Source: Anaerostipes caccae L1-92
Lineage (GTDB): Bacteria; Bacillota; Clostridia; Lachnospirales; Lachnospiraceae
Direction: 5' to 3'
Length of the DNA: 64,000 nucleotides
NCBI RefSeq assembly: GCF_014467075.1
Contig: NZ_AP023027.1
Location: forward strand, 3,447,501 to 3,511,500
Made by a program: the position numbers and the translations under genes. The notes beneath the pieces are model-generated. The model saw only the letters and a program-made list of their open reading frames with translations. It was not told the DNA's origin and searched no databases. Of the stretch, positions 1 through 64,000 are shown piece by piece; position 1 is the stretch's first letter, and each line of letters starts with the position of its first letter.

Positions 1-234
1 GCGGATATATTTGGGGGAACTCCCGGAAATACTGCCGGAAAACTGCTTTTGGAAAAATGGCCTTATGGAGGATTTCCGTTTGGATGTATCGCAGGAGTTA
101 ATCTTTCACTGCTGATGGAAGCACTGACAATGCGGGAATCTATGGATTTTGCCGCGTTAAAAACTCATTTAATGGCTCTGTTTCCTGAAACAGTTGTGGA
201 TCTGGAGACTGCACTGAATCTGCAGCCACAGTAA
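1..234 (+). CDS. PTS mannose-family EIIA component, C-terminal fragment
   Basis: The reading frame is open from the first base of the window and stops at 232-234, so only the last 77 residues are visible. They contain DIFGGTPGNTA and GVNLSLLMEA. These match two conserved elements of mannose-family EIIA domains, the D-[LI]-F-G-G-[ST]-P-x-N turn and the G-V-N-L-P-x-L-x-E helix start. EIIA is the cytoplasmic domain that takes phosphate from HPr and passes it to EIIB. The phosphorylated histidine would lie near the N-terminus, outside the window. The matching IIB and IIC-IID genes lie 2 to 6 kb downstream on the same strand, so this is probably the EIIA of that system. The family call is firm; the substrate is unknown. 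Confidence 0.85.
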   Translation, partial: ADIFGGTPGNTAGKLLLEKWPYGGFPFGCIAGVNLSLLMEALTMRESMDFAALKTHLMALFPETVVDLETALNLQPQ

Positions 235-247
235 GAAAGAAGGACAC

Positions 248-715
248 ATGGCAAAAGCAGATAGAAAAGAGATTAATTTAAGACTACTGGACCTGAATTA
301 TCTGATGGGGAAACGGGACTTTCTATGCCAGACTTGGTGTCAGAAAACAGGAAGATCCTATTCTGTCTATCAGGTATTGGATAAGCTTTTAAGGGAATCG
401 GGGGGAGTCGCACCGTCAGAATTGGCAGATGATTTATTCATTCCGCGCCAGACCATGACAGGAATCCTGGATGGCCTTGAGAATCTTGGATTTGTTGTGC
501 GCTGCCAGCACGCCACAGACAGGAGGAAAAAAATTATTAAGCTGTCTGAAGAGGGAAAAGTGTATGCTGAGGAGACTCTTTCGGCCATGAGAGAGCGGGA
601 AATCAGGGCATATAAAAGACTAACAGAAGACGAACAAAAGATACTGAATAGTCTGCTCAGCCGTTATGTATCAAGTTTGGAAAAAGAGATGACTGACAGA
701 AAACAGATAAAATAA
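248..715 (+). CDS. MarR family transcriptional regulator
   Basis: A 155-residue protein, normal for a MarR dimer. Residues about 35-110 form the winged helix: SVYQVLDKLL and GVAPSELADDL, then the recognition-helix stretch RQTMTGILDGLENLGFV, then a wing containing the conserved DRR (TDRRKKIIKLSEEG). The N- and C-terminal helices would form the dimer interface. The start at 248 follows an AAGGA ribosome binding site and lies 13 bases after the EIIA stop, so the two are probably cotranscribed. A hairpin terminator follows directly, separating it from the dehydrogenase gene. It may control the downstream PTS and dehydrogenase operon through the palindrome at 793-804. The ligand is unknown. Confidence 0.9.
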   Translation: MAKADRKEINLRLLDLNYLMGKRDFLCQTWCQKTGRSYSVYQVLDKLLRESGGVAPSELADDLFIPRQTMTGILDGLENLGFVVRCQHATDRRKKIIKLSEEGKVYAEETLSAMREREIRAYKRLTEDEQKILNSLLSRYVSSLEKEMTDRKQIK

Positions 716-728
716 TAGAATAACCACA

Positions 729-760
729 GGAGTACCGGAAAATCTGGTACTCCTTTTTTT
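729..760 (+). terminator. Rho-independent terminator after the MarR gene
   Basis: Perfect 8-bp stem GGAGTACC (729-736) with GGTACTCC (746-753), 9-base loop, followed by seven T. It ends the EIIA-MarR transcript. Confidence 0.9.
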
Positions 761-792
761 GTGTCAAATTCACAAAAAATCAGGAATGATAT

Positions 793-804
793 TGTAACGA
801 TACA
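793..804. promoter_or_regulatory. Candidate operator palindrome (TGTAACGATACA)
   Basis: TGTAACGATACA is a 12-base near palindrome with ten of twelve positions symmetric. It lies 30 bases upstream of the -35 box of the promoter driving the dehydrogenase/PTS operon. Size and symmetry fit a winged-helix regulator site, and the MarR gene is next door. Assigning MarR to it is inference. Confidence 0.35.
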
Positions 805-833
805 CTAAATAAATCGAGTGGAAATAAAATCCT

Positions 834-862
834 TTGACAGATAATACGAAATAGGATAATAT
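834..862 (+). promoter_or_regulatory. Promoter of the dehydrogenase/PTS operon
   Basis: TTGACA (834-839), 17-base spacer, TAATAT (857-862). Close to the sigma-A consensus. Transcription would start near 869, about 50 bases before the ATG at 920. Confidence 0.8.
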
Positions 863-919
863 GAAAATGTAAAGTATGAAACGGTAGGATATAACATGAG
901 AGAATGAAAGGAGTAAAAA

Positions 920-2104
920 ATGCTGAATTTTGAGTACTGCAGTCCAACAAGCTATATTTTTGGCAAAGGCAGAGAGAGGGAAACCGGAAGCTACATAAAA
1001 CCATATACTAATAAAAATAAAGTACTGATCGTTTATGATACCGAAAGAATCACAGAGTGCGGCCTCCTGAAAACAGTAACAGACAGTCTTGAGGAAGAAA
1101 AAATTTCTTGGTGCAAGCTTTCAGGGGTCGTACCCAACCCGAGATTTTCCCTTGTAAAACACGGAATTGATTTGGTAAAGCAAGAACGGGCTGACTTTGT
1201 CCTCGGTATTGGAGGAGGAAGTGTGTTGGATACAGCCAAGGCCATAGGCGCAGGAGCCGCTTATGATGGGGATGCATGGGACTTATGCACCGGGACTTAT
1301 GCAGAGAGATCACTTCCGGTAGGGGCAATTCTCACCCTGGCTGCCACAGGCAGTGAAGGAAGTATGTTTTCTGTGATCTCAGACGATCAAACTGGAGAAA
1401 AACTTGGAATTGCAGGGGAAGCAATCCGGCCAAAGTTTGCTGTGCTGAATCCGGAGCTGACTTATTCCCTGCCGGCATTTCAGACGGCCTGCGGGGCCTG
1501 TGATATGATGAGCCATATTATGGAAAACTATTTTACAAATTCAAAAGGGACATTTATGATTGACCGGCTCATTGAAGGCCTTTTAAAGACCGTCATTGAA
1601 TATACCCCCATCGCGCTGCGAGAGCCGGATAACTATGAAGCACGGGCAGCTCTTATGTGGGCAAGCAGTCTTGCCAATAACGGCTCAATGGGCCTTGGAA
1701 GAATCAGTGACACTGGAATTCATGCCGCTGCTCAGGCAATCGGAGGGAAATTTGATAAGACACATGGGGCTACAATTGCTCTTGTAATTCCGCCGATCAT
1801 GAAAAAGCTGTATAAGAAAAACCTGGGAAGATACGTGCAATATGCATCAAAGGTGTGGGGAATCGAACCAAACCTTGATCATCCGGAGGAAACAGCTCTG
1901 AAAGGGATCTTAAAAACACAAACCTTTTTTAAAGAAATTGGCCTTCCATCTAAAATGTCTGATCTGGGGATCAAGAATCCGGCAGAATATGTAGATGAAC
2001 TAACAGAATCTGTAGATATTGATATGTGGCAGGCAACACCAGGTTATACCGTAGGAATTACAAAAGAAGAACTTAGAGAAGTTTTTAAAGAAACAGCCGA
2101 ATAG
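920..2104 (+). CDS. Iron-containing alcohol dehydrogenase
   Basis: 394 residues, typical of group III metal-dependent alcohol dehydrogenases (FucO/BDH type), which interconvert aldehydes or ketones and alcohols with NAD(P)H in the cytoplasm. The nucleotide-binding loop GIGGGSVLDTAKAI is at about residues 96-109. Metal ligands are visible as Asp195 and His199 (DMMSH), His268 (GIHAAAQ) and His282 (THGA). An AAGGAG ribosome binding site precedes the ATG by 6 bases. It is first in the operon continuing into the IIC-IID permease, aldolase, second dehydrogenase and IIB. In that setting it could reduce an aldehyde released by the aldolase, as lactaldehyde reductase does in deoxysugar pathways. The real substrate cannot be read from sequence. 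Confidence 0.9.
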   Translation: MLNFEYCSPTSYIFGKGRERETGSYIKPYTNKNKVLIVYDTERITECGLLKTVTDSLEEEKISWCKLSGVVPNPRFSLVKHGIDLVKQERADFVLGIGGGSVLDTAKAIGAGAAYDGDAWDLCTGTYAERSLPVGAILTLAATGSEGSMFSVISDDQTGEKLGIAGEAIRPKFAVLNPELTYSLPAFQTACGACDMMSHIMENYFTNSKGTFMIDRLIEGLLKTVIEYTPIALREPDNYEARAALMWASSLANNGSMGLGRISDTGIHAAAQAIGGKFDKTHGATIALVIPPIMKKLYKKNLGRYVQYASKVWGIEPNLDHPEETALKGILKTQTFFKEIGLPSKMSDLGIKNPAEYVDELTESVDIDMWQATPGYTVGITKEELREVFKETAE

Positions 2105-2123
2105 GCAGGAAAGGAGGAACGCC

Positions 2124-3722
2124 ATGGAAATCACAATATTGCAGGCAGTTTTAATAGGACTGTTTTACTGGCTCGCACAAAGTATTGCACCATATGGTTC
2201 TATTGCATTTTCACCGCTTCCCTGTGCAGTATGGGCCGGACTGGTCATGGGAGATGTAACTCACGGGGTTATGATTGGAGCCAGTATTCAGCTCATTTAC
2301 CTTGGTATGATTTATGCGGGAGGGCAGGTGGCCTCTGATGAGACGGCAGCTACACTCATTGCCGTTCCTATCATCCTACAATCCGGAATGCCGATTCAGT
2401 CTGCTGTGGCAGTGGCAATCCCTGTGGGAGTGCTCATGGGACAGCTGCAGAATATTCAGCAGATTGTCATGACTGGAGTAGCACATCTGGCAGATCGGTA
2501 TGCAGAAAAAGGAGACACGAAAAAAATCTATCTCTGTGCTTTTCTATATCCCCAGCTGGTCCGGATTGTACTGCGCTTTATCCCTTTGTCGCTGGCCGTA
2601 TACCTGGGAAGCCCGTTTGTAAAACATGTACTCACAATAATTCCGGACTTCATTATGAATGGTCTTACCGTAGCTGGAAGCATTATGCCCGCAGTTGGAT
2701 TTGGAATTGTAGCCTTTGTAATTGGACAGCCAATTCTTCTTCCATTTTTTGTTATAGGTTTTTTCCTTGTCAAATACACGGGGGTATCTACAATCGGAGC
2801 CGCAATTGCCGGTGGTTTCATAGCGTTTTTATTCTATCTGTTTACTGTTAAATATGTAAAACAGGAACCGGAAGAACAAGAAGAAGAAATTCCGGTTGTT
2901 TCCCACAGCCTTTTGACAAAACGTGATGTAAGAAAATCTTTTATACTATGGAATATTTTTGCCGCAACCAGCCAAAATTATGAACGCCAGATGGGTATGT
3001 CTTTTTGTGCCTCTTTTATTCCTTGTCTGAAGAAAATGTATAAAGACAACACAGAAGGCCTGAAAGATGCATTAAAGAGGCATCTGGAATTTTATAACAC
3101 AGAAGCTACTCTTGGTTCCACAATTTCAGGAATTGCCCTGGCCATGGAAGAACAAAAAGCCATGGGAAATCCTGTGGAAGGAGAAATGATTACGGGAGTG
3201 AAAACCGGCCTTATGGGTCCCTTTGCAGGAATCGGTGATTCGATTATCTGGGGAACCATGCAGCCGCTGCTGACCGGCCTCTTCCTGGCGGGAGCAGCAA
3301 AGGGTTCTGTAATTTCTGCGCTTGCACCCTGGACAATTTTTATCATTATTCAGATTGTTGTCTCTTACCGTACATGGATGACAGGATACAATCTGGGAGC
3401 AAAATCTGCAACCAAACTGCTTGGCAGCGGCGGATTCAAAAAACTGATCACAACAGTCAGTGTTTTCGGGCTTTTTATGATGGGTGCACTGGCGGCAGGC
3501 TTTATCAGTGTTAAAATTCCATTTGCGGTAACAACAAAAGCAGGAGAGTTTGCAGTACAGAAAATTCTGGACGGATTGGCACCCGGATTGGTTCCTCTGG
3601 CAATATTGACTGGAACCTATCTATTTACACGAAAATATAAAAGCTTTTTAAAAACCGCCGTCATGGTACTTGCTGTGGGCCTGGTTTTGGGGAGCCTTGG
3701 TATACTGGCAGTAATTTCATAA
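2124..3722 (+). CDS. PTS mannose-family permease, fused IIC and IID domains
   Basis: A single 532-residue membrane protein. Residues 1 to about 245 are IIC-like: QAVLIGLFYWLAQS, then the conserved GLVMGDVTHGVMIGASIQLIYLG and GGQVASDETAATLIA region, with several membrane spans. An acidic linker (QEPEEQEEEIP) follows, then a IID domain from about residue 262 to the end with NYERQMGMSFCASFIPCL, a cytoplasmic helical part, TGLMGPFAGIGDSI and C-terminal membrane spans. IIC and IID are normally separate proteins of about 260 and 280 residues that form the sugar channel, so this is a natural fusion. The start follows AAGGAGG. The partner IIB is five genes' length downstream in the same operon and EIIA lies upstream. 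Substrate unknown. Confidence 0.93.
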   Translation: MEITILQAVLIGLFYWLAQSIAPYGSIAFSPLPCAVWAGLVMGDVTHGVMIGASIQLIYLGMIYAGGQVASDETAATLIAVPIILQSGMPIQSAVAVAIPVGVLMGQLQNIQQIVMTGVAHLADRYAEKGDTKKIYLCAFLYPQLVRIVLRFIPLSLAVYLGSPFVKHVLTIIPDFIMNGLTVAGSIMPAVGFGIVAFVIGQPILLPFFVIGFFLVKYTGVSTIGAAIAGGFIAFLFYLFTVKYVKQEPEEQEEEIPVVSHSLLTKRDVRKSFILWNIFAATSQNYERQMGMSFCASFIPCLKKMYKDNTEGLKDALKRHLEFYNTEATLGSTISGIALAMEEQKAMGNPVEGEMITGVKTGLMGPFAGIGDSIIWGTMQPLLTGLFLAGAAKGSVISALAPWTIFIIIQIVVSYRTWMTGYNLGAKSATKLLGSGGFKKLITTVSVFGLFMMGALAAGFISVKIPFAVTTKAGEFAVQKILDGLAPGLVPLAILTGTYLFTRKYKSFLKTAVMVLAVGLVLGSLGILAVIS

Positions 3723-3735
3723 AGGAGGAATCATA

Positions 3736-4623
3736 ATGTTAGTGACAATGAAAGAATTATTAAAAGATGCAATGGAAGAAGGTTATGCAGTATGCGCTTC
3801 AAATGTTTGGTATGAGTGGTCCACTCAGGCTGCTTTAGATGCTGCAGAGGAAAGCGGAAGCCCTCTGATTTTGAACTATAATTATATGCCTAATGTTTAC
3901 AGATTTATGGATTATGCCAAACGGTGGGCAGAAAAGGTTAGTGTACCTGTCGCCATTAACCATGATCACGGGGCCACATTCGAAGAGGCAATGCATTGTA
4001 TTCACGCAGGCTTCACCTCTGTTATGGCAGACCGTTCAGACTTGCCCTTTGAGGAGAATATCCGTCAGGTAACTGAGATTGTAAAGGCAGCCCATGCCTG
4101 CGGAGTTACTGTAGAGGGTGAACTGGGACATGTTGGAGAGGCAGATCAGGAGGACAATCTAAATACAGCTCTTTATACAGATCCCGATCAAGCGGCAGAA
4201 TATGTGGATAGGACTGGAGTTGACTGTCTGGCTGTGGCTATTGGGACTGCTCACGGAAAATATAATAAGGGAATTGTGCCAAAGATTGATTTTGATCGTC
4301 TGAGAGCTATCGAAGAAAAGGTAAGTATCCCTTTGGTACTCCACGGAGGTTCCGGCGGAGGTGACGAAAATCTTGGAAAAGCGGCCAAAACACATATTTG
4401 TAAAATAAATGTGTTTACTGATCTGCACGATGCCGCAAAAGATGCCATGATAGAAGCAGGCTTTGAAGGAAAATATCTGCCTGAAATTGATGACATTGCC
4501 TATTTTGCTTACAAAGATAAGTTAAAATATTACTTAAATTTGTTCGGCTCCGCCGGCAAGGCAAAAAAATACAGAGAGATTGCCCCTTTGGAAGAAGGAA
4601 CGGAGAGGAGTGTTCTTAAATAA
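3736..4623 (+). CDS. Class II ketose-bisphosphate aldolase
   Basis: 295 residues, the usual size for class II (zinc-dependent) fructose- or tagatose-bisphosphate aldolases. The metal and catalytic pattern is visible: His76-Asp77-His78 in HDHG, VEGELG, His173 in GTAHGKY, His203 in LVLHGGSGG, and the phosphate-binding segment KINVFTD. These enzymes split a ketose (bis)phosphate into dihydroxyacetone phosphate and an aldehyde. The ATG follows AAAGGAGG and sits 13 bases after the permease gene. The last base of its stop is the first base of the next start (TAATG), so translation is coupled to the zinc dehydrogenase. It is probably the cleavage step of this PTS pathway. Whether the substrate is a bisphosphate or a deoxy monophosphate is open. 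Confidence 0.9.
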   Translation: MLVTMKELLKDAMEEGYAVCASNVWYEWSTQAALDAAEESGSPLILNYNYMPNVYRFMDYAKRWAEKVSVPVAINHDHGATFEEAMHCIHAGFTSVMADRSDLPFEENIRQVTEIVKAAHACGVTVEGELGHVGEADQEDNLNTALYTDPDQAAEYVDRTGVDCLAVAIGTAHGKYNKGIVPKIDFDRLRAIEEKVSIPLVLHGGSGGGDENLGKAAKTHICKINVFTDLHDAAKDAMIEAGFEGKYLPEIDDIAYFAYKDKLKYYLNLFGSAGKAKKYREIAPLEEGTERSVLK

Positions 4624-5669
4624 TGAAAGCAAAAACAGCAGTCCTTATAAAAGACCATACGGCAGAAGTACATGAAAGGGAGCTGGGAGAGATCGGAGAT
4701 CATCAAGTTCTGGTAAAATTGGACACATGCAATCTTTGCACTACTGATTATCAGCAGTGGATGGGCCTTAGGGAAAAACAGGGCTACCCTATGGCCGGAG
4801 GCCACGAAAATTCAGGAATTGTTACAGCTGCTGGGAAAGATGTTAAAAACATAGTTGTGGGAGACAGGGTGGCTTTCGGTTACATTTTCTGCGGAGACTG
4901 CCCTGCCTGCCGGGCAGGAAATACATTTGAGTGTACAAATATTGATTTTGATGCCGTATCACCGGACGGATATAAAGGTGATATGGGAATCGCAACTTAT
5001 AAATTGGCAGATGCAAAATATACAATCAAAGTATCTAATCAACTGGAACCTGCCCAGGCCGGCTTCGTAGAACCATTGGGAACCGTAATCCACGGAATTA
5101 AAAAGCTGCACATCCAGCCACAAGAAGACGTTGTTGTTGTCGGGGCGGGTACCATGGGTCTTCTTAATGCATTGACCGCCAGAGCATATGGGGCAAGAGT
5201 TATTGTCAGTGAATTGACAGAAAAGAAACTGAAACGTGCAGAATCTATGGGATTTGAAACTATACATGCAAAGGAGACGGAACCAGCTGACGCAGTATTT
5301 GATCTGACAAAAGGAAAAGGCGCCGACATTGTGATCGGTGCAGTGGGAGCAACAAAAGCGTATGACCAATGTCTTCAAATGCTCAGAGAACACAGAGGAA
5401 AATTCCTTGTATTTGCAGCAGGATATCCGGAACCCGAACTGCACATAAGTCCAAATGACATTCATTACCGCCAGATCCAAATCATCGGGACCATGGGCGG
5501 AGGGATCGGCGACTTTGAGGAGGCAGCAAAACTTTTAAGTAATGGGACCATCGATGTCAGCGGATGCCTGGAAGGGATAACAATCGGATTAAAAGATATC
5601 CAGAAAGCTTTTGAAGCAGCATCCGCACCTGATGCTTACCGTGTAACTGTAGACTGCCAAGACGTATAA
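4623..5669 (+). CDS. Zinc-dependent medium-chain dehydrogenase (polyol dehydrogenase-like)
   Basis: 348 residues, typical MDR superfamily size. Catalytic zinc ligands are Cys39 and His61-Glu62 (GGHENSG). The structural zinc lobe is the four-cysteine stretch CGDCPACRAGNTFEC at about residues 93-107. The Rossmann motif VVVGAGTMGLLNA is at about 170. The pattern resembles sorbitol, galactitol-1-phosphate and threonine dehydrogenases. With a PTS and an aldolase in the same operon, a likely role is oxidising an imported sugar alcohol phosphate to a ketose phosphate. The start overlaps the aldolase stop by one base, with GGAG upstream. Substrate is inference; the family is certain. Confidence 0.9.
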   Translation: MKAKTAVLIKDHTAEVHERELGEIGDHQVLVKLDTCNLCTTDYQQWMGLREKQGYPMAGGHENSGIVTAAGKDVKNIVVGDRVAFGYIFCGDCPACRAGNTFECTNIDFDAVSPDGYKGDMGIATYKLADAKYTIKVSNQLEPAQAGFVEPLGTVIHGIKKLHIQPQEDVVVVGAGTMGLLNALTARAYGARVIVSELTEKKLKRAESMGFETIHAKETEPADAVFDLTKGKGADIVIGAVGATKAYDQCLQMLREHRGKFLVFAAGYPEPELHISPNDIHYRQIQIIGTMGGGIGDFEEAAKLLSNGTIDVSGCLEGITIGLKDIQKAFEAASAPDAYRVTVDCQDV

Positions 5670-5687
5670 AAAGAGGGGGTGACAAAT

Positions 5688-6188
5688 ATGTATCCATCGT
5701 TAGTAAGAATTGATAATAAATTAATTCACGGTCAGGTAGTGACAGGCTGGGTGAAGAAAAATGGAGTAAAGAGAATCATTATTGTGGATGACGCAACTAA
5801 AAATGATTCGTTTATGAAACAGATTTTTGACATGGCAAAGCCCCCGGGAACTACTCTGGAAATTCTCTCGGCCGAAGAAGCTGCACAAAAATGGAAAGAT
5901 GACAAACTTGGTATCAAGACGTCCACTCTTGTTTTATTCAAAGATGTGGAGAGAGCATATACAGCCTTCATGAATGGATTTCGGTATCAGGAACTGCAAA
6001 TTGGATGTATTGGCGGAGGGCCTGGGAGAATTAATCTGGTGGGACCTGTCTGCGTCAGTGAAGCAGAGGCCGGGATGCTGACAGAAATGAAGTCCTGCGG
6101 CCTGGATATTTATTTACAGTCCACGGAACAGACAAAAAGAGTGTCTTGGAGTTCTATACAAGAGAGATTTTTTTCGGGAACCAAATAA
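5688..6188 (+). CDS. PTS mannose-family EIIB component
   Basis: 166 residues, the normal length for mannose-family IIB. The phosphorylation site is the histidine of RIDNKLIHGQV near residue 14. EIIB takes phosphate from EIIA and gives it to the sugar passing through IIC-IID. The ATG at 5688 is preferred over the in-frame GTG at 5679 because the AGAGGGGG ribosome binding site ends at 5679, the right distance from the ATG. It is the last gene of the operon, 18 bases after the dehydrogenase, and a hairpin follows the stop codon. Its distance from the other PTS subunits is unusual, since IIB normally sits beside IIA or IIC. Confidence 0.93.
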   Translation: MYPSLVRIDNKLIHGQVVTGWVKKNGVKRIIIVDDATKNDSFMKQIFDMAKPPGTTLEILSAEEAAQKWKDDKLGIKTSTLVLFKDVERAYTAFMNGFRYQELQIGCIGGGPGRINLVGPVCVSEAEAGMLTEMKSCGLDIYLQSTEQTKRVSWSSIQERFFSGTK

Positions 6189-6217
6189 CAGAAAGGCCGG
6201 CGTAAGCCGGCTTTCTG
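6189..6217 (+). terminator. Hairpin after the first PTS operon
   Basis: CAGAAAGGCCGGC (6189-6201) pairs with GCCGGCTTTCTG (6206-6217) around a GTAA loop with one bulged G. A strong hairpin at the stop codon, but without a real T run, so termination may be partial or it may act as an mRNA 3' end stabiliser. I see nothing gene-like in 6218-6429. Confidence 0.6.
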
Positions 6218-6429
6218 TATAACTATCTTTCATCTATACATTCCATTCTTTTTTTTACATTGAATAAACTCAAATAGGTATCCATGAATCAATTATTCTG
6301 GACCTGAACTTTTAGAATATACAGCTGTTTACTTATGTATTCTGCCTTACAATCCGTGGTGATTTTTTATACCTCTCTGCTCTCATCTTCTAAGTTTCAT
6401 TTATCTCTACATGCAGCAGCACAATATTT

Positions 6430-7011
6430 CTAAATACTCTTCCTGTTTTTGAAAATTATTTTGTTCAGATAAAACATGGCACAGCCTATCATCACCACAG
6501 CAGCGGAAAGCAGCAGCACAAACGATACACAGTAAACATAACCATGTTCTTTTATATCCAGAAAAAAGTAGATATAATCTCCCGTTACATTTCCATATGC
6601 CGCCGCAAATAACAGATAGAGCAGCGGAGCGATCATAACAGAGAAAATCTGTCTGCTTTTTTGTACAAAGTTCATATTGCAGAAGAGAAAAAAATAAAAT
6701 ACCATGAAAACAGGATTGAGAAAATGCAGGAACATAAATAAGCCGTTAAATTTAAATTGACCGGTAAATGCCGTGCACACCATGAGGACCAGAAATAACA
6801 GCATCGTGCAGTCAAAATACAGAATCTGCGGAACATTCTTTCCTGCAAATCTTAAAAGAAGGGTTCCGAACAGAAAAATACCGGCAGAAAAATTACTGAG
6901 AAAGGTCAGTTCATGCATATGTCCCGGCCTTCCCCAATAAGCGTATAAAGCAGTGGAAACAAATACTACAGCCAGCCCCAGCGCTGCCGGCTGCATAAAC
7001 CTCTTTTCCAT
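6430..7011 (-). CDS. Six-span membrane protein, Pr6Pr/FAR-17a-like
   Basis: 193 residues, almost entirely hydrophobic, with about six membrane segments and short loops. The pattern LTFLSNFSAGIF near residue 36, FLHFLNPVFMVFYFF near 95, and a late YFFLDI-x5-YVYC followed by a last span reminds me of the Pr6Pr / FAR-17a-AIG1-like membrane families, where these positions carry Asn, His and Asp. The assignment is from memory of the pattern and is tentative; function in bacteria is unknown. It lies 100 bases downstream of the MATE gene on the same strand and might share its transcript. The start has only a weak ribosome binding site. Confidence 0.6.
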   Translation of the reverse strand: MEKRFMQPAALGLAVVFVSTALYAYWGRPGHMHELTFLSNFSAGIFLFGTLLLRFAGKNVPQILYFDCTMLLFLVLMVCTAFTGQFKFNGLFMFLHFLNPVFMVFYFFLFCNMNFVQKSRQIFSVMIAPLLYLLFAAAYGNVTGDYIYFFLDIKEHGYVYCVSFVLLLSAAVVMIGCAMFYLNKIIFKNRKSI

Positions 7012-7111
7012 TCCGCTGCCTCCCGAACGTCTGACTCTGTTCTTACACTATATTCATCTATTCACTAAAAAATTACCGATAGAAACAGAACGTGCAATGA
7101 TAAGATAAAAC

Positions 7112-8431
7112 CTATTCTATTTCTCTCGTGATATTTCTGATCCAGCTGCAGTTTTTATATCTGCCCCAGATGATCGGAATTTTCACCAGCTCATCGCTCA
7201 TCAGGAGTGCGTACACAACCGGTACACTGCAGTGGAATACAAAAGCTGCTGCCGCTCCAAGCAAAACAGAACATCCCCACATAGCCGTCAGGTCTATGAT
7301 CAGTCCGAATCTGGTATCTCCGCCGGAACGGAAAATCCCCACGATCACAGTTTCATCCAGGGTCTGGGCAACCGCATAGTAAGCCATTACACACATCATA
7401 AACCGCAGGTAATCCTTGGTTAACGGCGTCATAGCCATTACCATTATGATCATCTGAGAGGATAAGAGAATGATCACAGCGCTTCCGATTCCCAGAAGAA
7501 TGCTGAGTTTTACAAAACGCTCCGCATAGGCTCTGGCATGCTGATACTTCTTCTCCCCGATGGTTTTCCCCAGATAAATTGCTGCCGCATTAGAGATTCC
7601 GAAACTCACGACCATAGACATCTCTTTTGTGACCTGAGCCACTGAATTTGCAGCTACCGCCGCACTCCCCATGTGCCCAAGGATCGCTGTACTCGCAGAG
7701 TTGGCAATTCCCCACAAGACTTCATTTAAGATCACAGGGACTGCACACACAAGGAAATCTTTCAGCAGCCCGGAGTCCATATGGAAAAAGTATTTCATGC
7801 GAAAAAGAATTTCCCTGTTATAGATTTTTGCATATCCGATTACGAGGATCAGTTCCAGAATTCTTGCCAGAAGCGTTGCTAAGGCGGCTCCCCTTATCCC
7901 CATTGCAGGGCAGCCGAACATTCCAAAAATAAAAACCGCATTTAAGATTACATTGCAGATCAAAGAGCTTAAGTATACTGCCGTCGCAACTTTAATGCGC
8001 TCCACACTCCGCATAATATACAGATACACATCAGTAATTCCGATGGCTATATAAGAAAACGCCAAAATCCGCAGATACTTGACTCCTTCTCTGATCACTT
8101 CGGATTCATTGGTAAAAATCCTGATCAGCGTTTCAGGCATCAGAAGGGATACCAGCGTGAATATGGCAGTCACTGCGACTGCCATGCACATTCCCATAGC
8201 GAGTATCCTCTCGATGGTTTTTTTATCACCTTTCCCCCAGTACTGGGCAGTAAGTACAGTTGCCCCGGAGGTTAAACCAAAAAGGAACAGGGACATAATA
8301 TACTGCACCTGTCTGGCAAGTGAGGACGCAGACAACGCAGTCTCTCCCACCTTTCCCAGCATAAACACATCGCAGGCGCTGACGCCTGTATTGATCAGGT
8401 TCTGCAAGGCCATCGGAATTACGAGGGCCAT
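7112..8431 (-). CDS. MATE family multidrug/cation exporter (start uncertain)
   Basis: 439 residues from the ATG at 8431, about twelve membrane spans, with MATE features: a first helix ending in PMALQNLINTGVSACDVFMLGKVGE, then ALSASSLARQVQY, and a second repeat beginning about residue 220. Such proteins export drugs or metabolites using sodium or proton gradients. The start is odd. The frame stays open for about 39 codons upstream, and the residues just before the ATG (NWKSFYKGV) resemble the usual MATE N-terminus, but this extension has no ATG, GTG or TTG, only ATT codons. Either a rare ATT is used, the N-terminus is shorter than usual, or a start was lost. It follows the HAD gene by about 90 bases. 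Confidence 0.85.
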   Translation of the reverse strand: MALVIPMALQNLINTGVSACDVFMLGKVGETALSASSLARQVQYIMSLFLFGLTSGATVLTAQYWGKGDKKTIERILAMGMCMAVAVTAIFTLVSLLMPETLIRIFTNESEVIREGVKYLRILAFSYIAIGITDVYLYIMRSVERIKVATAVYLSSLICNVILNAVFIFGMFGCPAMGIRGAALATLLARILELILVIGYAKIYNREILFRMKYFFHMDSGLLKDFLVCAVPVILNEVLWGIANSASTAILGHMGSAAVAANSVAQVTKEMSMVVSFGISNAAAIYLGKTIGEKKYQHARAYAERFVKLSILLGIGSAVIILLSSQMIIMVMAMTPLTKDYLRFMMCVMAYYAVAQTLDETVIVGIFRSGGDTRFGLIIDLTAMWGCSVLLGAAAAFVFHCSVPVVYALLMSDELVKIPIIWGRYKNCSWIRNITREIE

Positions 8432-8522
8432 GACCCCTTTATAGAAACTTTTCCAGTTAATATCCGGCTCATTACTATTATATTTTTTGTTATAACGATC
8501 GCTTACAATTTTATCACCGACT

Positions 8523-9173
8523 TTACAAATTAAATTTTGTTCTGATCATCTCTTTTGCATGATACATATCACGGACCACATGATCTGCCATCTCCTGGGT
8601 GAACCCGAATCTGTCCTCCCTGTGAGCGATCACATGGGCACCTGCACTTTTTGCCGCACAGATGCCATAATCAGAATCCTCAAGAACAATACACCTCTCC
8701 GGTTCCACACGAAGGCACTTCATCGTCTCTGTATAAATCTCCGGGTTTGGCTTGCTCTCCTGAAACATTTCTCCGCTTAAAATCACCGGGAAATATTTTC
8801 TGAACCCGATTTCATCCAGCACCTCTGATATTTCTTCCATAGAGCTGGAGGAAGCAAGTGCCGTCTTGATATGATGTCTTCTCAAAAGCATGAGTATCTC
8901 TTCTGTACCAGGATTAATGATGTCCCTGTAAGAAAGCTCATATCCCTCTTCCTCCTCACAATAAGTTTCCCAAAGCCTGCTGCCCTTTTCCCTGCCGAAC
9001 CATTCCATCATCATCTGGCGGCTCTGGGAATTTGATAAACCGACAATCTTTTTCAGTTCATTTTCCGGAATCATACATTCCTTTTCAATTAACAGTTCTT
9101 TAAGCCAGTTATAATAGACGATCTCGCTGTCTATGATAACCCCGTCCATATCAAATATGATTGCTTCATACAT
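8523..9173 (-). CDS. HAD superfamily phosphatase/phosphomutase (beta-phosphoglucomutase-like)
   Basis: 216 residues. Catalytic motif I is Asp8-Met-Asp10-Gly (IIFDMDGV). A four-helix cap follows (about 15-90), then ALASSSS (motif II), ESKPNP (motif III lysine) and LEDSDYGICAA (motif IV). This is the subfamily of beta-phosphoglucomutase and small sugar phosphatases; I cannot tell mutase from phosphatase. The gene starts 6 bases after the IID stop, so it is cotranscribed with the second PTS operon and probably acts on a phosphorylated intermediate of that pathway, or relieves sugar-phosphate stress. Confidence 0.9.
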   Translation of the reverse strand: MYEAIIFDMDGVIIDSEIVYYNWLKELLIEKECMIPENELKKIVGLSNSQSRQMMMEWFGREKGSRLWETYCEEEEGYELSYRDIINPGTEEILMLLRRHHIKTALASSSSMEEISEVLDEIGFRKYFPVILSGEMFQESKPNPEIYTETMKCLRVEPERCIVLEDSDYGICAAKSAGAHVIAHREDRFGFTQEMADHVVRDMYHAKEMIRTKFNL

Positions 9174-9179
9174 GATTTC

Positions 9180-10013
9180 TTACCCAAGGAATCCAAAAAA
9201 TGCTCCTACAACACCAAGTACCATGAGCAGTAACATCATCACGATCGGGTTGCACTTATCCTTCTTAAAGATGTAATAGATCACACCGAACAAAGCCAAT
9301 GGAAGAATTCCGGGCATAATTCCGTCTAAGATTGACTGCACCGTTGTGGCATCCTTTCCTATTCCGAACTTAATCGGTATCGACAGATACACATTTTCTG
9401 CGGTCATGGCGCCGGCGACAGTGAGTCCTAGGATACTGGCTGCCTGCATGACTTTATCCATGATTCCGGATTTCTCTAATTTATCCATGGCCTCCACGCC
9501 CAGTTTATATCCGAGAAATGTCAGCGGATAGCGCAGTCCGAAGTTCGGTATGTTAAAAATCAGCCAAAACAGGATCGGGCCCAGTATGTTGCCTTTCATA
9601 GCCAGAGAAACACCGATTCCCATTGCGATAATCCGGAGAGTTCCGTGATACATCGCATCTCCGATTCCTGACAGCGGCCCCATAAAAGCCGTCTTTACCG
9701 CAGAAATAGATGTGGTATCAAAATTTGGATCTTCCGCATTTTTTTCTTCCATGGCTGCTGTGATTCCAAGCGGCAGCGTAGAAATGTACATGGTCACATT
9801 GTATAATTCCATATGCCGCTGCAAAGCCTTGATGTAGTCTTCTTTGTTTGGATACAGTTTTTTTAGAATCGGCAGTATGGCAAAGCAGTAACCGGAGTGC
9901 ATCATACGTTCATAGTTCCAAGAATGCTCCATCGGGATCGACCGGAGCCACACTTTCCTCAGATCACTTTTTGTAATCTTCCCATTATAGTCGGCATGTA
10001 TGTTAAAACTCAT
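9180..10013 (-). CDS. PTS mannose-family EIID component
   Basis: 277 residues. The N-terminal region has SWNYERMMHSGYCFAILPIL, the IID signature; TAFMGPLSGIGDA follows, and the C-terminus holds several membrane spans. With IIC it forms the transport channel. The ATG at 10013 is chosen over upstream starts because a GGGGGAG ribosome binding site precedes it by 7 bases and residues before it do not resemble IID. It overlaps the end of the IIC gene by 11 bases, indicating translational coupling. Confidence 0.95.
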   Translation of the reverse strand: MSFNIHADYNGKITKSDLRKVWLRSIPMEHSWNYERMMHSGYCFAILPILKKLYPNKEDYIKALQRHMELYNVTMYISTLPLGITAAMEEKNAEDPNFDTTSISAVKTAFMGPLSGIGDAMYHGTLRIIAMGIGVSLAMKGNILGPILFWLIFNIPNFGLRYPLTFLGYKLGVEAMDKLEKSGIMDKVMQAASILGLTVAGAMTAENVYLSIPIKFGIGKDATTVQSILDGIMPGILPLALFGVIYYIFKKDKCNPIVMMLLLMVLGVVGAFFGFLG

Positions 10014-10803
10014 CGAAATCTCCCCCTTCCGTTTCATCAGCGACAGCCGGCACCCGGCCTGATCCGAACAATCCGGTGCTGGAGATTCCAAACAGTGCTG
10101 CCAGAATCAGTATTGCAAATAAAGCAACACCGGTTGTTGATACCCCTGAATAGGCGACGATAAAATAGCCGATAAAGAAAAACGGAGCGATGCTCTTTTT
10201 CATAATCATCTGTGCCAGAAGGGCAAATCCCATCGCCGGCAGAAGTCCTCCTGCAATCTCCATACCTGTCTGCACAAACTCCGGAATTAATTTCATCAGT
10301 GCGGAAATTTTGTCTGATCCAAGATAAAACGCAATCGGCACGATCGGCGTTGTCACTCCCCACGCCACAAAGCCGCTTAAAATAAAGTTTCTCTGAAATG
10401 CCCGGTCATTGCCGTCGGCAATATTCTTATCCATCAGATGGGCAAAAAAGTTCAGAATCGGATATCCTGTCACGTTGCTGATCGCCAGTACGATGCTCGC
10501 TACCGGAAGCCCAAGGGTCAGCGCCATCTCCGGTCCTGCCCCTGCTTTGATGGCAAGCGCCACGCCGAGAATCGTTCCGCTGACCATATCCGGCGGGTCA
10601 TATGCCCCGATCGATGCCGCGCCGGCAAATGCCAATTCCATCGTTGCTCCCATGATAATTCCGGCCTGGAAGTCTCCCATAATGAGTCCGACAAAAGGGC
10701 CTATGACAATGGGTCTTTGGATCATACAAGTCCCCAGAAACCATTCAAAGTTTGTACAAAACCCTAAGATTCCCAGGAGAACTGCCTGTACTCCTGTACT
10801 CAT
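10003..10803 (-). CDS. PTS mannose-family EIIC component
   Basis: 266 residues, all-membrane, with the conserved first part QAVLLGILGFCTNFEW, then GLIMGDFQAGIIMGATMELAFAG and GAYDPPDMVSGTILG, the latter corresponding to the substrate-lining region of mannose-family IIC. The C-terminus is a short polar tail that overlaps the IID start. The start has a GGAGG ribosome binding site and lies 22 bases after IIB. Compared with the fused IIC domain at 2124 this is a clearly diverged paralogue, so the two systems probably carry different sugars. Confidence 0.95.
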   Translation of the reverse strand: MSTGVQAVLLGILGFCTNFEWFLGTCMIQRPIVIGPFVGLIMGDFQAGIIMGATMELAFAGAASIGAYDPPDMVSGTILGVALAIKAGAGPEMALTLGLPVASIVLAISNVTGYPILNFFAHLMDKNIADGNDRAFQRNFILSGFVAWGVTTPIVPIAFYLGSDKISALMKLIPEFVQTGMEIAGGLLPAMGFALLAQMIMKKSIAPFFFIGYFIVAYSGVSTTGVALFAILILAALFGISSTGLFGSGRVPAVADETEGGDFDEF

Positions 10804-10825
10804 AGCTGTTCCTCCTTTTCATATT

Positions 10826-11287
10826 CTAAAGACGTATCGTCTGCTCTGCCTTTTCCGGCACACCCTGCTGGTAGACATGCACTCCGTCCTCTATCAGTTC
10901 CTTTAACATCTCTTCTTCTTTCTGATTTACATAAACAACCGGTGCCAGAGACCTTTTATCATCTCCCGGTGTTGTCCCTCCAAGGTTCAGTTCCTTGATC
11001 CCAAGCTCCTTGACCAGGCGGTAGGCACCCTCGATGTTCTCGCACACAACAAATAAATGATATTTATCTGTAATGCCGCTTTTGATCGCTTTGATGCTTT
11101 CCTCAATGGTCTTTACTACAACTTTGACTCCCGGCGGTTTTGCCAGTTTCACAGAAGTAACCCTCACAGGATCATCCTGAAGCGTGTCTGTGACAAGCAG
11201 AATACAGTCGGCACTCAGCTTGGAAGTCCATGAAAATGCTACTTGTCCATGCAGCAGACGATAATCAACTCTCACCTTTTTAATCAT
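10826..11287 (-). CDS. PTS mannose-family EIIB component
   Basis: 153 residues. The phosphorylated histidine is His13 in VDYRLLHGQVAFSW, and KLAKPPGVKV and NLGGTTPGDDKR follow, all as in sugar-specific mannose-family IIB. The start ATG follows AAAGGAG. It sits 21 bases after the EIIA gene and 22 before IIC. Confidence 0.95.
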   Translation of the reverse strand: MIKKVRVDYRLLHGQVAFSWTSKLSADCILLVTDTLQDDPVRVTSVKLAKPPGVKVVVKTIEESIKAIKSGITDKYHLFVVCENIEGAYRLVKELGIKELNLGGTTPGDDKRSLAPVVYVNQKEEEMLKELIEDGVHVYQQGVPEKAEQTIRL

Positions 11288-11308
11288 TTGTATCTTCTCC
11301 TTTCCTAT

Positions 11309-11722
11309 TTAAAAGTCCCCCAGATCATCCATATTGGCTGAAACCTGAATGTCATTGCAATACTGGATTCCGTCTTTTGCCGCCTGAATGCCCTGCCTGA
11401 TTAACTGTTCTGTATTTTCTTCCTCTGATAAGATCAGATGTACTGCCAGCGGCAGATTCATCCCGCACACTAAATGGAGATTCGGCCGGTCCAGGAACTT
11501 CATCATATCATTGTTGACGCTCCCTCCCAGAATATCAGTGAGTATGATAATATCATCCTGCGGCGGGTATTCCGAAATCTTCTCCCGAAGTTTCTTGGAA
11601 TACAGCTCCTCTCCTTCCATATAAGCATTAAAGTATGGTATTTTATTTCCTAAAACAAATTCAATGGCAGTTGCAATCCCCTCTGATATGCGGGAATGTC
11701 CCGTCAAAATGATATGGCGCAC
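11309..11722 (-). CDS. PTS mannose-family EIIA component
   Basis: 137 residues, standalone IIA. His9 in ILTGHSRISEGI is the expected phosphorylation site. ILTDILGGSVNNDM and GMNLPLAVHLIL are the other two family elements. The start codon is GTG at 11722, supported by AAAGGAG 8 bases upstream and by the histidine falling at residue 9, the usual distance. It is 17 bases after the SIS gene. Confidence 0.93.
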   Translation of the reverse strand: MRHIILTGHSRISEGIATAIEFVLGNKIPYFNAYMEGEELYSKKLREKISEYPPQDDIIILTDILGGSVNNDMMKFLDRPNLHLVCGMNLPLAVHLILSEEENTEQLIRQGIQAAKDGIQYCNDIQVSANMDDLGDF

Positions 11723-11739
11723 CGTATCATCTCCTTTCC

Positions 11740-12813
11740 CTAAAATGGCAGATCTTCTTCATAGTCGCTTGTTTTGCAGTGTATTCTTTCTTCAAATTTT
11801 ATGTACAGCGGATGTTCCGTCGTTATGTTCCTGTTTTTTGCCGTCCAGTAAGCCAGATATTGAAAAAATGCAGTCAGATATAATGGTGAAACAATCTCGT
11901 CTGTTCCGTTTTCTTCTCTAAGATCTGCCTTTATTAAAAATGAATTCTCGGTAACCTCCCTGGCTGCGCCGCAGATCTCTTCTGTCCGTTTCCCTGCCGG
12001 GTCTCCAGAACTGACGAAAAATAATGTATAGTCCGGTGTCAGCTGAAGGTCCGGTCCGTGGATAAACTCTTCTGTTTCAAATGATGCCGTTGGTATGTGT
12101 ACTAACTCGGAGAGCTTCAGGGAACCTTCTTTCACGGTTCCCATATTTGCTCCGCAGCCGATGAAAAATGCATGTTTCATCGTCAATAATGTCTCTTTGT
12201 TTGCCAAACAAAATTCTTTTGCCTGCAAATAAACCCGATGGTGGTTTTCACATGCACATGTCAGCTCCCTGACTGCCTTTTCATAAACTTCTTTCTCTAT
12301 ATCCTCTGTGGACAACTCCAGAGATACCAGCATGAAGAAACAAGTCAGTGTGCTCATTCCTTTTGTAACATATCCGACACGTTCTTCCCCTGCGCCGTAT
12401 TCCACGTAGGAGTCGGAAAGCTCTGCAATCGCAGACCCCGGTTTCCCAAGGACTGCCATTGCGTGGTATCCTGCCCTCTGATACCGCTCGATCGCTTCTA
12501 CCACATTGGTGCTGCTTCCGCTCTGGGAAACAAAGAGATAAAGATTGTTTTCTTTCAGTTCTTCATAGTAAGTAAAAGCAAACGGCGTTATCAGGCGGAC
12601 CGGCCTTTTCATGTACGTTTCCATAAACGCAAGCGCACTTTGTGCCGCATGATAAGAAGATCCGGATGCCACGATCACGAGTGTCTTCCCCTGTCTGATC
12701 CCTTCCTTTAAAAGCCAGCCAATCAGGGGTTTTGTCAGTTCCTTTCTCTGTTCAATGTTTCGGACCATCACAGAGGATGTCTCCTGTATATAGTCTTCCA
12801 TCTGTTTGCCCAC
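11740..12813 (-). CDS. SIS-domain sugar isomerase/deglycase (GlmS isomerase-like)
   Basis: 357 residues with two SIS domains and no glutaminase domain. The first SIS has VIVASGSSYHAAQSA (about 45-60) and FVSQSGSSTNVVEAIERY (about 93-110), the phosphosugar-binding serine loops. The second has FIGCGANMGTVKEGSLKLSEL and ETEEFIHGPDL, the Glu and His region of GlmS-type isomerases. The order resembles GlmS C-terminal halves and the GfrE-type deglycases paired with mannose PTS genes. Start is GTG at 12813, with AAAGGAG 8 bases upstream. Its position between the FrlB-like gene and EIIA suggests it acts on the phosphorylated imported compound; exact reaction unknown. Confidence 0.85.
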   Translation of the reverse strand: MGKQMEDYIQETSSVMVRNIEQRKELTKPLIGWLLKEGIRQGKTLVIVASGSSYHAAQSALAFMETYMKRPVRLITPFAFTYYEELKENNLYLFVSQSGSSTNVVEAIERYQRAGYHAMAVLGKPGSAIAELSDSYVEYGAGEERVGYVTKGMSTLTCFFMLVSLELSTEDIEKEVYEKAVRELTCACENHHRVYLQAKEFCLANKETLLTMKHAFFIGCGANMGTVKEGSLKLSELVHIPTASFETEEFIHGPDLQLTPDYTLFFVSSGDPAGKRTEEICGAAREVTENSFLIKADLREENGTDEIVSPLYLTAFFQYLAYWTAKNRNITTEHPLYIKFEERIHCKTSDYEEDLPF

Positions 12814-12857
12814 TGCCTGTTCTCCTTTCTGTCATAGAAAAGTTTGCTGAAAATTTC

Positions 12858-13877
12858 TTAGTAATCCATCACTCTGTAATATCTTCTGATGTCAAGGGAA
12901 TGTCCGGTTGCATCTTCCAAATGTGCCGTCAGCCGTCCGAGATAAGCTTCTAAGAATGCCGGTGACAAATCTCCTCTGTATTTTTCTGCGATTCCTTCTG
13001 CCTCATATTCTTTGGTATCGATGACTTTTACTTTCTTGGAAATCTTCTTTGCAAAGTTCTCTACCCTCTCAGTCAGCATTCTGGTCTCATCTTCTCCCTT
13101 GAAGATCATGATGCTTGTGTCTTCTTCTAAAAGCTCCAGCGTGCCATGGAAGAATTCCGGTGATTCAATGGATTTTGTGCGAATCCACTGCATTTCTTCC
13201 AGATAGCACATTGCAAAGCAGTAAGTTGATCCCCACAAGTTTCCGGAACCCACCAGCATGTGATATGGTTCATCTTTAATCTGATATGCATATGCCTTTG
13301 CCTCTTCGTCTACTTCTTCTTTTATATTAGCTAAAGCTTCCGGCAGTTTTGCAAGGTTCTCCATGAATTCATCGTAGTCATCCATGTCGCCGTTCTTATG
13401 TAAAATTGCGCTGACGATCAGAAAGAGTTTCATATGGTCTCCGTCACAGGAAAGTTCATCTCCCGCACCGCAGACGATCGGATATGTGAGCAGTTTCTGT
13501 AACGGCGCTTCCTCATTTCCGCTGACTCCAATGGTCGGAATCCCTTTTTCTCTGCAGTACTCTGCCGCCGCAATGGCTTCTTTTGTAGTTCCGGATTCGC
13601 TGTAAAGGACAACCAGTGATTTTTCTGTAATTGCTTTATTAATTCCCAACACTAATTCTGCCGCATTTTCCATATAAACCGGCATCGCCGTTCTTTTCTT
13701 TGCGAAATATTCCATCGGCATCATGATGGAAATACTGCCTCCCACTCCGGCCATAACCAGATTATCCACACCTTTTTCAAATGCATCGTCAATATATTTT
13801 TCAACCTGGGGTTTTAATTTCATGATCTCTTTAAAGCTATTTAAGTAAGTTTCTCTGTCATAATTTTTGTATGTCAT
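12858..13877 (-). CDS. SIS-domain deglycase, fructoselysine-6-phosphate deglycase (FrlB/GfrF)-like
   Basis: 339 residues from the ATG at 13877, chosen because TTGAAAGGAG lies 8 bases upstream; in-frame ATGs further up would sit before the ribosome binding site. Two SIS domains: AGVGGSISIMMPMEYF, VVLYSESGTTKEAI, then VGSGNLWGSTYCFAMCYLEEM. The C-terminal part ESPEFFHGTLELLEE, DETRMLTERVENFAKK and the ending RRYYRVMDY match my recollection of FrlB/GfrF, which hydrolyse 6-phosphofructoselysine-type Amadori compounds into glucose-6-phosphate and an amino acid. First gene of the operon, behind the promoter at 13942-13970. The subfamily is likely; the exact amine partner is inference. Confidence 0.8.
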   Translation of the reverse strand: MTYKNYDRETYLNSFKEIMKLKPQVEKYIDDAFEKGVDNLVMAGVGGSISIMMPMEYFAKKRTAMPVYMENAAELVLGINKAITEKSLVVLYSESGTTKEAIAAAEYCREKGIPTIGVSGNEEAPLQKLLTYPIVCGAGDELSCDGDHMKLFLIVSAILHKNGDMDDYDEFMENLAKLPEALANIKEEVDEEAKAYAYQIKDEPYHMLVGSGNLWGSTYCFAMCYLEEMQWIRTKSIESPEFFHGTLELLEEDTSIMIFKGEDETRMLTERVENFAKKISKKVKVIDTKEYEAEGIAEKYRGDLSPAFLEAYLGRLTAHLEDATGHSLDIRRYYRVMDY

Positions 13878-13941
13878 TTTATAATCTCCTTTCAACTCCA
13901 TCACTTCTTGTTATATACCACGTATACGTCTTGGTGCTTTT

Positions 13942-13970
13942 AGCATACCATTTTAATTTCTACATGTCAA
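13942..13970 (-). promoter_or_regulatory. Promoter of the SIS/PTS operon
   Basis: On the minus strand TTGACA (complement of 13965-13970), 17-base spacer, TATGCT (complement of 13942-13947). An ATACCA half-site (13945-13950) overlaps the -10 box, and the perfect 10-base palindrome ACGTATACGT at 13920-13929 lies just past the expected start point, so a bound repressor would block transcription. Confidence 0.8.
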
Positions 13971-14081
13971 TACTCCCATTTATTATCGCTATGCATCTTG
14001 TATTTTTGTGCACTTTATATAATTTTACTGCTTTTTTTGGATTTTTTACAGATTTGGTTTTTTCGTTTAATTCCATACCAC

Positions 14082-14110
14082 TTGACTTTTTTTCCTAACT
14101 GGTATATTCT
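14082..14110 (+). promoter_or_regulatory. Putative promoter of the GntR gene pair
   Basis: TTGACT (14082-14087), 17-base spacer, TATTCT (14105-14110); TATATT at 14103 is an alternative -10 with a short spacer. It overlaps the operator at 14099-14123. Confidence 0.5.
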
Positions 14111-14123
14111 TTCTATATACCAG
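14099..14123. promoter_or_regulatory. Candidate GntR operator
   Basis: CTGGTATAT (14099-14107) and ATATACCAG (14115-14123), perfect 9-bp arms with a 7-base spacer. It overlaps the -10 region of the putative promoter of the GntR genes, so it fits autoregulation. Confidence 0.6.
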
Positions 14124-14254
14124 ATGAGCAAACCAGTTATTAAAATCTCTGTCTTTTGGCAGTCTTGAAACACTGATTCAGATACCACTGATTTTTCTGT
14201 TTTTTTTAGAAAGAGGCTGAGAGAATACCAGTCTTTATTGGCAGGAGGTGCAAA

Positions 14255-14965
14255 ATGCCGAAAAAATATCCCGTTTATTTACAGCTTGCTGATTTGATCG
14301 AAAGAAAAATAAATAAAAATGAATATCCATTGGGAAGTAAAATTCCTTCCGAGAGAGAATTGATAGACGCTTTTGGGATCAGCCGCATGACCGTCCGAAA
14401 AGCAATAGAAGTATTAATTGAAAAAGGCCTTTTAACCCGGCAGCATGGCAAAGGCACCTATGTCAGCCAGGCCGCTGTCCATTCTCCTCTCGACAGCATT
14501 CAGTCTATGGGAAAGTTCATTCAGGATTCAGGTTTGCTGCCATCCAATAAAGTTCTGCTTACCAAAAAAGCAAAAGCAGGAGCAAAATACTCTAAAATAT
14601 TTGACATAGATCCGGAAGATGACATTTTCCTTCTGTTCCGGCTGCGACTGGCAAACGGAAAACCATTCGCCTTAGAATATACATATACTCCATATCACAT
14701 TGTCCCGGACTTGGACAGCTATGATTTTGAACAGTGCTCTTTTTATGACCTGCTTGAGACGAATCGGATCAAACTTACGCAGGATACTCAGAGACTGGAA
14801 ATCGTAAGAGTCATGAATCCGCAGGCGGCTCTGCTGAATGTGGAAGAAGGCTCTGCCGTGTTCATGCTCCATAACACAGTTACCAATTCTTCCGGTAAAA
14901 CCATTGAATATACCCGCTCCTATTACAGTGAACGGACGATTACCTTTACATCCACTTTAACGTAA
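14255..14965 (+). CDS. GntR/HutC family regulator with UTRA ligand domain
   Basis: 236 residues. The N-terminal winged helix (about 1-70) shows PVYLQLADLIERKI, LPSERE-type segment KIPSERELIDAFGISRMTVRKAIEVL and RQHGKGTYV. The UTRA effector domain (about 85-236) ends with YYSERTITF. UTRA domains bind sugar phosphates or amino sugars and release the repressor from DNA. The start has AGGAGGTG 5 bases upstream. It is divergent from the SIS/PTS operon and 10 bases from a second GntR gene. Most likely the local repressor; ligand probably a phosphorylated intermediate of the operon. Confidence 0.92.
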   Translation: MPKKYPVYLQLADLIERKINKNEYPLGSKIPSERELIDAFGISRMTVRKAIEVLIEKGLLTRQHGKGTYVSQAAVHSPLDSIQSMGKFIQDSGLLPSNKVLLTKKAKAGAKYSKIFDIDPEDDIFLLFRLRLANGKPFALEYTYTPYHIVPDLDSYDFEQCSFYDLLETNRIKLTQDTQRLEIVRVMNPQAALLNVEEGSAVFMLHNTVTNSSGKTIEYTRSYYSERTITFTSTLT

Positions 14966-14975
14966 GGAGACCTAT

Positions 14976-15701
14976 ATGAGCAAATATATCAATCTTTTGA
15001 GTGAAGAAGTAAAAGATAAGATTGAAGCATATATCATTGAAAATGATCTGAAGCCTTATGATCCTCTGCCTTCCGAGCGTAAACTGGCGGAAGCATTTCA
15101 GGTAAACAGGCTGACGGTCCGCTCTGCACTGAAAAGGCTGCGCTATGAACATCATATTTTCACACGGCATGGAAAAGGCAATTTTATTGCACCTCCAAAA
15201 ATAGATGATGATACGGAAAAATTCAGTTCTTTTACCGACGGATGGGGTGCAGACGGGTTTAAGACTTCCAGCAGGGTTCTTTCCTTTGATAAACGGGAAG
15301 CTTCTTTGTCTGTCAGCAGCCATCTTGGAATCACTCTGGGTGAACCGGTTTACTGTTTGATGCGGGTACGCTATTTGGAGGATGAACCTTTTCTAGTGGA
15401 GACTTCCTTTATCCCTGAAAAATACTGTCCCGGCCTGGAACGATATAATTTTGCTGCTGAATCTTTATATGATACTTTGATTCGTACATATAAGCTGAAC
15501 TTGAAGAGAATTGACGAGACGATCACGATCACTACGTTGACTGATGAAGAAAGTCATTACCTGAATGCTGAAGAAAATGAGATTGGATTCTGCATTAAAT
15601 CCACTACATATGACGAAGAAAAAATTGTGGAGTACTGTATTACGATTAATAGGGCCGATCGGTATATGATGGTGAGTACCTTGGGGAGCGGGGAGAGTTA
15701 A
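14976..15701 (+). CDS. Second GntR/HutC family regulator with UTRA domain
   Basis: 241 residues. Winged helix: PLPSERKLAEAFQVNRLTVRSALKRL and TRHGKGNFI; UTRA-like C-terminal domain from about residue 85, ending in RADRYMM. It follows the first GntR gene by 10 bases with an AAGGAG site, so they are cotranscribed. The two proteins are clearly paralogous in layout but differ a lot in sequence, so this is an old duplication or two recruited regulators, not a recent tandem copy. They might form separate dimers for separate operators or ligands. Confidence 0.9.
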   Translation: MSKYINLLSEEVKDKIEAYIIENDLKPYDPLPSERKLAEAFQVNRLTVRSALKRLRYEHHIFTRHGKGNFIAPPKIDDDTEKFSSFTDGWGADGFKTSSRVLSFDKREASLSVSSHLGITLGEPVYCLMRVRYLEDEPFLVETSFIPEKYCPGLERYNFAAESLYDTLIRTYKLNLKRIDETITITTLTDEESHYLNAEENEIGFCIKSTTYDEEKIVEYCITINRADRYMMVSTLGSGES

Positions 15702-15752
15702 ATGATCCTCGGCTTTGTAAAAAATCTCAGGATCAACCGTCAGCCATGAAAA

Positions 15753-15788
15753 AAATCCGGAAAATCTTAGTTTTGATTTTCCGGATTT
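15753..15788. terminator. Bidirectional terminator
   Basis: Perfect 14-bp stem AAATCCGGAAAATC (15753-15766) with its complement (15775-15788), 8-base loop. The minus strand side continues into a T run, so it serves the DUF3990 cassette best, and could also stop the GntR transcript. Confidence 0.8.
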
Positions 15789-15829
15789 GATAAATCAGCT
15801 GATGATTATAGGTTCTTATTGCTTGAACT

Positions 15830-15949
15830 TTAGTCAAAAATCCTCGCAATATCCTGGAATCTATCCATTACGACAAAGCGGCCTCTTCCACTCTTGGTAA
15901 GGAATAGTCTGTCATAGCAAGCAAATTTGATCCCATAGAAGCATATATT
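15830..15949 (-). pseudogene. In-frame coding tail after the partner gene's stop
   Basis: The frame of the upstream minus-strand gene continues for 39 sense codons beyond its TAA (15950-15952) before a second stop at 15830-15832. The tail includes FACYDRLFLTKSGRGRF and VVMDRFQDIARIFD, which look protein-like, but it has no start codon of its own except one late ATG. It may be the original C-terminus cut off by a nonsense mutation, or chance. Weak evidence. Confidence 0.3.
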
Positions 15950-16420
15950 TTAAAAACCACCCTCATTATATGCCCTTGCAATTACATAGGAAGGCTCATA
16001 AAACGCACTGGCATTATAGTTATCAATCACTTTACATATCGGATTGTTATATACTCTTGTGATTGCTTCCGCATAGTCTTCCTCAGGCTGCATAGTATCT
16101 AAAATCAAACGTGTATATACTTTCCCCATCTGGGTTTCTCTTGGAATTTGTACGTCTAACTCTGTATTCACATCTAATACATCTACACTTCCCTGCGTCA
16201 TCTGATATTCTTTAATCCATTCTTCTTCAACTTTTAGCGGATTTTCACAATGTAGAACATTGGCCAGACTGAGCAAACGCATTAGTTCTTTCTTTCCTAT
16301 ACGATTAACTACATATAAATTGCTTTGATGGAGTTTTCTTGCCACACATTCTACCATATAACAAATAAAATATAGATCATTCTTCGTTATTTCTTCCTCT
16401 GGAAAGAATATATTTTTCAT
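15950..16420 (-). CDS. Uncharacterised partner of DUF3990-like protein (possible antitoxin)
   Basis: 156 residues, soluble, no membrane segment. The first 70 residues are helical: NDLYFICYMVECVARKL and KKELMRLLSLANVLHCENPL. Such proteins often follow DUF3990 genes in gut Clostridia, in my recollection, but I know no experimental function. The ATG lies inside the stop region of the DUF3990 gene (4-base ATGA overlap), so the two are translated together. A tight pair with a possible ADP-ribosyltransferase-fold protein fits a toxin-antitoxin or effector-immunity arrangement; this is inference. The frame continues past its stop codon (see 15830-15949). Confidence 0.55.
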   Translation of the reverse strand: MKNIFFPEEEITKNDLYFICYMVECVARKLHQSNLYVVNRIGKKELMRLLSLANVLHCENPLKVEEEWIKEYQMTQGSVDVLDVNTELDVQIPRETQMGKVYTRLILDTMQPEEDYAEAITRVYNNPICKVIDNYNASAFYEPSYVIARAYNEGGF

Positions 16421-16869
16421 AATATATAGCTCCTTTCAAAAGTCAATGTACTTAACGCTTCCTGTGTGCAGAACACTACCTGATGCGTTGGATATTTAAA
16501 CTTTACCAACACCCAAAAAGCCTCACGAGAAATATTTCCTTCTATAAAATCTTCGATGTAATCCCATATTGTATCATCTGCCATAGGCCCCTCTACAATA
16601 TCGTATTTGTGTTCTAAACCGCTGCGGCAGTCTACTATAAAATCAAGCCATTCTTCTGACAAATCTGAAAATTTTTTTATCTTCAAAATCTCTTTTGGCT
16701 CATATGAATATACATTGACAATATGTTGATTTTTTTTTGTAAGTGCCCATCGTTTGGCTTGCTTTTCTATATTGGTACAATAATATCCATAACCAAAATC
16801 CTTATAGAATCCGTTGGTCAAAATCTTTGGATGTTGAACAATTACATTGCTTCCATGAAATAATTCCAT
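16417..16869 (-). CDS. DUF3990-like protein, possible ADP-ribosyltransferase fold
   Basis: 150 residues. The start MELFHGSNVIVQHPKIL, the block DFGYGYYCTNIEKQAKRWA at about residues 24-43, and a late THQVVFCTQEAL match the pattern of DUF3990. In that family the N-terminal His, the middle Tyr pair and the late Gln/Glu are arranged as in ADP-ribosyltransferase-like folds, so it could modify a macromolecule with NAD. The ATG follows GGAGGTG 7 bases upstream. It overlaps its partner by 4 bases. The surrounding DNA is very AT-rich compared with the flanking operons, which suggests acquisition. Confidence 0.7.
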   Translation of the reverse strand: MELFHGSNVIVQHPKILTNGFYKDFGYGYYCTNIEKQAKRWALTKKNQHIVNVYSYEPKEILKIKKFSDLSEEWLDFIVDCRSGLEHKYDIVEGPMADDTIWDYIEDFIEGNISREAFWVLVKFKYPTHQVVFCTQEALSTLTFERSYIL

Positions 16870-17211
16870 TTACACACCTCCAACAATATATTGATAGTTT
16901 AACCGAAATTTTATACAATTCTTGACTATCAAGATCATTTTTATTTTCCAAACCGGGTTTGTAAAATAGGTAAAAGAAAGTGTCTCTATCTTTTTCTTTG
17001 GCCTTCCGAAGAAACAATTTCTTATCAACTGTATCAATCTTATGACATAAATAACGTATAATGTGCAGCTGACGAATAAAGCGAAGAATAACTTGTTTGA
17101 ATTATTCTCCGCAATCTTTAAAAACTGGCTGTATCAATAATTCATATATTGAGCCGGCACACTATTATATCCATATATTAGATCTTTTAATCTTTTAAAT
17201 TCTCTGAACAT
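16870..17211 (-). pseudogene. Degraded coding remnant upstream of the DUF3990 gene
   Basis: Reading the minus strand from an ATG at 17211 gives 25 codons (MFREFKRLKDLIYGYN and so on), a TGA at 17134-17136, then the same frame continues with QFLKIAENNSNKLFFALF. A one-base shift near 17075 joins it to RQLHIIRYLCHKIDTVDKK and KAKEKDRDTFFYLFYKPGL. The pieces read like one helical, lysine-rich protein of about 110 residues broken by a stop and a frameshift. I do not recognise the family. Chance open frames in AT-rich DNA are a real alternative. The rest of 17212-17366 shows nothing. Confidence 0.3.
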
Positions 17212-17366
17212 TTTCTCTACTCGGTGCAACTATTCATTGCTTTTGTTTGTAATATTAATTATAGCATTCTGCAATTTGCTTTTCAATATTCAAATGTAAT
17301 TTTTATCTATTTATATTCTTTTTTTCTATTTTTTAGTAATAAACACATTTTTAATATTTTATACAA

Positions 17367-17401
17367 AAAACTGCAGTCTCTTTTATAGAGACTGCAGTTT
17401 T
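17367..17401 (-). terminator. Terminator of the str operon (after tuf)
   Basis: Perfect 14-bp inverted repeat AAAACTGCAGTCTC (17367-17380) and GAGACTGCAGTTTT (17388-17401) with a 7-base loop; on the minus strand it runs into TTTTTT. Thirty bases after the tuf stop. Confidence 0.95.
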
Positions 17402-17430
17402 ACATTTCGTACTAATACAAAAATTACTGA

Positions 17431-18624
17431 TTACTCAATAATTGTAGCAACACGTCCTGATCCAACTGTACGTCCACCTTCACGGATAGCGAAAGATAAT
17501 CCCTGAGCCATAGCGATTGGGTGAATCAGTTCGATTGTCATTTCTACGTTGTCACCAGGCATGCACATTTCAACACCTTCTGGTAATTCAACAACACCTG
17601 TTACGTCAGTTGTTCTGAAGTAGAACTGAGGACGGTATTTGTTGAAGAAAGGAGTATGACGTCCACCTTCATCTTTTGTTAAAACGTATACCTGAGCTGT
17701 AAATTTTGTGTGACATGTGATAGAACCTGGTTTACAAAGAACCTGTCCTCTTTCGATTTCTTCTCTCTGAACACCACGGAGAAGAGCACCGATGTTGTCA
17801 CCAGCCTGAGCTTCATCAAGAAGTTTACGGAACATTTCGATACCAGTTACGACAACTTTTCTTGTCTCTTCTTTGATACCAACGATTTCAACTTCTTCAG
17901 ATACGTGAAGCACACCACTTTCAACTCTACCTGTTGCAACAGTACCACGTCCTGTGATAGAGAATACATCCTCTACAGGCATAAGGAATGGTTTGTCTGT
18001 ATCGCGCTGTGGGTCTGGAATCCAGCTGTCAACTGCAGCCATAAGTTCCATGATCTTATCTCCCCACTCGCTGTTAGGATCTTCAAGAGCTTTTAAAGCA
18101 GATCCCTGGATAACTGGAGTGTCATCACCTGGGAATTCGTACTCGCTTAATAACTCACGGATTTCCATTTCTACTAATTCTAATAACTCTTCATCGTCTA
18201 CCATGTCACATTTGTTCATGAATACTACGATGTAAGGTACGCCTACCTGACGGGAAAGAAGGATGTGCTCTTTTGTCTGAGCCATAACACCGTCAGTTGC
18301 AGCTACTACAAGGATAGCTCCGTCCATCTGAGCAGCACCAGTGATCATGTTCTTTACATAATCGGCATGGCCTGGGCAGTCAACGTGTGCGTAGTGACGG
18401 TTATCTGTTTCATATTCTACGTGAGCTGTGGAGATAGTGATACCACGTTCTCTTTCTTCCGGAGCTTTATCGATGTTTTCGAAATCAACGGCTGCGTTTC
18501 CATCTACTCTGGCACTTAATGTCTTTGTGATAGCAGCTGTTAAAGTAGTTTTACCATGATCGACGTGACCAATGGTACCAATGTTGCAATGAGGTTTGGT
18601 TCTCTCAAACTTTTCTTTAGCCAT
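17431..18624 (-). CDS. tuf: Elongation factor Tu
   Basis: 397 residues. GTPase motifs: [10 protein letters not shown] (P-loop, about 19-28), ERERGITI (switch I), DCPGHADY (switch II), NKCDMVD and GSALKAL. Domains 2 and 3 follow with [11 protein letters not shown] and the C-terminal [11 protein letters not shown]. It delivers aminoacyl-tRNA to the ribosome. The ATG at 18624 is preferred over an upstream start because AAGGAGG lies just before it and the protein then begins [10 protein letters not shown] as usual. A separate promoter (18722-18750) lies in the 153-base gap after fusA, so tuf can be expressed above the level of the operon. Confidence 0.99.
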
Positions 18625-18721
18625 TTTAAATGTCCTCCTTATTAGCCCTTTGGGCAAATAGATAAATTATTATTTACTACCGGGTCGACGAATCACCTTA
18701 CCAAAGGCCGTCCTACCCTTG

Positions 18722-18750
18722 ATTATATTTCATTTCTTTGAAGAATTCAA
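18722..18750 (-). promoter_or_regulatory. Internal promoter in front of tuf
   Basis: Minus strand TTGAAT (complement of 18745-18750), 17-base spacer, TATAAT (complement of 18722-18727). It lies just after the fusA stop and gives a leader of about 90 bases before the tuf ATG. Confidence 0.75.
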
Positions 18751-18777
18751 GCATATTTTTTTATCAAAAAAACCTGC

Positions 18778-20895
18778 TTATTTTGTTTTATCAGCGATGA
18801 TTTTTTCCTGTACACTCTTCGGTACCGGCTCGTAGCTGTTGAAGAACATAGAGTAGTTTCCACGACCCTGTGTTCTGGAACGTAAGTCGGTTGAGTATCC
18901 GAACATTTCTGCAAGAGGAACGAAAGCTCTGATGATCTTTCCGCCTCCGACATCGTCCATACCTTCGATACGTCCGCGGCGTGAGTTGATATCACCGATA
19001 ACATCTCCCATGTAATCTTCAGGAGTTGTAACTTCGACTCTCATGATCGGCTCTAAGATGATAGCTCCGGCTTTCTGCATCGCTTCTTTGAATGCCATAG
19101 AACCGGCGATCTTAAAGGCCATCTCTGAGGAATCGACATCATGGTAAGATCCATCGTATACAGTAGCTTTTACACCAAGTACCGGGAATCCTCCAAGGAT
19201 ACCGCACTGAGCAGCTTCTTCGATACCAGCTCCGACTGCCGGGATATATTCCTTCGGAATGTTACCGCCGACAACAGTGGATTCAAACTTGAACAGTTCT
19301 TCACCATTGGCATCCATTGGCTCAAAGTGTACTTTACAGTGTCCATACTGACCGCGTCCACCAGACTGTTTTGCATACTTGCTGTCCACATCCACTTCTT
19401 TTGTGAAGGACTCTTTGTAAGCAACCTGAGGAGCACCTACGTTTGCTTCTACTTTGAACTCACGAAGCAGACGGTCTACGATGATTTCCAGGTGAAGCTC
19501 ACCCATTCCGGAAATGATAGTCTGTCCTGTCTCTTCATCAGTATGAGCTTTGAAGGTCGGATCTTCTTCTGCAAGTTTTGCAAGTGCTTCTGACATCTTG
19601 CCCTGACCTGCTTTTGTCTTAGGCTCGATCGCTACGTCGATAACCGGCTCTGGGAATTCCATGGATTCCAGGATTACCGGACTCTTCTCGTCACAGATCG
19701 TATCACCTGTTGCTGTGATCTTGAAACCTACGGCAGCTGCGATATCACCTGCATAAACTTTGTCTAACTCTTCACGCTTGTTGGCATGCATCTGAAGGAT
19801 ACGTCCAACACGCTCTTTTTTCTGTTTTGTAGCATTTAATACATAGGAACCTGAATTCATTGTTCCGGAGTAAACACGGAAGAAAGCAAGCTTTCCAACG
19901 AATGGGTCTGTCATGATCTTAAATGCAAGTGCTGCGAAAGGTTCATCATCAGATGAATGTCTTTCGATTTCGTTTCCGTCTTCATCCACACCCTTGATGG
20001 CAGCGATATCCGTCGGTGCCGGCATGAACTCAAGAACAGCGTCCAGTAACTTCTGAACACCTTTGTTGCGGTAAGCAGTACCACAGCAGATCGGAACTGC
20101 TGTACATTCGCATGTTCCTTTTCTCAGTGCTGCTTTTAATGCTTCCACTGATGGCTCTTCCCCTTCCAGGTATTCCATCATCAGATCGTCGTCTAACTCA
20201 CAGATCTGCTCTACTAACTGAGTGTGATACATTTCTGCATCATCTTTCATATCATCAGGGATATCTGTGATTGAAATGTCTTCTCCCTTATCATCATTAT
20301 AGATGTAGGCTTTCATTTCAAACAAGTCGATGATTCCCTGGAAATCGTCTTCTTTGCCGATTGGCAGCTGAATCATAACTGCATTGGCACCGAGACGGTC
20401 TTTGATCTGCTCTACAGAACCGTAGAAGTCTGCACCTAAGATATCCATCTTGTTGATGAATGCCATTCTCGGTACATCATAAGTGTCTGCCTGACGCCAT
20501 ACATTCTCAGACTGCGGCTCTACTCCGCCCTTTGCATCAAATACACCGATGGCACCGTCGAGTACACGCAGGGAACGTTCTACTTCTACTGTAAAGTCAA
20601 CGTGTCCCGGTGTATCAATGATGTTGATACGGTGTTCTAATGCTCCGTCTTTCGGTTTGCAGTTTTCCTGGAGAGTCCAGTGACATGTGGTCGCTGCAGA
20701 AGTGATCGTGATTCCTCTTTCCTGTTCCTGCTCCATCCAGTCCATGGTAGCAGTTCCCTCATGAGTATCACCGATCTTATAATTTACACCAGTATAATAG
20801 AGGATACGCTCTGTCAAAGTGGTTTTTCCAGCATCGATATGAGCCATGATTCCAATATTTCTGGTTCTCTCTAATGGATATTCTCTTCCAGCCAA
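18778..20895 (-). CDS. fusA: Elongation factor G
   Basis: 705 residues, full length. G domain motifs: [15 protein letters not shown] (about 16-30), [32 protein letters not shown] and NKMD. Later: [10 protein letters not shown], and the domain [10 protein letters not shown] region that enters the decoding centre. It catalyses ribosome translocation. The start is TTG (complement of 20893-20895), with TAGGAGG 8 bases upstream; no ATG fits. It lies 53 bases after rpsG in the str operon. Confidence 0.98.
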
Positions 20896-20948
20896 GATCT
20901 TTTCCTCCTATTGTTTTTCGGATAAAGCGGTAGGCCCCGCACACCAGA

Positions 20949-21491
<543 letters not shown>

Positions 21492-21623
21492 TCATCGGTA
21501 CTCATTCATCCTTGCGCAGCTACCGGCTTTCCGCCGGCCTTCAAGCGCTCAATGCCTGATCGTGCCAGAATTTATATCTATCTCCTGTTCTACAGGGAAA
21601 ACATTCATTTCCGGCACAACTAT

Positions 21624-21653
21624 ACAAGGTAGCGTAATGTTACGCTGCTTTGT
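21624..21653 (-). promoter_or_regulatory. Hairpin between rpsL and rpsG
   Basis: A 14-base arm, 2-base gap and 14-base arm (21624-21637 and 21640-21653) pair completely if two G-U pairs are allowed in RNA. It sits 20 bases after the rpsL stop in the 254-base spacer before rpsG. In E. coli the rpsL-rpsG spacer is where S7 binds its mRNA; whether this hairpin plays that role is inference. A second small GC-rich hairpin lies near 21520-21537. Confidence 0.45.
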
Positions 21654-21673
21654 ACCAATTTAGTTTCGTTTGA

Positions 21674-22087
21674 TTATTTCTTCGGTCTCTTAGCTCCGTA
21701 TTTGGAACGAGCCTGCATTCTGTTTGCAACACCTGCTGTATCAAGTGTTCCACGAACGATATGGTAACGGGTACCTGGTAAGTCCTTAACACGACCACCA
21801 CGAATCAGAACAACACTATGTTCCTGTAAGTTATGTCCCTCACCCGGGATATAGCTTGTTACTTCGATACCGTTAGAAAGACGTACTCTGGCGATCTTAC
21901 GAAGAGCAGAGTTAGGCTTTTTAGGAGTCGCAGTCTTAACAGCTGTACAAACCCCTCTCTTCTGAGGAGAGCTTGCGTTTACTGATCTCTTCTTTAAAGA
22001 GTTAAAACTTTTCTGAAGAGCCGGTGCGGTAGACTTCTTTGTAGATGTCTTTCTCCCTTTTCTAACTAATTGGTTAAAAGTTGGCAT
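21674..22087 (-). CDS. rpsL: 30S ribosomal protein S12
   Basis: 137 residues with [11 protein letters not shown] at the start, the [17 protein letters not shown] block containing the lysine known for streptomycin-resistance mutations, and the loop [23 protein letters not shown]12 helps monitor decoding in the A site. First gene of the str operon, with its own near-perfect promoter upstream. Confidence 0.99.
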
Positions 22088-22168
22088 TAATTTTCACCTC
22101 CATGCATGTTTTCTGCTGTAGTTACTTATGATCAGTTGTTGCACATAGATATCTACGCGCATTTTTTA

Positions 22169-22197
22169 ATTATAAATGCGGCAAAATCGTTTGTCAA
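22169..22197 (-). promoter_or_regulatory. Promoter of the rpsL-rpsG-fusA-tuf operon
   Basis: Minus strand TTGACA (complement of 22192-22197), 17-base spacer, TATAAT (complement of 22169-22174): a full consensus match. It lies in the gap after rpoC and gives a leader of about 75 bases. Confidence 0.92.
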
Positions 22198-22224
22198 GGG
22201 GATTTCCCAATAAATCAGGAAAGA

Positions 22225-22252
22225 TCCCGCCCCTGCGGATGCAGGGACGGGA
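22225..22252 (-). terminator. Hairpin after rpoC
   Basis: TCCCGCCCCTGC (22225-22236) pairs with GCAGGGACGGGA (22241-22252) with one mismatch and a 4-base loop. Very stable, but the following T run is weak. Probable terminator of rpoBC. Confidence 0.7.
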
Positions 22253-22270
22253 CCTGTTAAAACCTTGACT

Positions 22271-25846
<3,576 letters not shown>

Positions 25847-25876
25847 TAAGGTTGCTCCTTCCTTCTATCTGCACTT

Positions 25877-28800
25877 CTATGAAATAGTAGTGTCTTCGCC
25901 ATCTTCAAAGTTCCCCTCTTTAAACCCTAAAGCTCCCAGGGAATTTTCGTTTTCTTCATAATTATTAAATACGCTGTCGCCTTCGATCATCGGTTTCAGG
26001 TCCTGGTTGGTGTCAGCCAGGTCTACATTTTCCTTGATCTCGACTTCCTCCGCATTTTCATCGAGTACCTTAACATCTAATGCCAGAGACTGGAATTCTT
26101 TCAGCAGTACCTTGAAGGATTCCGGAATACCCGGCTCAGGAATGTTGTCGCCTTTGATGATAGCCTCGTATGTTTTCACACGACCGATAACATCATCGGA
26201 TTTCACTGTCAGAATTTCCTGCAGTGTATAGGATGCCCCATATGCTTCCAGGGCCCAAACTTCCATCTCTCCGAAGCGCTGTCCGCCGAACTGCGCCTTA
26301 CCTCCCAGCGGCTGCTGGGTAACCAGAGAATATGGTCCTGTTGAACGTGCATGGATTTTATCATCAACCAAATGGTGCAGTTTCAGGTAATGCATGAATC
26401 CGATCGTAACCGGGCTGTCAAACTCTTCTCCGGTTCGCCCGTCTCTCAGTCTTACTTTTCCGGTACTGTCGATCGGCACGCCTTCCCAATCCTTTTTGTG
26501 ATCCTGATTTTCTCTCAAAAATTCAATTACATTACCGTCAACACGGTCTTTCCATTTCGCCTCAAAATCTTCCCAGCTGGTGTTGGCAAAATCATTGGCC
26601 ATTTCCAGTGTCACAGCGATATCGTCCTCATCAGCTCCGTTGAATACCGGAGTTGCCACGTTAAATCCTAATACTTTTGCCGCAAGGGACAGATGAATCT
26701 CCAGCACCTGCCCGATATTCATACGTGACGGCACACCCAGCGGGTTCAGCACGATGTCCAGAGGACGGCCATTCGGAAGGTACGGCATATCCTCCACCGG
26801 AAGGATACGGGAAATAACACCCTTGTTACCGTGACGTCCGGCCATCTTATCTCCCACAGAGATCTTTCTCTTCTGGGCGATGTAGACACGGACTGTTTTA
26901 TTTACTCCAGGAGGCAGTTCGTCTCCGTTCTCTCTTGTAAAGATCTTCGTATCCATAACGACACCGTAAGCTCCGTGAGGAACTCTCAATGAGGTATCGC
27001 GGACTTCTCTGGCTTTTTCACCGAAAATAGCACGGAGCAGGCGTTCTTCCGCTGTAAGCTCTGTCTCTCCCTTCGGTGTTACTTTTCCGACCAAGATGTC
27101 ACCCGCACGGACTTCTGCTCCGATACGGATAATACCGTTTTCATCCAGGTCTTTTAATACGTCTTCACTTAACCCTGCCAGGTCCCTTGTGATCTCTTCT
27201 TGTCCAAGTTTCGTATCACGGGCCTCTGCCTCGTACTCTTCGATGTGAACAGAGGTGTACACATCTTCCTGTACCAGACGCTCGCTCAGCAGGACAGCAT
27301 CCTCGTAATTATAACCTTCCCAGGTCATAAATCCGATCAGAGGATTTTTACCAAGTGCCATCTCTCCGCTCTTTGTGGAAGCTCCGTCTGCAAGGATATC
27401 ATCCTTTTTCACACGGTCCCCCTCGAAAACAATCGGACGCTGGTTCATACAGTTCCCCTGGTTGCTCCTTGCAAATTTAATTACATTGTAAATGTCTTTG
27501 CCGCCGTCAGAGTCTCTGCGCACAACGATTTTTGTGCTGGTAGATTTCTCCACCACTCCGTCGTTTTTCGCAACGATACATACACCGGAGTCAAAGGCTG
27601 CCTTGGATTCCATACCGGTTCCCACCACAGGTGCCTCTGTGGAAAGCAGCGGAACGGCCTGACGCTGCATGTTGGACCCCATCAGTGCACGGTTCGCATC
27701 GTCATTTTCAAGGAACGGGATCATTGACGTAGCCACTGAGAATACCATCTTAGGAGATACATCCATCAGATCCAGATTTGCCTTATCAAACTCTGAAGTA
27801 TCTTCGCGGAAACGGCCGGATACATGGGCGTGAACAAAATGTCCGTCCTCATCCAAAGGCTCATTCGCCTGTGCTACGACAAAATTATCTTCTTCATCTG
27901 CGGTAAGATATACAACATTGTCCGTAACAACTGGATTTTCAGGATCTGTCTTATCCAATACACGGTACGGAGCTTCGATGAATCCATACTCGTTGATCCT
28001 TGCATAAGTCGCCAGAGAGTTGATCAGACCGATGTTCGGACCTTCCGGGGTCTCGATCGGACACATTCTTCCATAATGAGAGTAGTGTACGTCACGCACC
28101 TCGAATCCCGCACGGTCTCTGGACAATCCTCCAGGTCCCAATGCAGACAGACGGCGCTTGTGTGTCAGCTCAGACAGCGGATTGTTGTGATCCATGAACT
28201 GAGAAAGCTGGGAACTTCCGAAGAATTCCTTCACTGCTGCGGTCACCGGCTTAATATTGATCAGAGACTGTGGTGTGATCGTCTCGATATCCTGAGTCGT
28301 CATTCTCTCGCGGACAACTCTTTCCAGTCTGGAAAGACCAATCCGGTACTGATTCTGTAACAATTCTCCCACCGCTCTGATACGGCGGTTACCTAAATGG
28401 TCAATATCATCATGGTTTCCGATATTATATTCCAGATGCATATTATAGTTAATAGACGCTAAAATATCTTCCTTTGTAATGTGTTTCGGAATCAGGTCGT
28501 GAATGTTCTTTTTCACTGCCGCTTTTAATTCATCACCGCTTAAACCTTCTGCCAGAATCTTTTCCAGCACAGGGTAAAATACATTCTCATGGATGCCAAG
28601 TTCTTCCGGATCAAAATCTACATATTCGGCCAGGTTTACGGTCATATTAGATAATACTTTTGTATTGCCGAATTCAGTCTGGATCAGCACACTCTGAACC
28701 GCAGCATTCTGGATCTTATCTGCCAGTTCCAGTGTAACTTCGGTTCCTGCTTCCGCCAGGATCTCTCCCGTGGAAGTATCAATCACGTCCTCTGCAAGCA

Positions 28801-29677
28801 TATGGCCGGTAATGCGGTTTCTGAATGCCAGCTTTTTATTGAACTTGTAGCGTCCGACTTTTGCCAGATCATAGCGTCTCGGGTCAAAGAACATGCTGTT
28901 GATCAGGCTCTCCGCGCTGTCCACGGACAGAGGCTCACCCGGACGGATCTTTTTGTATAACTCTAATAAACCGTCCTCATAGTTATCAGACGGATCTTTC
29001 TCCATACTTGCAAGAATCTTCGGCTCTTCTCCGAATAATTCTTTGATCTCCGCATTGGTTCCGATTCCGAGAGCACGGATCAATACGGTAATCGGCACTT
29101 TCCTTGTACGGTCCACACGCACATTGAAAATGTCATTGGAGTCTGTCTCGTACTCAAGCCATGCACCGCGGTTTGGGATCACGGTCGCAGAGTACAATTT
29201 TTTACCAATTTTATCATGGGCAATTCCATAGTAGATACCAGGAGAACGCACCAGCTGACTGACAATAACACGTTCCGCTCCGTTGATCACAAATGTCCCC
29301 GTATCTGTCATCAAAGGTAGGTCGCCCATGAAAATGTCGTGCTGTTTGATTTCATCCGTTTCCTTATTATGAAGTCTTACTTTCACCTTCATCGGAGCGG
29401 CATATGTGGCATCCCTCTCCTTACACTCTTCGATGGAATACTTGATATCATCCCTGCACAGCTTAAAATCGATGAATTCCAGGCTAAGCTGATCGCTGTA
29501 ATCCCCAATTGGAGAAATATCCTCAAATACCTCTTTGAGTCCTTCCCCCAAGAACCAGTTGTAAGAGTCCTTTTGAATTTCAATAAGGTTCGGTACTTCC
29601 AAGACGTCATCTTGTCTCGCATAACTCATCCTTATGCTCGTACCCGATTTCATTGGTTGAATTCTGTTTTTTTCCAT
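25877..29677 (-). CDS. rpoB: RNA polymerase subunit beta
   Basis: About 1266 residues from the ATG at 29677, which follows AAGAGGTG; an open stretch further upstream does not resemble RpoB and would overlap the promoter. Visible blocks: [22 protein letters not shown] at the N-terminus, the rifampicin-binding cluster [53 protein letters not shown] and [19 protein letters not shown]. The C-terminus has an acidic tail of about 60 residues, common in Clostridia. Wild-type-looking residues occupy the rifampicin region. Confidence 0.99.
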
Positions 29678-29805
29678 GGACGTGTTCACCTCTTGATTTC
29701 TACATGGTTTATATACTACTTCTGATTGTGCGAATCTCTCACAATTTATATAACGAAAAAAAGGCTCGGCTATGGGCATACAATCCCATATTAAAGCATC
29801 GCCTA

Positions 29806-29834
29806 ATAATACCACAGTGTCTATGCCGTGTCAA
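29806..29834 (-). promoter_or_regulatory. Promoter of rpoBC
   Basis: Minus strand TTGACA (complement of 29829-29834), 17-base spacer, TATTAT (complement of 29806-29811). It lies between the rplL terminator and rpoB, with a leader of roughly 120 bases. Confidence 0.85.
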
Positions 29835-29856
29835 GCACAAATTTCAATAGACGCAA

Positions 29857-29890
29857 AAAGAATCGGACTGGCATGGCCAGCCGATTCTTT
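29857..29890 (-). terminator. Terminator between rplL and rpoB
   Basis: AAAGAATCGGACTGGC (29857-29872) pairs with GCCAGCCGATTCTTT (29876-29890) with one bulged A; on the minus strand TTTTT follows. Because a new promoter follows at once, rpoBC is at least partly uncoupled from rplJL. Confidence 0.85.
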
Positions 29891-29926
29891 CATGAAGTTT
29901 TCTTACATTAGATATGAAACAAAGAA

Positions 29927-30295
29927 CTATTTTAAAGTTACTTTTGCTCCTTCGCCTTCTAACTTAGCTTTGATGTCTTCTGCTTCTGCTTTAGATGCAG
30001 CTTCTTTGATCACTTTAGGAGCTCCGTCAACTAATTCTTTTGCTTCCTTTAAGCCTAAGCCAGTTACTTCACGAACGACTTTGATAACTTTAACCTTAGC
30101 TCCGCCGATCTCTGTAAGCTCTACGTCGAACTCATCTTTTTCTTCAGCTGCTGCACCGTCTGCTGCTCCGCCTGCTGCTACAACAACACCTGCTGCTGCA
30201 GATACACCGAATTCTTCTTCGCATGCTTTTACTAAATCATTTAATTCTAATACTGATAAACCTTTAATAACTTCAATAATTTCCTGAGTTGTCAT
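29927..30295 (-). CDS. rplL: 50S ribosomal protein L7/L12
   Basis: 122 residues. N-terminal dimerisation helices, an Ala/Gly-rich hinge (about 33-50), and the C-terminal factor-binding domain with [20 protein letters not shown] and [14 protein letters not shown]. Forms the ribosome stalk that recruits EF-Tu and EF-G. 41 bases after rplJ. Confidence 0.99.
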
Positions 30296-30336
30296 TTTTA
30301 TTTCCTCCTAATAATTAATTTAATGTAAACCGCCGA

Positions 30337-30858
30337 TTATTCAGCAGCTTCTGTTGCTTCTTCCGCCGGAGCTTCTCCGTCTTTCTCTGCGATCTGTTTA
30401 ATAACACGAGCAAAGTTGGTAATCGGAGATTGAATGCTTCCGAGGAATTTTGCAAGTAATTCGTCTCTTGACGGAATGCTTGCGATAACCTGTACGCCGT
30501 CTTTGTCGTAGAAAGTTCCTTCTACAACCGCAGATTTCAGGCTGAATACTTCAATGTTCTTTGCGTATTTTGCTAAGATCCTTGCCGGTGCAGTTGCGTC
30601 TGTTTTGGAAACAGCGATCGCAGTCGGTCCGGTAAGGTCAGCAGACAACGGTTCAAATTCCGTATCTTTTACCGCAAAACGAATCATTGTATTTTTGTAT
30701 ACCTTGTACTCTACACCTGCTTCTCTTAATTCCTTACGCATTGCTGTATCTTCTTCTACAGAGATACCACGGTAAGAAACTAAAACTGCTGACTGAGCAT
30801 CTGTAAGCAATTCTTTGATTTCGTTAACGATAGGTTGTTTTAATTCTACTTTTGCCAT
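30337..30858 (-). CDS. rplJ: 50S ribosomal protein L10
   Basis: 173 residues; VELKQPIVNEIKELL, SYRGISVEEDTAMRKELR and VYKNTMIRFA are typical. L10 anchors the L7/L12 stalk. The C-terminus carries the helix that binds L7/L12 plus an acidic Glu/Ala tail. AAGGAGGTG precedes the ATG by 7 bases. The leader in front carries an L10 autoregulatory structure and an attenuator. Confidence 0.98.
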   Translation of the reverse strand: MAKVELKQPIVNEIKELLTDAQSAVLVSYRGISVEEDTAMRKELREAGVEYKVYKNTMIRFAVKDTEFEPLSADLTGPTAIAVSKTDATAPARILAKYAKNIEVFSLKSAVVEGTFYDKDGVQVIASIPSRDELLAKFLGSIQSPITNFARVIKQIAEKDGEAPAEEATEAAE

Positions 30859-30935
30859 AATGAATGGTGCACCTCCTTGATTTATTTTAGTGTACCGCCG
30901 CTTGGATCCAAATTCCGCAGAATTTTCTATAAGAA

Positions 30936-31055
30936 TAAGAAAAGCCCTTTGTCCGCAAAGACAAAGGGCACAATTAGCTCAATACTAATCATCATCCTCG
31001 GCAGGCCGTTCTACGTTACGCCATACGGCGCCTGCTGTCTTCGGCAGTGATACTT
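30936..31055 (-). ncRNA. Ribosomal protein L10 leader
   Basis: The transcript from the promoter at 31061-31089 begins with a structured leader containing TGCCGAAGACAGCAGGCGCC and, after a spacer, GGCCTGCCGAGGATGA. These two complementary blocks are the conserved core of the L10 leader of Firmicutes, which mimics the L10 binding site on 23S rRNA. It is followed by the attenuator hairpin, so free L10 would reduce rplJL expression. Confidence 0.85.
30944..30969 (-). terminator. Attenuator of the L10 leader
   Basis: Perfect 10-bp stem GCCCTTTGTC (30944-30953) with GACAAAGGGC (30960-30969), 6-base loop; on the minus strand it leads into TTTTC. It lies 85 bases before the rplJ start. Confidence 0.85.
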
Positions 31056-31060
31056 GTAGT

Positions 31061-31089
31061 AATATATCATACGGTGCCGAAAACGTCAA
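31061..31089 (-). promoter_or_regulatory. Promoter of rplJ-rplL
   Basis: Minus strand TTGACG (complement of 31084-31089), 17-base spacer, TATATT (complement of 31061-31066). It starts 15 bases after the stop codon of the 53-residue gene. Confidence 0.85.
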
Positions 31090-31104
31090 CTGGTTTTTTG
31101 AAAT

Positions 31105-31266
31105 TTATTGAGTAACCTTTAGTTCCATCGCCTCTTCCGCAAATACCTCCATCAGAATTTTTTGGTAGGCTTTTTGTGGATTTTTTGCGGAGAAATGTTT
31201 CTCTAAAGCTTTCATTTTAAGGTCAATATAAATTGCTTTATAATATTTCTTTTCTCCAGATGGCAT
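31105..31266 (-). CDS. Small 53-residue protein, possibly a truncated VapD-like protein
   Basis: The start ATG overlaps the stop of the upstream gene by one base (TAATG), so it is translationally coupled and probably real despite its length. It begins MPSGEKKYYKAIYIDLKMK and contains NPQKAYQKIL. The pattern K-A-I-x-x-D-L followed by A-Y-x-x-I resembles the first strand and helix of VapD (Cas2-fold) proteins, but the rest of that family, including the GF-x-x-x-Q-G segment, is missing and the tail EVFAEEAMELKVTQ looks different. It may be a shortened relative or something else. Confidence 0.5.
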   Translation of the reverse strand: MPSGEKKYYKAIYIDLKMKALEKHFSAKNPQKAYQKILMEVFAEEAMELKVTQ

Positions 31267-31601
31267 TATGCAACACTATCCCTTTTTGTATAAAAATACA
31301 GTACATCCTCCACCGAATAGTCTTCTTCATCCGCACCATCATCACTGTTATACCACATCCATTTTATTACATAATCCATAAACCAATCTTTTTCTTTCAG
31401 CTGAGGGATGATTCCTCCAAAAGCACCATAGTCGCTCGGATGGCCTTTGCCACGAAAAACTAGTGTACCATCGCACTCTTGAATCATGGGTATATCATGT
31501 TTTAAAAAACTTTTCTCCAGTGTTCGATATATACTGTTTGCATCATATTTATGTTCCGACTTAATTTTGGATTCGTCCAATTTGATCTCTAACTTTAGCA
31601 T
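31266..31601 (-). CDS. Uncharacterised 111-residue acidic protein (paired with the 53-residue gene)
   Basis: ATG at 31601 with AAGGAGG 6 bases upstream. The protein contains MLKLEIKLDESKIKSE, a central FRGKGHPSDYGAFGGII and WFMDYVIKWMWYNSDDG, then an acidic DEEDYSVEDVLYFYT. No membrane segment or known catalytic motif. I have seen similar small proteins in gut Clostridia beside VapD-like genes, without a function known to me. The overlap with the next gene suggests a two-protein unit, possibly antitoxin and toxin; that is inference. Confidence 0.65.
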   Translation of the reverse strand: MLKLEIKLDESKIKSEHKYDANSIYRTLEKSFLKHDIPMIQECDGTLVFRGKGHPSDYGAFGGIIPQLKEKDWFMDYVIKWMWYNSDDGADEEDYSVEDVLYFYTKRDSVA

Positions 31602-31695
31602 GACATCCTCCTTGTTTTTTATTTTATTATAACCTTCCAACACTTGTTTGTCAATATTTTACATCTGCAATTCAAGTCTGTCGCTGCTATACAAA

Positions 31696-31737
31696 AAAAC
31701 CGATCGGTATACTCCCTGGAGTTCCCTGATCGGTTTT
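31696..31737 (-). terminator. Terminator of the amino acid ABC transporter operon
   Basis: AAAACCGATC (31696-31705) pairs with GATCGGTTTT (31728-31737); a nested ACTCC/GGAGT stem sits inside. On the minus strand it is followed by TTTTTTTG. Confidence 0.9.
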
Positions 31738-31741
31738 TGTC

Positions 31742-32611
31742 TTACTTATATTCTTTTAATTCTTTTTCGTTCATGATCACCGTATCGGCTTCAACCGTCT
31801 TTCCATATACAGGAAGCAGAGTCTTCTTATAATCCTTCTCAAAGAATCCTTCCTTTGTAAGCTTGGTGATCTCATCATCGATCCAGCCTTTCAGGTCATC
31901 ATTTCCCTTTTTGACAGCCGGTGCGATAAAGTCATGCTCACCGAGAGATTTGATCCCAGTGGTAAACCCTTTGTTCTCCCTTGCCCATGCATATACCAGT
32001 GTATTGTCATGTGCCAGAGCAGCTCCTCTGCCGTCCTTCAATGCATTGAAAGCTTCTGTGTTCTGATCATATTTTAAAAGTTCAATATCCGGATACTTCT
32101 GTGTGAAATAAGTTTCAGCAGTCGTTCCCTTATTAACGATCAGCTTCTTTCCTTTTAACTGTTTTACATCGGTAATAACTTTTCCGTTCGGAGAAACCAC
32201 ACCGAGAGAAACTTTCATATATGGAAGTGCATAATCCACGACTTCCTTTCTCTCGTCAGTGACCGTAAAGTTGGCAAGGATCACATCTACCTTATTGCTC
32301 TGTAAGAATTCCACGCGGCTCGCCGCTTCTACCAGCACAAATTCCACCTTGTTTTCATCTCCAAGCAGATCTTTTGCGAGACGGTGGGCAAGTACAACAT
32401 CGTATCCCTGATTCTTTCCGTTTTTATCTACATATCCGAACGGAGGTTTATCACTGAATACACCGACCTTGATCTTACCGTTCTTCTTGATCTGTTCTAC
32501 AGAAGACTGATTATCACTTTTTTCTGATTTTTTGTTTCCGCAGCCCGTCATCAGCCCTATAGCCATGCTGAGAACTGCCAGTACTACTAAGATTCTGCTA
32601 AATTTCTTCAT
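31742..32611 (-). CDS. Amino acid ABC transporter substrate-binding lipoprotein
   Basis: 289 residues. Signal peptide with lipobox LMTGC, so the mature protein is lipid-anchored at Cys24 on the outer face of the membrane. Family 3 solute-binding fold: [27 protein letters not shown], then [18 protein letters not shown], and KGTTAETYF. This family carries polar amino acids such as glutamine, cystine or arginine. It is the last gene of a four-gene operon, overlapping the ATPase gene by 14 bases. Substrate not readable. Confidence 0.93.
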
Positions 32612-33362
32612 CTTTTTTCATCTCCTCAAAATTAAACATGTTTAAAAACTTCTTTGCCCGTTCTGTCTGCGGATGTTCAAAGAACTCTTTCGGAGTATTT
32701 TCCTCCACAATGCGTCCCTCGTCAATGAAGATCACCCGGTCAGCCACAGCCTTCGCAAACTGCATCTCATGGGTCACGATCGCCATGGTCATCCCCTGTT
32801 TTGCCAGTTCCAGCATAACGTCGAGGACTTCCCTTACCATCTCCGGATCTAACGCTGCTGTCACCTCGTCAAACAGCATGATCTCCGGATTCATACAGAG
32901 AGATCTGACGATTGCCACTCTCTGCTTCTGCCCGCCGGACAGCTGTCTCGGGTAGGCATCCTTCTTCTCTTCCAGTCCGACTCTCTTGAGCAGGGCAACC
33001 GCCATCTCTTTTACCTCTTTCGGGTCTCTTTTCTGTGCTTTCGTAGGACCGAGAAGGATATTGTCCAGAATGGTCATGTGGGGAAAAAGATCATAACTTT
33101 GAAATACCATGCCGATCTTCTGGCGGATCAGATGCCACGGCACTTTCCCGTCCGAAAGGCTCTGCCCGTCCAGGCTGATCTCTCCGCCCTGAAATTCTTC
33201 CAGTCCGTTGATACAGCGAAGCAGTGTACTCTTTCCGCATCCGGAAGGCCCCAGAATAACAACTACCTCTCCCTTATTTATATCAAAAGAGATATCTTTT
33301 AATACCTCTGTCTCCCCAAATGCTTTTTTCAGATGACTGATCTTCAATAACTCATTTCCCAT
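32598..33362 (-). CDS. Amino acid ABC transporter ATPase
   Basis: 254 residues. Walker [10 protein letters not shown] (about 37-45), Q-loop [11 protein letters not shown], signature [11 protein letters not shown], Walker [15 protein letters not shown] and switch His in VTHEM. GlnQ/HisP-type, energising the two permeases encoded directly upstream. It is 10 bases from the permease gene. Confidence 0.97.
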
Positions 33363-33372
33363 TTGCTAACTC

Positions 33373-34050
33373 CTAACTTTGCCATTTTGCTTCCAGCCTC
33401 TTAGCCACGATGGAAATCGGATAGCAGAGGATGAAGTATAAGAAAAATATAAATCCATAGACCCAGAGCGGTGCCGCAGGAGTATTTAAAATACCTCCCT
33501 CAATAATCTGCTGTCCGACTTTCAGCACCTCCACCACACCGATGATCACGACAAGCGATGTCGTTTTTACCATCCTTGTGGCAAGATTAATCGCACCGGG
33601 AAGGACTCTTCTTACAGTCTGCGGAACTAAAATGTAGCGGTAGATCTGCAGCTTCGTGAGTCCCAGGGACAGGCCGCTCTCCGTCTGATGCCTCGGCATG
33701 GAAGTCACGGCTCCCCGCACAATGTCTCCCATCTCCGCAGTTCCCCACATGGTGAACACTACAATAGAAATAAACTCACCTTCCAGATGGATGCCCATAG
33801 CCCTTGTAAGTCCGAAGTAAAATAAGAACAGCCACACCAGAATCGGAATAATGCGGATAGCCTCCAGATAAAGCCGGCAGACCGCCTTGACGATTAGATT
33901 CTTTGAGGTCATGATGATCCCGAATATCACCCCGAATATCAATGAAAGCACGACGGCCACCAGGGCAATCTTAATGGTCACAGCCAAACCGGACATGAGC
34001 CGTGCCATATTTTGTCCTTCAAATAAAATATTAATTCCCGAAGCCAGCAT
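33373..34050 (-). CDS. Amino acid ABC transporter permease (HisM family), second subunit
   Basis: 225 residues, about five membrane spans, with the cytoplasmic coupling loop SGLSLGLTKLQIYRYILVPQTVRRVLPG that contacts the ATPase. Overlaps the end of the first permease gene by 20 bases, a sign of coupled translation. Confidence 0.95.
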   Translation of the reverse strand: MLASGINILFEGQNMARLMSGLAVTIKIALVAVVLSLIFGVIFGIIMTSKNLIVKAVCRLYLEAIRIIPILVWLFLFYFGLTRAMGIHLEGEFISIVVFTMWGTAEMGDIVRGAVTSMPRHQTESGLSLGLTKLQIYRYILVPQTVRRVLPGAINLATRMVKTTSLVVIIGVVEVLKVGQQIIEGGILNTPAAPLWVYGFIFFLYFILCYPISIVAKRLEAKWQS

Positions 34051-34690
34051 ACCGAGCCTTCCTTTCTAAGACACTGAAAATAACCGAAATTGGAAGCAAA
34101 ATAATTAAATATGCCACAACGAGCATAAACAGCGCTTCATTTGTTTTATAATACATGCCAATCAAGTCTTTGGCTACAAACATCAGGTCCGCAAGAGCAA
34201 TCGCACTGAACACCGAGGTCTCCTTCAGAAGAAAGATCACATTGGCCCCCACCGACGGCATGGCAATAGCCAAAGCCTGCGGCAGTATAATATAACGCAT
34301 CAGCTGAGGCTTTGTGAGCCCGATGCTCAGACCGGATTCTTCCTGGATCTTATTGACTGCCTCCAGCCCTCCGCGGAAAGCTTCTGACATATAGCTGGCA
34401 CCGAGAAACGTCAGTCCGATCACAGCGATAACAAACGCATTTAATTTAATTCCGATCTTGGGCAGTCCATAGTACAGAAAAAACAGCTGGATCAGCAGAG
34501 GCGTATTTCTGGAAAGCTCTATATAAATTCCTACAATCCTGTTCAGCACAGGAACTCTATAATAACGGACCATAGAACATAAGAATCCGATCACCACTGA
34601 CAGCACGACGCCCAGGGCTCCGATTCCCAGCGTTAGTTTCATTGCCTCTATATAGAGAGGTATATTTCGTTCTATAAATAACCAATCCAT
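34031..34690 (-). CDS. Amino acid ABC transporter permease (HisM family), first subunit
   Basis: 219 residues, about five membrane spans; coupling loop EESGLSIGLTKPQLMRYIILPQAL. With the second permease it would form a heterodimeric channel. First gene of the operon, with AAGGGA before the ATG and a strong promoter upstream. Confidence 0.95.
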   Translation of the reverse strand: MDWLFIERNIPLYIEAMKLTLGIGALGVVLSVVIGFLCSMVRYYRVPVLNRIVGIYIELSRNTPLLIQLFFLYYGLPKIGIKLNAFVIAVIGLTFLGASYMSEAFRGGLEAVNKIQEESGLSIGLTKPQLMRYIILPQALAIAMPSVGANVIFLLKETSVFSAIALADLMFVAKDLIGMYYKTNEALFMLVVAYLIILLPISVIFSVLERKARYAGFGN

Positions 34691-34740
34691 TTTTTGTCCC
34701 TTCTATATTTCATACTTTTTTGGTATGTATTATATGAAAT

Positions 34741-34769
34741 AGTATAAACTCCATTTTAAACCTTGTCAA
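34741..34769 (-). promoter_or_regulatory. Promoter of the amino acid ABC operon
   Basis: Minus strand TTGACA (complement of 34764-34769), 17-base spacer, TATACT (complement of 34741-34746). Leader of about 45 bases. The rest of 34691-34906 shows nothing else. Confidence 0.88.
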
Positions 34770-34906
34770 TATAAGACATCCGAAATTAATCGTACATTTT
34801 TCTATGGGAAAAGTCAACTTTTGTATTCACTTCTTTCCTTTAGTCTATGCCTTTTTCAAGAGAAAGTTCGTTATGTAAAACTTTCCCTCTGTGAAACAGA
34901 GAAAAA

Positions 34907-34931
34907 GGAGGCAGTATCCTATGCTGCCCCC
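34907..34931 (-). terminator. Terminator of the family 5 binding protein gene
   Basis: GGAGGCAG (34907-34914) pairs with CTGCCCCC (34924-34931) with one mismatch; on the minus strand TTTTT follows. A second small hairpin (CTCTG/CAGAG) lies next to it at 34887-34902. Confidence 0.75.
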
Positions 34932-34950
34932 TCTGGTTCTGCTCTTCCTG

Positions 34951-36528
34951 TTATTTTAACAGTTCACTGAAGGGCCGGTCAATATCCTTCACTTCTATCT
35001 TATGACTGCCATTTCCCACAGCAGCAAACTTTCTTTCTGTATATACCGGCATTGTAAGACTCTCATTGAGAATTTTTTCATCGATCTCTTTACACACTTT
35101 CCCTGCTTCTTTTAAATCTTCCGCCTTTTTAAGCCGGGCATTCAGACTTACAAGTTTCTCATCCTGAAAGTTTCTTTCGTCCAGAAACGCTCCCACTGAG
35201 GTCAGAGAAGGTATGGCTGCATTGCGGTAATAGAGGTCATAGTTTCCGGAATCCGTCGTCTTGACAATGATGCCTGCCGCTTTCATATCTTTGGTAAACT
35301 GCTGTACAAATAAATCCGCATACAGGATGCCGTCCGCTTTCAGAGTGAGAGACAACTCCTTTCCGCCTTTTTCAAAGATCCCCTTTTTATTCTTCTCATA
35401 CCCCGCATTTTTCAGACATTCCTCTGCCTTTTCCTTAGAGTAAGGATACATTTCCTTTTCCGCTCCGGCCATAAAGCTTCCTTCCTTAAAATTAGAAAAA
35501 GCTGCCTGCCCGCTGTCTCCCAGAGAGTCTGTCACAAATCTCTCTTTCTGAAAAGCATAGCAGACTGCCTGCCGCACTTCTTTTTTGTTTACTGCCGATT
35601 TGCTGTCCGATTTAAAATCCAAAACTGCCTGTACATCACTGCTTCCGTGATACAGGGTAATCACCCCGGATTTCTTAAGGCGGGAGATCAGGCTTTTGTT
35701 GGCCTGGAACTGTGTGATATCCACATTTCCCTTCGTGAGCATTGCCTCGATATTATTGCTGTTTATATTTTTGACAAGAATATTTTTCTCCTTGACTTTC
35801 CCGTCATAATAATTCGGGTTGGCTTCCAGAGTCATCGGAAGGTTGGCCGGCTGTCCCTTCAGCATAAATGCGCCGGTATATAAGTACTTGTTTTTTGCCC
35901 TGTTGGCCGTTCTGCCGATTCCTCCCGTAAACAGATACATATTGGCCGGGTCCGGCTCGGTAAAATGAAATACAAGCGTTGTATCATCCTTGACTTCAAT
36001 CCCTTCCATATCCTCTGACTGGGTCAGTTTATTTGAATCATAGCCTTTGAGCCTTGCAAAACAGTCACGGAAACCAAAGGAAGATCTCCCGTCTCCAAGC
36101 AGCAAAAGATCTTTTTTCACATCGGCGGCGGCAAGTTTTGATCCGTCACTGTATTTCAGTCCGTCCTTTAATCTGACTGTATATGTTTTCCCTTTCGAAG
36201 AAACATCGATGTCTTCTGCCAGGATATAATCTATTGAGCCGTCCTGCTTAATCCTGATCAGAGGAGAAAACAAAAGATCGGAAAGGGTCTTCTCTCCTGA
36301 ATATTCTGCAAACGCCGGATGAAGGCCTCCCTGGTAGTTCTGGATACCTACTGCAGTTTCCTCTCTTTTTTGTCCCGCAAGTTCCTTTTCCGCTTTGTAA
36401 AGCACCTCTGCGGAATCTTCTCCACTGTTCGTCATAAAATATACGGCAATCCCCAGGATCACCGCGGCGGCAAAGGCCACGGCCACTCGATTTCTCTTTT
36501 TCTGTAAAAAGTCTTTTGCCTTTTCCAA
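34951..36528 (-). CDS. Family 5 extracellular solute-binding protein, membrane-anchored
   Basis: 525 residues from a TTG start (complement of 36526-36528), supported by AGGAGGGAG 4 bases upstream. One N-terminal membrane segment (about residues 15-32) without a lipobox, so the protein is probably tethered by an uncleaved helix. The body is a peptide/nickel-binding (SBP family 5) fold: LSDLLFSPLIRI, YTVRLKDGLKYSDGSKLAAADV, and a C-terminal region typical of peptide binders. No permease or ATPase genes are nearby, so it is an orphan receptor or uses a shared transporter. It is immediately downstream of the giant surface protein but separated by a terminator. Confidence 0.85.
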   Translation of the reverse strand: MEKAKDFLQKKRNRVAVAFAAAVILGIAVYFMTNSGEDSAEVLYKAEKELAGQKREETAVGIQNYQGGLHPAFAEYSGEKTLSDLLFSPLIRIKQDGSIDYILAEDIDVSSKGKTYTVRLKDGLKYSDGSKLAAADVKKDLLLLGDGRSSFGFRDCFARLKGYDSNKLTQSEDMEGIEVKDDTTLVFHFTEPDPANMYLFTGGIGRTANRAKNKYLYTGAFMLKGQPANLPMTLEANPNYYDGKVKEKNILVKNINSNNIEAMLTKGNVDITQFQANKSLISRLKKSGVITLYHGSSDVQAVLDFKSDSKSAVNKKEVRQAVCYAFQKERFVTDSLGDSGQAAFSNFKEGSFMAGAEKEMYPYSKEKAEECLKNAGYEKNKKGIFEKGGKELSLTLKADGILYADLFVQQFTKDMKAAGIIVKTTDSGNYDLYYRNAAIPSLTSVGAFLDERNFQDEKLVSLNARLKKAEDLKEAGKVCKEIDEKILNESLTMPVYTERKFAAVGNGSHKIEVKDIDRPFSELLK

Positions 36529-36562
36529 CGTTCTCCCTCCTGTTGTCTTTGTCATTGAGAAA

Positions 36563-36602
36563 AACATCCACCACAAACTTAAAATCGCTTATGATGGATG
36601 TT
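36563..36602 (-). terminator. Terminator of the giant gene
   Basis: AACATCCA (36563-36570) pairs with TGGATGTT (36595-36602) around a long loop; on the minus strand it is followed by TTTTC. Located just after the stop of the 16.9-kb gene. Confidence 0.7.
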
Positions 36603-36607
36603 TTTTC

Positions 36608-39600
36608 TTATGCTTCTTCGTCCTTCCGTTTCTTTCTGTACAGGACAGCTGCTGCCCCGGCAGATGATGCGATCAGTATAATAAATATGAAAAGATTCCT
36701 GTCATCCCCGGTCCTCAGTACGCGAAGCGGACGTCTCGGCTGTCTCTTTTGTCTTGGTTCCTGCTTCGGAGTTTTCTTGTTTTCCTTATAATAAGGCACT
36801 TCCTCCTGTTTATAGAAGAATCCGAAGTCAATGCTCTCATCATCTTTTACCGTATTCAGATCAGCCACTTCCATCATTCTGTCTGCATCTTCCTCAAACC
36901 CCTGTTTCTCAGCCTCTTCTGCATTCAGCTTCAGCATTCTTGTGCTCACAAACTCGAATTCTTTTGCCCCGGCAATTCCCGTGATCGTCTCTTCTTCAGA
37001 AGGCTGTCCGTTTTCGTCCACGTACCAGCCGTCGCTGTCGGTCTCCTTGTCGTTTCCTGCAGTTCGTTTTGTGAGAAAGGCCTCATAAGGTGTCTCAGCT
37101 TCCACTTTATAACGGTAAGGTTTAAGATAATCTTTGGATTCCGGATTCAGGTCCGTCACCGGAACAGTAAACTTATAATGTCCATTCTTATCGGTCTTGA
37201 TACTGCTCGTTCCGCGGAGATCTTTCACCGTCTGCCATGTATCACCTTCTGCATCATAGCGGTAAAGATTCATCTTAACATTTTTAATGCCCCTCTCGCC
37301 TTCGTCCTGAATGCCGTTTTGGTTCTCGTCATTCCACACCTTATCTCCAAGGTTTACGCGGTTTTCATATTTAATGATACCGCAGTCCACCGTCTTTTCG
37401 TCCCGTGCAGTCACATAATCATAGAGATTTCCGTAGGCATCTTCTGACTCCAGCGTATTGACCAGAAGGAAACTGTTTGAGATAGCATGCAGCCGGTCAT
37501 CTTCGTCAAAGAGACCAAAATCACTGTCGATCTCTGCATTCTTTCCGTTTCCAACCTTTAAAAGGGTCAGATCCTCGTCGTTATTTTTCTTTGTGCGTAT
37601 CCGGTATTTTTCCGGAACTTTGAGTTCTTTGTTATAAACATCCAGATCTTTGAACTTAAAGACACCGCTGCTGTCAGTTTTTACAGAAGCTATCGTCTCA
37701 TAAGTGTCATCTTCCGGCATTACCGGCTCCTGATAGCTTCCGGTTCCGGTCCGGATCGTTCCATCCCTTCCTTTCTTTCTGCTCTTTGCCGTGGCAGGAG
37801 TATGATCGTCTGTCTCCTCCTTATTTTCCTCTTCCGGTTCTTCCGGAACGGGCTCCTCTTCTGGCACTACCTTCTTTTCCAGCCATACAGTCCTTCCCTT
37901 GACGGCTTTTTTGTTCTTTGACTGGAGGCCGTCTTTATCATCCGTGTCGTCCCATATGAGCCCCTCGATTTCTCCCTTGTCATAGGGAAGGAGTCCGATG
38001 TCATAGTCTCTGTCAAAGACCGCATTTAATGTGTCATAGTACTTATTCTGGTAAGAGATCACCGTATTCTTGTTGGCCTCTGTGATGTCCTCTTTCTTAA
38101 TCTCCTCTGCCAGAATGATATACGGAATCTTAGCGTCTTTTACGCGTCCGTCGGAATAGAGATTACTGTCTTTCGTCTTATCCTTTCCCTGGGCTGCTTT
38201 TGTATAAATATACCCTTCTTTCATCTCCGGAACGCTTAAACGGTAACCCATCAGATAATCAATGTCCGGTCCCCCGTCGAAAGAGACTGCCGCAGTCACC
38301 GGAAGATTGGAGAAGAAATATGCGCCTTCCTCAGATGATATCGTCTCCTTGTCATATTTCTCAATCCTGATCCATTTGTCCTGATCAGAATCATAATAAT
38401 AAGCTTCCAGTTTTACTTTGATGTCTTTCAGCGGTTTCTCTGTTTCGTCCTGAATACCGTTTCTGTTCTTGTCATCCCAGACATAATCACCGATGTATCC
38501 TGCTTTTGCCAGCACCAGGCCAAAATTGATTCCGTCGCAGACCGCATATTGTTTGCCGTCATTGTCGTATACCGGCCGGCCGGTGTTTTCATCGGTCGGA
38601 ATAACCGCTTTAAAATTCTCAGTTTTGGCAATGTTTTTATTTCCGGAAACGATCATCGTTCCATCATTGTCATTGCTGTATTTCAGCGGATTCTTTGTGA
38701 GCCGCACCGGCGATGTCTTCATTAACTGTCCGTCTATGCTCAGATCTTCCACGGTAAAGTAGTATTCCCTGTTCGGCCAGAGCATGTCAAAACGATACAC
38801 ACCGTCTGCGTCTGTCATTACTTCCAGAGGTTTTCCGTCCATTCCCACGGCTGGGGAATGATTACCCTTCTCATAAGCAGTGACCTTTACTCCTTCCAGA
38901 AGCTTTTCGCCCGGATCGATCTTTCCGTTGAAGTCTGTATCTTCATGATTCTGTCCGTCATCATCGATCAGGTCTTTCCAAACGATACCTTTGTAGCGTA
39001 CCGGCTTCGTGACTCCGATATCCGCATCCACAGCCTGTTTGTCATAGGCCTTTACAGCCGCCTCGGAAGACAGGTCAATAGCCTTTACGCCAAAGCTGTC
39101 GGTAGTATAAGTCTCCGCAGTCAGACCATTATCTCCTTTATGTCCGATAGAAACCTTCGTGTTAGTCTTGGTAATCGGCGTGGAGAGCTGATAGTCGTCA
39201 TATTTGTTCGGCATTGTAAATCTCAGGCGGTATTTGCCCGGCTTCAGATTTGCAATAATGTAATAGCCCTGGTTGCCCCAGTAATCGCTTCTGGTTACAG
39301 TGGAATAAGGCTTCTTCTTTGTCGTCACAGTTCCGTTGTATTCATCCAGCTTCACATCTCCTGTCGTCTCATCCATGACGTAATCCTGGCCATTTTTATT
39401 AATCACGGCCTCGCCGTCTACATTGCACGGATTTCCACTCTCCGTCAGGAGTTCGACTTTGACTCCGTTGATTCCCGGATCGTCGGCCTTTCCGTCTCCA
39501 TCCAGATCTGTGGTCCATTTGCTTGGAAGCATTCTTCCGTTTTTGGCCTCTTTGTACTCGGCCTCATCCTGCTTTCCGTTGCCGTTTAAGTCATTCCACA

Positions 39601-42600
39601 CGTAATCACCCACATATCCGCGGCCTGTTGGTGCCTGGAGCACGACTCCTGATCTTGCGGAGTCAACCGGAGCATCCCGTTTTGCCCAGAAGGCGAAGGT
39701 ATTCCAGCCTACAAACGGATCGCTGTCGTTTCCATTTTTAGCTGCATCCGCGGAACCCTTCATAAACGGAAGGTTCAGAGGAGCTTCCATGTCATATTTC
39801 AAAACATAGCTGGTAGCAGGGCCAAAGTCCGCAGTCGGATCTTTAAACCGCACCATAAACATTCTGACGCCCTTGCGGATTTCTTCTATGTTGTCAGGAT
39901 TTGCACTTATCAGATCTTCTGCCTTTACAAAATGCTGATTTAACTTCGTCTCGTCATCGGCAATGGCCTGATAGTATTCTTTTGTACTTCTCTCGTTTAC
40001 ATCCGGCATATCCTTCATGTCATACAGAGCGTAGCTTCCGTCGGCATTCTTCTTCACCGGTCCCACATACACATCATACTTTCCTGCATCCAGCGTGTGG
40101 GTTCCTCCCGTATCCGCTTTTTCAATCCTGAAGCTGTCTAAATCGATCCAGCCGTTCCACTTGGACTCACGGGTCAGAGATGTATAGGAACCGTCGGCGT
40201 TTTTGCTTCCTGTAATGGCCTTGTCACCGTCATACGGCAGCACATCAAAGAAAATTGGAACGGAGTAGTTGGATGTTGTATCGGTATTGGTCAGGATATC
40301 TGAGAATGTATAATTTCCTCCCTCCTGTACCGGCAGCGGCTTGGTGTTCAGCAGGTAAGAGTCATCCACATCTGTGACGACCTTCTTGCCTCTGGTCAGT
40401 GTGCTGAATGCCTCAAATGCAATATTATTGCTTGAAATTGCCAGATTCTTATCGGTCTTATTGCTGTCATCGTTGACATCTGAGACATCGACTCTCAGAG
40501 AAGCCTGTTCCTCGTCCTCGTCATCTGTGATGAAGAACCGGAAGGAACCGTCTTTCGTTCCGTATACTTTTGTGGTCATATCTTCCAAAGGTACTCCGAT
40601 GTTTGGCTCCCGAATCTCGTATGTGTAGTCGATGACAATCTTATCTCCCGGCGCTAAATCGTTGTCAAACCTCCAGGTCACCAGGTTCCGGTCTCTGCTC
40701 GTATCAACCGCTTTCCGGTAAAATACCGGTGATCCCTCTTTCAGCTTCAGCTCTTCCATATGCGGCGCCAATGTCTCATCCTCTGCATTTATGATGCGCC
40801 ACGTCCAGTAAAACCGGTTCTGTGTATCGGCATTCTTTGCTGAATAATCCGGATTAAGCGGGCAGTCTTTGTCACTCATCACCTGGTCATACGGCACATA
40901 GTCAAACTTCATTTCATCGATGTTGGCAATGAACGGAAGTCCTACCGTGAGTTCCGGCCTGGACATATTGTCCTCTTTGGATTTCTCCGGATCGTCGGAC
41001 GGCAGGTTCATCATCTCGTCACTGGCATTGATCAGCTGTACCGTCTGTTTCAGTTTAGAACTGTTCTTCAGGTTGATCGCGATGTTTTTATCCCACTCAT
41101 AGGAAATATTCTTGTCTGCGTCCACATGTTTTTTCAGATACAGCAGATTCTGTTTCAAATCCATGCTCGGATTCTGGGAGGAAATCTCCACTCCTGCCCG
41201 GTCATCCTGGGCTGTAAGCCCTGCATACTGTGTATCGCTGTATTTGCCCCATCCGCTCACAAAGAAGCTCGGGAATTTACTGATTTCTGTCTGCTCTTCC
41301 AAACCGACCTGAACGGCGATCTGCAGCGCATTTTTGTTGACACTGTCCGTAAAGGAATCTGCATGCATCTTGTCGGTCTTATATCCGTTGTTTTCTGCTT
41401 TCTTCTTTTCTACGGCAGAGACATCTTCTTTGTCTGCAGTACTGTCATCCGCATCCAGATCCAGCCGGAACCCCTGAGGTACCGGATAGTGTGCCGGATC
41501 GTCGGAAGTGACGATCCAGCGCATCTCGTCGACGGCTCCTTTTTCAGAATATTTTTTGAGAGCCCCCGTCAGTTCGATCACCTGGTTTTCATCAATTTTT
41601 GCTCCGTCCGGATTCAGGCGCACCCAGTTCATATCTTTGTCGGTCTCGTCTGTGACGTTAGAGCTTCCGCTGTCAATATCCAGGACTTCTACATAAACTC
41701 TCAGGTGTTTTCTGAGTTCGCCAATATCAACATTACACTTCGTATCGGCCGGAATCTCCCATTTTCCTGTCTGGACCCGCTTGACAGAGACAGCGATCCT
41801 TGGATCAGTCGGCTCTGCCGGTCCGTTTTTCACAGTGTTCGGAGCCCGGTTTGGAATCTTATACTGGACGATGAACTGATTGAGGTTGCCCTTATGCACA
41901 GTAGCCTCATCGACCAGTAAGGTAAATACGTCTTTTGTCTTATAGAGTGCATCGGAAGACCGGATATCCTGAGTGATGTCATCCTTTTGGTAAATTCTCC
42001 TTGGGTCTTTTGTGTCTGTGCGCATAGAAACCGAAGGTTTTGTCACTCTGATTCCGGCAGCCTTTGCCATGCTGTACCGCTCATCGAAGATTCCGTCGAA
42101 GTCATAATCATTTTCCTGGCTGTCTTTCACCTGGTTTGTGTAGCTGACCGTCTCGATTGGACGCTCTTTGAAATTACCGCCCGGCACGAAGTCTCCGTCC
42201 ATGCGGTGAAGATCAAGGTAGCTGGACTCTGAATTATACTGCCAGTAATCCGGATCTTTCAGAATATCTTCCGGTTCCGGAAGCTCTGCAATCCTGGATC
42301 TCAAAAACAGTGTAAAGTCTTTGCCCGATCTAAGCGCTCCTGACGGCAGCTTTCCTTTATGGATATTCCCGGAAGTAACATCTGCTTCCTGTCCCGGAAT
42401 AATATTCGCCAGAATTTCCTGGTGATCATAGTTTCCGTCCTTGTCTTTCACCTTTTTTACTTCCAGCTGTATTTTCCAGCCTTTGTTTTTGGACGGATCA
42501 CTGCTTTCCAGATCTGACTGGTTCAAGGTCTGTTTGATGCCGTCCCGGTCCACATATTCGATATAGTAACTTTCCAGATCGCCGCTGTCATCATAGACCA

Positions 42601-45600
42601 GTGCTTTCGGGAGCGTGTGATTAACCGTAAAGGCTGAATGTGTTATATCCCCTGTTGTACCGTAATCAGTCAGCGGTCCCCAGTACCCTGACCTCTCAGC
42701 CGGAGTATTGGCCGCTTTCAGCTGATACCACAGATTGTCGCCATAGGCAAACTGGATCGGAGCCAGTTTTGCCGGGCTTCCAGTGTTATTTTCCGGCTCT
42801 GCGGAATAATATGTTCCTGTTCTGCTGCCGGAAATGCCTGCGGTCAGACTGATTCTCGGATTTTTCGAATACAGGCTTGCTGTATTCATGACTCCATGAT
42901 CCTGAAGCACGGCTTCTTCCGCGCCGTCCCCAGTTTCTTTCTTTCCATCATAGTTAAGGTCTGTGTATTTGTCTTCTCCGTTTCCGGTCTGCCAGAACAG
43001 CAGGGAATCTGCCAGTCCTGTATCCTGAAGACTGATCTTGTCGCCTTCAAAATAAGGAGTCATCCGGCCAATCGCCCTGTCTGCCATCGCCTTGTTGTCA
43101 TATATGGTTTTTCCTGTGCGGTACGTGCTGTACGTATAATCCGGGCTGACTGCATCCAGACGCGGGTCCTGATTATAATAGCCCTGATTTGTGTCCACGC
43201 CGACCGCATAGCCTGCGTTTTCGCCGCCGATCTGTTCGTCCGTGATATATCGGAAAAGATTATGCTGGCTTCCCAGGTAGACTCTCGTGCTGTCCCAATC
43301 CTTTGTCTTATCCGCATCATCCGGCCAGTTTCCGGCGTAATCTGCTGCAATTACATTCATTTTTATGTTTCTGGACCGTCCTGAGAGCACTCTGACATCC
43401 TCTGTGGAGGTTCCTGCTTTCGGAACAAACCGGATCACATACCGTTTTGCCGCTGTTCCGTCGTCATCCACATCCATATACCGGATCTCTGTGTCAAACT
43501 TGGATTTTAAATCAGCCGGCAGGTCCGGATCTGTGTCGGCAGCCAGTCTGCCTCCGGAAGACCAGACTTTCTGTTCCATTTCCCAGTCAAAGTTCTGTAC
43601 AACTGATCCATCAGAATCTGCATGAATCACTTCACCGTCTTCATCCACAGGCTGTACGCCATAAGGAAGCACAACGGTCACAACCGGTTTAAACAGGGTT
43701 CCCCTGGCTCCTCCGTTCGTAGTGTAGTTATAGCTTCTTCCGCTGTCGGCACCGCTTCCGTTTCCGTGGTGATAGTCTGACAGGATATACTCATTTTCCA
43801 GGCGGACATTCAGCTGTTTCACCTCTGTCTCTGCCTGAGCATACCACTGGTCAGCACTGAGGACGTCATTTTCATCCCTCCTGCCGTATTCCGCCCAGAA
43901 ACGGACCAAAGGTTTCCTCTGTTTTGCCCTCGTTCCGGTGACCGCATATTTGGTGGAGTCTGTACTTCCGTCTGAAGCTTCAATGTTAAATCCTATATCT
44001 TTTCTGTCCACTGCCTGAGAATAAGTATTCCTTCCCTTCAGGTAAAGAGGCCACGGTGAGAGCAGATTATAGTAGGCTTCTGTATTACAGTATGAGCAAT
44101 ACCAAATACCGGTTTCCAAATCATTGCACTGAACAGTTCCGCTTTTGTTTGCCTCGGACATATCCATGCTGTCGTTCTTGTCATAAATCTGGTGATACAT
44201 CGTATTCGGAACTTCGCTGTCCTTGGATTCTATATCGACCGGCCGCACATACAGACGGTCATACCACATTTCATTCATGTTCTCTTTGAACACTTCGGAT
44301 TTAAATTCTACAGACATCTGGTAATGCTGCTGTTTGGATGCATCCAGACTTCCTCTGTTCCAGAACCGCGTAAGTTTCTCCGGTACTGTAATTCGGATCA
44401 CCCATGCTTTTGAATCTGCATCTGCTGCATTATATGTTTTTCCGGTATATGCTCCGTTATGCACAGGGTCTGCCAGTTCTTTCGGCGCAAGAGCGCCGAT
44501 ATCCGTATCTCCCGGCTGCTGAAGTATCTTAATATTTTCTTCTGGAACAGTAATCTTTGTACCGTCCTTCATTTCGGCCTTCACTTCAAGTCTGCCGTCT
44601 TTCAGCACTGGTCTTGTACCTCTTGGCATCACGTAAGTAAACTCCGCTCCGTCTGTGTCCCAGTCTCCATAGTTCAGCGCATAAAGCCTTGTTACATAGT
44701 TTTCTTCAGCTTCCAATGCCGCAGTCTGCTGGTCGTAGTTTGGAACGTCATCTCTGTGTCCGGAACCGCCGGAATAATTGATATCTGCCTGATCGTAGTA
44801 TTTTTGATCCGTTATCATATCACTGCTTCCGGTAATCCACGCTTTCTGCAGATGCAGTGCATGTTCTGCCCAGATAATATTGTGGTATTCATCACCAATG
44901 ATGTTCTTCCATTTATTCATATTGGCAGAGCCCGTTCCGGATACGACCCTTCCGGATGTGAGATACCTGTAATAGGCACTGTCCGTGCCTCCCCCTCCGG
45001 CACCGGTGCGGTAGGATACAGCTGAGGCCTCTTTGGACGGGTCTGTCACAGTCATATTTGTGAAACACATCTGCCTGGAAGAAGAATTGATATCATAATC
45101 AAAAAATCTGCCTCCGTCACTGGTCGTCTGGCCCGGAATATATGCATAAGAATCCGTCAGGAATTCTCCCGGATCAATGCCTTTTCCGGGTGTTCCGGTA
45201 ACTCCGAAATCATGGATCAGATTATCCATATCCATAGCTTTTGCGGCTGTATTGTTTGCATTCGGCGCAGGACCGTCTGCATATTCTCCATAGCGCGGAA
45301 GGTATGCGTTTTCTTTTGTATCCTTCCATGATGCCATCGGCAGGTCTTCTTTTCTCGCCTTGGTCTTATAGACGATCTCGATCCGTTCGCCTCTGGACAG
45401 CTCCTGATCACCGAAGTCGTATTTGTAGATCTTAAAGTTAATTTCCTCTGCAGGATTGTTCGCTGTATCTGTCGGCTTCCTGTCTGTGCCTGAAGTCACT
45501 TTTTCAAATTCCTGACTTCCTCCGATATCAAAATCTTTCATGTCAGTCACCGTGACTGCTGGTTTTTGGTAAGCTGAAGAATCCTTCGCATGTCCGTCCT

Positions 45601-48600
45601 TGTCATACCATATGATTTCAACATCATCCGGATTTGGTGCATCTACATATTCCGGAATCTTGTCATAGAGCACCGGATGATCAAGGGCCCCTCTTCTGGC
45701 ACTGTCGTCTGTGCGCTTGTTCCAGGCAGTCAATTTATACCAAAAACTTTCATTCGGTCGGTACACTGCTTTGTTTTTGCTGTTATTTTCAGCATAGGCG
45801 CTCTTTGCGTCTTCTTCTTTGTCAAACGCCTGGACGTCTGCCAGCATATTCGGCAGCAGCCGGTATACGGTAAATGTATTCTTTGTATCTGCCAGCAGAT
45901 GGGCTTCCATCTTGTCATCATCTGACACTTTATAGTGTTCATGGCCATAGTCAATATCCAGAATACCATTCATTGTACTGTAATTTTGGTTGACAGAAGA
46001 TGCTCCGTTTTCATCCACGTAGTTCGCCGTTCCATGAAGAATGACATCCGGCATTTTATAAATATTTGTACCATCTTTGGCAGGAACATCCTCGTAGACC
46101 CATTTGATCTGCTTTACTTTTTTCAGGTTGCTGTCATCAGACCGGAAGGACGCATCCATGGCTTTCCAGTGTGTGTCCCCGTCTTCTTTATAGTAAAAGA
46201 CAGCCTGATGTTCTGTTCCCGCAACCGTATATTTTGCCTCCGGCCATTTTCTGAGGTAGAAATTCTGTTCATTTTTTACTGTCTGGTTGGAGAGGTCAAT
46301 TTCAATTCCTGTTTCCTTAAGATCATGCATCGTATTGTTTTTAATGTCGGAAACCGTCAGATCTACATCCATCAAATCATTGACCCATGCCGTTCCCCCT
46401 TCCACAGAAGATGGATTGGAAAACTTCATTGCAGGTGTTCCCGCATCCATATAAGAAACAGAACTTGTAAGCTCTCCTGTCGGCACAGGTGTATTATTCA
46501 GTGCCAGATCGACGGCAGAGCTGTTTTCCACACAGCGTTTAATGAAACTGGCGCTTCCAAACGCATCGCTGCACCATGAGGAGTAAGAATAGGTCGGATT
46601 CGTGTCTCTGTTTCCGAAATAATATGGGTAATAGTGATTTCTCTGACCGCCTCCCGCATAGACGCTTGTATTCACTGTTTTTCCTTCAAATGCTCCGGAA
46701 AATTCATCCTTCGCCTCCAGAACAACAGTCACAGTATAGTCTTTGTTCAGTTTCAGATACTGGTCTCCATGATCTGTATCGGTTGTAATCACCAGATTCC
46801 GGTATGTATTTTTTGATTCCGGTGCCTCCAGTGCACCATTTACCACAGGTGTCCTCGTTGATACAGAACTGCTGTTGTCTACAAATTCACCCTTCAGATC
46901 TCCAATGCCCGAATCTGTCTTTTTCGCATACTTCCATCCCACGATCTTCATTCCTACAGGTGCCGTCACCCGAACCGCCGGATTTTTAAACGGCGTATTC
47001 GTCTCAGAACCGTCAGACTCCTTTTCGGATTTGTTGGAAACCGTCACCTGATATTCAATTCTGTCGCCTGGAATGATATGATCCTTATCTACCTCCAGTT
47101 TTATTCCGTCTTTTTCATCATACGCAGGAGATTTCGTCTCTTCATCCTCCCGCTTCTGTTTCATTTCCACATGGGAAACTCTGTTATAAACTGTTTGATC
47201 GGCATGGGGAGCGGCAGTTATCGTACTCTGCTGATAACCGAATGTAGCTGATTCTGCCTTAAAATTCTGAATGCTGTTTCGGATGTAATAAGTGTAGAAA
47301 TAATCATGTGTACCGCTTCCTCCTATGGTAGGCACAGAATTCTCGTTCCACTCATCCTTTTCCAAATCTTCTTTTGTCCGGTCCACAAAGATTCCGTCGT
47401 AGATAATATCCTCTAATGCCTGGCCCGGTCTCAGGAATTTTTCATTCTTGTTTCCATCGGTTTCCTTGGCCTCAATTTTTACAGTAAAACTTTGGATATA
47501 ACATTTTGTAAATTCTGTACCACTTATTGTATAGGTGGATGTATTTAAGGCATCGTCCCCCACGAATAGTTTGGAGACATCTAAAACATAGTATTCTTCA
47601 TCATTGATTGTCTCCAGCCTAAACTTGTCTTTTACGTCCACTCCTTTATCATCACCGGAGTGGGTTCCGTCATTGATCTTGAACTGAGTCACATTCCACT
47701 TGTCAGAGTCAAAGACACTTTTCGGAATCTTAATTGTCTGAAGCCGGAACCGGCTGTCAAGAGCCTGGTCAAAGGCAAAACCGCTGATATCTGCGTCCCT
47801 GGATTCAGAGTTGGCAGGATCGCTGCCTCCGTCGTCTGTACCGGCGTTTTCCAGATGGATGGTAAACGCTGAAGACTCCGGCTTCATTTCCGGTTTACCG
47901 GCATCAAGTTTGGATGCCTGATAATCCCATCCTTTTGTATTGTTGGCAGTCAGCTTATAACCCGGCTTCAAAGGAATCCTTCTTGCCAGCAGAGTACCCG
48001 TCTCTGTGTTTCCTTCGATTACTGTATTGACCGGATCATAGTCTTTAAACGTCTTGGTGTTAACCGTATTGACTCCGGCATTATTTCCGTCGCCGTTCAG
48101 CGCCAGTATTTCACCGTAGATGTTGATCATCGGTTCCGTGCGGTTGTCAAATACCGTGTCTTTGGATATTCCGTCGATCTCAGTCTTGCTGAAATCACCG
48201 TCACCGGCAATGTCCTTGACAAACAATTTAACCTTCGTAAGATACTGTCCGGAATTCAGAACGATATCTTTTCCGTCCACAGCTTCTCCCGCGTTGTCCT
48301 CTCCTTCATAAAACACCCTGATCTCTTTATAATCTGCGTCTGCTGCATCGCTGAAATCCGCTGCTGCTCTTTTTACTGTGCTTCCGTCGGAAAGCGTCAG
48401 CATAATATCCCCGTCTGTCCGGTTCAGCAGTTTTTTCTTGATCTGAACAGACGTACTCTTAAATCCTTTATACTCCCCGTCACTTTTTGTGATCGGAGGA
48501 AGTGTGTCTTCCAGCACCGCATTGTCGATATACGGATAATAGCCGCTCCAGTTTCCGGAAGCCCCGGTTTTGTCCCGGTAGAAAGACATGCTGTAACATC

Positions 48601-51600
48601 CGGTTGCACCATATGGATAGGACTCTTTTCTGTCCGTCTCGGGATGCAGGTTGACTCCTTTTAGAGAGTACATTCTTGCATCGTCATAGACAGTGATCGG
48701 CACTTCCGATCTCATATGTCTTGCTGTGTATTCCTGTGAACCGGTATAACTTCCATACCAGTCATATGTATAATAGTAGTTTTTAAATGACCAGCCGGAA
48801 CGGTAGCTGCTGTTCTTCGTAGTGTCTGTATTTTCAGTTTTTATTTCGGTTTTCGTTCCGTCAGGTTTTTCAGTGCCGCCGATCGTCATTTCTGTCTCTG
48901 CAGAGGCCTTATAATTTCCAAGTTTATAATACCTTCCCACAAATTCGAAGGTATTTTGTGTATTTACATTGCTTTGGTTATACCATGTGCCGTAATCCGG
49001 TGATTTGGCAGTTTTTACGCCTCCGATCTCCTCGTATTCCTGCTGGTTAACAGAAAAACGAATCTCTGCTTTTTTGACCGCCTCTTTCCCGTCCGGCTCT
49101 TCTTTTGGATGACGGTAGTAGTTCCCTTCTTTTTCTGCCTCGTAATTCGGCTCCCCGTCCAGAAGATTGATTCTCCAATATCCATTCTGTCCGTCCCAGC
49201 TCTTGGCATTTTCATTGGCAGCCCAGACCGCCTTCGGATCATCGATCGTATAGGAAGATCCATCAGCACGGTATAATTTAATCTCTTTTACATAGTCCTT
49301 TACTCTCGGATCCACTTTCAGATAGTATGTCTCAAAGCCCTCAGACGGAAGATTCACTGTCATCTTCAGATCTGCCGGTGTATTGTAGGCATAATTCTTT
49401 ATCTGATATCTGCTGTATGCAGAATCATTATACTGCTCCTGATTATTGTGTCTTTCCGGGGGCCCGCTGCTGTAATCCTGCAGGTACTGTCGGAAATCGA
49501 CTCCGATACTGCCGACCGCTTTATAGCCGATCTCAAGATTCGTATCATCACTGTATCCATAGCTTGAACGGTAATGCTCGGAAGGCTCTGCACCATTATT
49601 ATATCTGGTTGTTTTATTATCCGGCGTTACAAATTGTGCGTCTACGACCGTATCAAAATACATCGGGCTGATCATCAGCCTTGCCGCATCCTGATTCGTA
49701 AGTTCAAAGGACCTGTCGGTGGTATAGAGTTTGCTCGTAATTTTTGCAGCCGCCTGATTAACCTTGCGCATTTCAATGTCGGAAAATCCGGTTACTTCGA
49801 TGGACTGTGACGCTTTCGGCACCTTCCCGCCTTTCATTGTCCCTCCGGTCACCTCGATCCCGCTAAGAATTCCCAGATCCTTAACGCTGCTTTTCGGAAG
49901 TTTCCAGCCCTCTCCTTCTAAAGTATAGGTCTTGGAAGGCTGGCCCTTTTCTTTGAATGTTTTGGCATCCTTGTCATAGACAAGAGTTAAGCTGCCTTCG
50001 GAACCTGTCACTGTAATTTCTTTGACATCGGCAATATCCAGAAGCTCTTTCCTGATCAGTACAGACTTTGCATAAAAACCTTTTCCTGTCTCGGCAGAAA
50101 GCTGGTTGGCGGAATTTAATTCCGTAAAATCGATCACCGTATGGAAATCATGTGCATCATTTGCCGCACTGTTTCCAAACCAGAAGGAAAAGGAAGCTTC
50201 CTTTTCATAAGGAACCGCAAGCCCCATCACATTGCCGTCCACCATACTGCCGTTGTTTTCTGTATTGATCTCTGTCTTATCATAGTATGGATTTAAATGT
50301 GCATTCACTTCAGGCTTCGGATTATTGACATTCATTGTCATGCCCGCTGTCTGAGCAGGTTTGTTCATGTTCAGCGCATCTTTGCATGCCCATTCACCCC
50401 TGAAAGAAGCCGCGCCGTAAAAGTCTGCGGTTCCGCCTACGGTGATGTCCAGTTTCTCCGCAGTTTCCATTCCGTTAAACGGCTCAAATATAATCCTTAC
50501 ATATTTCAGTCCGTTTGCCATAGAACTTTTCCACAAACTCTCAGGAATCGTAATCAATCCGTCTTTTTCTGCCGGGATCTGATCCGCCGGGAGAACAAAA
50601 TCCGGCTCCTTGGAGTTTCCTGCATAAGTGTTGTTGGAAATATCATAAAATTCTATTTTTGAAATCTTTCCGAATTTTTTCAAATCTTTGATGGTGATCT
50701 CATCTGCCAGGAATCCCACCGTCTTTTCATCGACCACATTTGTCGGCAACGTCATCAGAAATTCCCCGGGGTTCATTTCTGAGTGTGACTTATTACCTAT
50801 ATGGAACACAGCCTTAGCACTGTCTTCATTATATGGCACCGTAATGGATGTCAGATTGGATGCCTGCGGATGATCCGGCTCATTGTAGACATTTCCTGTG
50901 ATGGCCGGATTCACCCCTTCAATCGTGATCGTCCCTGTCCCTGTCTTTGTCACAGAGCTCGTGGATGTCCCCGGATAGTTTGTGGAAACTGTACCGGTGG
51001 CGGTAAGGGAACCATAATCCTTTAACGTTCCCATAACCTTCAGATAGGTCTCCGCAGCCAGTTCATCTCCGTTTACAATTTTCTGGTCTCCGGCAAAATA
51101 GTCGTATTCAATCCTTACACTTTTAAGGTTATCTAAATCGCCCTTCCACAGACTGCGTTCAATCACCACATTTCCGTCGCCGTCTGCGTAGCCCTGAACG
51201 AGCGTCTTCAAAGAGATTTTCTTTGTCTGGTTATTCACATCTTTAAGAATGAGATTTCCGGACGGATATTGCTGATCTTCTTCGCTCGTTCCCACAGAGA
51301 CATTGATCATGGCATCCAGAAGATCCTTTTTCAGCAGGATATTTTCTGTCACATATCCTCTGTCATTGGCAGCTCCCGGTACATCCAGCTGAAGATATCC
51401 GGGCGCGATCGGCCCTTTTGACTGGGTTCCTGCCCTCAGAATATACCCGTCCATGCCCTGGCGGTTGTATTTTCCGTATACTGTCTGATGATACGGTGAC
51501 CGGCTGCTACCGCCTTCGGTCACTGCTGCCTGGCTTTCCCCTTCTTTCTTTTCTGTATGTACTGCTGTGACGACAGTGTCGATTTCAGGAGGAGTCAGTA

Positions 51601-53494
51601 CCATATCTGCCTGGATCTTGTACGGCTCCTGCTCCTTGACCATCCATTCGCCTTCCGTATCACCGTCGCCAACTTTGTAGTATTTGTAGTCAAACTGGAT
51701 TTCTGCTTTATTCTGAATCGTAACGTTGTTTTTGGGATAACCGCTGATCACGATCTTGCCTGGCAGTGTAGTTCCGGCATCTATCTTTTCTTTCAGATTC
51801 ACACGGACTCTTCCCGTGGCATTGCCGGGAAGCCTGCCTTTAATTCCTGAGATTCCCCACCTCACTTCATCATCGGTACTCTTCTCTGTCACACTCTGGG
51901 TAAAGTCAATCCATTGCTTTTCTCCTGTAGCGGAATTGGTAACCTCATACTGGAACGGATGCTCCTTCGCCAGAAACTTTTCTATTCCGCCGTCTGCATC
52001 TTTTTTCGGAACCTCATAAAACAGTCCGTCCAACATAAACTGACCCGGCACCGTATCTGTCACTCTCGGTGAAAACAGCGGGATATTCCCTTTATTTGTA
52101 ATGCTCTCTATATAAAATTCGGATAAGCTGTTTACATAAACGTGTTTATTATACGGAGCTTCTGATTCTGAAACTTTTTTCGCAGAGTAATCCGGCTGCG
52201 GCTTCATAAAGGTAGCCGTAGCTGTATTTGTCTTAGACCAGTAAATCTCCGGTTTTCCAAAAATAATCGTGGATACCAGCTTCGTCTGAAGTTCGTTGGT
52301 CGTGCTGCTGCCCTTAAACTGAATATTGTTTGTGAACGGCAGCCTTACCAGAAACTTAGCCTGGTGGTGCAGGTTTTTATCCGGGTGTTCTTTTGCGTAG
52401 TTTGGAGAGTGTATTTCTTCTTCATGAATGACTGCAATCTGACCGTTTCCGGTATAAGAATAAGGGATAGGTTTTCCAAGCTTCCCATCTTTGATCTCTT
52501 CATCTGTCAGATCTGTGACATCGTAGACGAGAACACCTCCCTTATCCTCTTTCCCGATAAACTCCGTGTTCTTCCATGAATTTGGATTGTTCGGCTCTGT
52601 ATTTTCGATGATCTGCCCGTCTTTATAAATCCATTTTGTGATATCCCGTGTAAAGATCCCGTCTACCCCGCCTTCGGAGGAGCAGAACGGAAGCTCAAAC
52701 ATCAGGTTGATCTTATCAAATGAAACATCTTTCGGACCGTCCTTATCCTCTGACTCTGAGGTGTTTTTAACTGTAACATAGTGATCGGCATAATTATACT
52801 CTTTCCATACCGGAATGGCAGGGGAGTCTTCAAACACCGTCTCCCATGAAAGATTCGTGTTTACAAACACTTTAATTGCATTTTCATCTACCCCGGGAGA
52901 TTTCCATTCGTCCGCGATCTTATTGCCGTTCTTATCGTAGTACTCCTGGTAAGATGAGCTTCCGGTAATCTTTCCCTGTGTTTTCTCAGGCACATCTCCG
53001 AAAAACTTCACCTTAATACGGAAGGTCAGAGATTCCCCGGCCTTCAGGTCATTGCTTGCTACAAATACGATCTTGCCTTTATAAACTGTGTCCTGGTCAA
53101 ATGCCTTTCCCTCCACTGTCTGCCAGCTGTCCGCCTCTATGACGTTGGCCTGCATTCCAAGCTTTACATCCTCCGGATTGACATTCTCATCATAAACCTG
53201 GAGATTTCCGTCGCTGTCATAGAAAAAAGACGGCAATGCGACGGTGACTTTTGCTCCTTTTGCATAGCCGGAAGACGTGGCTGTGACATTGACCTGTCCT
53301 GTCAGTTCTTCAGATGCCCCGTTTTTAAGCATCGTAACATTGGTCCCCGGCTCCTGCTTACAGGAAAAGCTGACCTGCAGCCCCGGCGACTCATCTGCTT
53401 TTACATTTTTAATAATTGCTGAAAAATTTGGACTCTGTACCACCATTAAAAGTGACAGAATGATAGAAATGATCTGCCTAATGCGTTTTTTCAT
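36608..53494 (-). CDS. Giant secreted, cell-wall-anchored SdrD B-domain protein (5628 residues)
   Basis: One uninterrupted frame of 5629 codons. Residues 1 to about 33 form a signal peptide (KKRIRQIISIILSLLMVV, probable cleavage after VKA). Most of the protein (about 35-4600) is beta-rich, rich in Asp, Asn, Thr and Tyr, with stretches resembling DUF11-type surface domains (DRIEYQVTVSNKSEKESDG near 2120; SFWYKLTAWNKRTDD). At least five SdrD B-like domains lie at about 4630, 4850, 5005, 5170 and 5385, each with G-D-x-V-W-x-D-x-N-x-N-G-x-Q-D-E or a variant that binds calcium in relatives. The end is a sorting signal: VLRTG, hydrophobic span, RKKRKDEEA. It should act outside the cell as a long adhesin or wall fibre. 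GGGGGAACGGAG precedes the ATG. No sortase is in the window. Function beyond the surface location is inference. Confidence 0.9.
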   Translation of the reverse strand: MKKRIRQIISIILSLLMVVQSPNFSAIIKNVKADESPGLQVSFSCKQEPGTNVTMLKNGASEELTGQVNVTATSSGYAKGAKVTVALPSFFYDSDGNLQVYDENVNPEDVKLGMQANVIEADSWQTVEGKAFDQDTVYKGKIVFVASNDLKAGESLTFRIKVKFFGDVPEKTQGKITGSSSYQEYYDKNGNKIADEWKSPGVDENAIKVFVNTNLSWETVFEDSPAIPVWKEYNYADHYVTVKNTSESEDKDGPKDVSFDKINLMFELPFCSSEGGVDGIFTRDITKWIYKDGQIIENTEPNNPNSWKNTEFIGKEDKGGVLVYDVTDLTDEEIKDGKLGKPIPYSYTGNGQIAVIHEEEIHSPNYAKEHPDKNLHHQAKFLVRLPFTNNIQFKGSSTTNELQTKLVSTIIFGKPEIYWSKTNTATATFMKPQPDYSAKKVSESEAPYNKHVYVNSLSEFYIESITNKGNIPLFSPRVTDTVPGQFMLDGLFYEVPKKDADGGIEKFLAKEHPFQYEVTNSATGEKQWIDFTQSVTEKSTDDEVRWGISGIKGRLPGNATGRVRVNLKEKIDAGTTLPGKIVISGYPKNNVTIQNKAEIQFDYKYYKVGDGDTEGEWMVKEQEPYKIQADMVLTPPEIDTVVTAVHTEKKEGESQAAVTEGGSSRSPYHQTVYGKYNRQGMDGYILRAGTQSKGPIAPGYLQLDVPGAANDRGYVTENILLKKDLLDAMINVSVGTSEEDQQYPSGNLILKDVNNQTKKISLKTLVQGYADGDGNVVIERSLWKGDLDNLKSVRIEYDYFAGDQKIVNGDELAAETYLKVMGTLKDYGSLTATGTVSTNYPGTSTSSVTKTGTGTITIEGVNPAITGNVYNEPDHPQASNLTSITVPYNEDSAKAVFHIGNKSHSEMNPGEFLMTLPTNVVDEKTVGFLADEITIKDLKKFGKISKIEFYDISNNTYAGNSKEPDFVLPADQIPAEKDGLITIPESLWKSSMANGLKYVRIIFEPFNGMETAEKLDITVGGTADFYGAASFRGEWACKDALNMNKPAQTAGMTMNVNNPKPEVNAHLNPYYDKTEINTENNGSMVDGNVMGLAVPYEKEASFSFWFGNSAANDAHDFHTVIDFTELNSANQLSAETGKGFYAKSVLIRKELLDIADVKEITVTGSEGSLTLVYDKDAKTFKEKGQPSKTYTLEGEGWKLPKSSVKDLGILSGIEVTGGTMKGGKVPKASQSIEVTGFSDIEMRKVNQAAAKITSKLYTTDRSFELTNQDAARLMISPMYFDTVVDAQFVTPDNKTTRYNNGAEPSEHYRSSYGYSDDTNLEIGYKAVGSIGVDFRQYLQDYSSGPPERHNNQEQYNDSAYSRYQIKNYAYNTPADLKMTVNLPSEGFETYYLKVDPRVKDYVKEIKLYRADGSSYTIDDPKAVWAANENAKSWDGQNGYWRINLLDGEPNYEAEKEGNYYRHPKEEPDGKEAVKKAEIRFSVNQQEYEEIGGVKTAKSPDYGTWYNQSNVNTQNTFEFVGRYYKLGNYKASAETEMTIGGTEKPDGTKTEIKTENTDTTKNSSYRSGWSFKNYYYTYDWYGSYTGSQEYTARHMRSEVPITVYDDARMYSLKGVNLHPETDRKESYPYGATGCYSMSFYRDKTGASGNWSGYYPYIDNAVLEDTLPPITKSDGEYKGFKSTSVQIKKKLLNRTDGDIMLTLSDGSTVKRAAADFSDAADADYKEIRVFYEGEDNAGEAVDGKDIVLNSGQYLTKVKLFVKDIAGDGDFSKTEIDGISKDTVFDNRTEPMINIYGEILALNGDGNNAGVNTVNTKTFKDYDPVNTVIEGNTETGTLLARRIPLKPGYKLTANNTKGWDYQASKLDAGKPEMKPESSAFTIHLENAGTDDGGSDPANSESRDADISGFAFDQALDSRFRLQTIKIPKSVFDSDKWNVTQFKINDGTHSGDDKGVDVKDKFRLETINDEEYYVLDVSKLFVGDDALNTSTYTISGTEFTKCYIQSFTVKIEAKETDGNKNEKFLRPGQALEDIIYDGIFVDRTKEDLEKDEWNENSVPTIGGSGTHDYFYTYYIRNSIQNFKAESATFGYQQSTITAAPHADQTVYNRVSHVEMKQKREDEETKSPAYDEKDGIKLEVDKDHIIPGDRIEYQVTVSNKSEKESDGSETNTPFKNPAVRVTAPVGMKIVGWKYAKKTDSGIGDLKGEFVDNSSSVSTRTPVVNGALEAPESKNTYRNLVITTDTDHGDQYLKLNKDYTVTVVLEAKDEFSGAFEGKTVNTSVYAGGGQRNHYYPYYFGNRDTNPTYSYSSWCSDAFGSASFIKRCVENSSAVDLALNNTPVPTGELTSSVSYMDAGTPAMKFSNPSSVEGGTAWVNDLMDVDLTVSDIKNNTMHDLKETGIEIDLSNQTVKNEQNFYLRKWPEAKYTVAGTEHQAVFYYKEDGDTHWKAMDASFRSDDSNLKKVKQIKWVYEDVPAKDGTNIYKMPDVILHGTANYVDENGASSVNQNYSTMNGILDIDYGHEHYKVSDDDKMEAHLLADTKNTFTVYRLLPNMLADVQAFDKEEDAKSAYAENNSKNKAVYRPNESFWYKLTAWNKRTDDSARRGALDHPVLYDKIPEYVDAPNPDDVEIIWYDKDGHAKDSSAYQKPAVTVTDMKDFDIGGSQEFEKVTSGTDRKPTDTANNPAEEINFKIYKYDFGDQELSRGERIEIVYKTKARKEDLPMASWKDTKENAYLPRYGEYADGPAPNANNTAAKAMDMDNLIHDFGVTGTPGKGIDPGEFLTDSYAYIPGQTTSDGGRFFDYDINSSSRQMCFTNMTVTDPSKEASAVSYRTGAGGGGTDSAYYRYLTSGRVVSGTGSANMNKWKNIIGDEYHNIIWAEHALHLQKAWITGSSDMITDQKYYDQADINYSGGSGHRDDVPNYDQQTAALEAEENYVTRLYALNYGDWDTDGAEFTYVMPRGTRPVLKDGRLEVKAEMKDGTKITVPEENIKILQQPGDTDIGALAPKELADPVHNGAYTGKTYNAADADSKAWVIRITVPEKLTRFWNRGSLDASKQQHYQMSVEFKSEVFKENMNEMWYDRLYVRPVDIESKDSEVPNTMYHQIYDKNDSMDMSEANKSGTVQCNDLETGIWYCSYCNTEAYYNLLSPWPLYLKGRNTYSQAVDRKDIGFNIEASDGSTDSTKYAVTGTRAKQRKPLVRFWAEYGRRDENDVLSADQWYAQAETEVKQLNVRLENEYILSDYHHGNGSGADSGRSYNYTTNGGARGTLFKPVVTVVLPYGVQPVDEDGEVIHADSDGSVVQNFDWEMEQKVWSSGGRLAADTDPDLPADLKSKFDTEIRYMDVDDDGTAAKRYVIRFVPKAGTSTEDVRVLSGRSRNIKMNVIAADYAGNWPDDADKTKDWDSTRVYLGSQHNLFRYITDEQIGGENAGYAVGVDTNQGYYNQDPRLDAVSPDYTYSTYRTGKTIYDNKAMADRAIGRMTPYFEGDKISLQDTGLADSLLFWQTGNGEDKYTDLNYDGKKETGDGAEEAVLQDHGVMNTASLYSKNPRISLTAGISGSRTGTYYSAEPENNTGSPAKLAPIQFAYGDNLWYQLKAANTPAERSGYWGPLTDYGTTGDITHSAFTVNHTLPKALVYDDSGDLESYYIEYVDRDGIKQTLNQSDLESSDPSKNKGWKIQLEVKKVKDKDGNYDHQEILANIIPGQEADVTSGNIHKGKLPSGALRSGKDFTLFLRSRIAELPEPEDILKDPDYWQYNSESSYLDLHRMDGDFVPGGNFKERPIETVSYTNQVKDSQENDYDFDGIFDERYSMAKAAGIRVTKPSVSMRTDTKDPRRIYQKDDITQDIRSSDALYKTKDVFTLLVDEATVHKGNLNQFIVQYKIPNRAPNTVKNGPAEPTDPRIAVSVKRVQTGKWEIPADTKCNVDIGELRKHLRVYVEVLDIDSGSSNVTDETDKDMNWVRLNPDGAKIDENQVIELTGALKKYSEKGAVDEMRWIVTSDDPAHYPVPQGFRLDLDADDSTADKEDVSAVEKKKAENNGYKTDKMHADSFTDSVNKNALQIAVQVGLEEQTEISKFPSFFVSGWGKYSDTQYAGLTAQDDRAGVEISSQNPSMDLKQNLLYLKKHVDADKNISYEWDKNIAINLKNSSKLKQTVQLINASDEMMNLPSDDPEKSKEDNMSRPELTVGLPFIANIDEMKFDYVPYDQVMSDKDCPLNPDYSAKNADTQNRFYWTWRIINAEDETLAPHMEELKLKEGSPVFYRKAVDTSRDRNLVTWRFDNDLAPGDKIVIDYTYEIREPNIGVPLEDMTTKVYGTKDGSFRFFITDDEDEEQASLRVDVSDVNDDSNKTDKNLAISSNNIAFEAFSTLTRGKKVVTDVDDSYLLNTKPLPVQEGGNYTFSDILTNTDTTSNYSVPIFFDVLPYDGDKAITGSKNADGSYTSLTRESKWNGWIDLDSFRIEKADTGGTHTLDAGKYDVYVGPVKKNADGSYALYDMKDMPDVNERSTKEYYQAIADDETKLNQHFVKAEDLISANPDNIEEIRKGVRMFMVRFKDPTADFGPATSYVLKYDMEAPLNLPFMKGSADAAKNGNDSDPFVGWNTFAFWAKRDAPVDSARSGVVLQAPTGRGYVGDYVWNDLNGNGKQDEAEYKEAKNGRMLPSKWTTDLDGDGKADDPGINGVKVELLTESGNPCNVDGEAVINKNGQDYVMDETTGDVKLDEYNGTVTTKKKPYSTVTRSDYWGNQGYYIIANLKPGKYRLRFTMPNKYDDYQLSTPITKTNTKVSIGHKGDNGLTAETYTTDSFGVKAIDLSSEAAVKAYDKQAVDADIGVTKPVRYKGIVWKDLIDDDGQNHEDTDFNGKIDPGEKLLEGVKVTAYEKGNHSPAVGMDGKPLEVMTDADGVYRFDMLWPNREYYFTVEDLSIDGQLMKTSPVRLTKNPLKYSNDNDGTMIVSGNKNIAKTENFKAVIPTDENTGRPVYDNDGKQYAVCDGINFGLVLAKAGYIGDYVWDDKNRNGIQDETEKPLKDIKVKLEAYYYDSDQDKWIRIEKYDKETISSEEGAYFFSNLPVTAAVSFDGGPDIDYLMGYRLSVPEMKEGYIYTKAAQGKDKTKDSNLYSDGRVKDAKIPYIILAEEIKKEDITEANKNTVISYQNKYYDTLNAVFDRDYDIGLLPYDKGEIEGLIWDDTDDKDGLQSKNKKAVKGRTVWLEKKVVPEEEPVPEEPEEENKEETDDHTPATAKSRKKGRDGTIRTGTGSYQEPVMPEDDTYETIASVKTDSSGVFKFKDLDVYNKELKVPEKYRIRTKKNNDEDLTLLKVGNGKNAEIDSDFGLFDEDDRLHAISNSFLLVNTLESEDAYGNLYDYVTARDEKTVDCGIIKYENRVNLGDKVWNDENQNGIQDEGERGIKNVKMNLYRYDAEGDTWQTVKDLRGTSSIKTDKNGHYKFTVPVTDLNPESKDYLKPYRYKVEAETPYEAFLTKRTAGNDKETDSDGWYVDENGQPSEEETITGIAGAKEFEFVSTRMLKLNAEEAEKQGFEEDADRMMEVADLNTVKDDESIDFGFFYKQEEVPYYKENKKTPKQEPRQKRQPRRPLRVLRTGDDRNLFIFIILIASSAGAAAVLYRKKRKDEEA
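36611..36721 (-). other. Cell-wall sorting signal of the giant protein
   Basis: Last 37 residues: VLRTG, then DDRN, a 19-residue hydrophobic span and the positive tail RKKRKDEEA. The layout is that of a sortase substrate, but the usual Pro of LPxTG is Leu and the first Leu is Val. Confidence 0.75.
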
Positions 53495-53605
53495 AACTCC
53501 GTTCCCCCTACGGACTAATGCCCCTTATTTTATTTTGATATAAATGCAAAAAATCTGTGTTTCATCTAACCCACAGATTGATATAGAACATATTAATTCC
53601 CCTTG

Positions 53606-53634
53606 ATTGTATGCCCATCGAAAGATAATGTCAA
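53606..53634 (-). promoter_or_regulatory. Promoter of the giant gene
   Basis: Minus strand TTGACA (complement of 53629-53634), 17-base spacer, TACAAT (complement of 53606-53611). The leader would be about 105 bases. The region 53658-53760 between this and the rml terminator is AT-rich with nothing recognised. Confidence 0.8.
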
Positions 53635-53657
53635 TTATAATGTCAAAGTTTTGTCAA
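53629..53657 (-). repeat. Three phased TTGACA repeats at the giant gene promoter
   Basis: TGTCAA on the + strand (TTGACA on the minus) at 53629-53634, 53641-53646 and 53652-53657, spaced 12 and 11 bases, about one helical turn. The first is the -35 box; the others could be activator contacts or overlapping promoters. Confidence 0.55.
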
Positions 53658-53760
53658 TTTAATAACAATTCCGCCTTTTATTTGTGCACTATGTACAGAA
53701 TTTTAAGATGATTTATTTTACACTCTACTTTGTTAAAACCCCAAAAAATATAATAAAAAA

Positions 53761-53794
53761 GCCAATGTACAGGATGGTTAGCCCATACATCGGC
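53761..53794 (-). terminator. Terminator of the rml operon
   Basis: GCCAATGTA (53761-53769) pairs with TACATCGGC (53786-53794) with one mismatch, then on the minus strand TTTTTT. Downstream of rmlC. Confidence 0.8.
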
Positions 53795-53849
53795 CTTTCT
53801 ATATTTTTGTCTATATTTCCTATCATACCGCTATGATAACAAATGTCTT

Positions 53850-54404
53850 TTAAAACTTAAAAGTGTCTTTTAATCCGGACCATTTCTGGTCTTTCTCTGA
53901 GATCACCAATTCCGTACCCTCCTCAAATGGCCATTCAATGCCGATGTCAGGATCATCCCACTTGATCCCGCCTTCATCTCCAGGGTGATAAAAGTCTGTA
54001 CACTTATAACAAAATTCTGCCTCCTCTGAGAGGACGAGGAAGCCATGGGCAAATCCTTCCGGAATATAAAACTGCTTTTTATTCTCTGCGGATAATTCTA
54101 CCCCAAACCACTTTCCGTAAGTTTGAGAGTCTTTTCTCAGGTCCACCGCCACATCAAATACCTTACCACGAACGACGCGCACCAGCTTTCCCTGTGGATA
54201 CTGCTTCTGAAAATGAAGCCCTCTTAAAACTCCTTTTACCGACATGGACTGATTATCCTGTACAAAGGTCATGCCAAGCCCTGCCTCTTCAAAATCCTTT
54301 TGGTTATATGTCTCCATGAAATATCCCCGTTCATCCGGGAACACTGCCGGCTCAATGATATGCAGTCCTTCAATCTCACAATTTGTAACCTTAATCTTTC
54401 CCAT
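53850..54404 (-). CDS. rmlC: dTDP-4-dehydrorhamnose 3,5-epimerase
   Basis: 184 residues, cupin fold. IEPAVFPDERGYFMETYN, VLRGLHFQKQYPQGKLVRVVRG (with the catalytic His) and FYIPEGFAHGFLVLSEEAEFCYKCTDFYHP are diagnostic. Catalyses the third step from glucose-1-phosphate to dTDP-L-rhamnose. Ten bases after rmlD. Confidence 0.97.
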   Translation of the reverse strand: MGKIKVTNCEIEGLHIIEPAVFPDERGYFMETYNQKDFEEAGLGMTFVQDNQSMSVKGVLRGLHFQKQYPQGKLVRVVRGKVFDVAVDLRKDSQTYGKWFGVELSAENKKQFYIPEGFAHGFLVLSEEAEFCYKCTDFYHPGDEGGIKWDDPDIGIEWPFEEGTELVISEKDQKWSGLKDTFKF

Positions 54405-54413
54405 CTGTTCCTC

Positions 54414-55259
54414 CTAATACCCGATTTCTTTTAAATATCTGGCAAGAGCATCCTGCCATGCCGGCAGCCTTTCAAAACCGTTTTGTGTAAGTTTGTCCTT
54501 ACTCATCCGGCTGTTTTCCGGTCTTTTTGCCTTGGCCGGATACTCATCGCTGCCCACCGGAGCTACTTCGATTTCGATGCCCGCCTGCTTAAATATTTCA
54601 CAGGCAAATTCATACCAGGTGCAAAGTCCTTCATTTGTAGCGTGATATCTGCCATATTTATCTGTCTCTATCATATCTGCTAAAAGCCTTGCCAGATCAT
54701 AAGTATAAGTAGGAGATCCGGTCTGATCGTTCACCACGGTAAGCCTGTCATGATTTTTAGCCAGGTTCAGCATTGTCTTGATAAAATTTTTACCGTTGAC
54801 TCCGAACACCCAGGCAATCCTCACAATAAAAAACTTGTCCAGATTCTGTTCAATGGCAAGTTCTCCCTCGTACTTTGTCTGCCCATATACGTTCAGCGGA
54901 TTCCTCTCATCATCCGGATCCCACGGTCTTTCTCCCTGTCCGTCAAACACATAATCTGTGCTGATGTACATCATCTTAAGATCCAGATCACGGCATACAC
55001 GGGCTATATGTTCAGTGCCGTCCGCATTGATCTTCCTGCACAGTTCTGCATTGTCTTCTGCCGCATCCACCGCAGTGTAAGCCGCACAGTGGATTACTGC
55101 ATCCACATCTGCAGCCGTTATCACCTGCCGTACTTTTTCGGCGTCTGTGATGTCCATTTCCTGCACATCCACACCGATCCCTTCATGGCCTCTCTTTTTC
55201 AGTTCGTCCATGACATCATGGCCCAGCTGTCCGGCTGCCCCTGTGACTAATATCTTCAT
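54414..55259 (-). CDS. rmlD: dTDP-4-dehydrorhamnose reductase
   Basis: 281 residues, short-chain dehydrogenase fold: GAAGQLGHDV nucleotide motif at about residue 7, STDYVFDG, and the catalytic YGQTKYEGE (Tyr-x3-Lys). Final NADPH-dependent step to dTDP-L-rhamnose. It overlaps rmlB by 4 bases (ATGA). Confidence 0.97.
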   Translation of the reverse strand: MKILVTGAAGQLGHDVMDELKKRGHEGIGVDVQEMDITDAEKVRQVITAADVDAVIHCAAYTAVDAAEDNAELCRKINADGTEHIARVCRDLDLKMMYISTDYVFDGQGERPWDPDDERNPLNVYGQTKYEGELAIEQNLDKFFIVRIAWVFGVNGKNFIKTMLNLAKNHDRLTVVNDQTGSPTYTYDLARLLADMIETDKYGRYHATNEGLCTWYEFACEIFKQAGIEIEVAPVGSDEYPAKAKRPENSRMSKDKLTQNGFERLPAWQDALARYLKEIGY

Positions 55260-56293
55260 ACCTGCTCCTGTTCTAACCTTTTTCCGTATTGGTTCTCAAA
55301 ATAGTTTGCATATTCACCGGACAAAATATTCTGCCACCATTCTTTGTTGTTCAGATACCATTCAATTGTCTGACGAATTCCGGTATCAAATGTATACTTT
55401 GGCTTCCATCCAAGCTCTGTCTCTATCTTTGCCGGGTCGATGGCATAGCGCATATCATGTCCCGGGCGGTCTGTCACAAATTTGATCAGGCTTTCCGGCT
55501 TATCCAGTGCTTTCAGTATGGTCTGCACGACCTCAAGGTTTGTGCGCTCGTTGTGTCCGCCTACATTGTAGACTTCTCCCGGTTTTCCTTTATGGAGGAT
55601 CAGATCGATGGCCTCACAGTGATCAGACACATGGAGCCAGTCTCTGACGTTCTCTCCTTTTCCGTATACCGGCAGTTCCTCATCTGCCAGCGCCCTGCTT
55701 ATAATAAGCGGAATCAGCTTTTCCGGGAAATGATACGGTCCATAGTTGTTGGAACACCTGGAAATCGTCACTGGCAGTCCGTATGTGCGGTAATAAGCCA
55801 GGACAAACAGATCTGCGCTGGCCTTGGAACTGCTGTATGGACTGGAGGTGTGGAGAGGTGTATCCTCTGTAAAAAATAAGTCCGGACGGTCCAGAGGAAG
55901 ATCCCCGTACACTTCATCCGTCGATACCTGGTGATACCGTTTTACCCCATATTTTTTTGAGGCATCCAGAAGCACTCTCGTTCCCATCACATTGGTGGTC
56001 ACAAAAATACCGGGATCCGTGATGGAGCGGTCTACATGGCTCTCCGCCGCAAAGTTTACGACCATGTCAAATTGTTCTTTTTCAAACAGGTCCATGATAA
56101 ATGCTTCATCTGCAATGTCACCTTTTACAAACTTGTAGTTCGGTTTATCCTCAACTGGTTTTAATGTTTCTAAATTCCCCGCATAGGTGAGCAGGTCCAG
56201 ATTCACAATCTCATCGTTGGGGTATTTGTTCACCATATGATGCACAAAATTCCCTCCGATAAATCCGGCGCCGCCGGTCACTAAAATCTTCAT
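55256..56293 (-). CDS. rmlB: dTDP-glucose 4,6-dehydratase
   Basis: 345 residues. GGAGFIGGNFV nucleotide loop at residues 7-17, AAESHVDRSI, STDEVYGDL with the catalytic Asp-Glu pair, and YSSSKASAD (Tyr-x3-Lys). Second step of the pathway. A ribosome binding site lies in the 17-base gap after rmlA. Confidence 0.97.
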   Translation of the reverse strand: MKILVTGGAGFIGGNFVHHMVNKYPNDEIVNLDLLTYAGNLETLKPVEDKPNYKFVKGDIADEAFIMDLFEKEQFDMVVNFAAESHVDRSITDPGIFVTTNVMGTRVLLDASKKYGVKRYHQVSTDEVYGDLPLDRPDLFFTEDTPLHTSSPYSSSKASADLFVLAYYRTYGLPVTISRCSNNYGPYHFPEKLIPLIISRALADEELPVYGKGENVRDWLHVSDHCEAIDLILHKGKPGEVYNVGGHNERTNLEVVQTILKALDKPESLIKFVTDRPGHDMRYAIDPAKIETELGWKPKYTFDTGIRQTIEWYLNNKEWWQNILSGEYANYFENQYGKRLEQEQV

Positions 56294-56310
56294 AAATGTT
56301 TTCTCCTGTC

Positions 56311-57192
56311 TTACTTGTCTATATACTTTCCATTCATAACGTCTAAGAGGTACTGTCCGTACTGGTTCTTTTTCAGAGGCTCAATGTCTTTTAACAGCTG
56401 GTCCCTGGTGATCCAGTGCTGAAGATATGCAATCTCCTCCGGGCATGCAATCTTCCTGTGCTGGTGTGTCTCCACTGTTTTGACAAAGTTGGTCGCCTCC
56501 ACGAGAGATTCATGTGTCCCCGTGTCCAGCCATGTGAATCCCTGTCCAAGCAGGGTAACTTCCAGTTCTCCATTTTCCAGATAGATTTTATTCAAATCTG
56601 TAATCTCTAACTCACCTCTGTCCGAAGGTGCAAGGTTCTTTGCATACTCTACAACCCTGTTGTCATAAAAATACAGTCCCGTCACACAGTAATTGGACTT
56701 TGGATGTTCCGGCTTCTCTTCTATGGAAATGGCTTTTCCGTCAGAGTCAAACTCCACGATGCCGAACCTCTCCGGGTCATCTACATAATAGCCGAATACC
56801 GTAGCCCCACTCTTCTTGTTGGCTGCCGCCTGAAGACGTTTCCTAAGCCCGTGTCCGTGGAAAATATTGTCCCCCAGAACCATCGCCACATTATCATCAC
56901 CGATAAATTCTTCTCCAATGATAAATGCCTGTGCAAGCCCGTCTGGTGAAGGCTGAACCTCATAGGAAAGCTCGATTCCAAACTGATGCCCGTCTCCTAA
57001 AAGCGCCTCAAACCGGGGTGTGTCGTCTGGAGTGGAAATGATCAGAATCTCCCGGATGCCTGCGTCCATGAGCACAGACAGCGGATAGTAGATCATCGGC
57101 TTGTCATAGATGGGAAGCAGCTGCTTTGACGTAACCATGGTCAGCGGATACAGCCTTGTCCCGGAACCGCCTGCTAAAATAATTCCTTTCAT
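56311..57192 (-). CDS. rmlA: Glucose-1-phosphate thymidylyltransferase
   Basis: 293 residues. [32 protein letters not shown] at residues 8-39 holds the nucleotide and sugar-phosphate contacts; LGDNIFHG carries the metal-binding Asp; EKPEHPKSN follows. First step of dTDP-L-rhamnose synthesis. The four genes run A-B-D-C and supply rhamnose for wall polysaccharide. Confidence 0.97.
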
Positions 57193-57234
57193 AATGAATA
57201 TTCCCTTTCTCTTTGTCCGTTATCAGTTAGTGTC

Positions 57235-57265
57235 ATTATAATGGGTGACGTAACGTAACCGTCAA
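57235..57265 (-). promoter_or_regulatory. Probable promoter of the rml operon
   Basis: Minus strand TTGACG (complement of 57260-57265) and TATAAT (complement of 57235-57240) with a 19-base spacer; the ATTATA offset gives 17. Good boxes but imperfect spacing. Confidence 0.6.
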
Positions 57266-57308
57266 GGCTTGATTCTATATTCTAAATATCTTCTTTATTG
57301 TAAATATA

Positions 57309-57337
57309 TTGTTTTTAAATACAGAAAATGTTATGAT
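57309..57337 (+). promoter_or_regulatory. Promoter of the holin-like toxin RNA
   Basis: TTGTTT (57309-57314), 17-base spacer, TATGAT (57332-57337). Expected start near 57344, giving a transcript of about 200 bases ending at the terminator 57502-57546. Confidence 0.65.
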
Positions 57338-57407
57338 GTTTAGACGGAGCAATCTGTGTACAAGGTGGTAGCCTCCCAACTTTTGATAAAGAGGGGAGGT
57401 GGTGCTG

Positions 57408-57503
57408 ATGACTACATATGAGGCTTTATCTTTAATGATAACGTTTGGAATGTTCATTTTGGCACTGCTTGCCTATATTGATAGGAAAAACAAGCGCAAA
57501 TAA
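57408..57503 (+). CDS. Putative holin-like toxin, 31 residues
   Basis: ATG at 57408 with GGGGAGGTGG 6 bases upstream, an unusually strong ribosome binding site. The peptide is a short polar start (MTTYEALS), one membrane helix (LMITFGMFILALLAYI) and a basic tail (DRKNKRK). This is the layout of the Hol-Tox family of small type I toxins in Firmicutes, which insert in the cell membrane. The gene is too short for usual gene finders. A shared bidirectional terminator and a convergent promoter on the other strand follow, so an antisense RNA probably controls it. Confidence 0.8.
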   Translation: MTTYEALSLMITFGMFILALLAYIDRKNKRK

Positions 57504-57546
57504 ATAAACCTACCTTTGTACTTAGCCAGTCAAGGTAGGTTTATTT
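57502..57546. terminator. Bidirectional terminator shared by toxin and antisense RNAs
   Basis: Perfect 15-bp inverted repeat, left arm 57502-57516 and right arm 57532-57546, 15-base loop. The right side continues TTTTATA on the + strand. It overlaps the toxin stop codon, so the 3' ends of the two convergent RNAs are complementary here. Confidence 0.85.
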
Positions 57547-57594
57547 TATACCCAAGAGGCTAACCACCAACGTGGGCAGTTTGCTCCTTTCTTT
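57502..57594 (-). ncRNA. Predicted antisense antitoxin RNA
   Basis: Inferred transcript from the promoter at 57601-57629 to the shared terminator, roughly 90 bases. It is complementary to the 3' part of the toxin mRNA. It also carries two blocks (GGTGGTTAGCCTC, GATAAAGAAAGGAG) resembling the toxin mRNA leader in the same sense, not as complements. No ORF in it. Existence is inference from promoter and terminator. Confidence 0.55.
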
Positions 57595-57600
57595 ATCTTT

Positions 57601-57629
57601 AATATAACATTATTTTAGCTTATTGTAAA
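57601..57629 (-). promoter_or_regulatory. Promoter of the antisense RNA
   Basis: Minus strand TTTACA (complement of 57624-57629), 17-base spacer, TATATT (complement of 57601-57606). No gene follows it in this direction other than the predicted RNA. Confidence 0.7.
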
Positions 57630-57665
57630 CCATCGATCCTCCTTTTATTTCCATCTATTTTCTTG

Positions 57666-58853
57666 TCATTTCTCTTTCTTTGACACAAATACACCAGCCT
57701 GCTTTGTAATTTTTACTTGTCCCTGTGTATCTATTTTCTTTTTCAGAAACTTCTTAAATTCCATCTGGCGGTTATTTAATATCTCATTCTGGTTCCCATG
57801 ACAGGAAAGAATATAATCCAGCAGAGGCTCTGCCTCGGTAACGATTAAAGCATCCTCATACCCTATCTTTTTCACATCCGCAAAATACCTTTTAAGAACA
57901 GCTTCCCCTTCCTCCAGGCCAAACATATCAAAAAGATTTACTTCCGACAGACTAATGCGCGGATCAAACTCCTGGACCAGCATCGTGACTTCCTTCATAT
58001 GCTCTTTTCCATAAGCGCTGCAGTAAAAAATCCCGTCATCTTTCATCACTCTGCATATTTCCTCTAGTGCCTTTTGAAGACTGCCAACATAAAACAGCAC
58101 ATGATTGGCAATAACCCGGTCAATGGTCTTATCAGAAAACGGTATGTTCTGGCAGTCAAACCTCCGAAATAAAAAATCAGGTCCCCTCACCCCTCCAAGA
58201 TTCTTTTGGGCATCAGACAACATCCCTTCCGAGATATCCGATAGTATGACTTTCATACCTGACAATTCTTTTGTTTGTTCATTTTTCCACATCTGTCCAT
58301 TGCCGCAGCCGACCTCAAGCACTGTATCCGCATCCTTGAAATCCACAAGAGAAAAAAGCCACGGGAACCACCCCTGTTTATTTACAGAAAACCTGTCATG
58401 CAGGCTGATTCTGATATCCAGGTTTGTGGAGTTTTGATAGTGTTCTACCAGAGTCCGCTCCATACTCGTCATATGGATCAGGCCGAGAATCTCATTCCAG
58501 TCTACCTCGCTGGTCTCTTCAATTATTTTTGTCGTCTTTCGCAAAGCTTCTTCCATCAGCTTCAAATGCTCTGCTTTTTTATGAAGCAAGTCCGCCTGCA
58601 TCTGAAGCGATTTTGTAATATCTGATACATCATCGTTGATTGTCATATTTTTGATCTCTTCCAACGAAAATCCCAGATATTTTAAAGACAGCACCTTTTG
58701 GAGTTTTAAAAAGTCCTGATCAGTATACATCCTATATCCCGCATCATTGCGGAAGCTGGGCTGTAAGATACCTTTTTTATCATAATACCTTATCGTCCGG
58801 ATGGTCACTTTCGCCCTTTTGGCAAATTCACCGGTAGTATAACACTTCTGCAT
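57666..58853 (-). CDS. MerR family regulator fused to a SAM-dependent methyltransferase
   Basis: 395 residues. The first 70 are a MerR winged helix: YTTGEFAKRAKVTIRTIRYYDKKGIL and GYRMYTDQDFLKLQKVLSLKYLGFSLEEI. A helical linker (about 80-125) follows. Residues about 140-395 form a class I methyltransferase: motif I VLEVGCGNGQMW, LSDISEGML, FRRFDCQNIPFSDKTIDRVIANHVLFY (motifs II-III). MerR proteins normally carry a ligand-binding tail; here an enzyme replaces it, so it may sense SAM or modify a small molecule that also regulates it. Monocistronic with its own promoter. Substrate unknown. Confidence 0.9.
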   Translation of the reverse strand: MQKCYTTGEFAKRAKVTIRTIRYYDKKGILQPSFRNDAGYRMYTDQDFLKLQKVLSLKYLGFSLEEIKNMTINDDVSDITKSLQMQADLLHKKAEHLKLMEEALRKTTKIIEETSEVDWNEILGLIHMTSMERTLVEHYQNSTNLDIRISLHDRFSVNKQGWFPWLFSLVDFKDADTVLEVGCGNGQMWKNEQTKELSGMKVILSDISEGMLSDAQKNLGGVRGPDFLFRRFDCQNIPFSDKTIDRVIANHVLFYVGSLQKALEEICRVMKDDGIFYCSAYGKEHMKEVTMLVQEFDPRISLSEVNLFDMFGLEEGEAVLKRYFADVKKIGYEDALIVTEAEPLLDYILSCHGNQNEILNNRQMEFKKFLKKKIDTQGQVKITKQAGVFVSKKEK

Positions 58854-58887
58854 AAGATTCCCGCCTCCCTCGCAGTTTCTATCTACC

Positions 58888-58916
58888 AGTATAAGTGATT
58901 CCGCTTTTGCCTACAA
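58888..58916 (-). promoter_or_regulatory. Probable promoter of the MerR-methyltransferase gene
   Basis: Minus strand TTGTAG (complement of 58911-58916), 17-base spacer, TATACT (complement of 58888-58893). The spacer is normal, not the 19 bases typical of MerR-activated promoters, so autoactivation by DNA twisting is not suggested. Confidence 0.5.
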
Positions 58917-58994
58917 GCCCGTGTACCCGCACGAACTTTCCTGTGGCGGAACAACGCGGGCAGGACCACTTCAATTTTCCTATGAAATAAAACA

Positions 58995-59029
58995 GCTGAA
59001 CAGAACCCTTTCACCGGAATCTGTTCAGC
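58995..59029 (-). terminator. Terminator after the HIT gene
   Basis: GCTGAACAGA (58995-59004) pairs with TCTGTTCAGC (59020-59029), 15-base loop; on the minus strand TGTTTTATTT follows. Confidence 0.8.
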
Positions 59030-59037
59030 ATCACTCA

Positions 59038-59478
59038 TTATTTTATATTTAATTCCTTTTTAAGCTGACCGATCATTGTCTCATATTCTTCATCGGCGAG
59101 AAATTTTGGTTCATCATTTCCAATGGCAAAAGCTCCTCCGAACTCAAATCCGCCCTCATATTTGGGAACCAGATGAAAATGCAGGTGAGGCAGCTTGTCC
59201 CCGTAAGCGCCGTAGTTGATCTTTGTACATCCCCAGAGTTTTTTTATAGCTCTTGCAGCTGCCGCTACATCATCTATGTAATCATGTCTCTGTTTTGGTT
59301 CCAGGTCAAACAGCTCACTCTTATGCTCCGGCACTGCGACTACACAGCGTCCTAAATGAGCCTGATCTTTAAACAGGTATAAAACCCCCTCCTTCATCTG
59401 CCCCACTTCGATCATCAGATCCTTTCGCCCCTGATGGTCCGGGTCACAATAAAAACAACCTTTTTCCTTTACCGCCAT
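59038..59478 (-). CDS. HIT family nucleotide hydrolase
   Basis: 146 residues. Histidine triad His98-x-His100-x-His102 in LPHLHFHLVPK, the catalytic motif for hydrolysing dinucleoside polyphosphates or AMP-amine conjugates. N-terminal Cys8 and Cys11 (CFYC) may bind zinc, as in many bacterial members. AAGGAG precedes the ATG. Single-gene unit, cytoplasmic. Confidence 0.9.
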   Translation of the reverse strand: MAVKEKGCFYCDPDHQGRKDLMIEVGQMKEGVLYLFKDQAHLGRCVVAVPEHKSELFDLEPKQRHDYIDDVAAAARAIKKLWGCTKINYGAYGDKLPHLHFHLVPKYEGGFEFGGAFAIGNDEPKFLADEEYETMIGQLKKELNIK

Positions 59479-59591
59479 AGCATTCTCCTTTTGATTATAA
59501 ACTGATTACATTATGGTTATATTATATTCCTTTTATGAATATAATTCCAGCAACTTTATATTTATTTTTTGATCAAAGATGGAATCTGCCA

Positions 59592-61007
59592 TTAAATCCA
59601 TTCTTTCCACGCTGCTCTCAGCCGTTCCACACAATCAGGAATATCCTCTAAAGAAATTTTGGCAAAGCCTAGAAACAGAGAATTGGGCGGACAGGCAGCC
59701 TTTTCCTGCCAAAACTGCATGGTCGGATACACTTTTACCCCACGCTCAAGTGCTTTTCTTATTAACTCATTTTGATCAGCCTGCCCGGCAAACTTTAAGA
59801 GGAAATATTGTCCGGTACCGTTTCCGGATATTTCAATCCTGTCTTTTACATCGGCTAATTCTTCTGAAAAACGTTCCAGCCGCCTGCGGAATATATGGTT
59901 CAGCCTCCTGACATGGCGGTCATATTGACCCGTTTCTATCAAACGTGCAATGACATACTGATTAAGGAGCGGAACCGTACTGTTGTAATTTTCAAACCTG
60001 TGAAAATAAGCTTTCAGCAGCTTTGGAGGCAATATCATATATCCCATGCGCACTGAAGGGGAAAGCGCTTTTGAAAATGTTCCAAGGTAGATGACACGGT
60101 CATCTCTGTCTATGGACTGCAGCGCCGGAATAGGTTTTGAGTAATATCGAAACTCGCTGTCAAAGTCATCTTCCATAATAAAGGCATCATTCTTCTGCGC
60201 CCATTCAAGAAGTTCATACCGGCGGCCGGCGGATAAGGTGACACCGGTTGGAAACTGATGGGACGGAGTTGAGTAAACGGCGCAGGCATCAGACACACGT
60301 GGAAGCTTGGATACTACGATTCCATGTTCATCCACAGGAACCTTCTGCACATTTATATTGTTATTAGAAAATACCGCTGCCGCTTTATGAAATCCCGGTT
60401 CCTCCATCAGAATCGTCTGCCTTCCAGGCGGGAACAGCCTGCAGAGATAGTCTAAAGACTGCTGTATCCCACATGTGATAATGATTTGATCTTCGTCACA
60501 GGAAACACCTCTGATCCGCTGCAGATAAGACAGCAGATTTTTTCTCAGGTATAATTCTCCCTGCTTATCCTGACAGGATGATATTCTGGCCTCGTTTTCC
60601 AGCATATCCAGGCATTCTAACGTACAGCGTTTCCAAAATCTCTTCGGAAACAGATCGCTTGTCTGACTGCTGTTTGTCAAATCGTACAGAATGTCAGGCT
60701 GTTTTCTTTCCACAGGCATCGCTTGTTTTAAACGGGCCTGAACCGGTCTCTCCCTGCTGACAGTAAGTTCCGGAACCTTTGCGGCAGTATATCCAATCCC
60801 TTTCTGCGGTATGATATATCCCTCCGCGGCCAGCTGGCCATAAGCACTGTTTACCGTATTCCGGCTAACCCCCAGGATACCGGCTAACCCCCTGCTGCCG
60901 GTTAATACCTGACCTTCCTTGATAATGCCGTTTAATATTTCCTCTTTTATTTGTGCATAAATCTGCATATACAAAGGTTCATTGTTTTTTCTGTCAAGAA
61001 TAATCAT
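59592..61007 (-). CDS. MocR/PdxR-type GntR regulator with aminotransferase domain
   Basis: 471 residues. N-terminal GntR winged helix (about 1-75: PLYMQIYAQIKEEILNG, LAGILGVSRNTVNSAYGQLAAEGYI). Residues about 115-470 are a fold-type I aminotransferase domain with the PLP-binding lysine in GTFSKALSPSVRMGY near residue 311. Members use PLP or an amino acid as effector and often activate the divergent gene. Here the divergent gene is an EamA exporter, suggesting control of vitamin B6 or amino acid export; this is inference. Confidence 0.93.
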   Translation of the reverse strand: MIILDRKNNEPLYMQIYAQIKEEILNGIIKEGQVLTGSRGLAGILGVSRNTVNSAYGQLAAEGYIIPQKGIGYTAAKVPELTVSRERPVQARLKQAMPVERKQPDILYDLTNSSQTSDLFPKRFWKRCTLECLDMLENEARISSCQDKQGELYLRKNLLSYLQRIRGVSCDEDQIIITCGIQQSLDYLCRLFPPGRQTILMEEPGFHKAAAVFSNNNINVQKVPVDEHGIVVSKLPRVSDACAVYSTPSHQFPTGVTLSAGRRYELLEWAQKNDAFIMEDDFDSEFRYYSKPIPALQSIDRDDRVIYLGTFSKALSPSVRMGYMILPPKLLKAYFHRFENYNSTVPLLNQYVIARLIETGQYDRHVRRLNHIFRRRLERFSEELADVKDRIEISGNGTGQYFLLKFAGQADQNELIRKALERGVKVYPTMQFWQEKAACPPNSLFLGFAKISLEDIPDCVERLRAAWKEWI

Positions 61008-61125
61008 GAAATCCCTCTCCCGGTGGTACTATTTTTTTAGTATATAGTGGGTCTTTTCATAGTTCCAGTGTAAGTGTATCATGTTTTAAACACAAAGGAA
61101 ACCTGCACAGACGGAGGACAGACTC

Positions 61126-62010
61126 TTGAAGATTATAAAACGGAACAACGAAACAAAATATGTACTGCTTGAGCTCTTAGCAGTTGCATTCCTTGCAGCA
61201 GGAGGCATTTTTGTAAAACTCAGCTCACTGACTCCTGTCAGCACCGGGTTTTACAGAGTTCTTTTTTCACTCCCTCTGCTGCTGCCTCTGGCGTTCAGGG
61301 GCCTGCGCATTTTAACCAAAAAGGATGTACTCATTTTATTTCTGGCCGGAGTTTTCCTCGCCGGTGATGTAGCATTGTGGAACCTATCTTTCAGCTATAC
61401 ATCCGTAGCAAATGCAAACTTACTTACAAATCTGACGCCTTTTACTGTGATACCGGTCTCATACTTTTTATTCCGGGAAAAGATACCGAAGTTATTTTTA
61501 GCAGGAGCTGCGGTAACCTTAATCGGAGTCTTTGTTTTATTGGGCGGAAAGATCAGCCCACTCCAGTCAAACTATTTTGGAGATTTTCTCGCCTTTAGTG
61601 CTTCTTTTTTCTATGCGGTTTTTATCCTGATCTCCTATCGTTTAAGAGACAGATACGAAAGCAGTGTCATCATGTTTGTAAGCGGGTTCGGAAGTGCCCT
61701 TGCATTGGGGGTCACCTCAGTTTTAACAGAGGGCATCCAGATTCCCCATGGGACAGAGCAGCTCTGGCCGCTATTGGGACTGACCCTCTGCCTTCAGGTC
61801 ATCGGACATAACCTGCTGGCCCACTGCCAGGGAAAGCTCAGTGTGAACCTTTCCTCGATCGTATGTTTATGCCAGCCGGTCATCGCCTCACTTTATTCTT
61901 ATTTTATTTTTTCCGAAGTTCTTTCTCTAAGGGAAGTCCTGGGAATTGCCATTGTGATTGCCGGTGTATATTTAGTAAAAGCCCAGTATTCTAATAAAAT
62001 CAAGAAATAA
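61126..62010 (+). CDS. EamA/DMT family transporter
   Basis: 294 residues, ten membrane spans in two EamA halves (about 13-145 and 155-290); LLAVAFLAAGGIFVKLSS and LWNLSFSYTSVANANLLTNLTPF are typical of drug/metabolite exporters of amino acids and related compounds. Start is TTG at 61126 with GGAGG 8 bases upstream. Divergent from the MocR regulator across 118 bases holding repeated short motifs (TATAGT-like) that may be the regulator's sites. Confidence 0.9.
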   Translation: MKIIKRNNETKYVLLELLAVAFLAAGGIFVKLSSLTPVSTGFYRVLFSLPLLLPLAFRGLRILTKKDVLILFLAGVFLAGDVALWNLSFSYTSVANANLLTNLTPFTVIPVSYFLFREKIPKLFLAGAAVTLIGVFVLLGGKISPLQSNYFGDFLAFSASFFYAVFILISYRLRDRYESSVIMFVSGFGSALALGVTSVLTEGIQIPHGTEQLWPLLGLTLCLQVIGHNLLAHCQGKLSVNLSSIVCLCQPVIASLYSYFIFSEVLSLREVLGIAIVIAGVYLVKAQYSNKIKK

Positions 62011-62017
62011 GAAGCAA

Positions 62018-62043
62018 AAAAAGCCTGTATATGCAGGCTTTTT
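62018..62043. terminator. Terminator after the EamA gene
   Basis: AAAAAGCCTG (62018-62027) pairs with CAGGCTTTTT (62034-62043). A-rich left and T-rich right, so it can work in both directions for the convergent genes. Confidence 0.85.
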
Positions 62044-62075
62044 CTGACTCACGCGGCATACCTGGCTTTTTAGTC

Positions 62076-62690
62076 TCAGGCCTGTGCCGTCTCCTTCAAG
62101 AAGTCTTCAATCATAAACATGTTCATCGTGTCTGTGACTTTTTTACGGTTTGTCTTCCACACGGAAAAATAGATCTCATCGAGAGTGAATAAGTCTATAC
62201 TTCCAAGAAGCTTAGAAGTATCCGCTTTCAGGCTGAAAGCATATTCCAGCTCTTTTTCCTCTGTTCCATCCTCCTTTTTAGCAGAACGGTAATACAAAAA
62301 CGCCTGCTGTACATAGATACGGATAGACATTGGATTAAAGCCGCCGCCTGCTTTCTTAGGATCGCTCATACTGTTCACGGTACTATTCAGCTGAGTCTCC
62401 ATATCCGCAACCTCTTTATCTCCTTCTTTGGCACCCATCAATTTCCTGACTTCTTCCACCATCTCCTGTATGGTCATTCCCTCCTGGCCGGCAGAATCCG
62501 TCGGCGCCAGCAGGAGCATCATGACGTCCCCATCTTTTTCAAGCGCCGCCACAAAATGATTTTTCAGCAGCGTAAATTTCACTCCCGCATTGATGCGTAC
62601 AGGAATCGCCACACTGGTCCCCGTCCCTCCTTCCATAACTATTTCCGGTTCCTTTGGCACTACCTCGCTTGGTTCTTTTGGATCTGGCAT
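62076..62690 (-). CDS. Uncharacterised 204-residue protein, partner of the HINT-domain gene
   Basis: No family recognised. Pro/Glu-rich start (MPDPKEPSEVVPKEPEI), then a beta-rich region (SVAIPVRINAGVKFTLLKNHFVAALEKDGD), an acidic helical middle (MTIQEMVEEVRKLMGA, DMETQLNS), and a final beta/helical part (MSIRIYVQQAFLYY, TLDEIYFSVWKTNRKK). No signal peptide or membrane segment, so cytoplasmic unless exported by a special route. It starts 19 bases after the HINT-domain gene with AAAGGAG, so the two form one unit. The terminator at 62018-62043 lies downstream. Confidence 0.6.
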   Translation of the reverse strand: MPDPKEPSEVVPKEPEIVMEGGTGTSVAIPVRINAGVKFTLLKNHFVAALEKDGDVMMLLLAPTDSAGQEGMTIQEMVEEVRKLMGAKEGDKEVADMETQLNSTVNSMSDPKKAGGGFNPMSIRIYVQQAFLYYRSAKKEDGTEEKELEYAFSLKADTSKLLGSIDLFTLDEIYFSVWKTNRKKVTDTMNMFMIEDFLKETAQA

Positions 62691-62709
62691 AATGTTTCTC
62701 CTTTCTCTT

Positions 62710-64000
62710 TTATGATAAATTTTTAAACTTCTCTAAATCATTCAGGATATCCTGTGAAAGCTTCGGTTCCGGCTTCTCCATACTGTTTTGCTTTCCGAAG
62801 TCTCCCACATAAAAACCATTGGCAAAAAAACCTTCTCCATCTTCCAGTTCCAAAGAATATACCCGGTCATAATAAGGCTCGTCATAAACCTCATCCACCG
62901 GACTGTACAGTTCTCCATCCATACAGATCTGTTCTGACCCAGTGAGTTCCCCTGCCTGTTTCCATCCTTCCTTTGTCATGACCGGATGGTCCATTGTCAT
63001 CATGATAGTTTTTTCTCCAGCCTTTATATATTTCAAAATTTCTTCATTTCCAGTATAAATATTGCTGACCTTTTCATAATTTCCCTTGGCAGAAGCCACA
63101 TAATCCCCACTCTTTACATCGCACACCGGTATACTGCCCCGGTCCCTTGTTTTGATCACAGCTTCTTTTTCAAGGCAGCCCCAGAGCAGGTGCATACATG
63201 GGATCTCTACAACATTGCCTCCCTCATATTTTTTAGGAACCAAATAGCTGTCCATCTGCAAAGAATATCGATACCCGTCTGTACATGAAAACTCTATATC
63301 CATAGATAAATAAAAATCATCTTCCCCTGCCACGCCGCCCTGGCTGATAAAACTGTTCCACGCCTGAGGCAGAACTAACAGATATCCTTTTGTAAAGCTC
63401 TGCGATATCTGAGGATAATATGGAAACATGTTGTACCACTGAGATGCGGGGATTAATTTAATCTGCTGAAAATTCTGAAACTGCACTGTGGAATGTCTGG
63501 CGCTGTAAATATAAATGTCTCCCTGTACTCTGGGAGCTTGGGCCGCCTGCTTTCCTGCGTCCAGCTCAAACTGCACGGCAATCGGCAGATAAACACAAAA
63601 ATTACTGTTCCTTCTCTCGGGGTTGGCATAAAAGTAGTCCGATGTACCCATGGCATCTGTACGAAAATAAACAATGTTGATCTTGGATCTCCCGGCTTTG
63701 GGCTGCGGATGAAGAACCTGGCCTTTCCCGATAATATCCAAACCCGCACCAATAACCGCGGTTCCCTTCATATTTCCTGACTTAACCGGCTTCCAGATGT
63801 CAGGAACCCTTAACATATAATTGATTTCTGCCTGTATTCCGGACAGTTCGTCCTGTTCCATATGTATATTTTCCTTGATCATAAGAAAGCTGCACTGTGG
63901 TACCGAATAAGAAAAAGTCCATGTTTTTCCCTGCCCATTCCAGACTTTCAGCTTTGCAATCAAATAATCGGGTCCGCCCGATTTATGGATCTTTCCATTT
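62710..64000 (-). CDS. HINT-domain protein, N-terminus beyond the window
   Basis: The frame is open to the window edge; a TTG at 63963 exists but residues before it (NGKIHKSGGPDYL) are in frame with no stop, so the gene very likely begins outside. The visible 429 residues have a beta-rich first part (about 275 residues, no known family) and then a HINT domain of about 135 residues at 62760-63175. It begins with Cys in WGCLEKEAVIKT, has VCDVKSGDYV and the block B motif TMDHPVMT, and ends EDGEGFFANGFYVGDFG. The usual C-terminal His-Asn splice pair is replaced by Gly-Asp. A short polar tail of about 25 residues follows. No signal peptide visible. Confidence 0.75.
   Translation of the reverse strand, partial: NGKIHKSGGPDYLIAKLKVWNGQGKTWTFSYSVPQCSFLMIKENIHMEQDELSGIQAEINYMLRVPDIWKPVKSGNMKGTAVIGAGLDIIGKGQVLHPQPKAGRSKINIVYFRTDAMGTSDYFYANPERRNSNFCVYLPIAVQFELDAGKQAAQAPRVQGDIYIYSARHSTVQFQNFQQIKLIPASQWYNMFPYYPQISQSFTKGYLLVLPQAWNSFISQGGVAGEDDFYLSMDIEFSCTDGYRYSLQMDSYLVPKKYEGGNVVEIPCMHLLWGCLEKEAVIKTRDRGSIPVCDVKSGDYVASAKGNYEKVSNIYTGNEEILKYIKAGEKTIMMTMDHPVMTKEGWKQAGELTGSEQICMDGELYSPVDEVYDEPYYDRVYSLELEDGEGFFANGFYVGDFGKQNSMEKPEPKLSQDILNDLEKFKNLS

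Follow-up and report, generated by a model that had tools for sequence, protein, structure and literature searches.

A 5,628-residue surface protein of Anaerostipes caccae, apparently a member of a rare, collinear family linked to an SBP_bac_5 gene

Giant surface proteins are often viewed as fast-changing repeat arrays. The 64,000-nucleotide stretch of Anaerostipes caccae L1-92 DNA analysed here (the window; GC 44.5%, from a single contig of 3,590,719 bases) holds a gene for a giant surface protein. As a sequence-only reading of the window had described, the gene is intact: one open frame, ATG to TAA, occupies the minus strand (that reading named no strand), whereas the plus strand across the same interval has many stops. 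With the base composition of the window, the chance of so long an open run is about 10^-140. A ribosome-binding-like stretch, agggggaacggagttATG, precedes the start, and the N-terminus resembles a signal peptide by eye (MKKRIRQIISIILSLLMVV...KA, followed by DE). Four promoter-like sites were found, the one upstream of the giant gene among them, against 3.1 expected from shuffles.

36608..53494, minus strand: giant surface protein gene (open frame, 5,628 aa, 630.8 kDa, pI 4.8)
53396..53494, minus strand: signal-peptide-like N-terminus, residues 1-33 (by eye, without a predictor)
53606..53634, minus strand: promoter-like site TTGACA-17-TACAAT upstream of the giant gene, weak alone
53754..53801, minus strand: terminator-like stem between the dTDP-4-dehydrorhamnose 3,5-epimerase gene and the giant gene

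A syntenic orthologue of 5,627 aa was found in G009, a congener that we take to be A. rhamnosivorans, probably. This second genome is also a single contig (3,588,860 bases), which rules out an assembly artefact. A recent foreign origin was ruled out as well, the GC (0.464) and GC3 (0.505) of the gene being close to those of five neighbouring genes (0.466-0.477 and 0.489-0.543). The two proteins are 81.8% identical, with 8 gaps covering 15 columns, and the gene pair gave a dN of 0.113, a dS of 2.07 (near saturation) and a dN/dS of 0.055; nine of the 29 200-codon windows had saturated dS, and their ratios are meaningless. Five other genes compared between the two genomes had ratios of 0.016-0.043, and two more, the SBP_bac_5 gene described below and a methyltransferase-like gene, had saturated dS. 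The ratio of the giant, the highest of the six genes with an estimate, indicates that it is under purifying selection, somewhat looser than that on its measurable neighbours. Despite nearly saturated synonymous sites, the giants of the two species differ in length by a single residue.

Relatives are rare. Within the genus, the giant is present in 2 of 11 genomes. A first scan of genome contigs with the A. caccae protein alone gave no relative; residues 2700-4700 as query matched 4 of 299 genomes of the taxonomic family, own genome included. A core profile matched 4 of 397 genomes of the family, again including its own, and its own genome alone among 391 of the class and likewise among 378 of the phylum. 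A scan of named genomes added at least three carriers, namely an Oscillospiraceae MAG (L075), Intestinibacillus massiliensis (L077) and an uncultured Ruminococcus MAG (L078), and again found G107, an uncultured Lachnospiraceae MAG with two giants. At least nine loci in at least eight Clostridia genomes were thus collected: A. caccae, G009, G200, G300, G107a, G107b, L075, L077 and L078. The frames encode 7,311 aa in G200, 12,125 in G300, and 9,429 and 10,103 in G107a and G107b; the retrieved parts of L075, L077 and L078 contain 6,342, 6,757 and 9,282 aa of frame, respectively. The A. caccae and G009 giants are the shortest complete members among the matches listed. The expectation that orthologues would be intact was borne out in part: a frameshift precedes the main frame of G107b and the L077 scaffold has N gaps, while the remaining frames are open over the stretches read.

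Three observations concern individual assemblies. In G107b (L072, 7902-8861), a 255-aa signal-peptide ORF extends through a low-complexity stretch to the 10,103-aa frame, with which it is out of frame; this reflects a sequencing error or a real frameshift. The two giant-SBP-sortase loci of G107 lie on contigs C1 and C2, and the two giants share about 36% identity along most of the chain. The gapped L077 scaffold has giant-like matches after its SBP gene, from 20327, and there carries an 884-nt copy of the giant's end at 99.9%; this duplicate end is probably a mis-assembly.

Outside two close pairs (A. caccae/G009, 85%; G107a/G107b, 44%), the nine members share 23-39% identity across a core of about 2,100 residues. 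The order of BLAST matches along the chains is largely kept, cross-matches among SdrD_B repeats being the exception. In the collinearity alignment, which comprised four giants, the A. caccae protein aligns with that of G200 over nearly its whole length and with that of L075 from residue 1500, where the L075 contig begins, at about 20-39% identity per 250 residues. One block was aligned in all nine members, with the L075 contig starting inside it:

48350..49681, minus strand: conserved block, residues 1272-1715, with a GYKxxxSxxVDFRQ-type signature

Residues 1295-1305 of this block correspond to residue 3,300 in G107a, 3,786 in G107b, 5,880 in G300 and about 1,450 in G200, so the N-terminal arm varies about 4.5-fold in length. 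From there to residues 5220-5275, the chain spans about 3,900-4,000 aa in A. caccae and 5,240-5,540 in G107a, G107b and G300, and the G200 and L075 giants have extra length at the wall end, with more SdrD_B-like repeats. Among the matches listed from the open-licence PMC literature without preprints, no title or abstract opening described such proteins. The giant appears to be a member of a rare, collinear and apparently undescribed family. Length kept to one residue between close relatives, together with domain order kept at 23-39% core identity, suggests that the whole giant chain is under constraint, in line with the claim of the sequence-only reading that the length is kept by selection.

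Domain searches gave little outside the wall end. Above the Pfam cut-off, only SdrD_B (159.3 bits, six stretches) and CarboxypepD_reg were recognised in the A. caccae giant; the best stretches and four placed SdrD_B matches lie within residues 4628-5494. No above-cut-off match was placed before about residue 4,600, as predicted from the sequence alone. Residues 1-2900 gave one Pfam line, Cadherin_3 (E 0.12, below cut-off), and CarbopepD_reg_2 was also below cut-off. Pfam recognised neither a domain of known adhesive kind nor a catalytic domain in this giant. The longer relatives are similar: G300 (12,066 of 12,125 residues searched) had only SdrD_B and CarboxypepD_reg above cut-off and G107a (9,295 of 9,429) only SdrD_B, all in C-terminal pieces, and 6,000 of the at least 9,282 residues of L078 had nothing above cut-off. 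Weak coiled-coil-type Pfam lines near the G300 C-terminus were below cut-off. DUF11 and SdrD_B are among the families predicted to form isopeptide bonds (PMC12617251).

38153..38497, minus strand: SdrD_B domain, residues about 5000-5114 (56.3 bits)
37013..37354, minus strand: SdrD_B domain, residues about 5381-5494 (64.1 bits)
38747-38944 and 39557-39613, minus strand: further SdrD_B matches
47027..47092, minus strand: DUF11-type repeat match, residues 2135-2156 (NCBIfam 23.9 bits, cut-off 24)
50264..51490, minus strand: two diverged units of about 200 aa, residues 669-880 and 881-1077 (hhalign self-comparison)

TRF found no tandem DNA repeats in the giant gene, near-identical ones included, and the further claim that its domains are strongly diverged agrees with a profile self-comparison by hhalign. 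In this comparison, which covered 2,239 of 2,278 window pairs, the units at residues 669-1077 matched at 97% probability, and a weaker pair near residues 2540 and 3537 at 65%. A BLAST self-comparison showed nothing, possibly because contained matches get dropped, and an iterated HMM of the 200-aa unit found only the A. caccae and G009 giants at E < 0.001 and 60% coverage. The profile matches indicate that the repeats of the giant are decayed rather than absent.

Two AlphaFold models were obtained from residues 1-4600, with mean pLDDT values of 38 and 44, the latter for block 1272-1715. Parts of both low-confidence models match the Ig-like folds of pilins, AgI/II and PrgB, and SdrD, SdrC and Cna are among the rows of structural matches. 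The AgI/II C-domain and sortase pilin folds are of the CnaA and DEv-IgG type.

45347..45847, minus strand: possible Ig-like domain, residues 2550-2716 (AlphaFold model)
44234..44710, minus strand: Ig-like (pilin type) domain, residues about 2929-3087 (AlphaFold model)

For residues 2550-2716, the 10-residue pLDDT means are 50-83, with a poor loop at 24-25, and AgI/II C-domains were matched solely in two-domain alignments with an rmsd of about 8; for residues about 2929-3087, the means are 24-84. Most matches of the first model concern one domain, its TM-scores are low, and Foldseek gave it four hits at E <= 0.001, of which three are integrins. The second model gave no hit at E <= 0.001; viral scaffold proteins and pore-forming proteins ranked high in its Foldseek list with low probability and were taken as chance. 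Although parts of the models match AgI/II C-terminal domains and sortase pilins structurally, the two stretches had no convincing sequence match among solved structures (profile searches gave one chain at E 0.87 in one case and none in the other). By these two models, stretches of the unassigned part of the giant would resemble the Ig-like modules of Gram-positive pilins and adhesins; new folds are therefore not established, and the proposal that much of this part may be undescribed fold space is not supported in that form.

The protein ends in a sortase-type tail, which, like the signal-like N-terminus, agrees with the sequence-only reading; its motif is other than LPXTG.

36623..36712, minus strand: VLRTGD, hydrophobic stretch and RKKRK (TIGR01167 genome scan)

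This tail scored 21.5 bits against the LPXTG_anchor model TIGR01167 in the genome scan (cut-off 15.9), though 14.3 bits, under the cut-off, in an hmmscan of one piece. An LPxTG motif is absent from the whole protein, and the tail of the G300 giant is without a TG motif. The only sortase detected in the A. caccae genome is of class B (TIGR03064, 199.4 bits) and lies far from the giant, as does the single sortase detected in G009. Class B sortase substrates carry an (N/S/P)PXTG motif (PMC13257024), to which VLRTGD does not conform. With class B the only sortase detected and VLRTGD the motif, we infer the pairing of the two. A sortase gene follows the SBP gene in three of nine loci; that of G300 is above the NCBIfam class B cut-off (153.75), and those of G107a and G107b are below it (129 and 136.6). 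None lies beside the giant in the A. caccae window, G009, G200, L075 or L077, and the contig comparison gave no sortase match on the giant's contig in G200, L075 and L077. Elsewhere in the A. caccae genome, [KR]TG[DE] followed by a hydrophobic tail recurs: at least 10 of 19 anchor-like matches, giant included, end in this way, the variants among anchor-like proteins being SPKTGD, APKTGD, AKTGD/E, VSRTGD and VLRTGD, and 8 of those 10 tails are without the usual proline. As these tails are common and class B is the sole sortase detected, its recognition motif may be unusual.

The gene downstream of the giant encodes an SBP_bac_5 protein.

34951..36528, minus strand: SBP_bac_5 protein with an N-terminal membrane-anchor-like stretch (family 5 domain, E 1.8e-45)
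36553..36612, minus strand: terminator-like hairpin and U run between the giant and the SBP gene (-26.5 kcal/mol, z -6.8)
34881..34907, minus strand: terminator-like stem after the SBP gene (five sites found, 1.8 expected)

Its likely start is TTG 36528, after GGAGGGAG, the longest ORF beginning at 36576. An SBP_bac_5 gene lies next to the giant in seven of nine loci (A. caccae, G009, G300, G107a, G107b, L075 and L077, the last two readable in part only), at 5-98 nt in the six loci measured; none follows the giant in G200 and L078. Of 11 genomes in the genus, only the two with the giant also have this gene, and the A. caccae and G009 SBP proteins are 72% identical. Because a strong terminator-like hairpin separates the two genes, co-transcription would need read-through; with a promoter-like site inside the giant's end (36705-36678) as well, co-expression is not a given. 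Lipoprotein anchoring is usual for solute-binding proteins in Gram-positives, but six of the seven partners have no Cys in the first 60 residues (L077 has one) and by eye look like uncleaved membrane anchors. In G300, the sortase is followed by a protein with FKBP and Trigger_C domains and a lipobox-like start, so that sortase and PPIase genes are linked to the giant in some members.

The apparent constraint on so long a chain raises the question of how cells manage its export, folding and attachment, and whether the linked SBP_bac_5 protein takes part. We infer the fibre shape, the anchoring, the adhesion and the role of the SBP from the features above. The giant is probably a sortase-anchored fibrillar surface protein in which many old, strongly diverged Ig-like beta-sandwich modules are followed, in a single chain, by an SdrD_B stalk at the wall end, with the SBP as an accessory. 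It would be exported by Sec, given its signal-like N-terminus, and anchored via VLRTGD by the class B sortase; its long N-terminal arm would project away from the cell and may attach to host glycoproteins, food particles or other cells. The downstream protein, which an uncleaved anchor apparently keeps in the membrane, would belong to this system. For its role, we tentatively and very slightly favour that of an extracytoplasmic chaperone-like helper holding the extended chain during export; a receptor for peptides gathered at the fibre is almost as likely, each falling short of even odds and other roles making up the remainder. A more speculative extension, which we regard as doubtful, is that SBP_bac_5, sortase and the FKBP/trigger-factor-like protein work together as a module devoted to exporting, folding and anchoring ultra-long surface chains of 5,600 to 12,100 residues. 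A membrane-tethered SBP_bac_5, taken over from peptide uptake, would then hold the chain leaving the Sec channel, with a class-B-type sortase in some members and the FKBP/trigger-factor-like protein completing the module in one, while the fibre keeps its domain order over deep divergence and its N-terminal reach varies about 4.5-fold.

The solute-binding family of the partner also allows the giant to be seen as a nutrient-capture scaffold that collects glycoprotein- or peptide-rich material, from which the SBP_bac_5 protein would bind liberated peptides or metal chelates, either to take them up or to sense them. This explanation, compatible with a fibre, is on balance unlikely. In NCBIfam, the partner scores best against nickel and oligopeptide binding proteins, every score being far under the cut-off, and class B sortases mostly serve nutrient acquisition (PMC13257024). 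However, no permease or ATPase genes were seen by eye beside the SBP gene in the window; the amino-acid ABC genes in its vicinity come with a separate binding protein, and a terminator-like stem lies between them and the SBP gene. None stands out by eye in the gene lists of G107a, G107b and G300 either, and the giant has no catalytic domain recognised by Pfam.

Fibrillar adhesin-like proteins are defined by a stalk, an adhesive region and an anchor, and the survey that describes them required at least one Pfam domain from 27 adhesive families (PMC8286594). The giant would resemble them as one long, surface-anchored chain built of stalk-type domains: a rod-like stalk fits its SdrD_B stretches, SdrD_B being termed a stalk domain (PMC9210967), and the Ig-like structural matches of low-confidence models, and its tail matches TIGR01167 in one of the two scans. 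It differs in having no adhesive domain recognised by Pfam, in having no Pfam match above cut-off over most of the chain and in its linked SBP_bac_5 gene, and we therefore liken it to this class without filing it there. The Giant1-5 proteins of Apilactobacillus kunkeei are also surface proteins with signal peptides (3,000-8,000 aa); Giant1-4 have an N-terminal beta-solenoid, Giant1-3 are mostly alpha-helical repeats, Giant4 is mostly an array of beta-sheet domains, and DUF5776 domains lie at the C-terminus (PMC12863079). The A. caccae giant instead has SdrD_B, some Ig-like matches and a sortase-type tail, and no DUF5776 was found in it by Pfam at E <= 1.

SdrD_B domains and a sorting tail are shared with staphylococcal SdrD and other MSCRAMMs, and an ordinary large adhesin of this type with no special surrounding system could account for these features and for the SdrD, SdrC and Cna structural rows; we consider it improbable. 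The SD dipeptide repeat is defining for Sdr/MSCRAMM proteins, and SDSD does not occur in the giant, which rules out an S. aureus-type Sdr protein. In addition, the sorting motif is not LPXTG, the chain is about four times longer than SdrD, and that description covers neither the collinear family members of other genera nor the linkage to an SBP gene. It is similarly improbable that the giant is an S-layer-like or aggregation/biofilm matrix protein rather than a host adhesin: a huge, acidic (pI 4.8), partly Ig-like and surface-anchored chain with no recognised ligand-binding domain would suit such a role, but it occurs patchily, in 4 of 397 genomes of the family and 2 of 11 of the genus, unlike a main envelope component.

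A. caccae is a butyrate-forming human gut bacterium (PMC8063638), and the proposed fibre may for this reason bear on how butyrate-forming gut bacteria stay in the gut. Two other Anaerostipes genomes, G003 (L010) and G007 (L012), encode different large SdrD_B-like proteins in frames of 3,110 and 3,442 codons, the SdrD_B match of G007 being below cut-off. Further along the window, on the minus strand at 62710-63963, a gene encodes a 417-aa protein whose C-terminal stretch is Hint/intein-like (Intein_splicing, Vint and PT-HINT are its top Pfam lines, E 5e-4 to 3e-3, all below cut-off); a gene for a 204-aa protein follows, and both are syntenic in G009.
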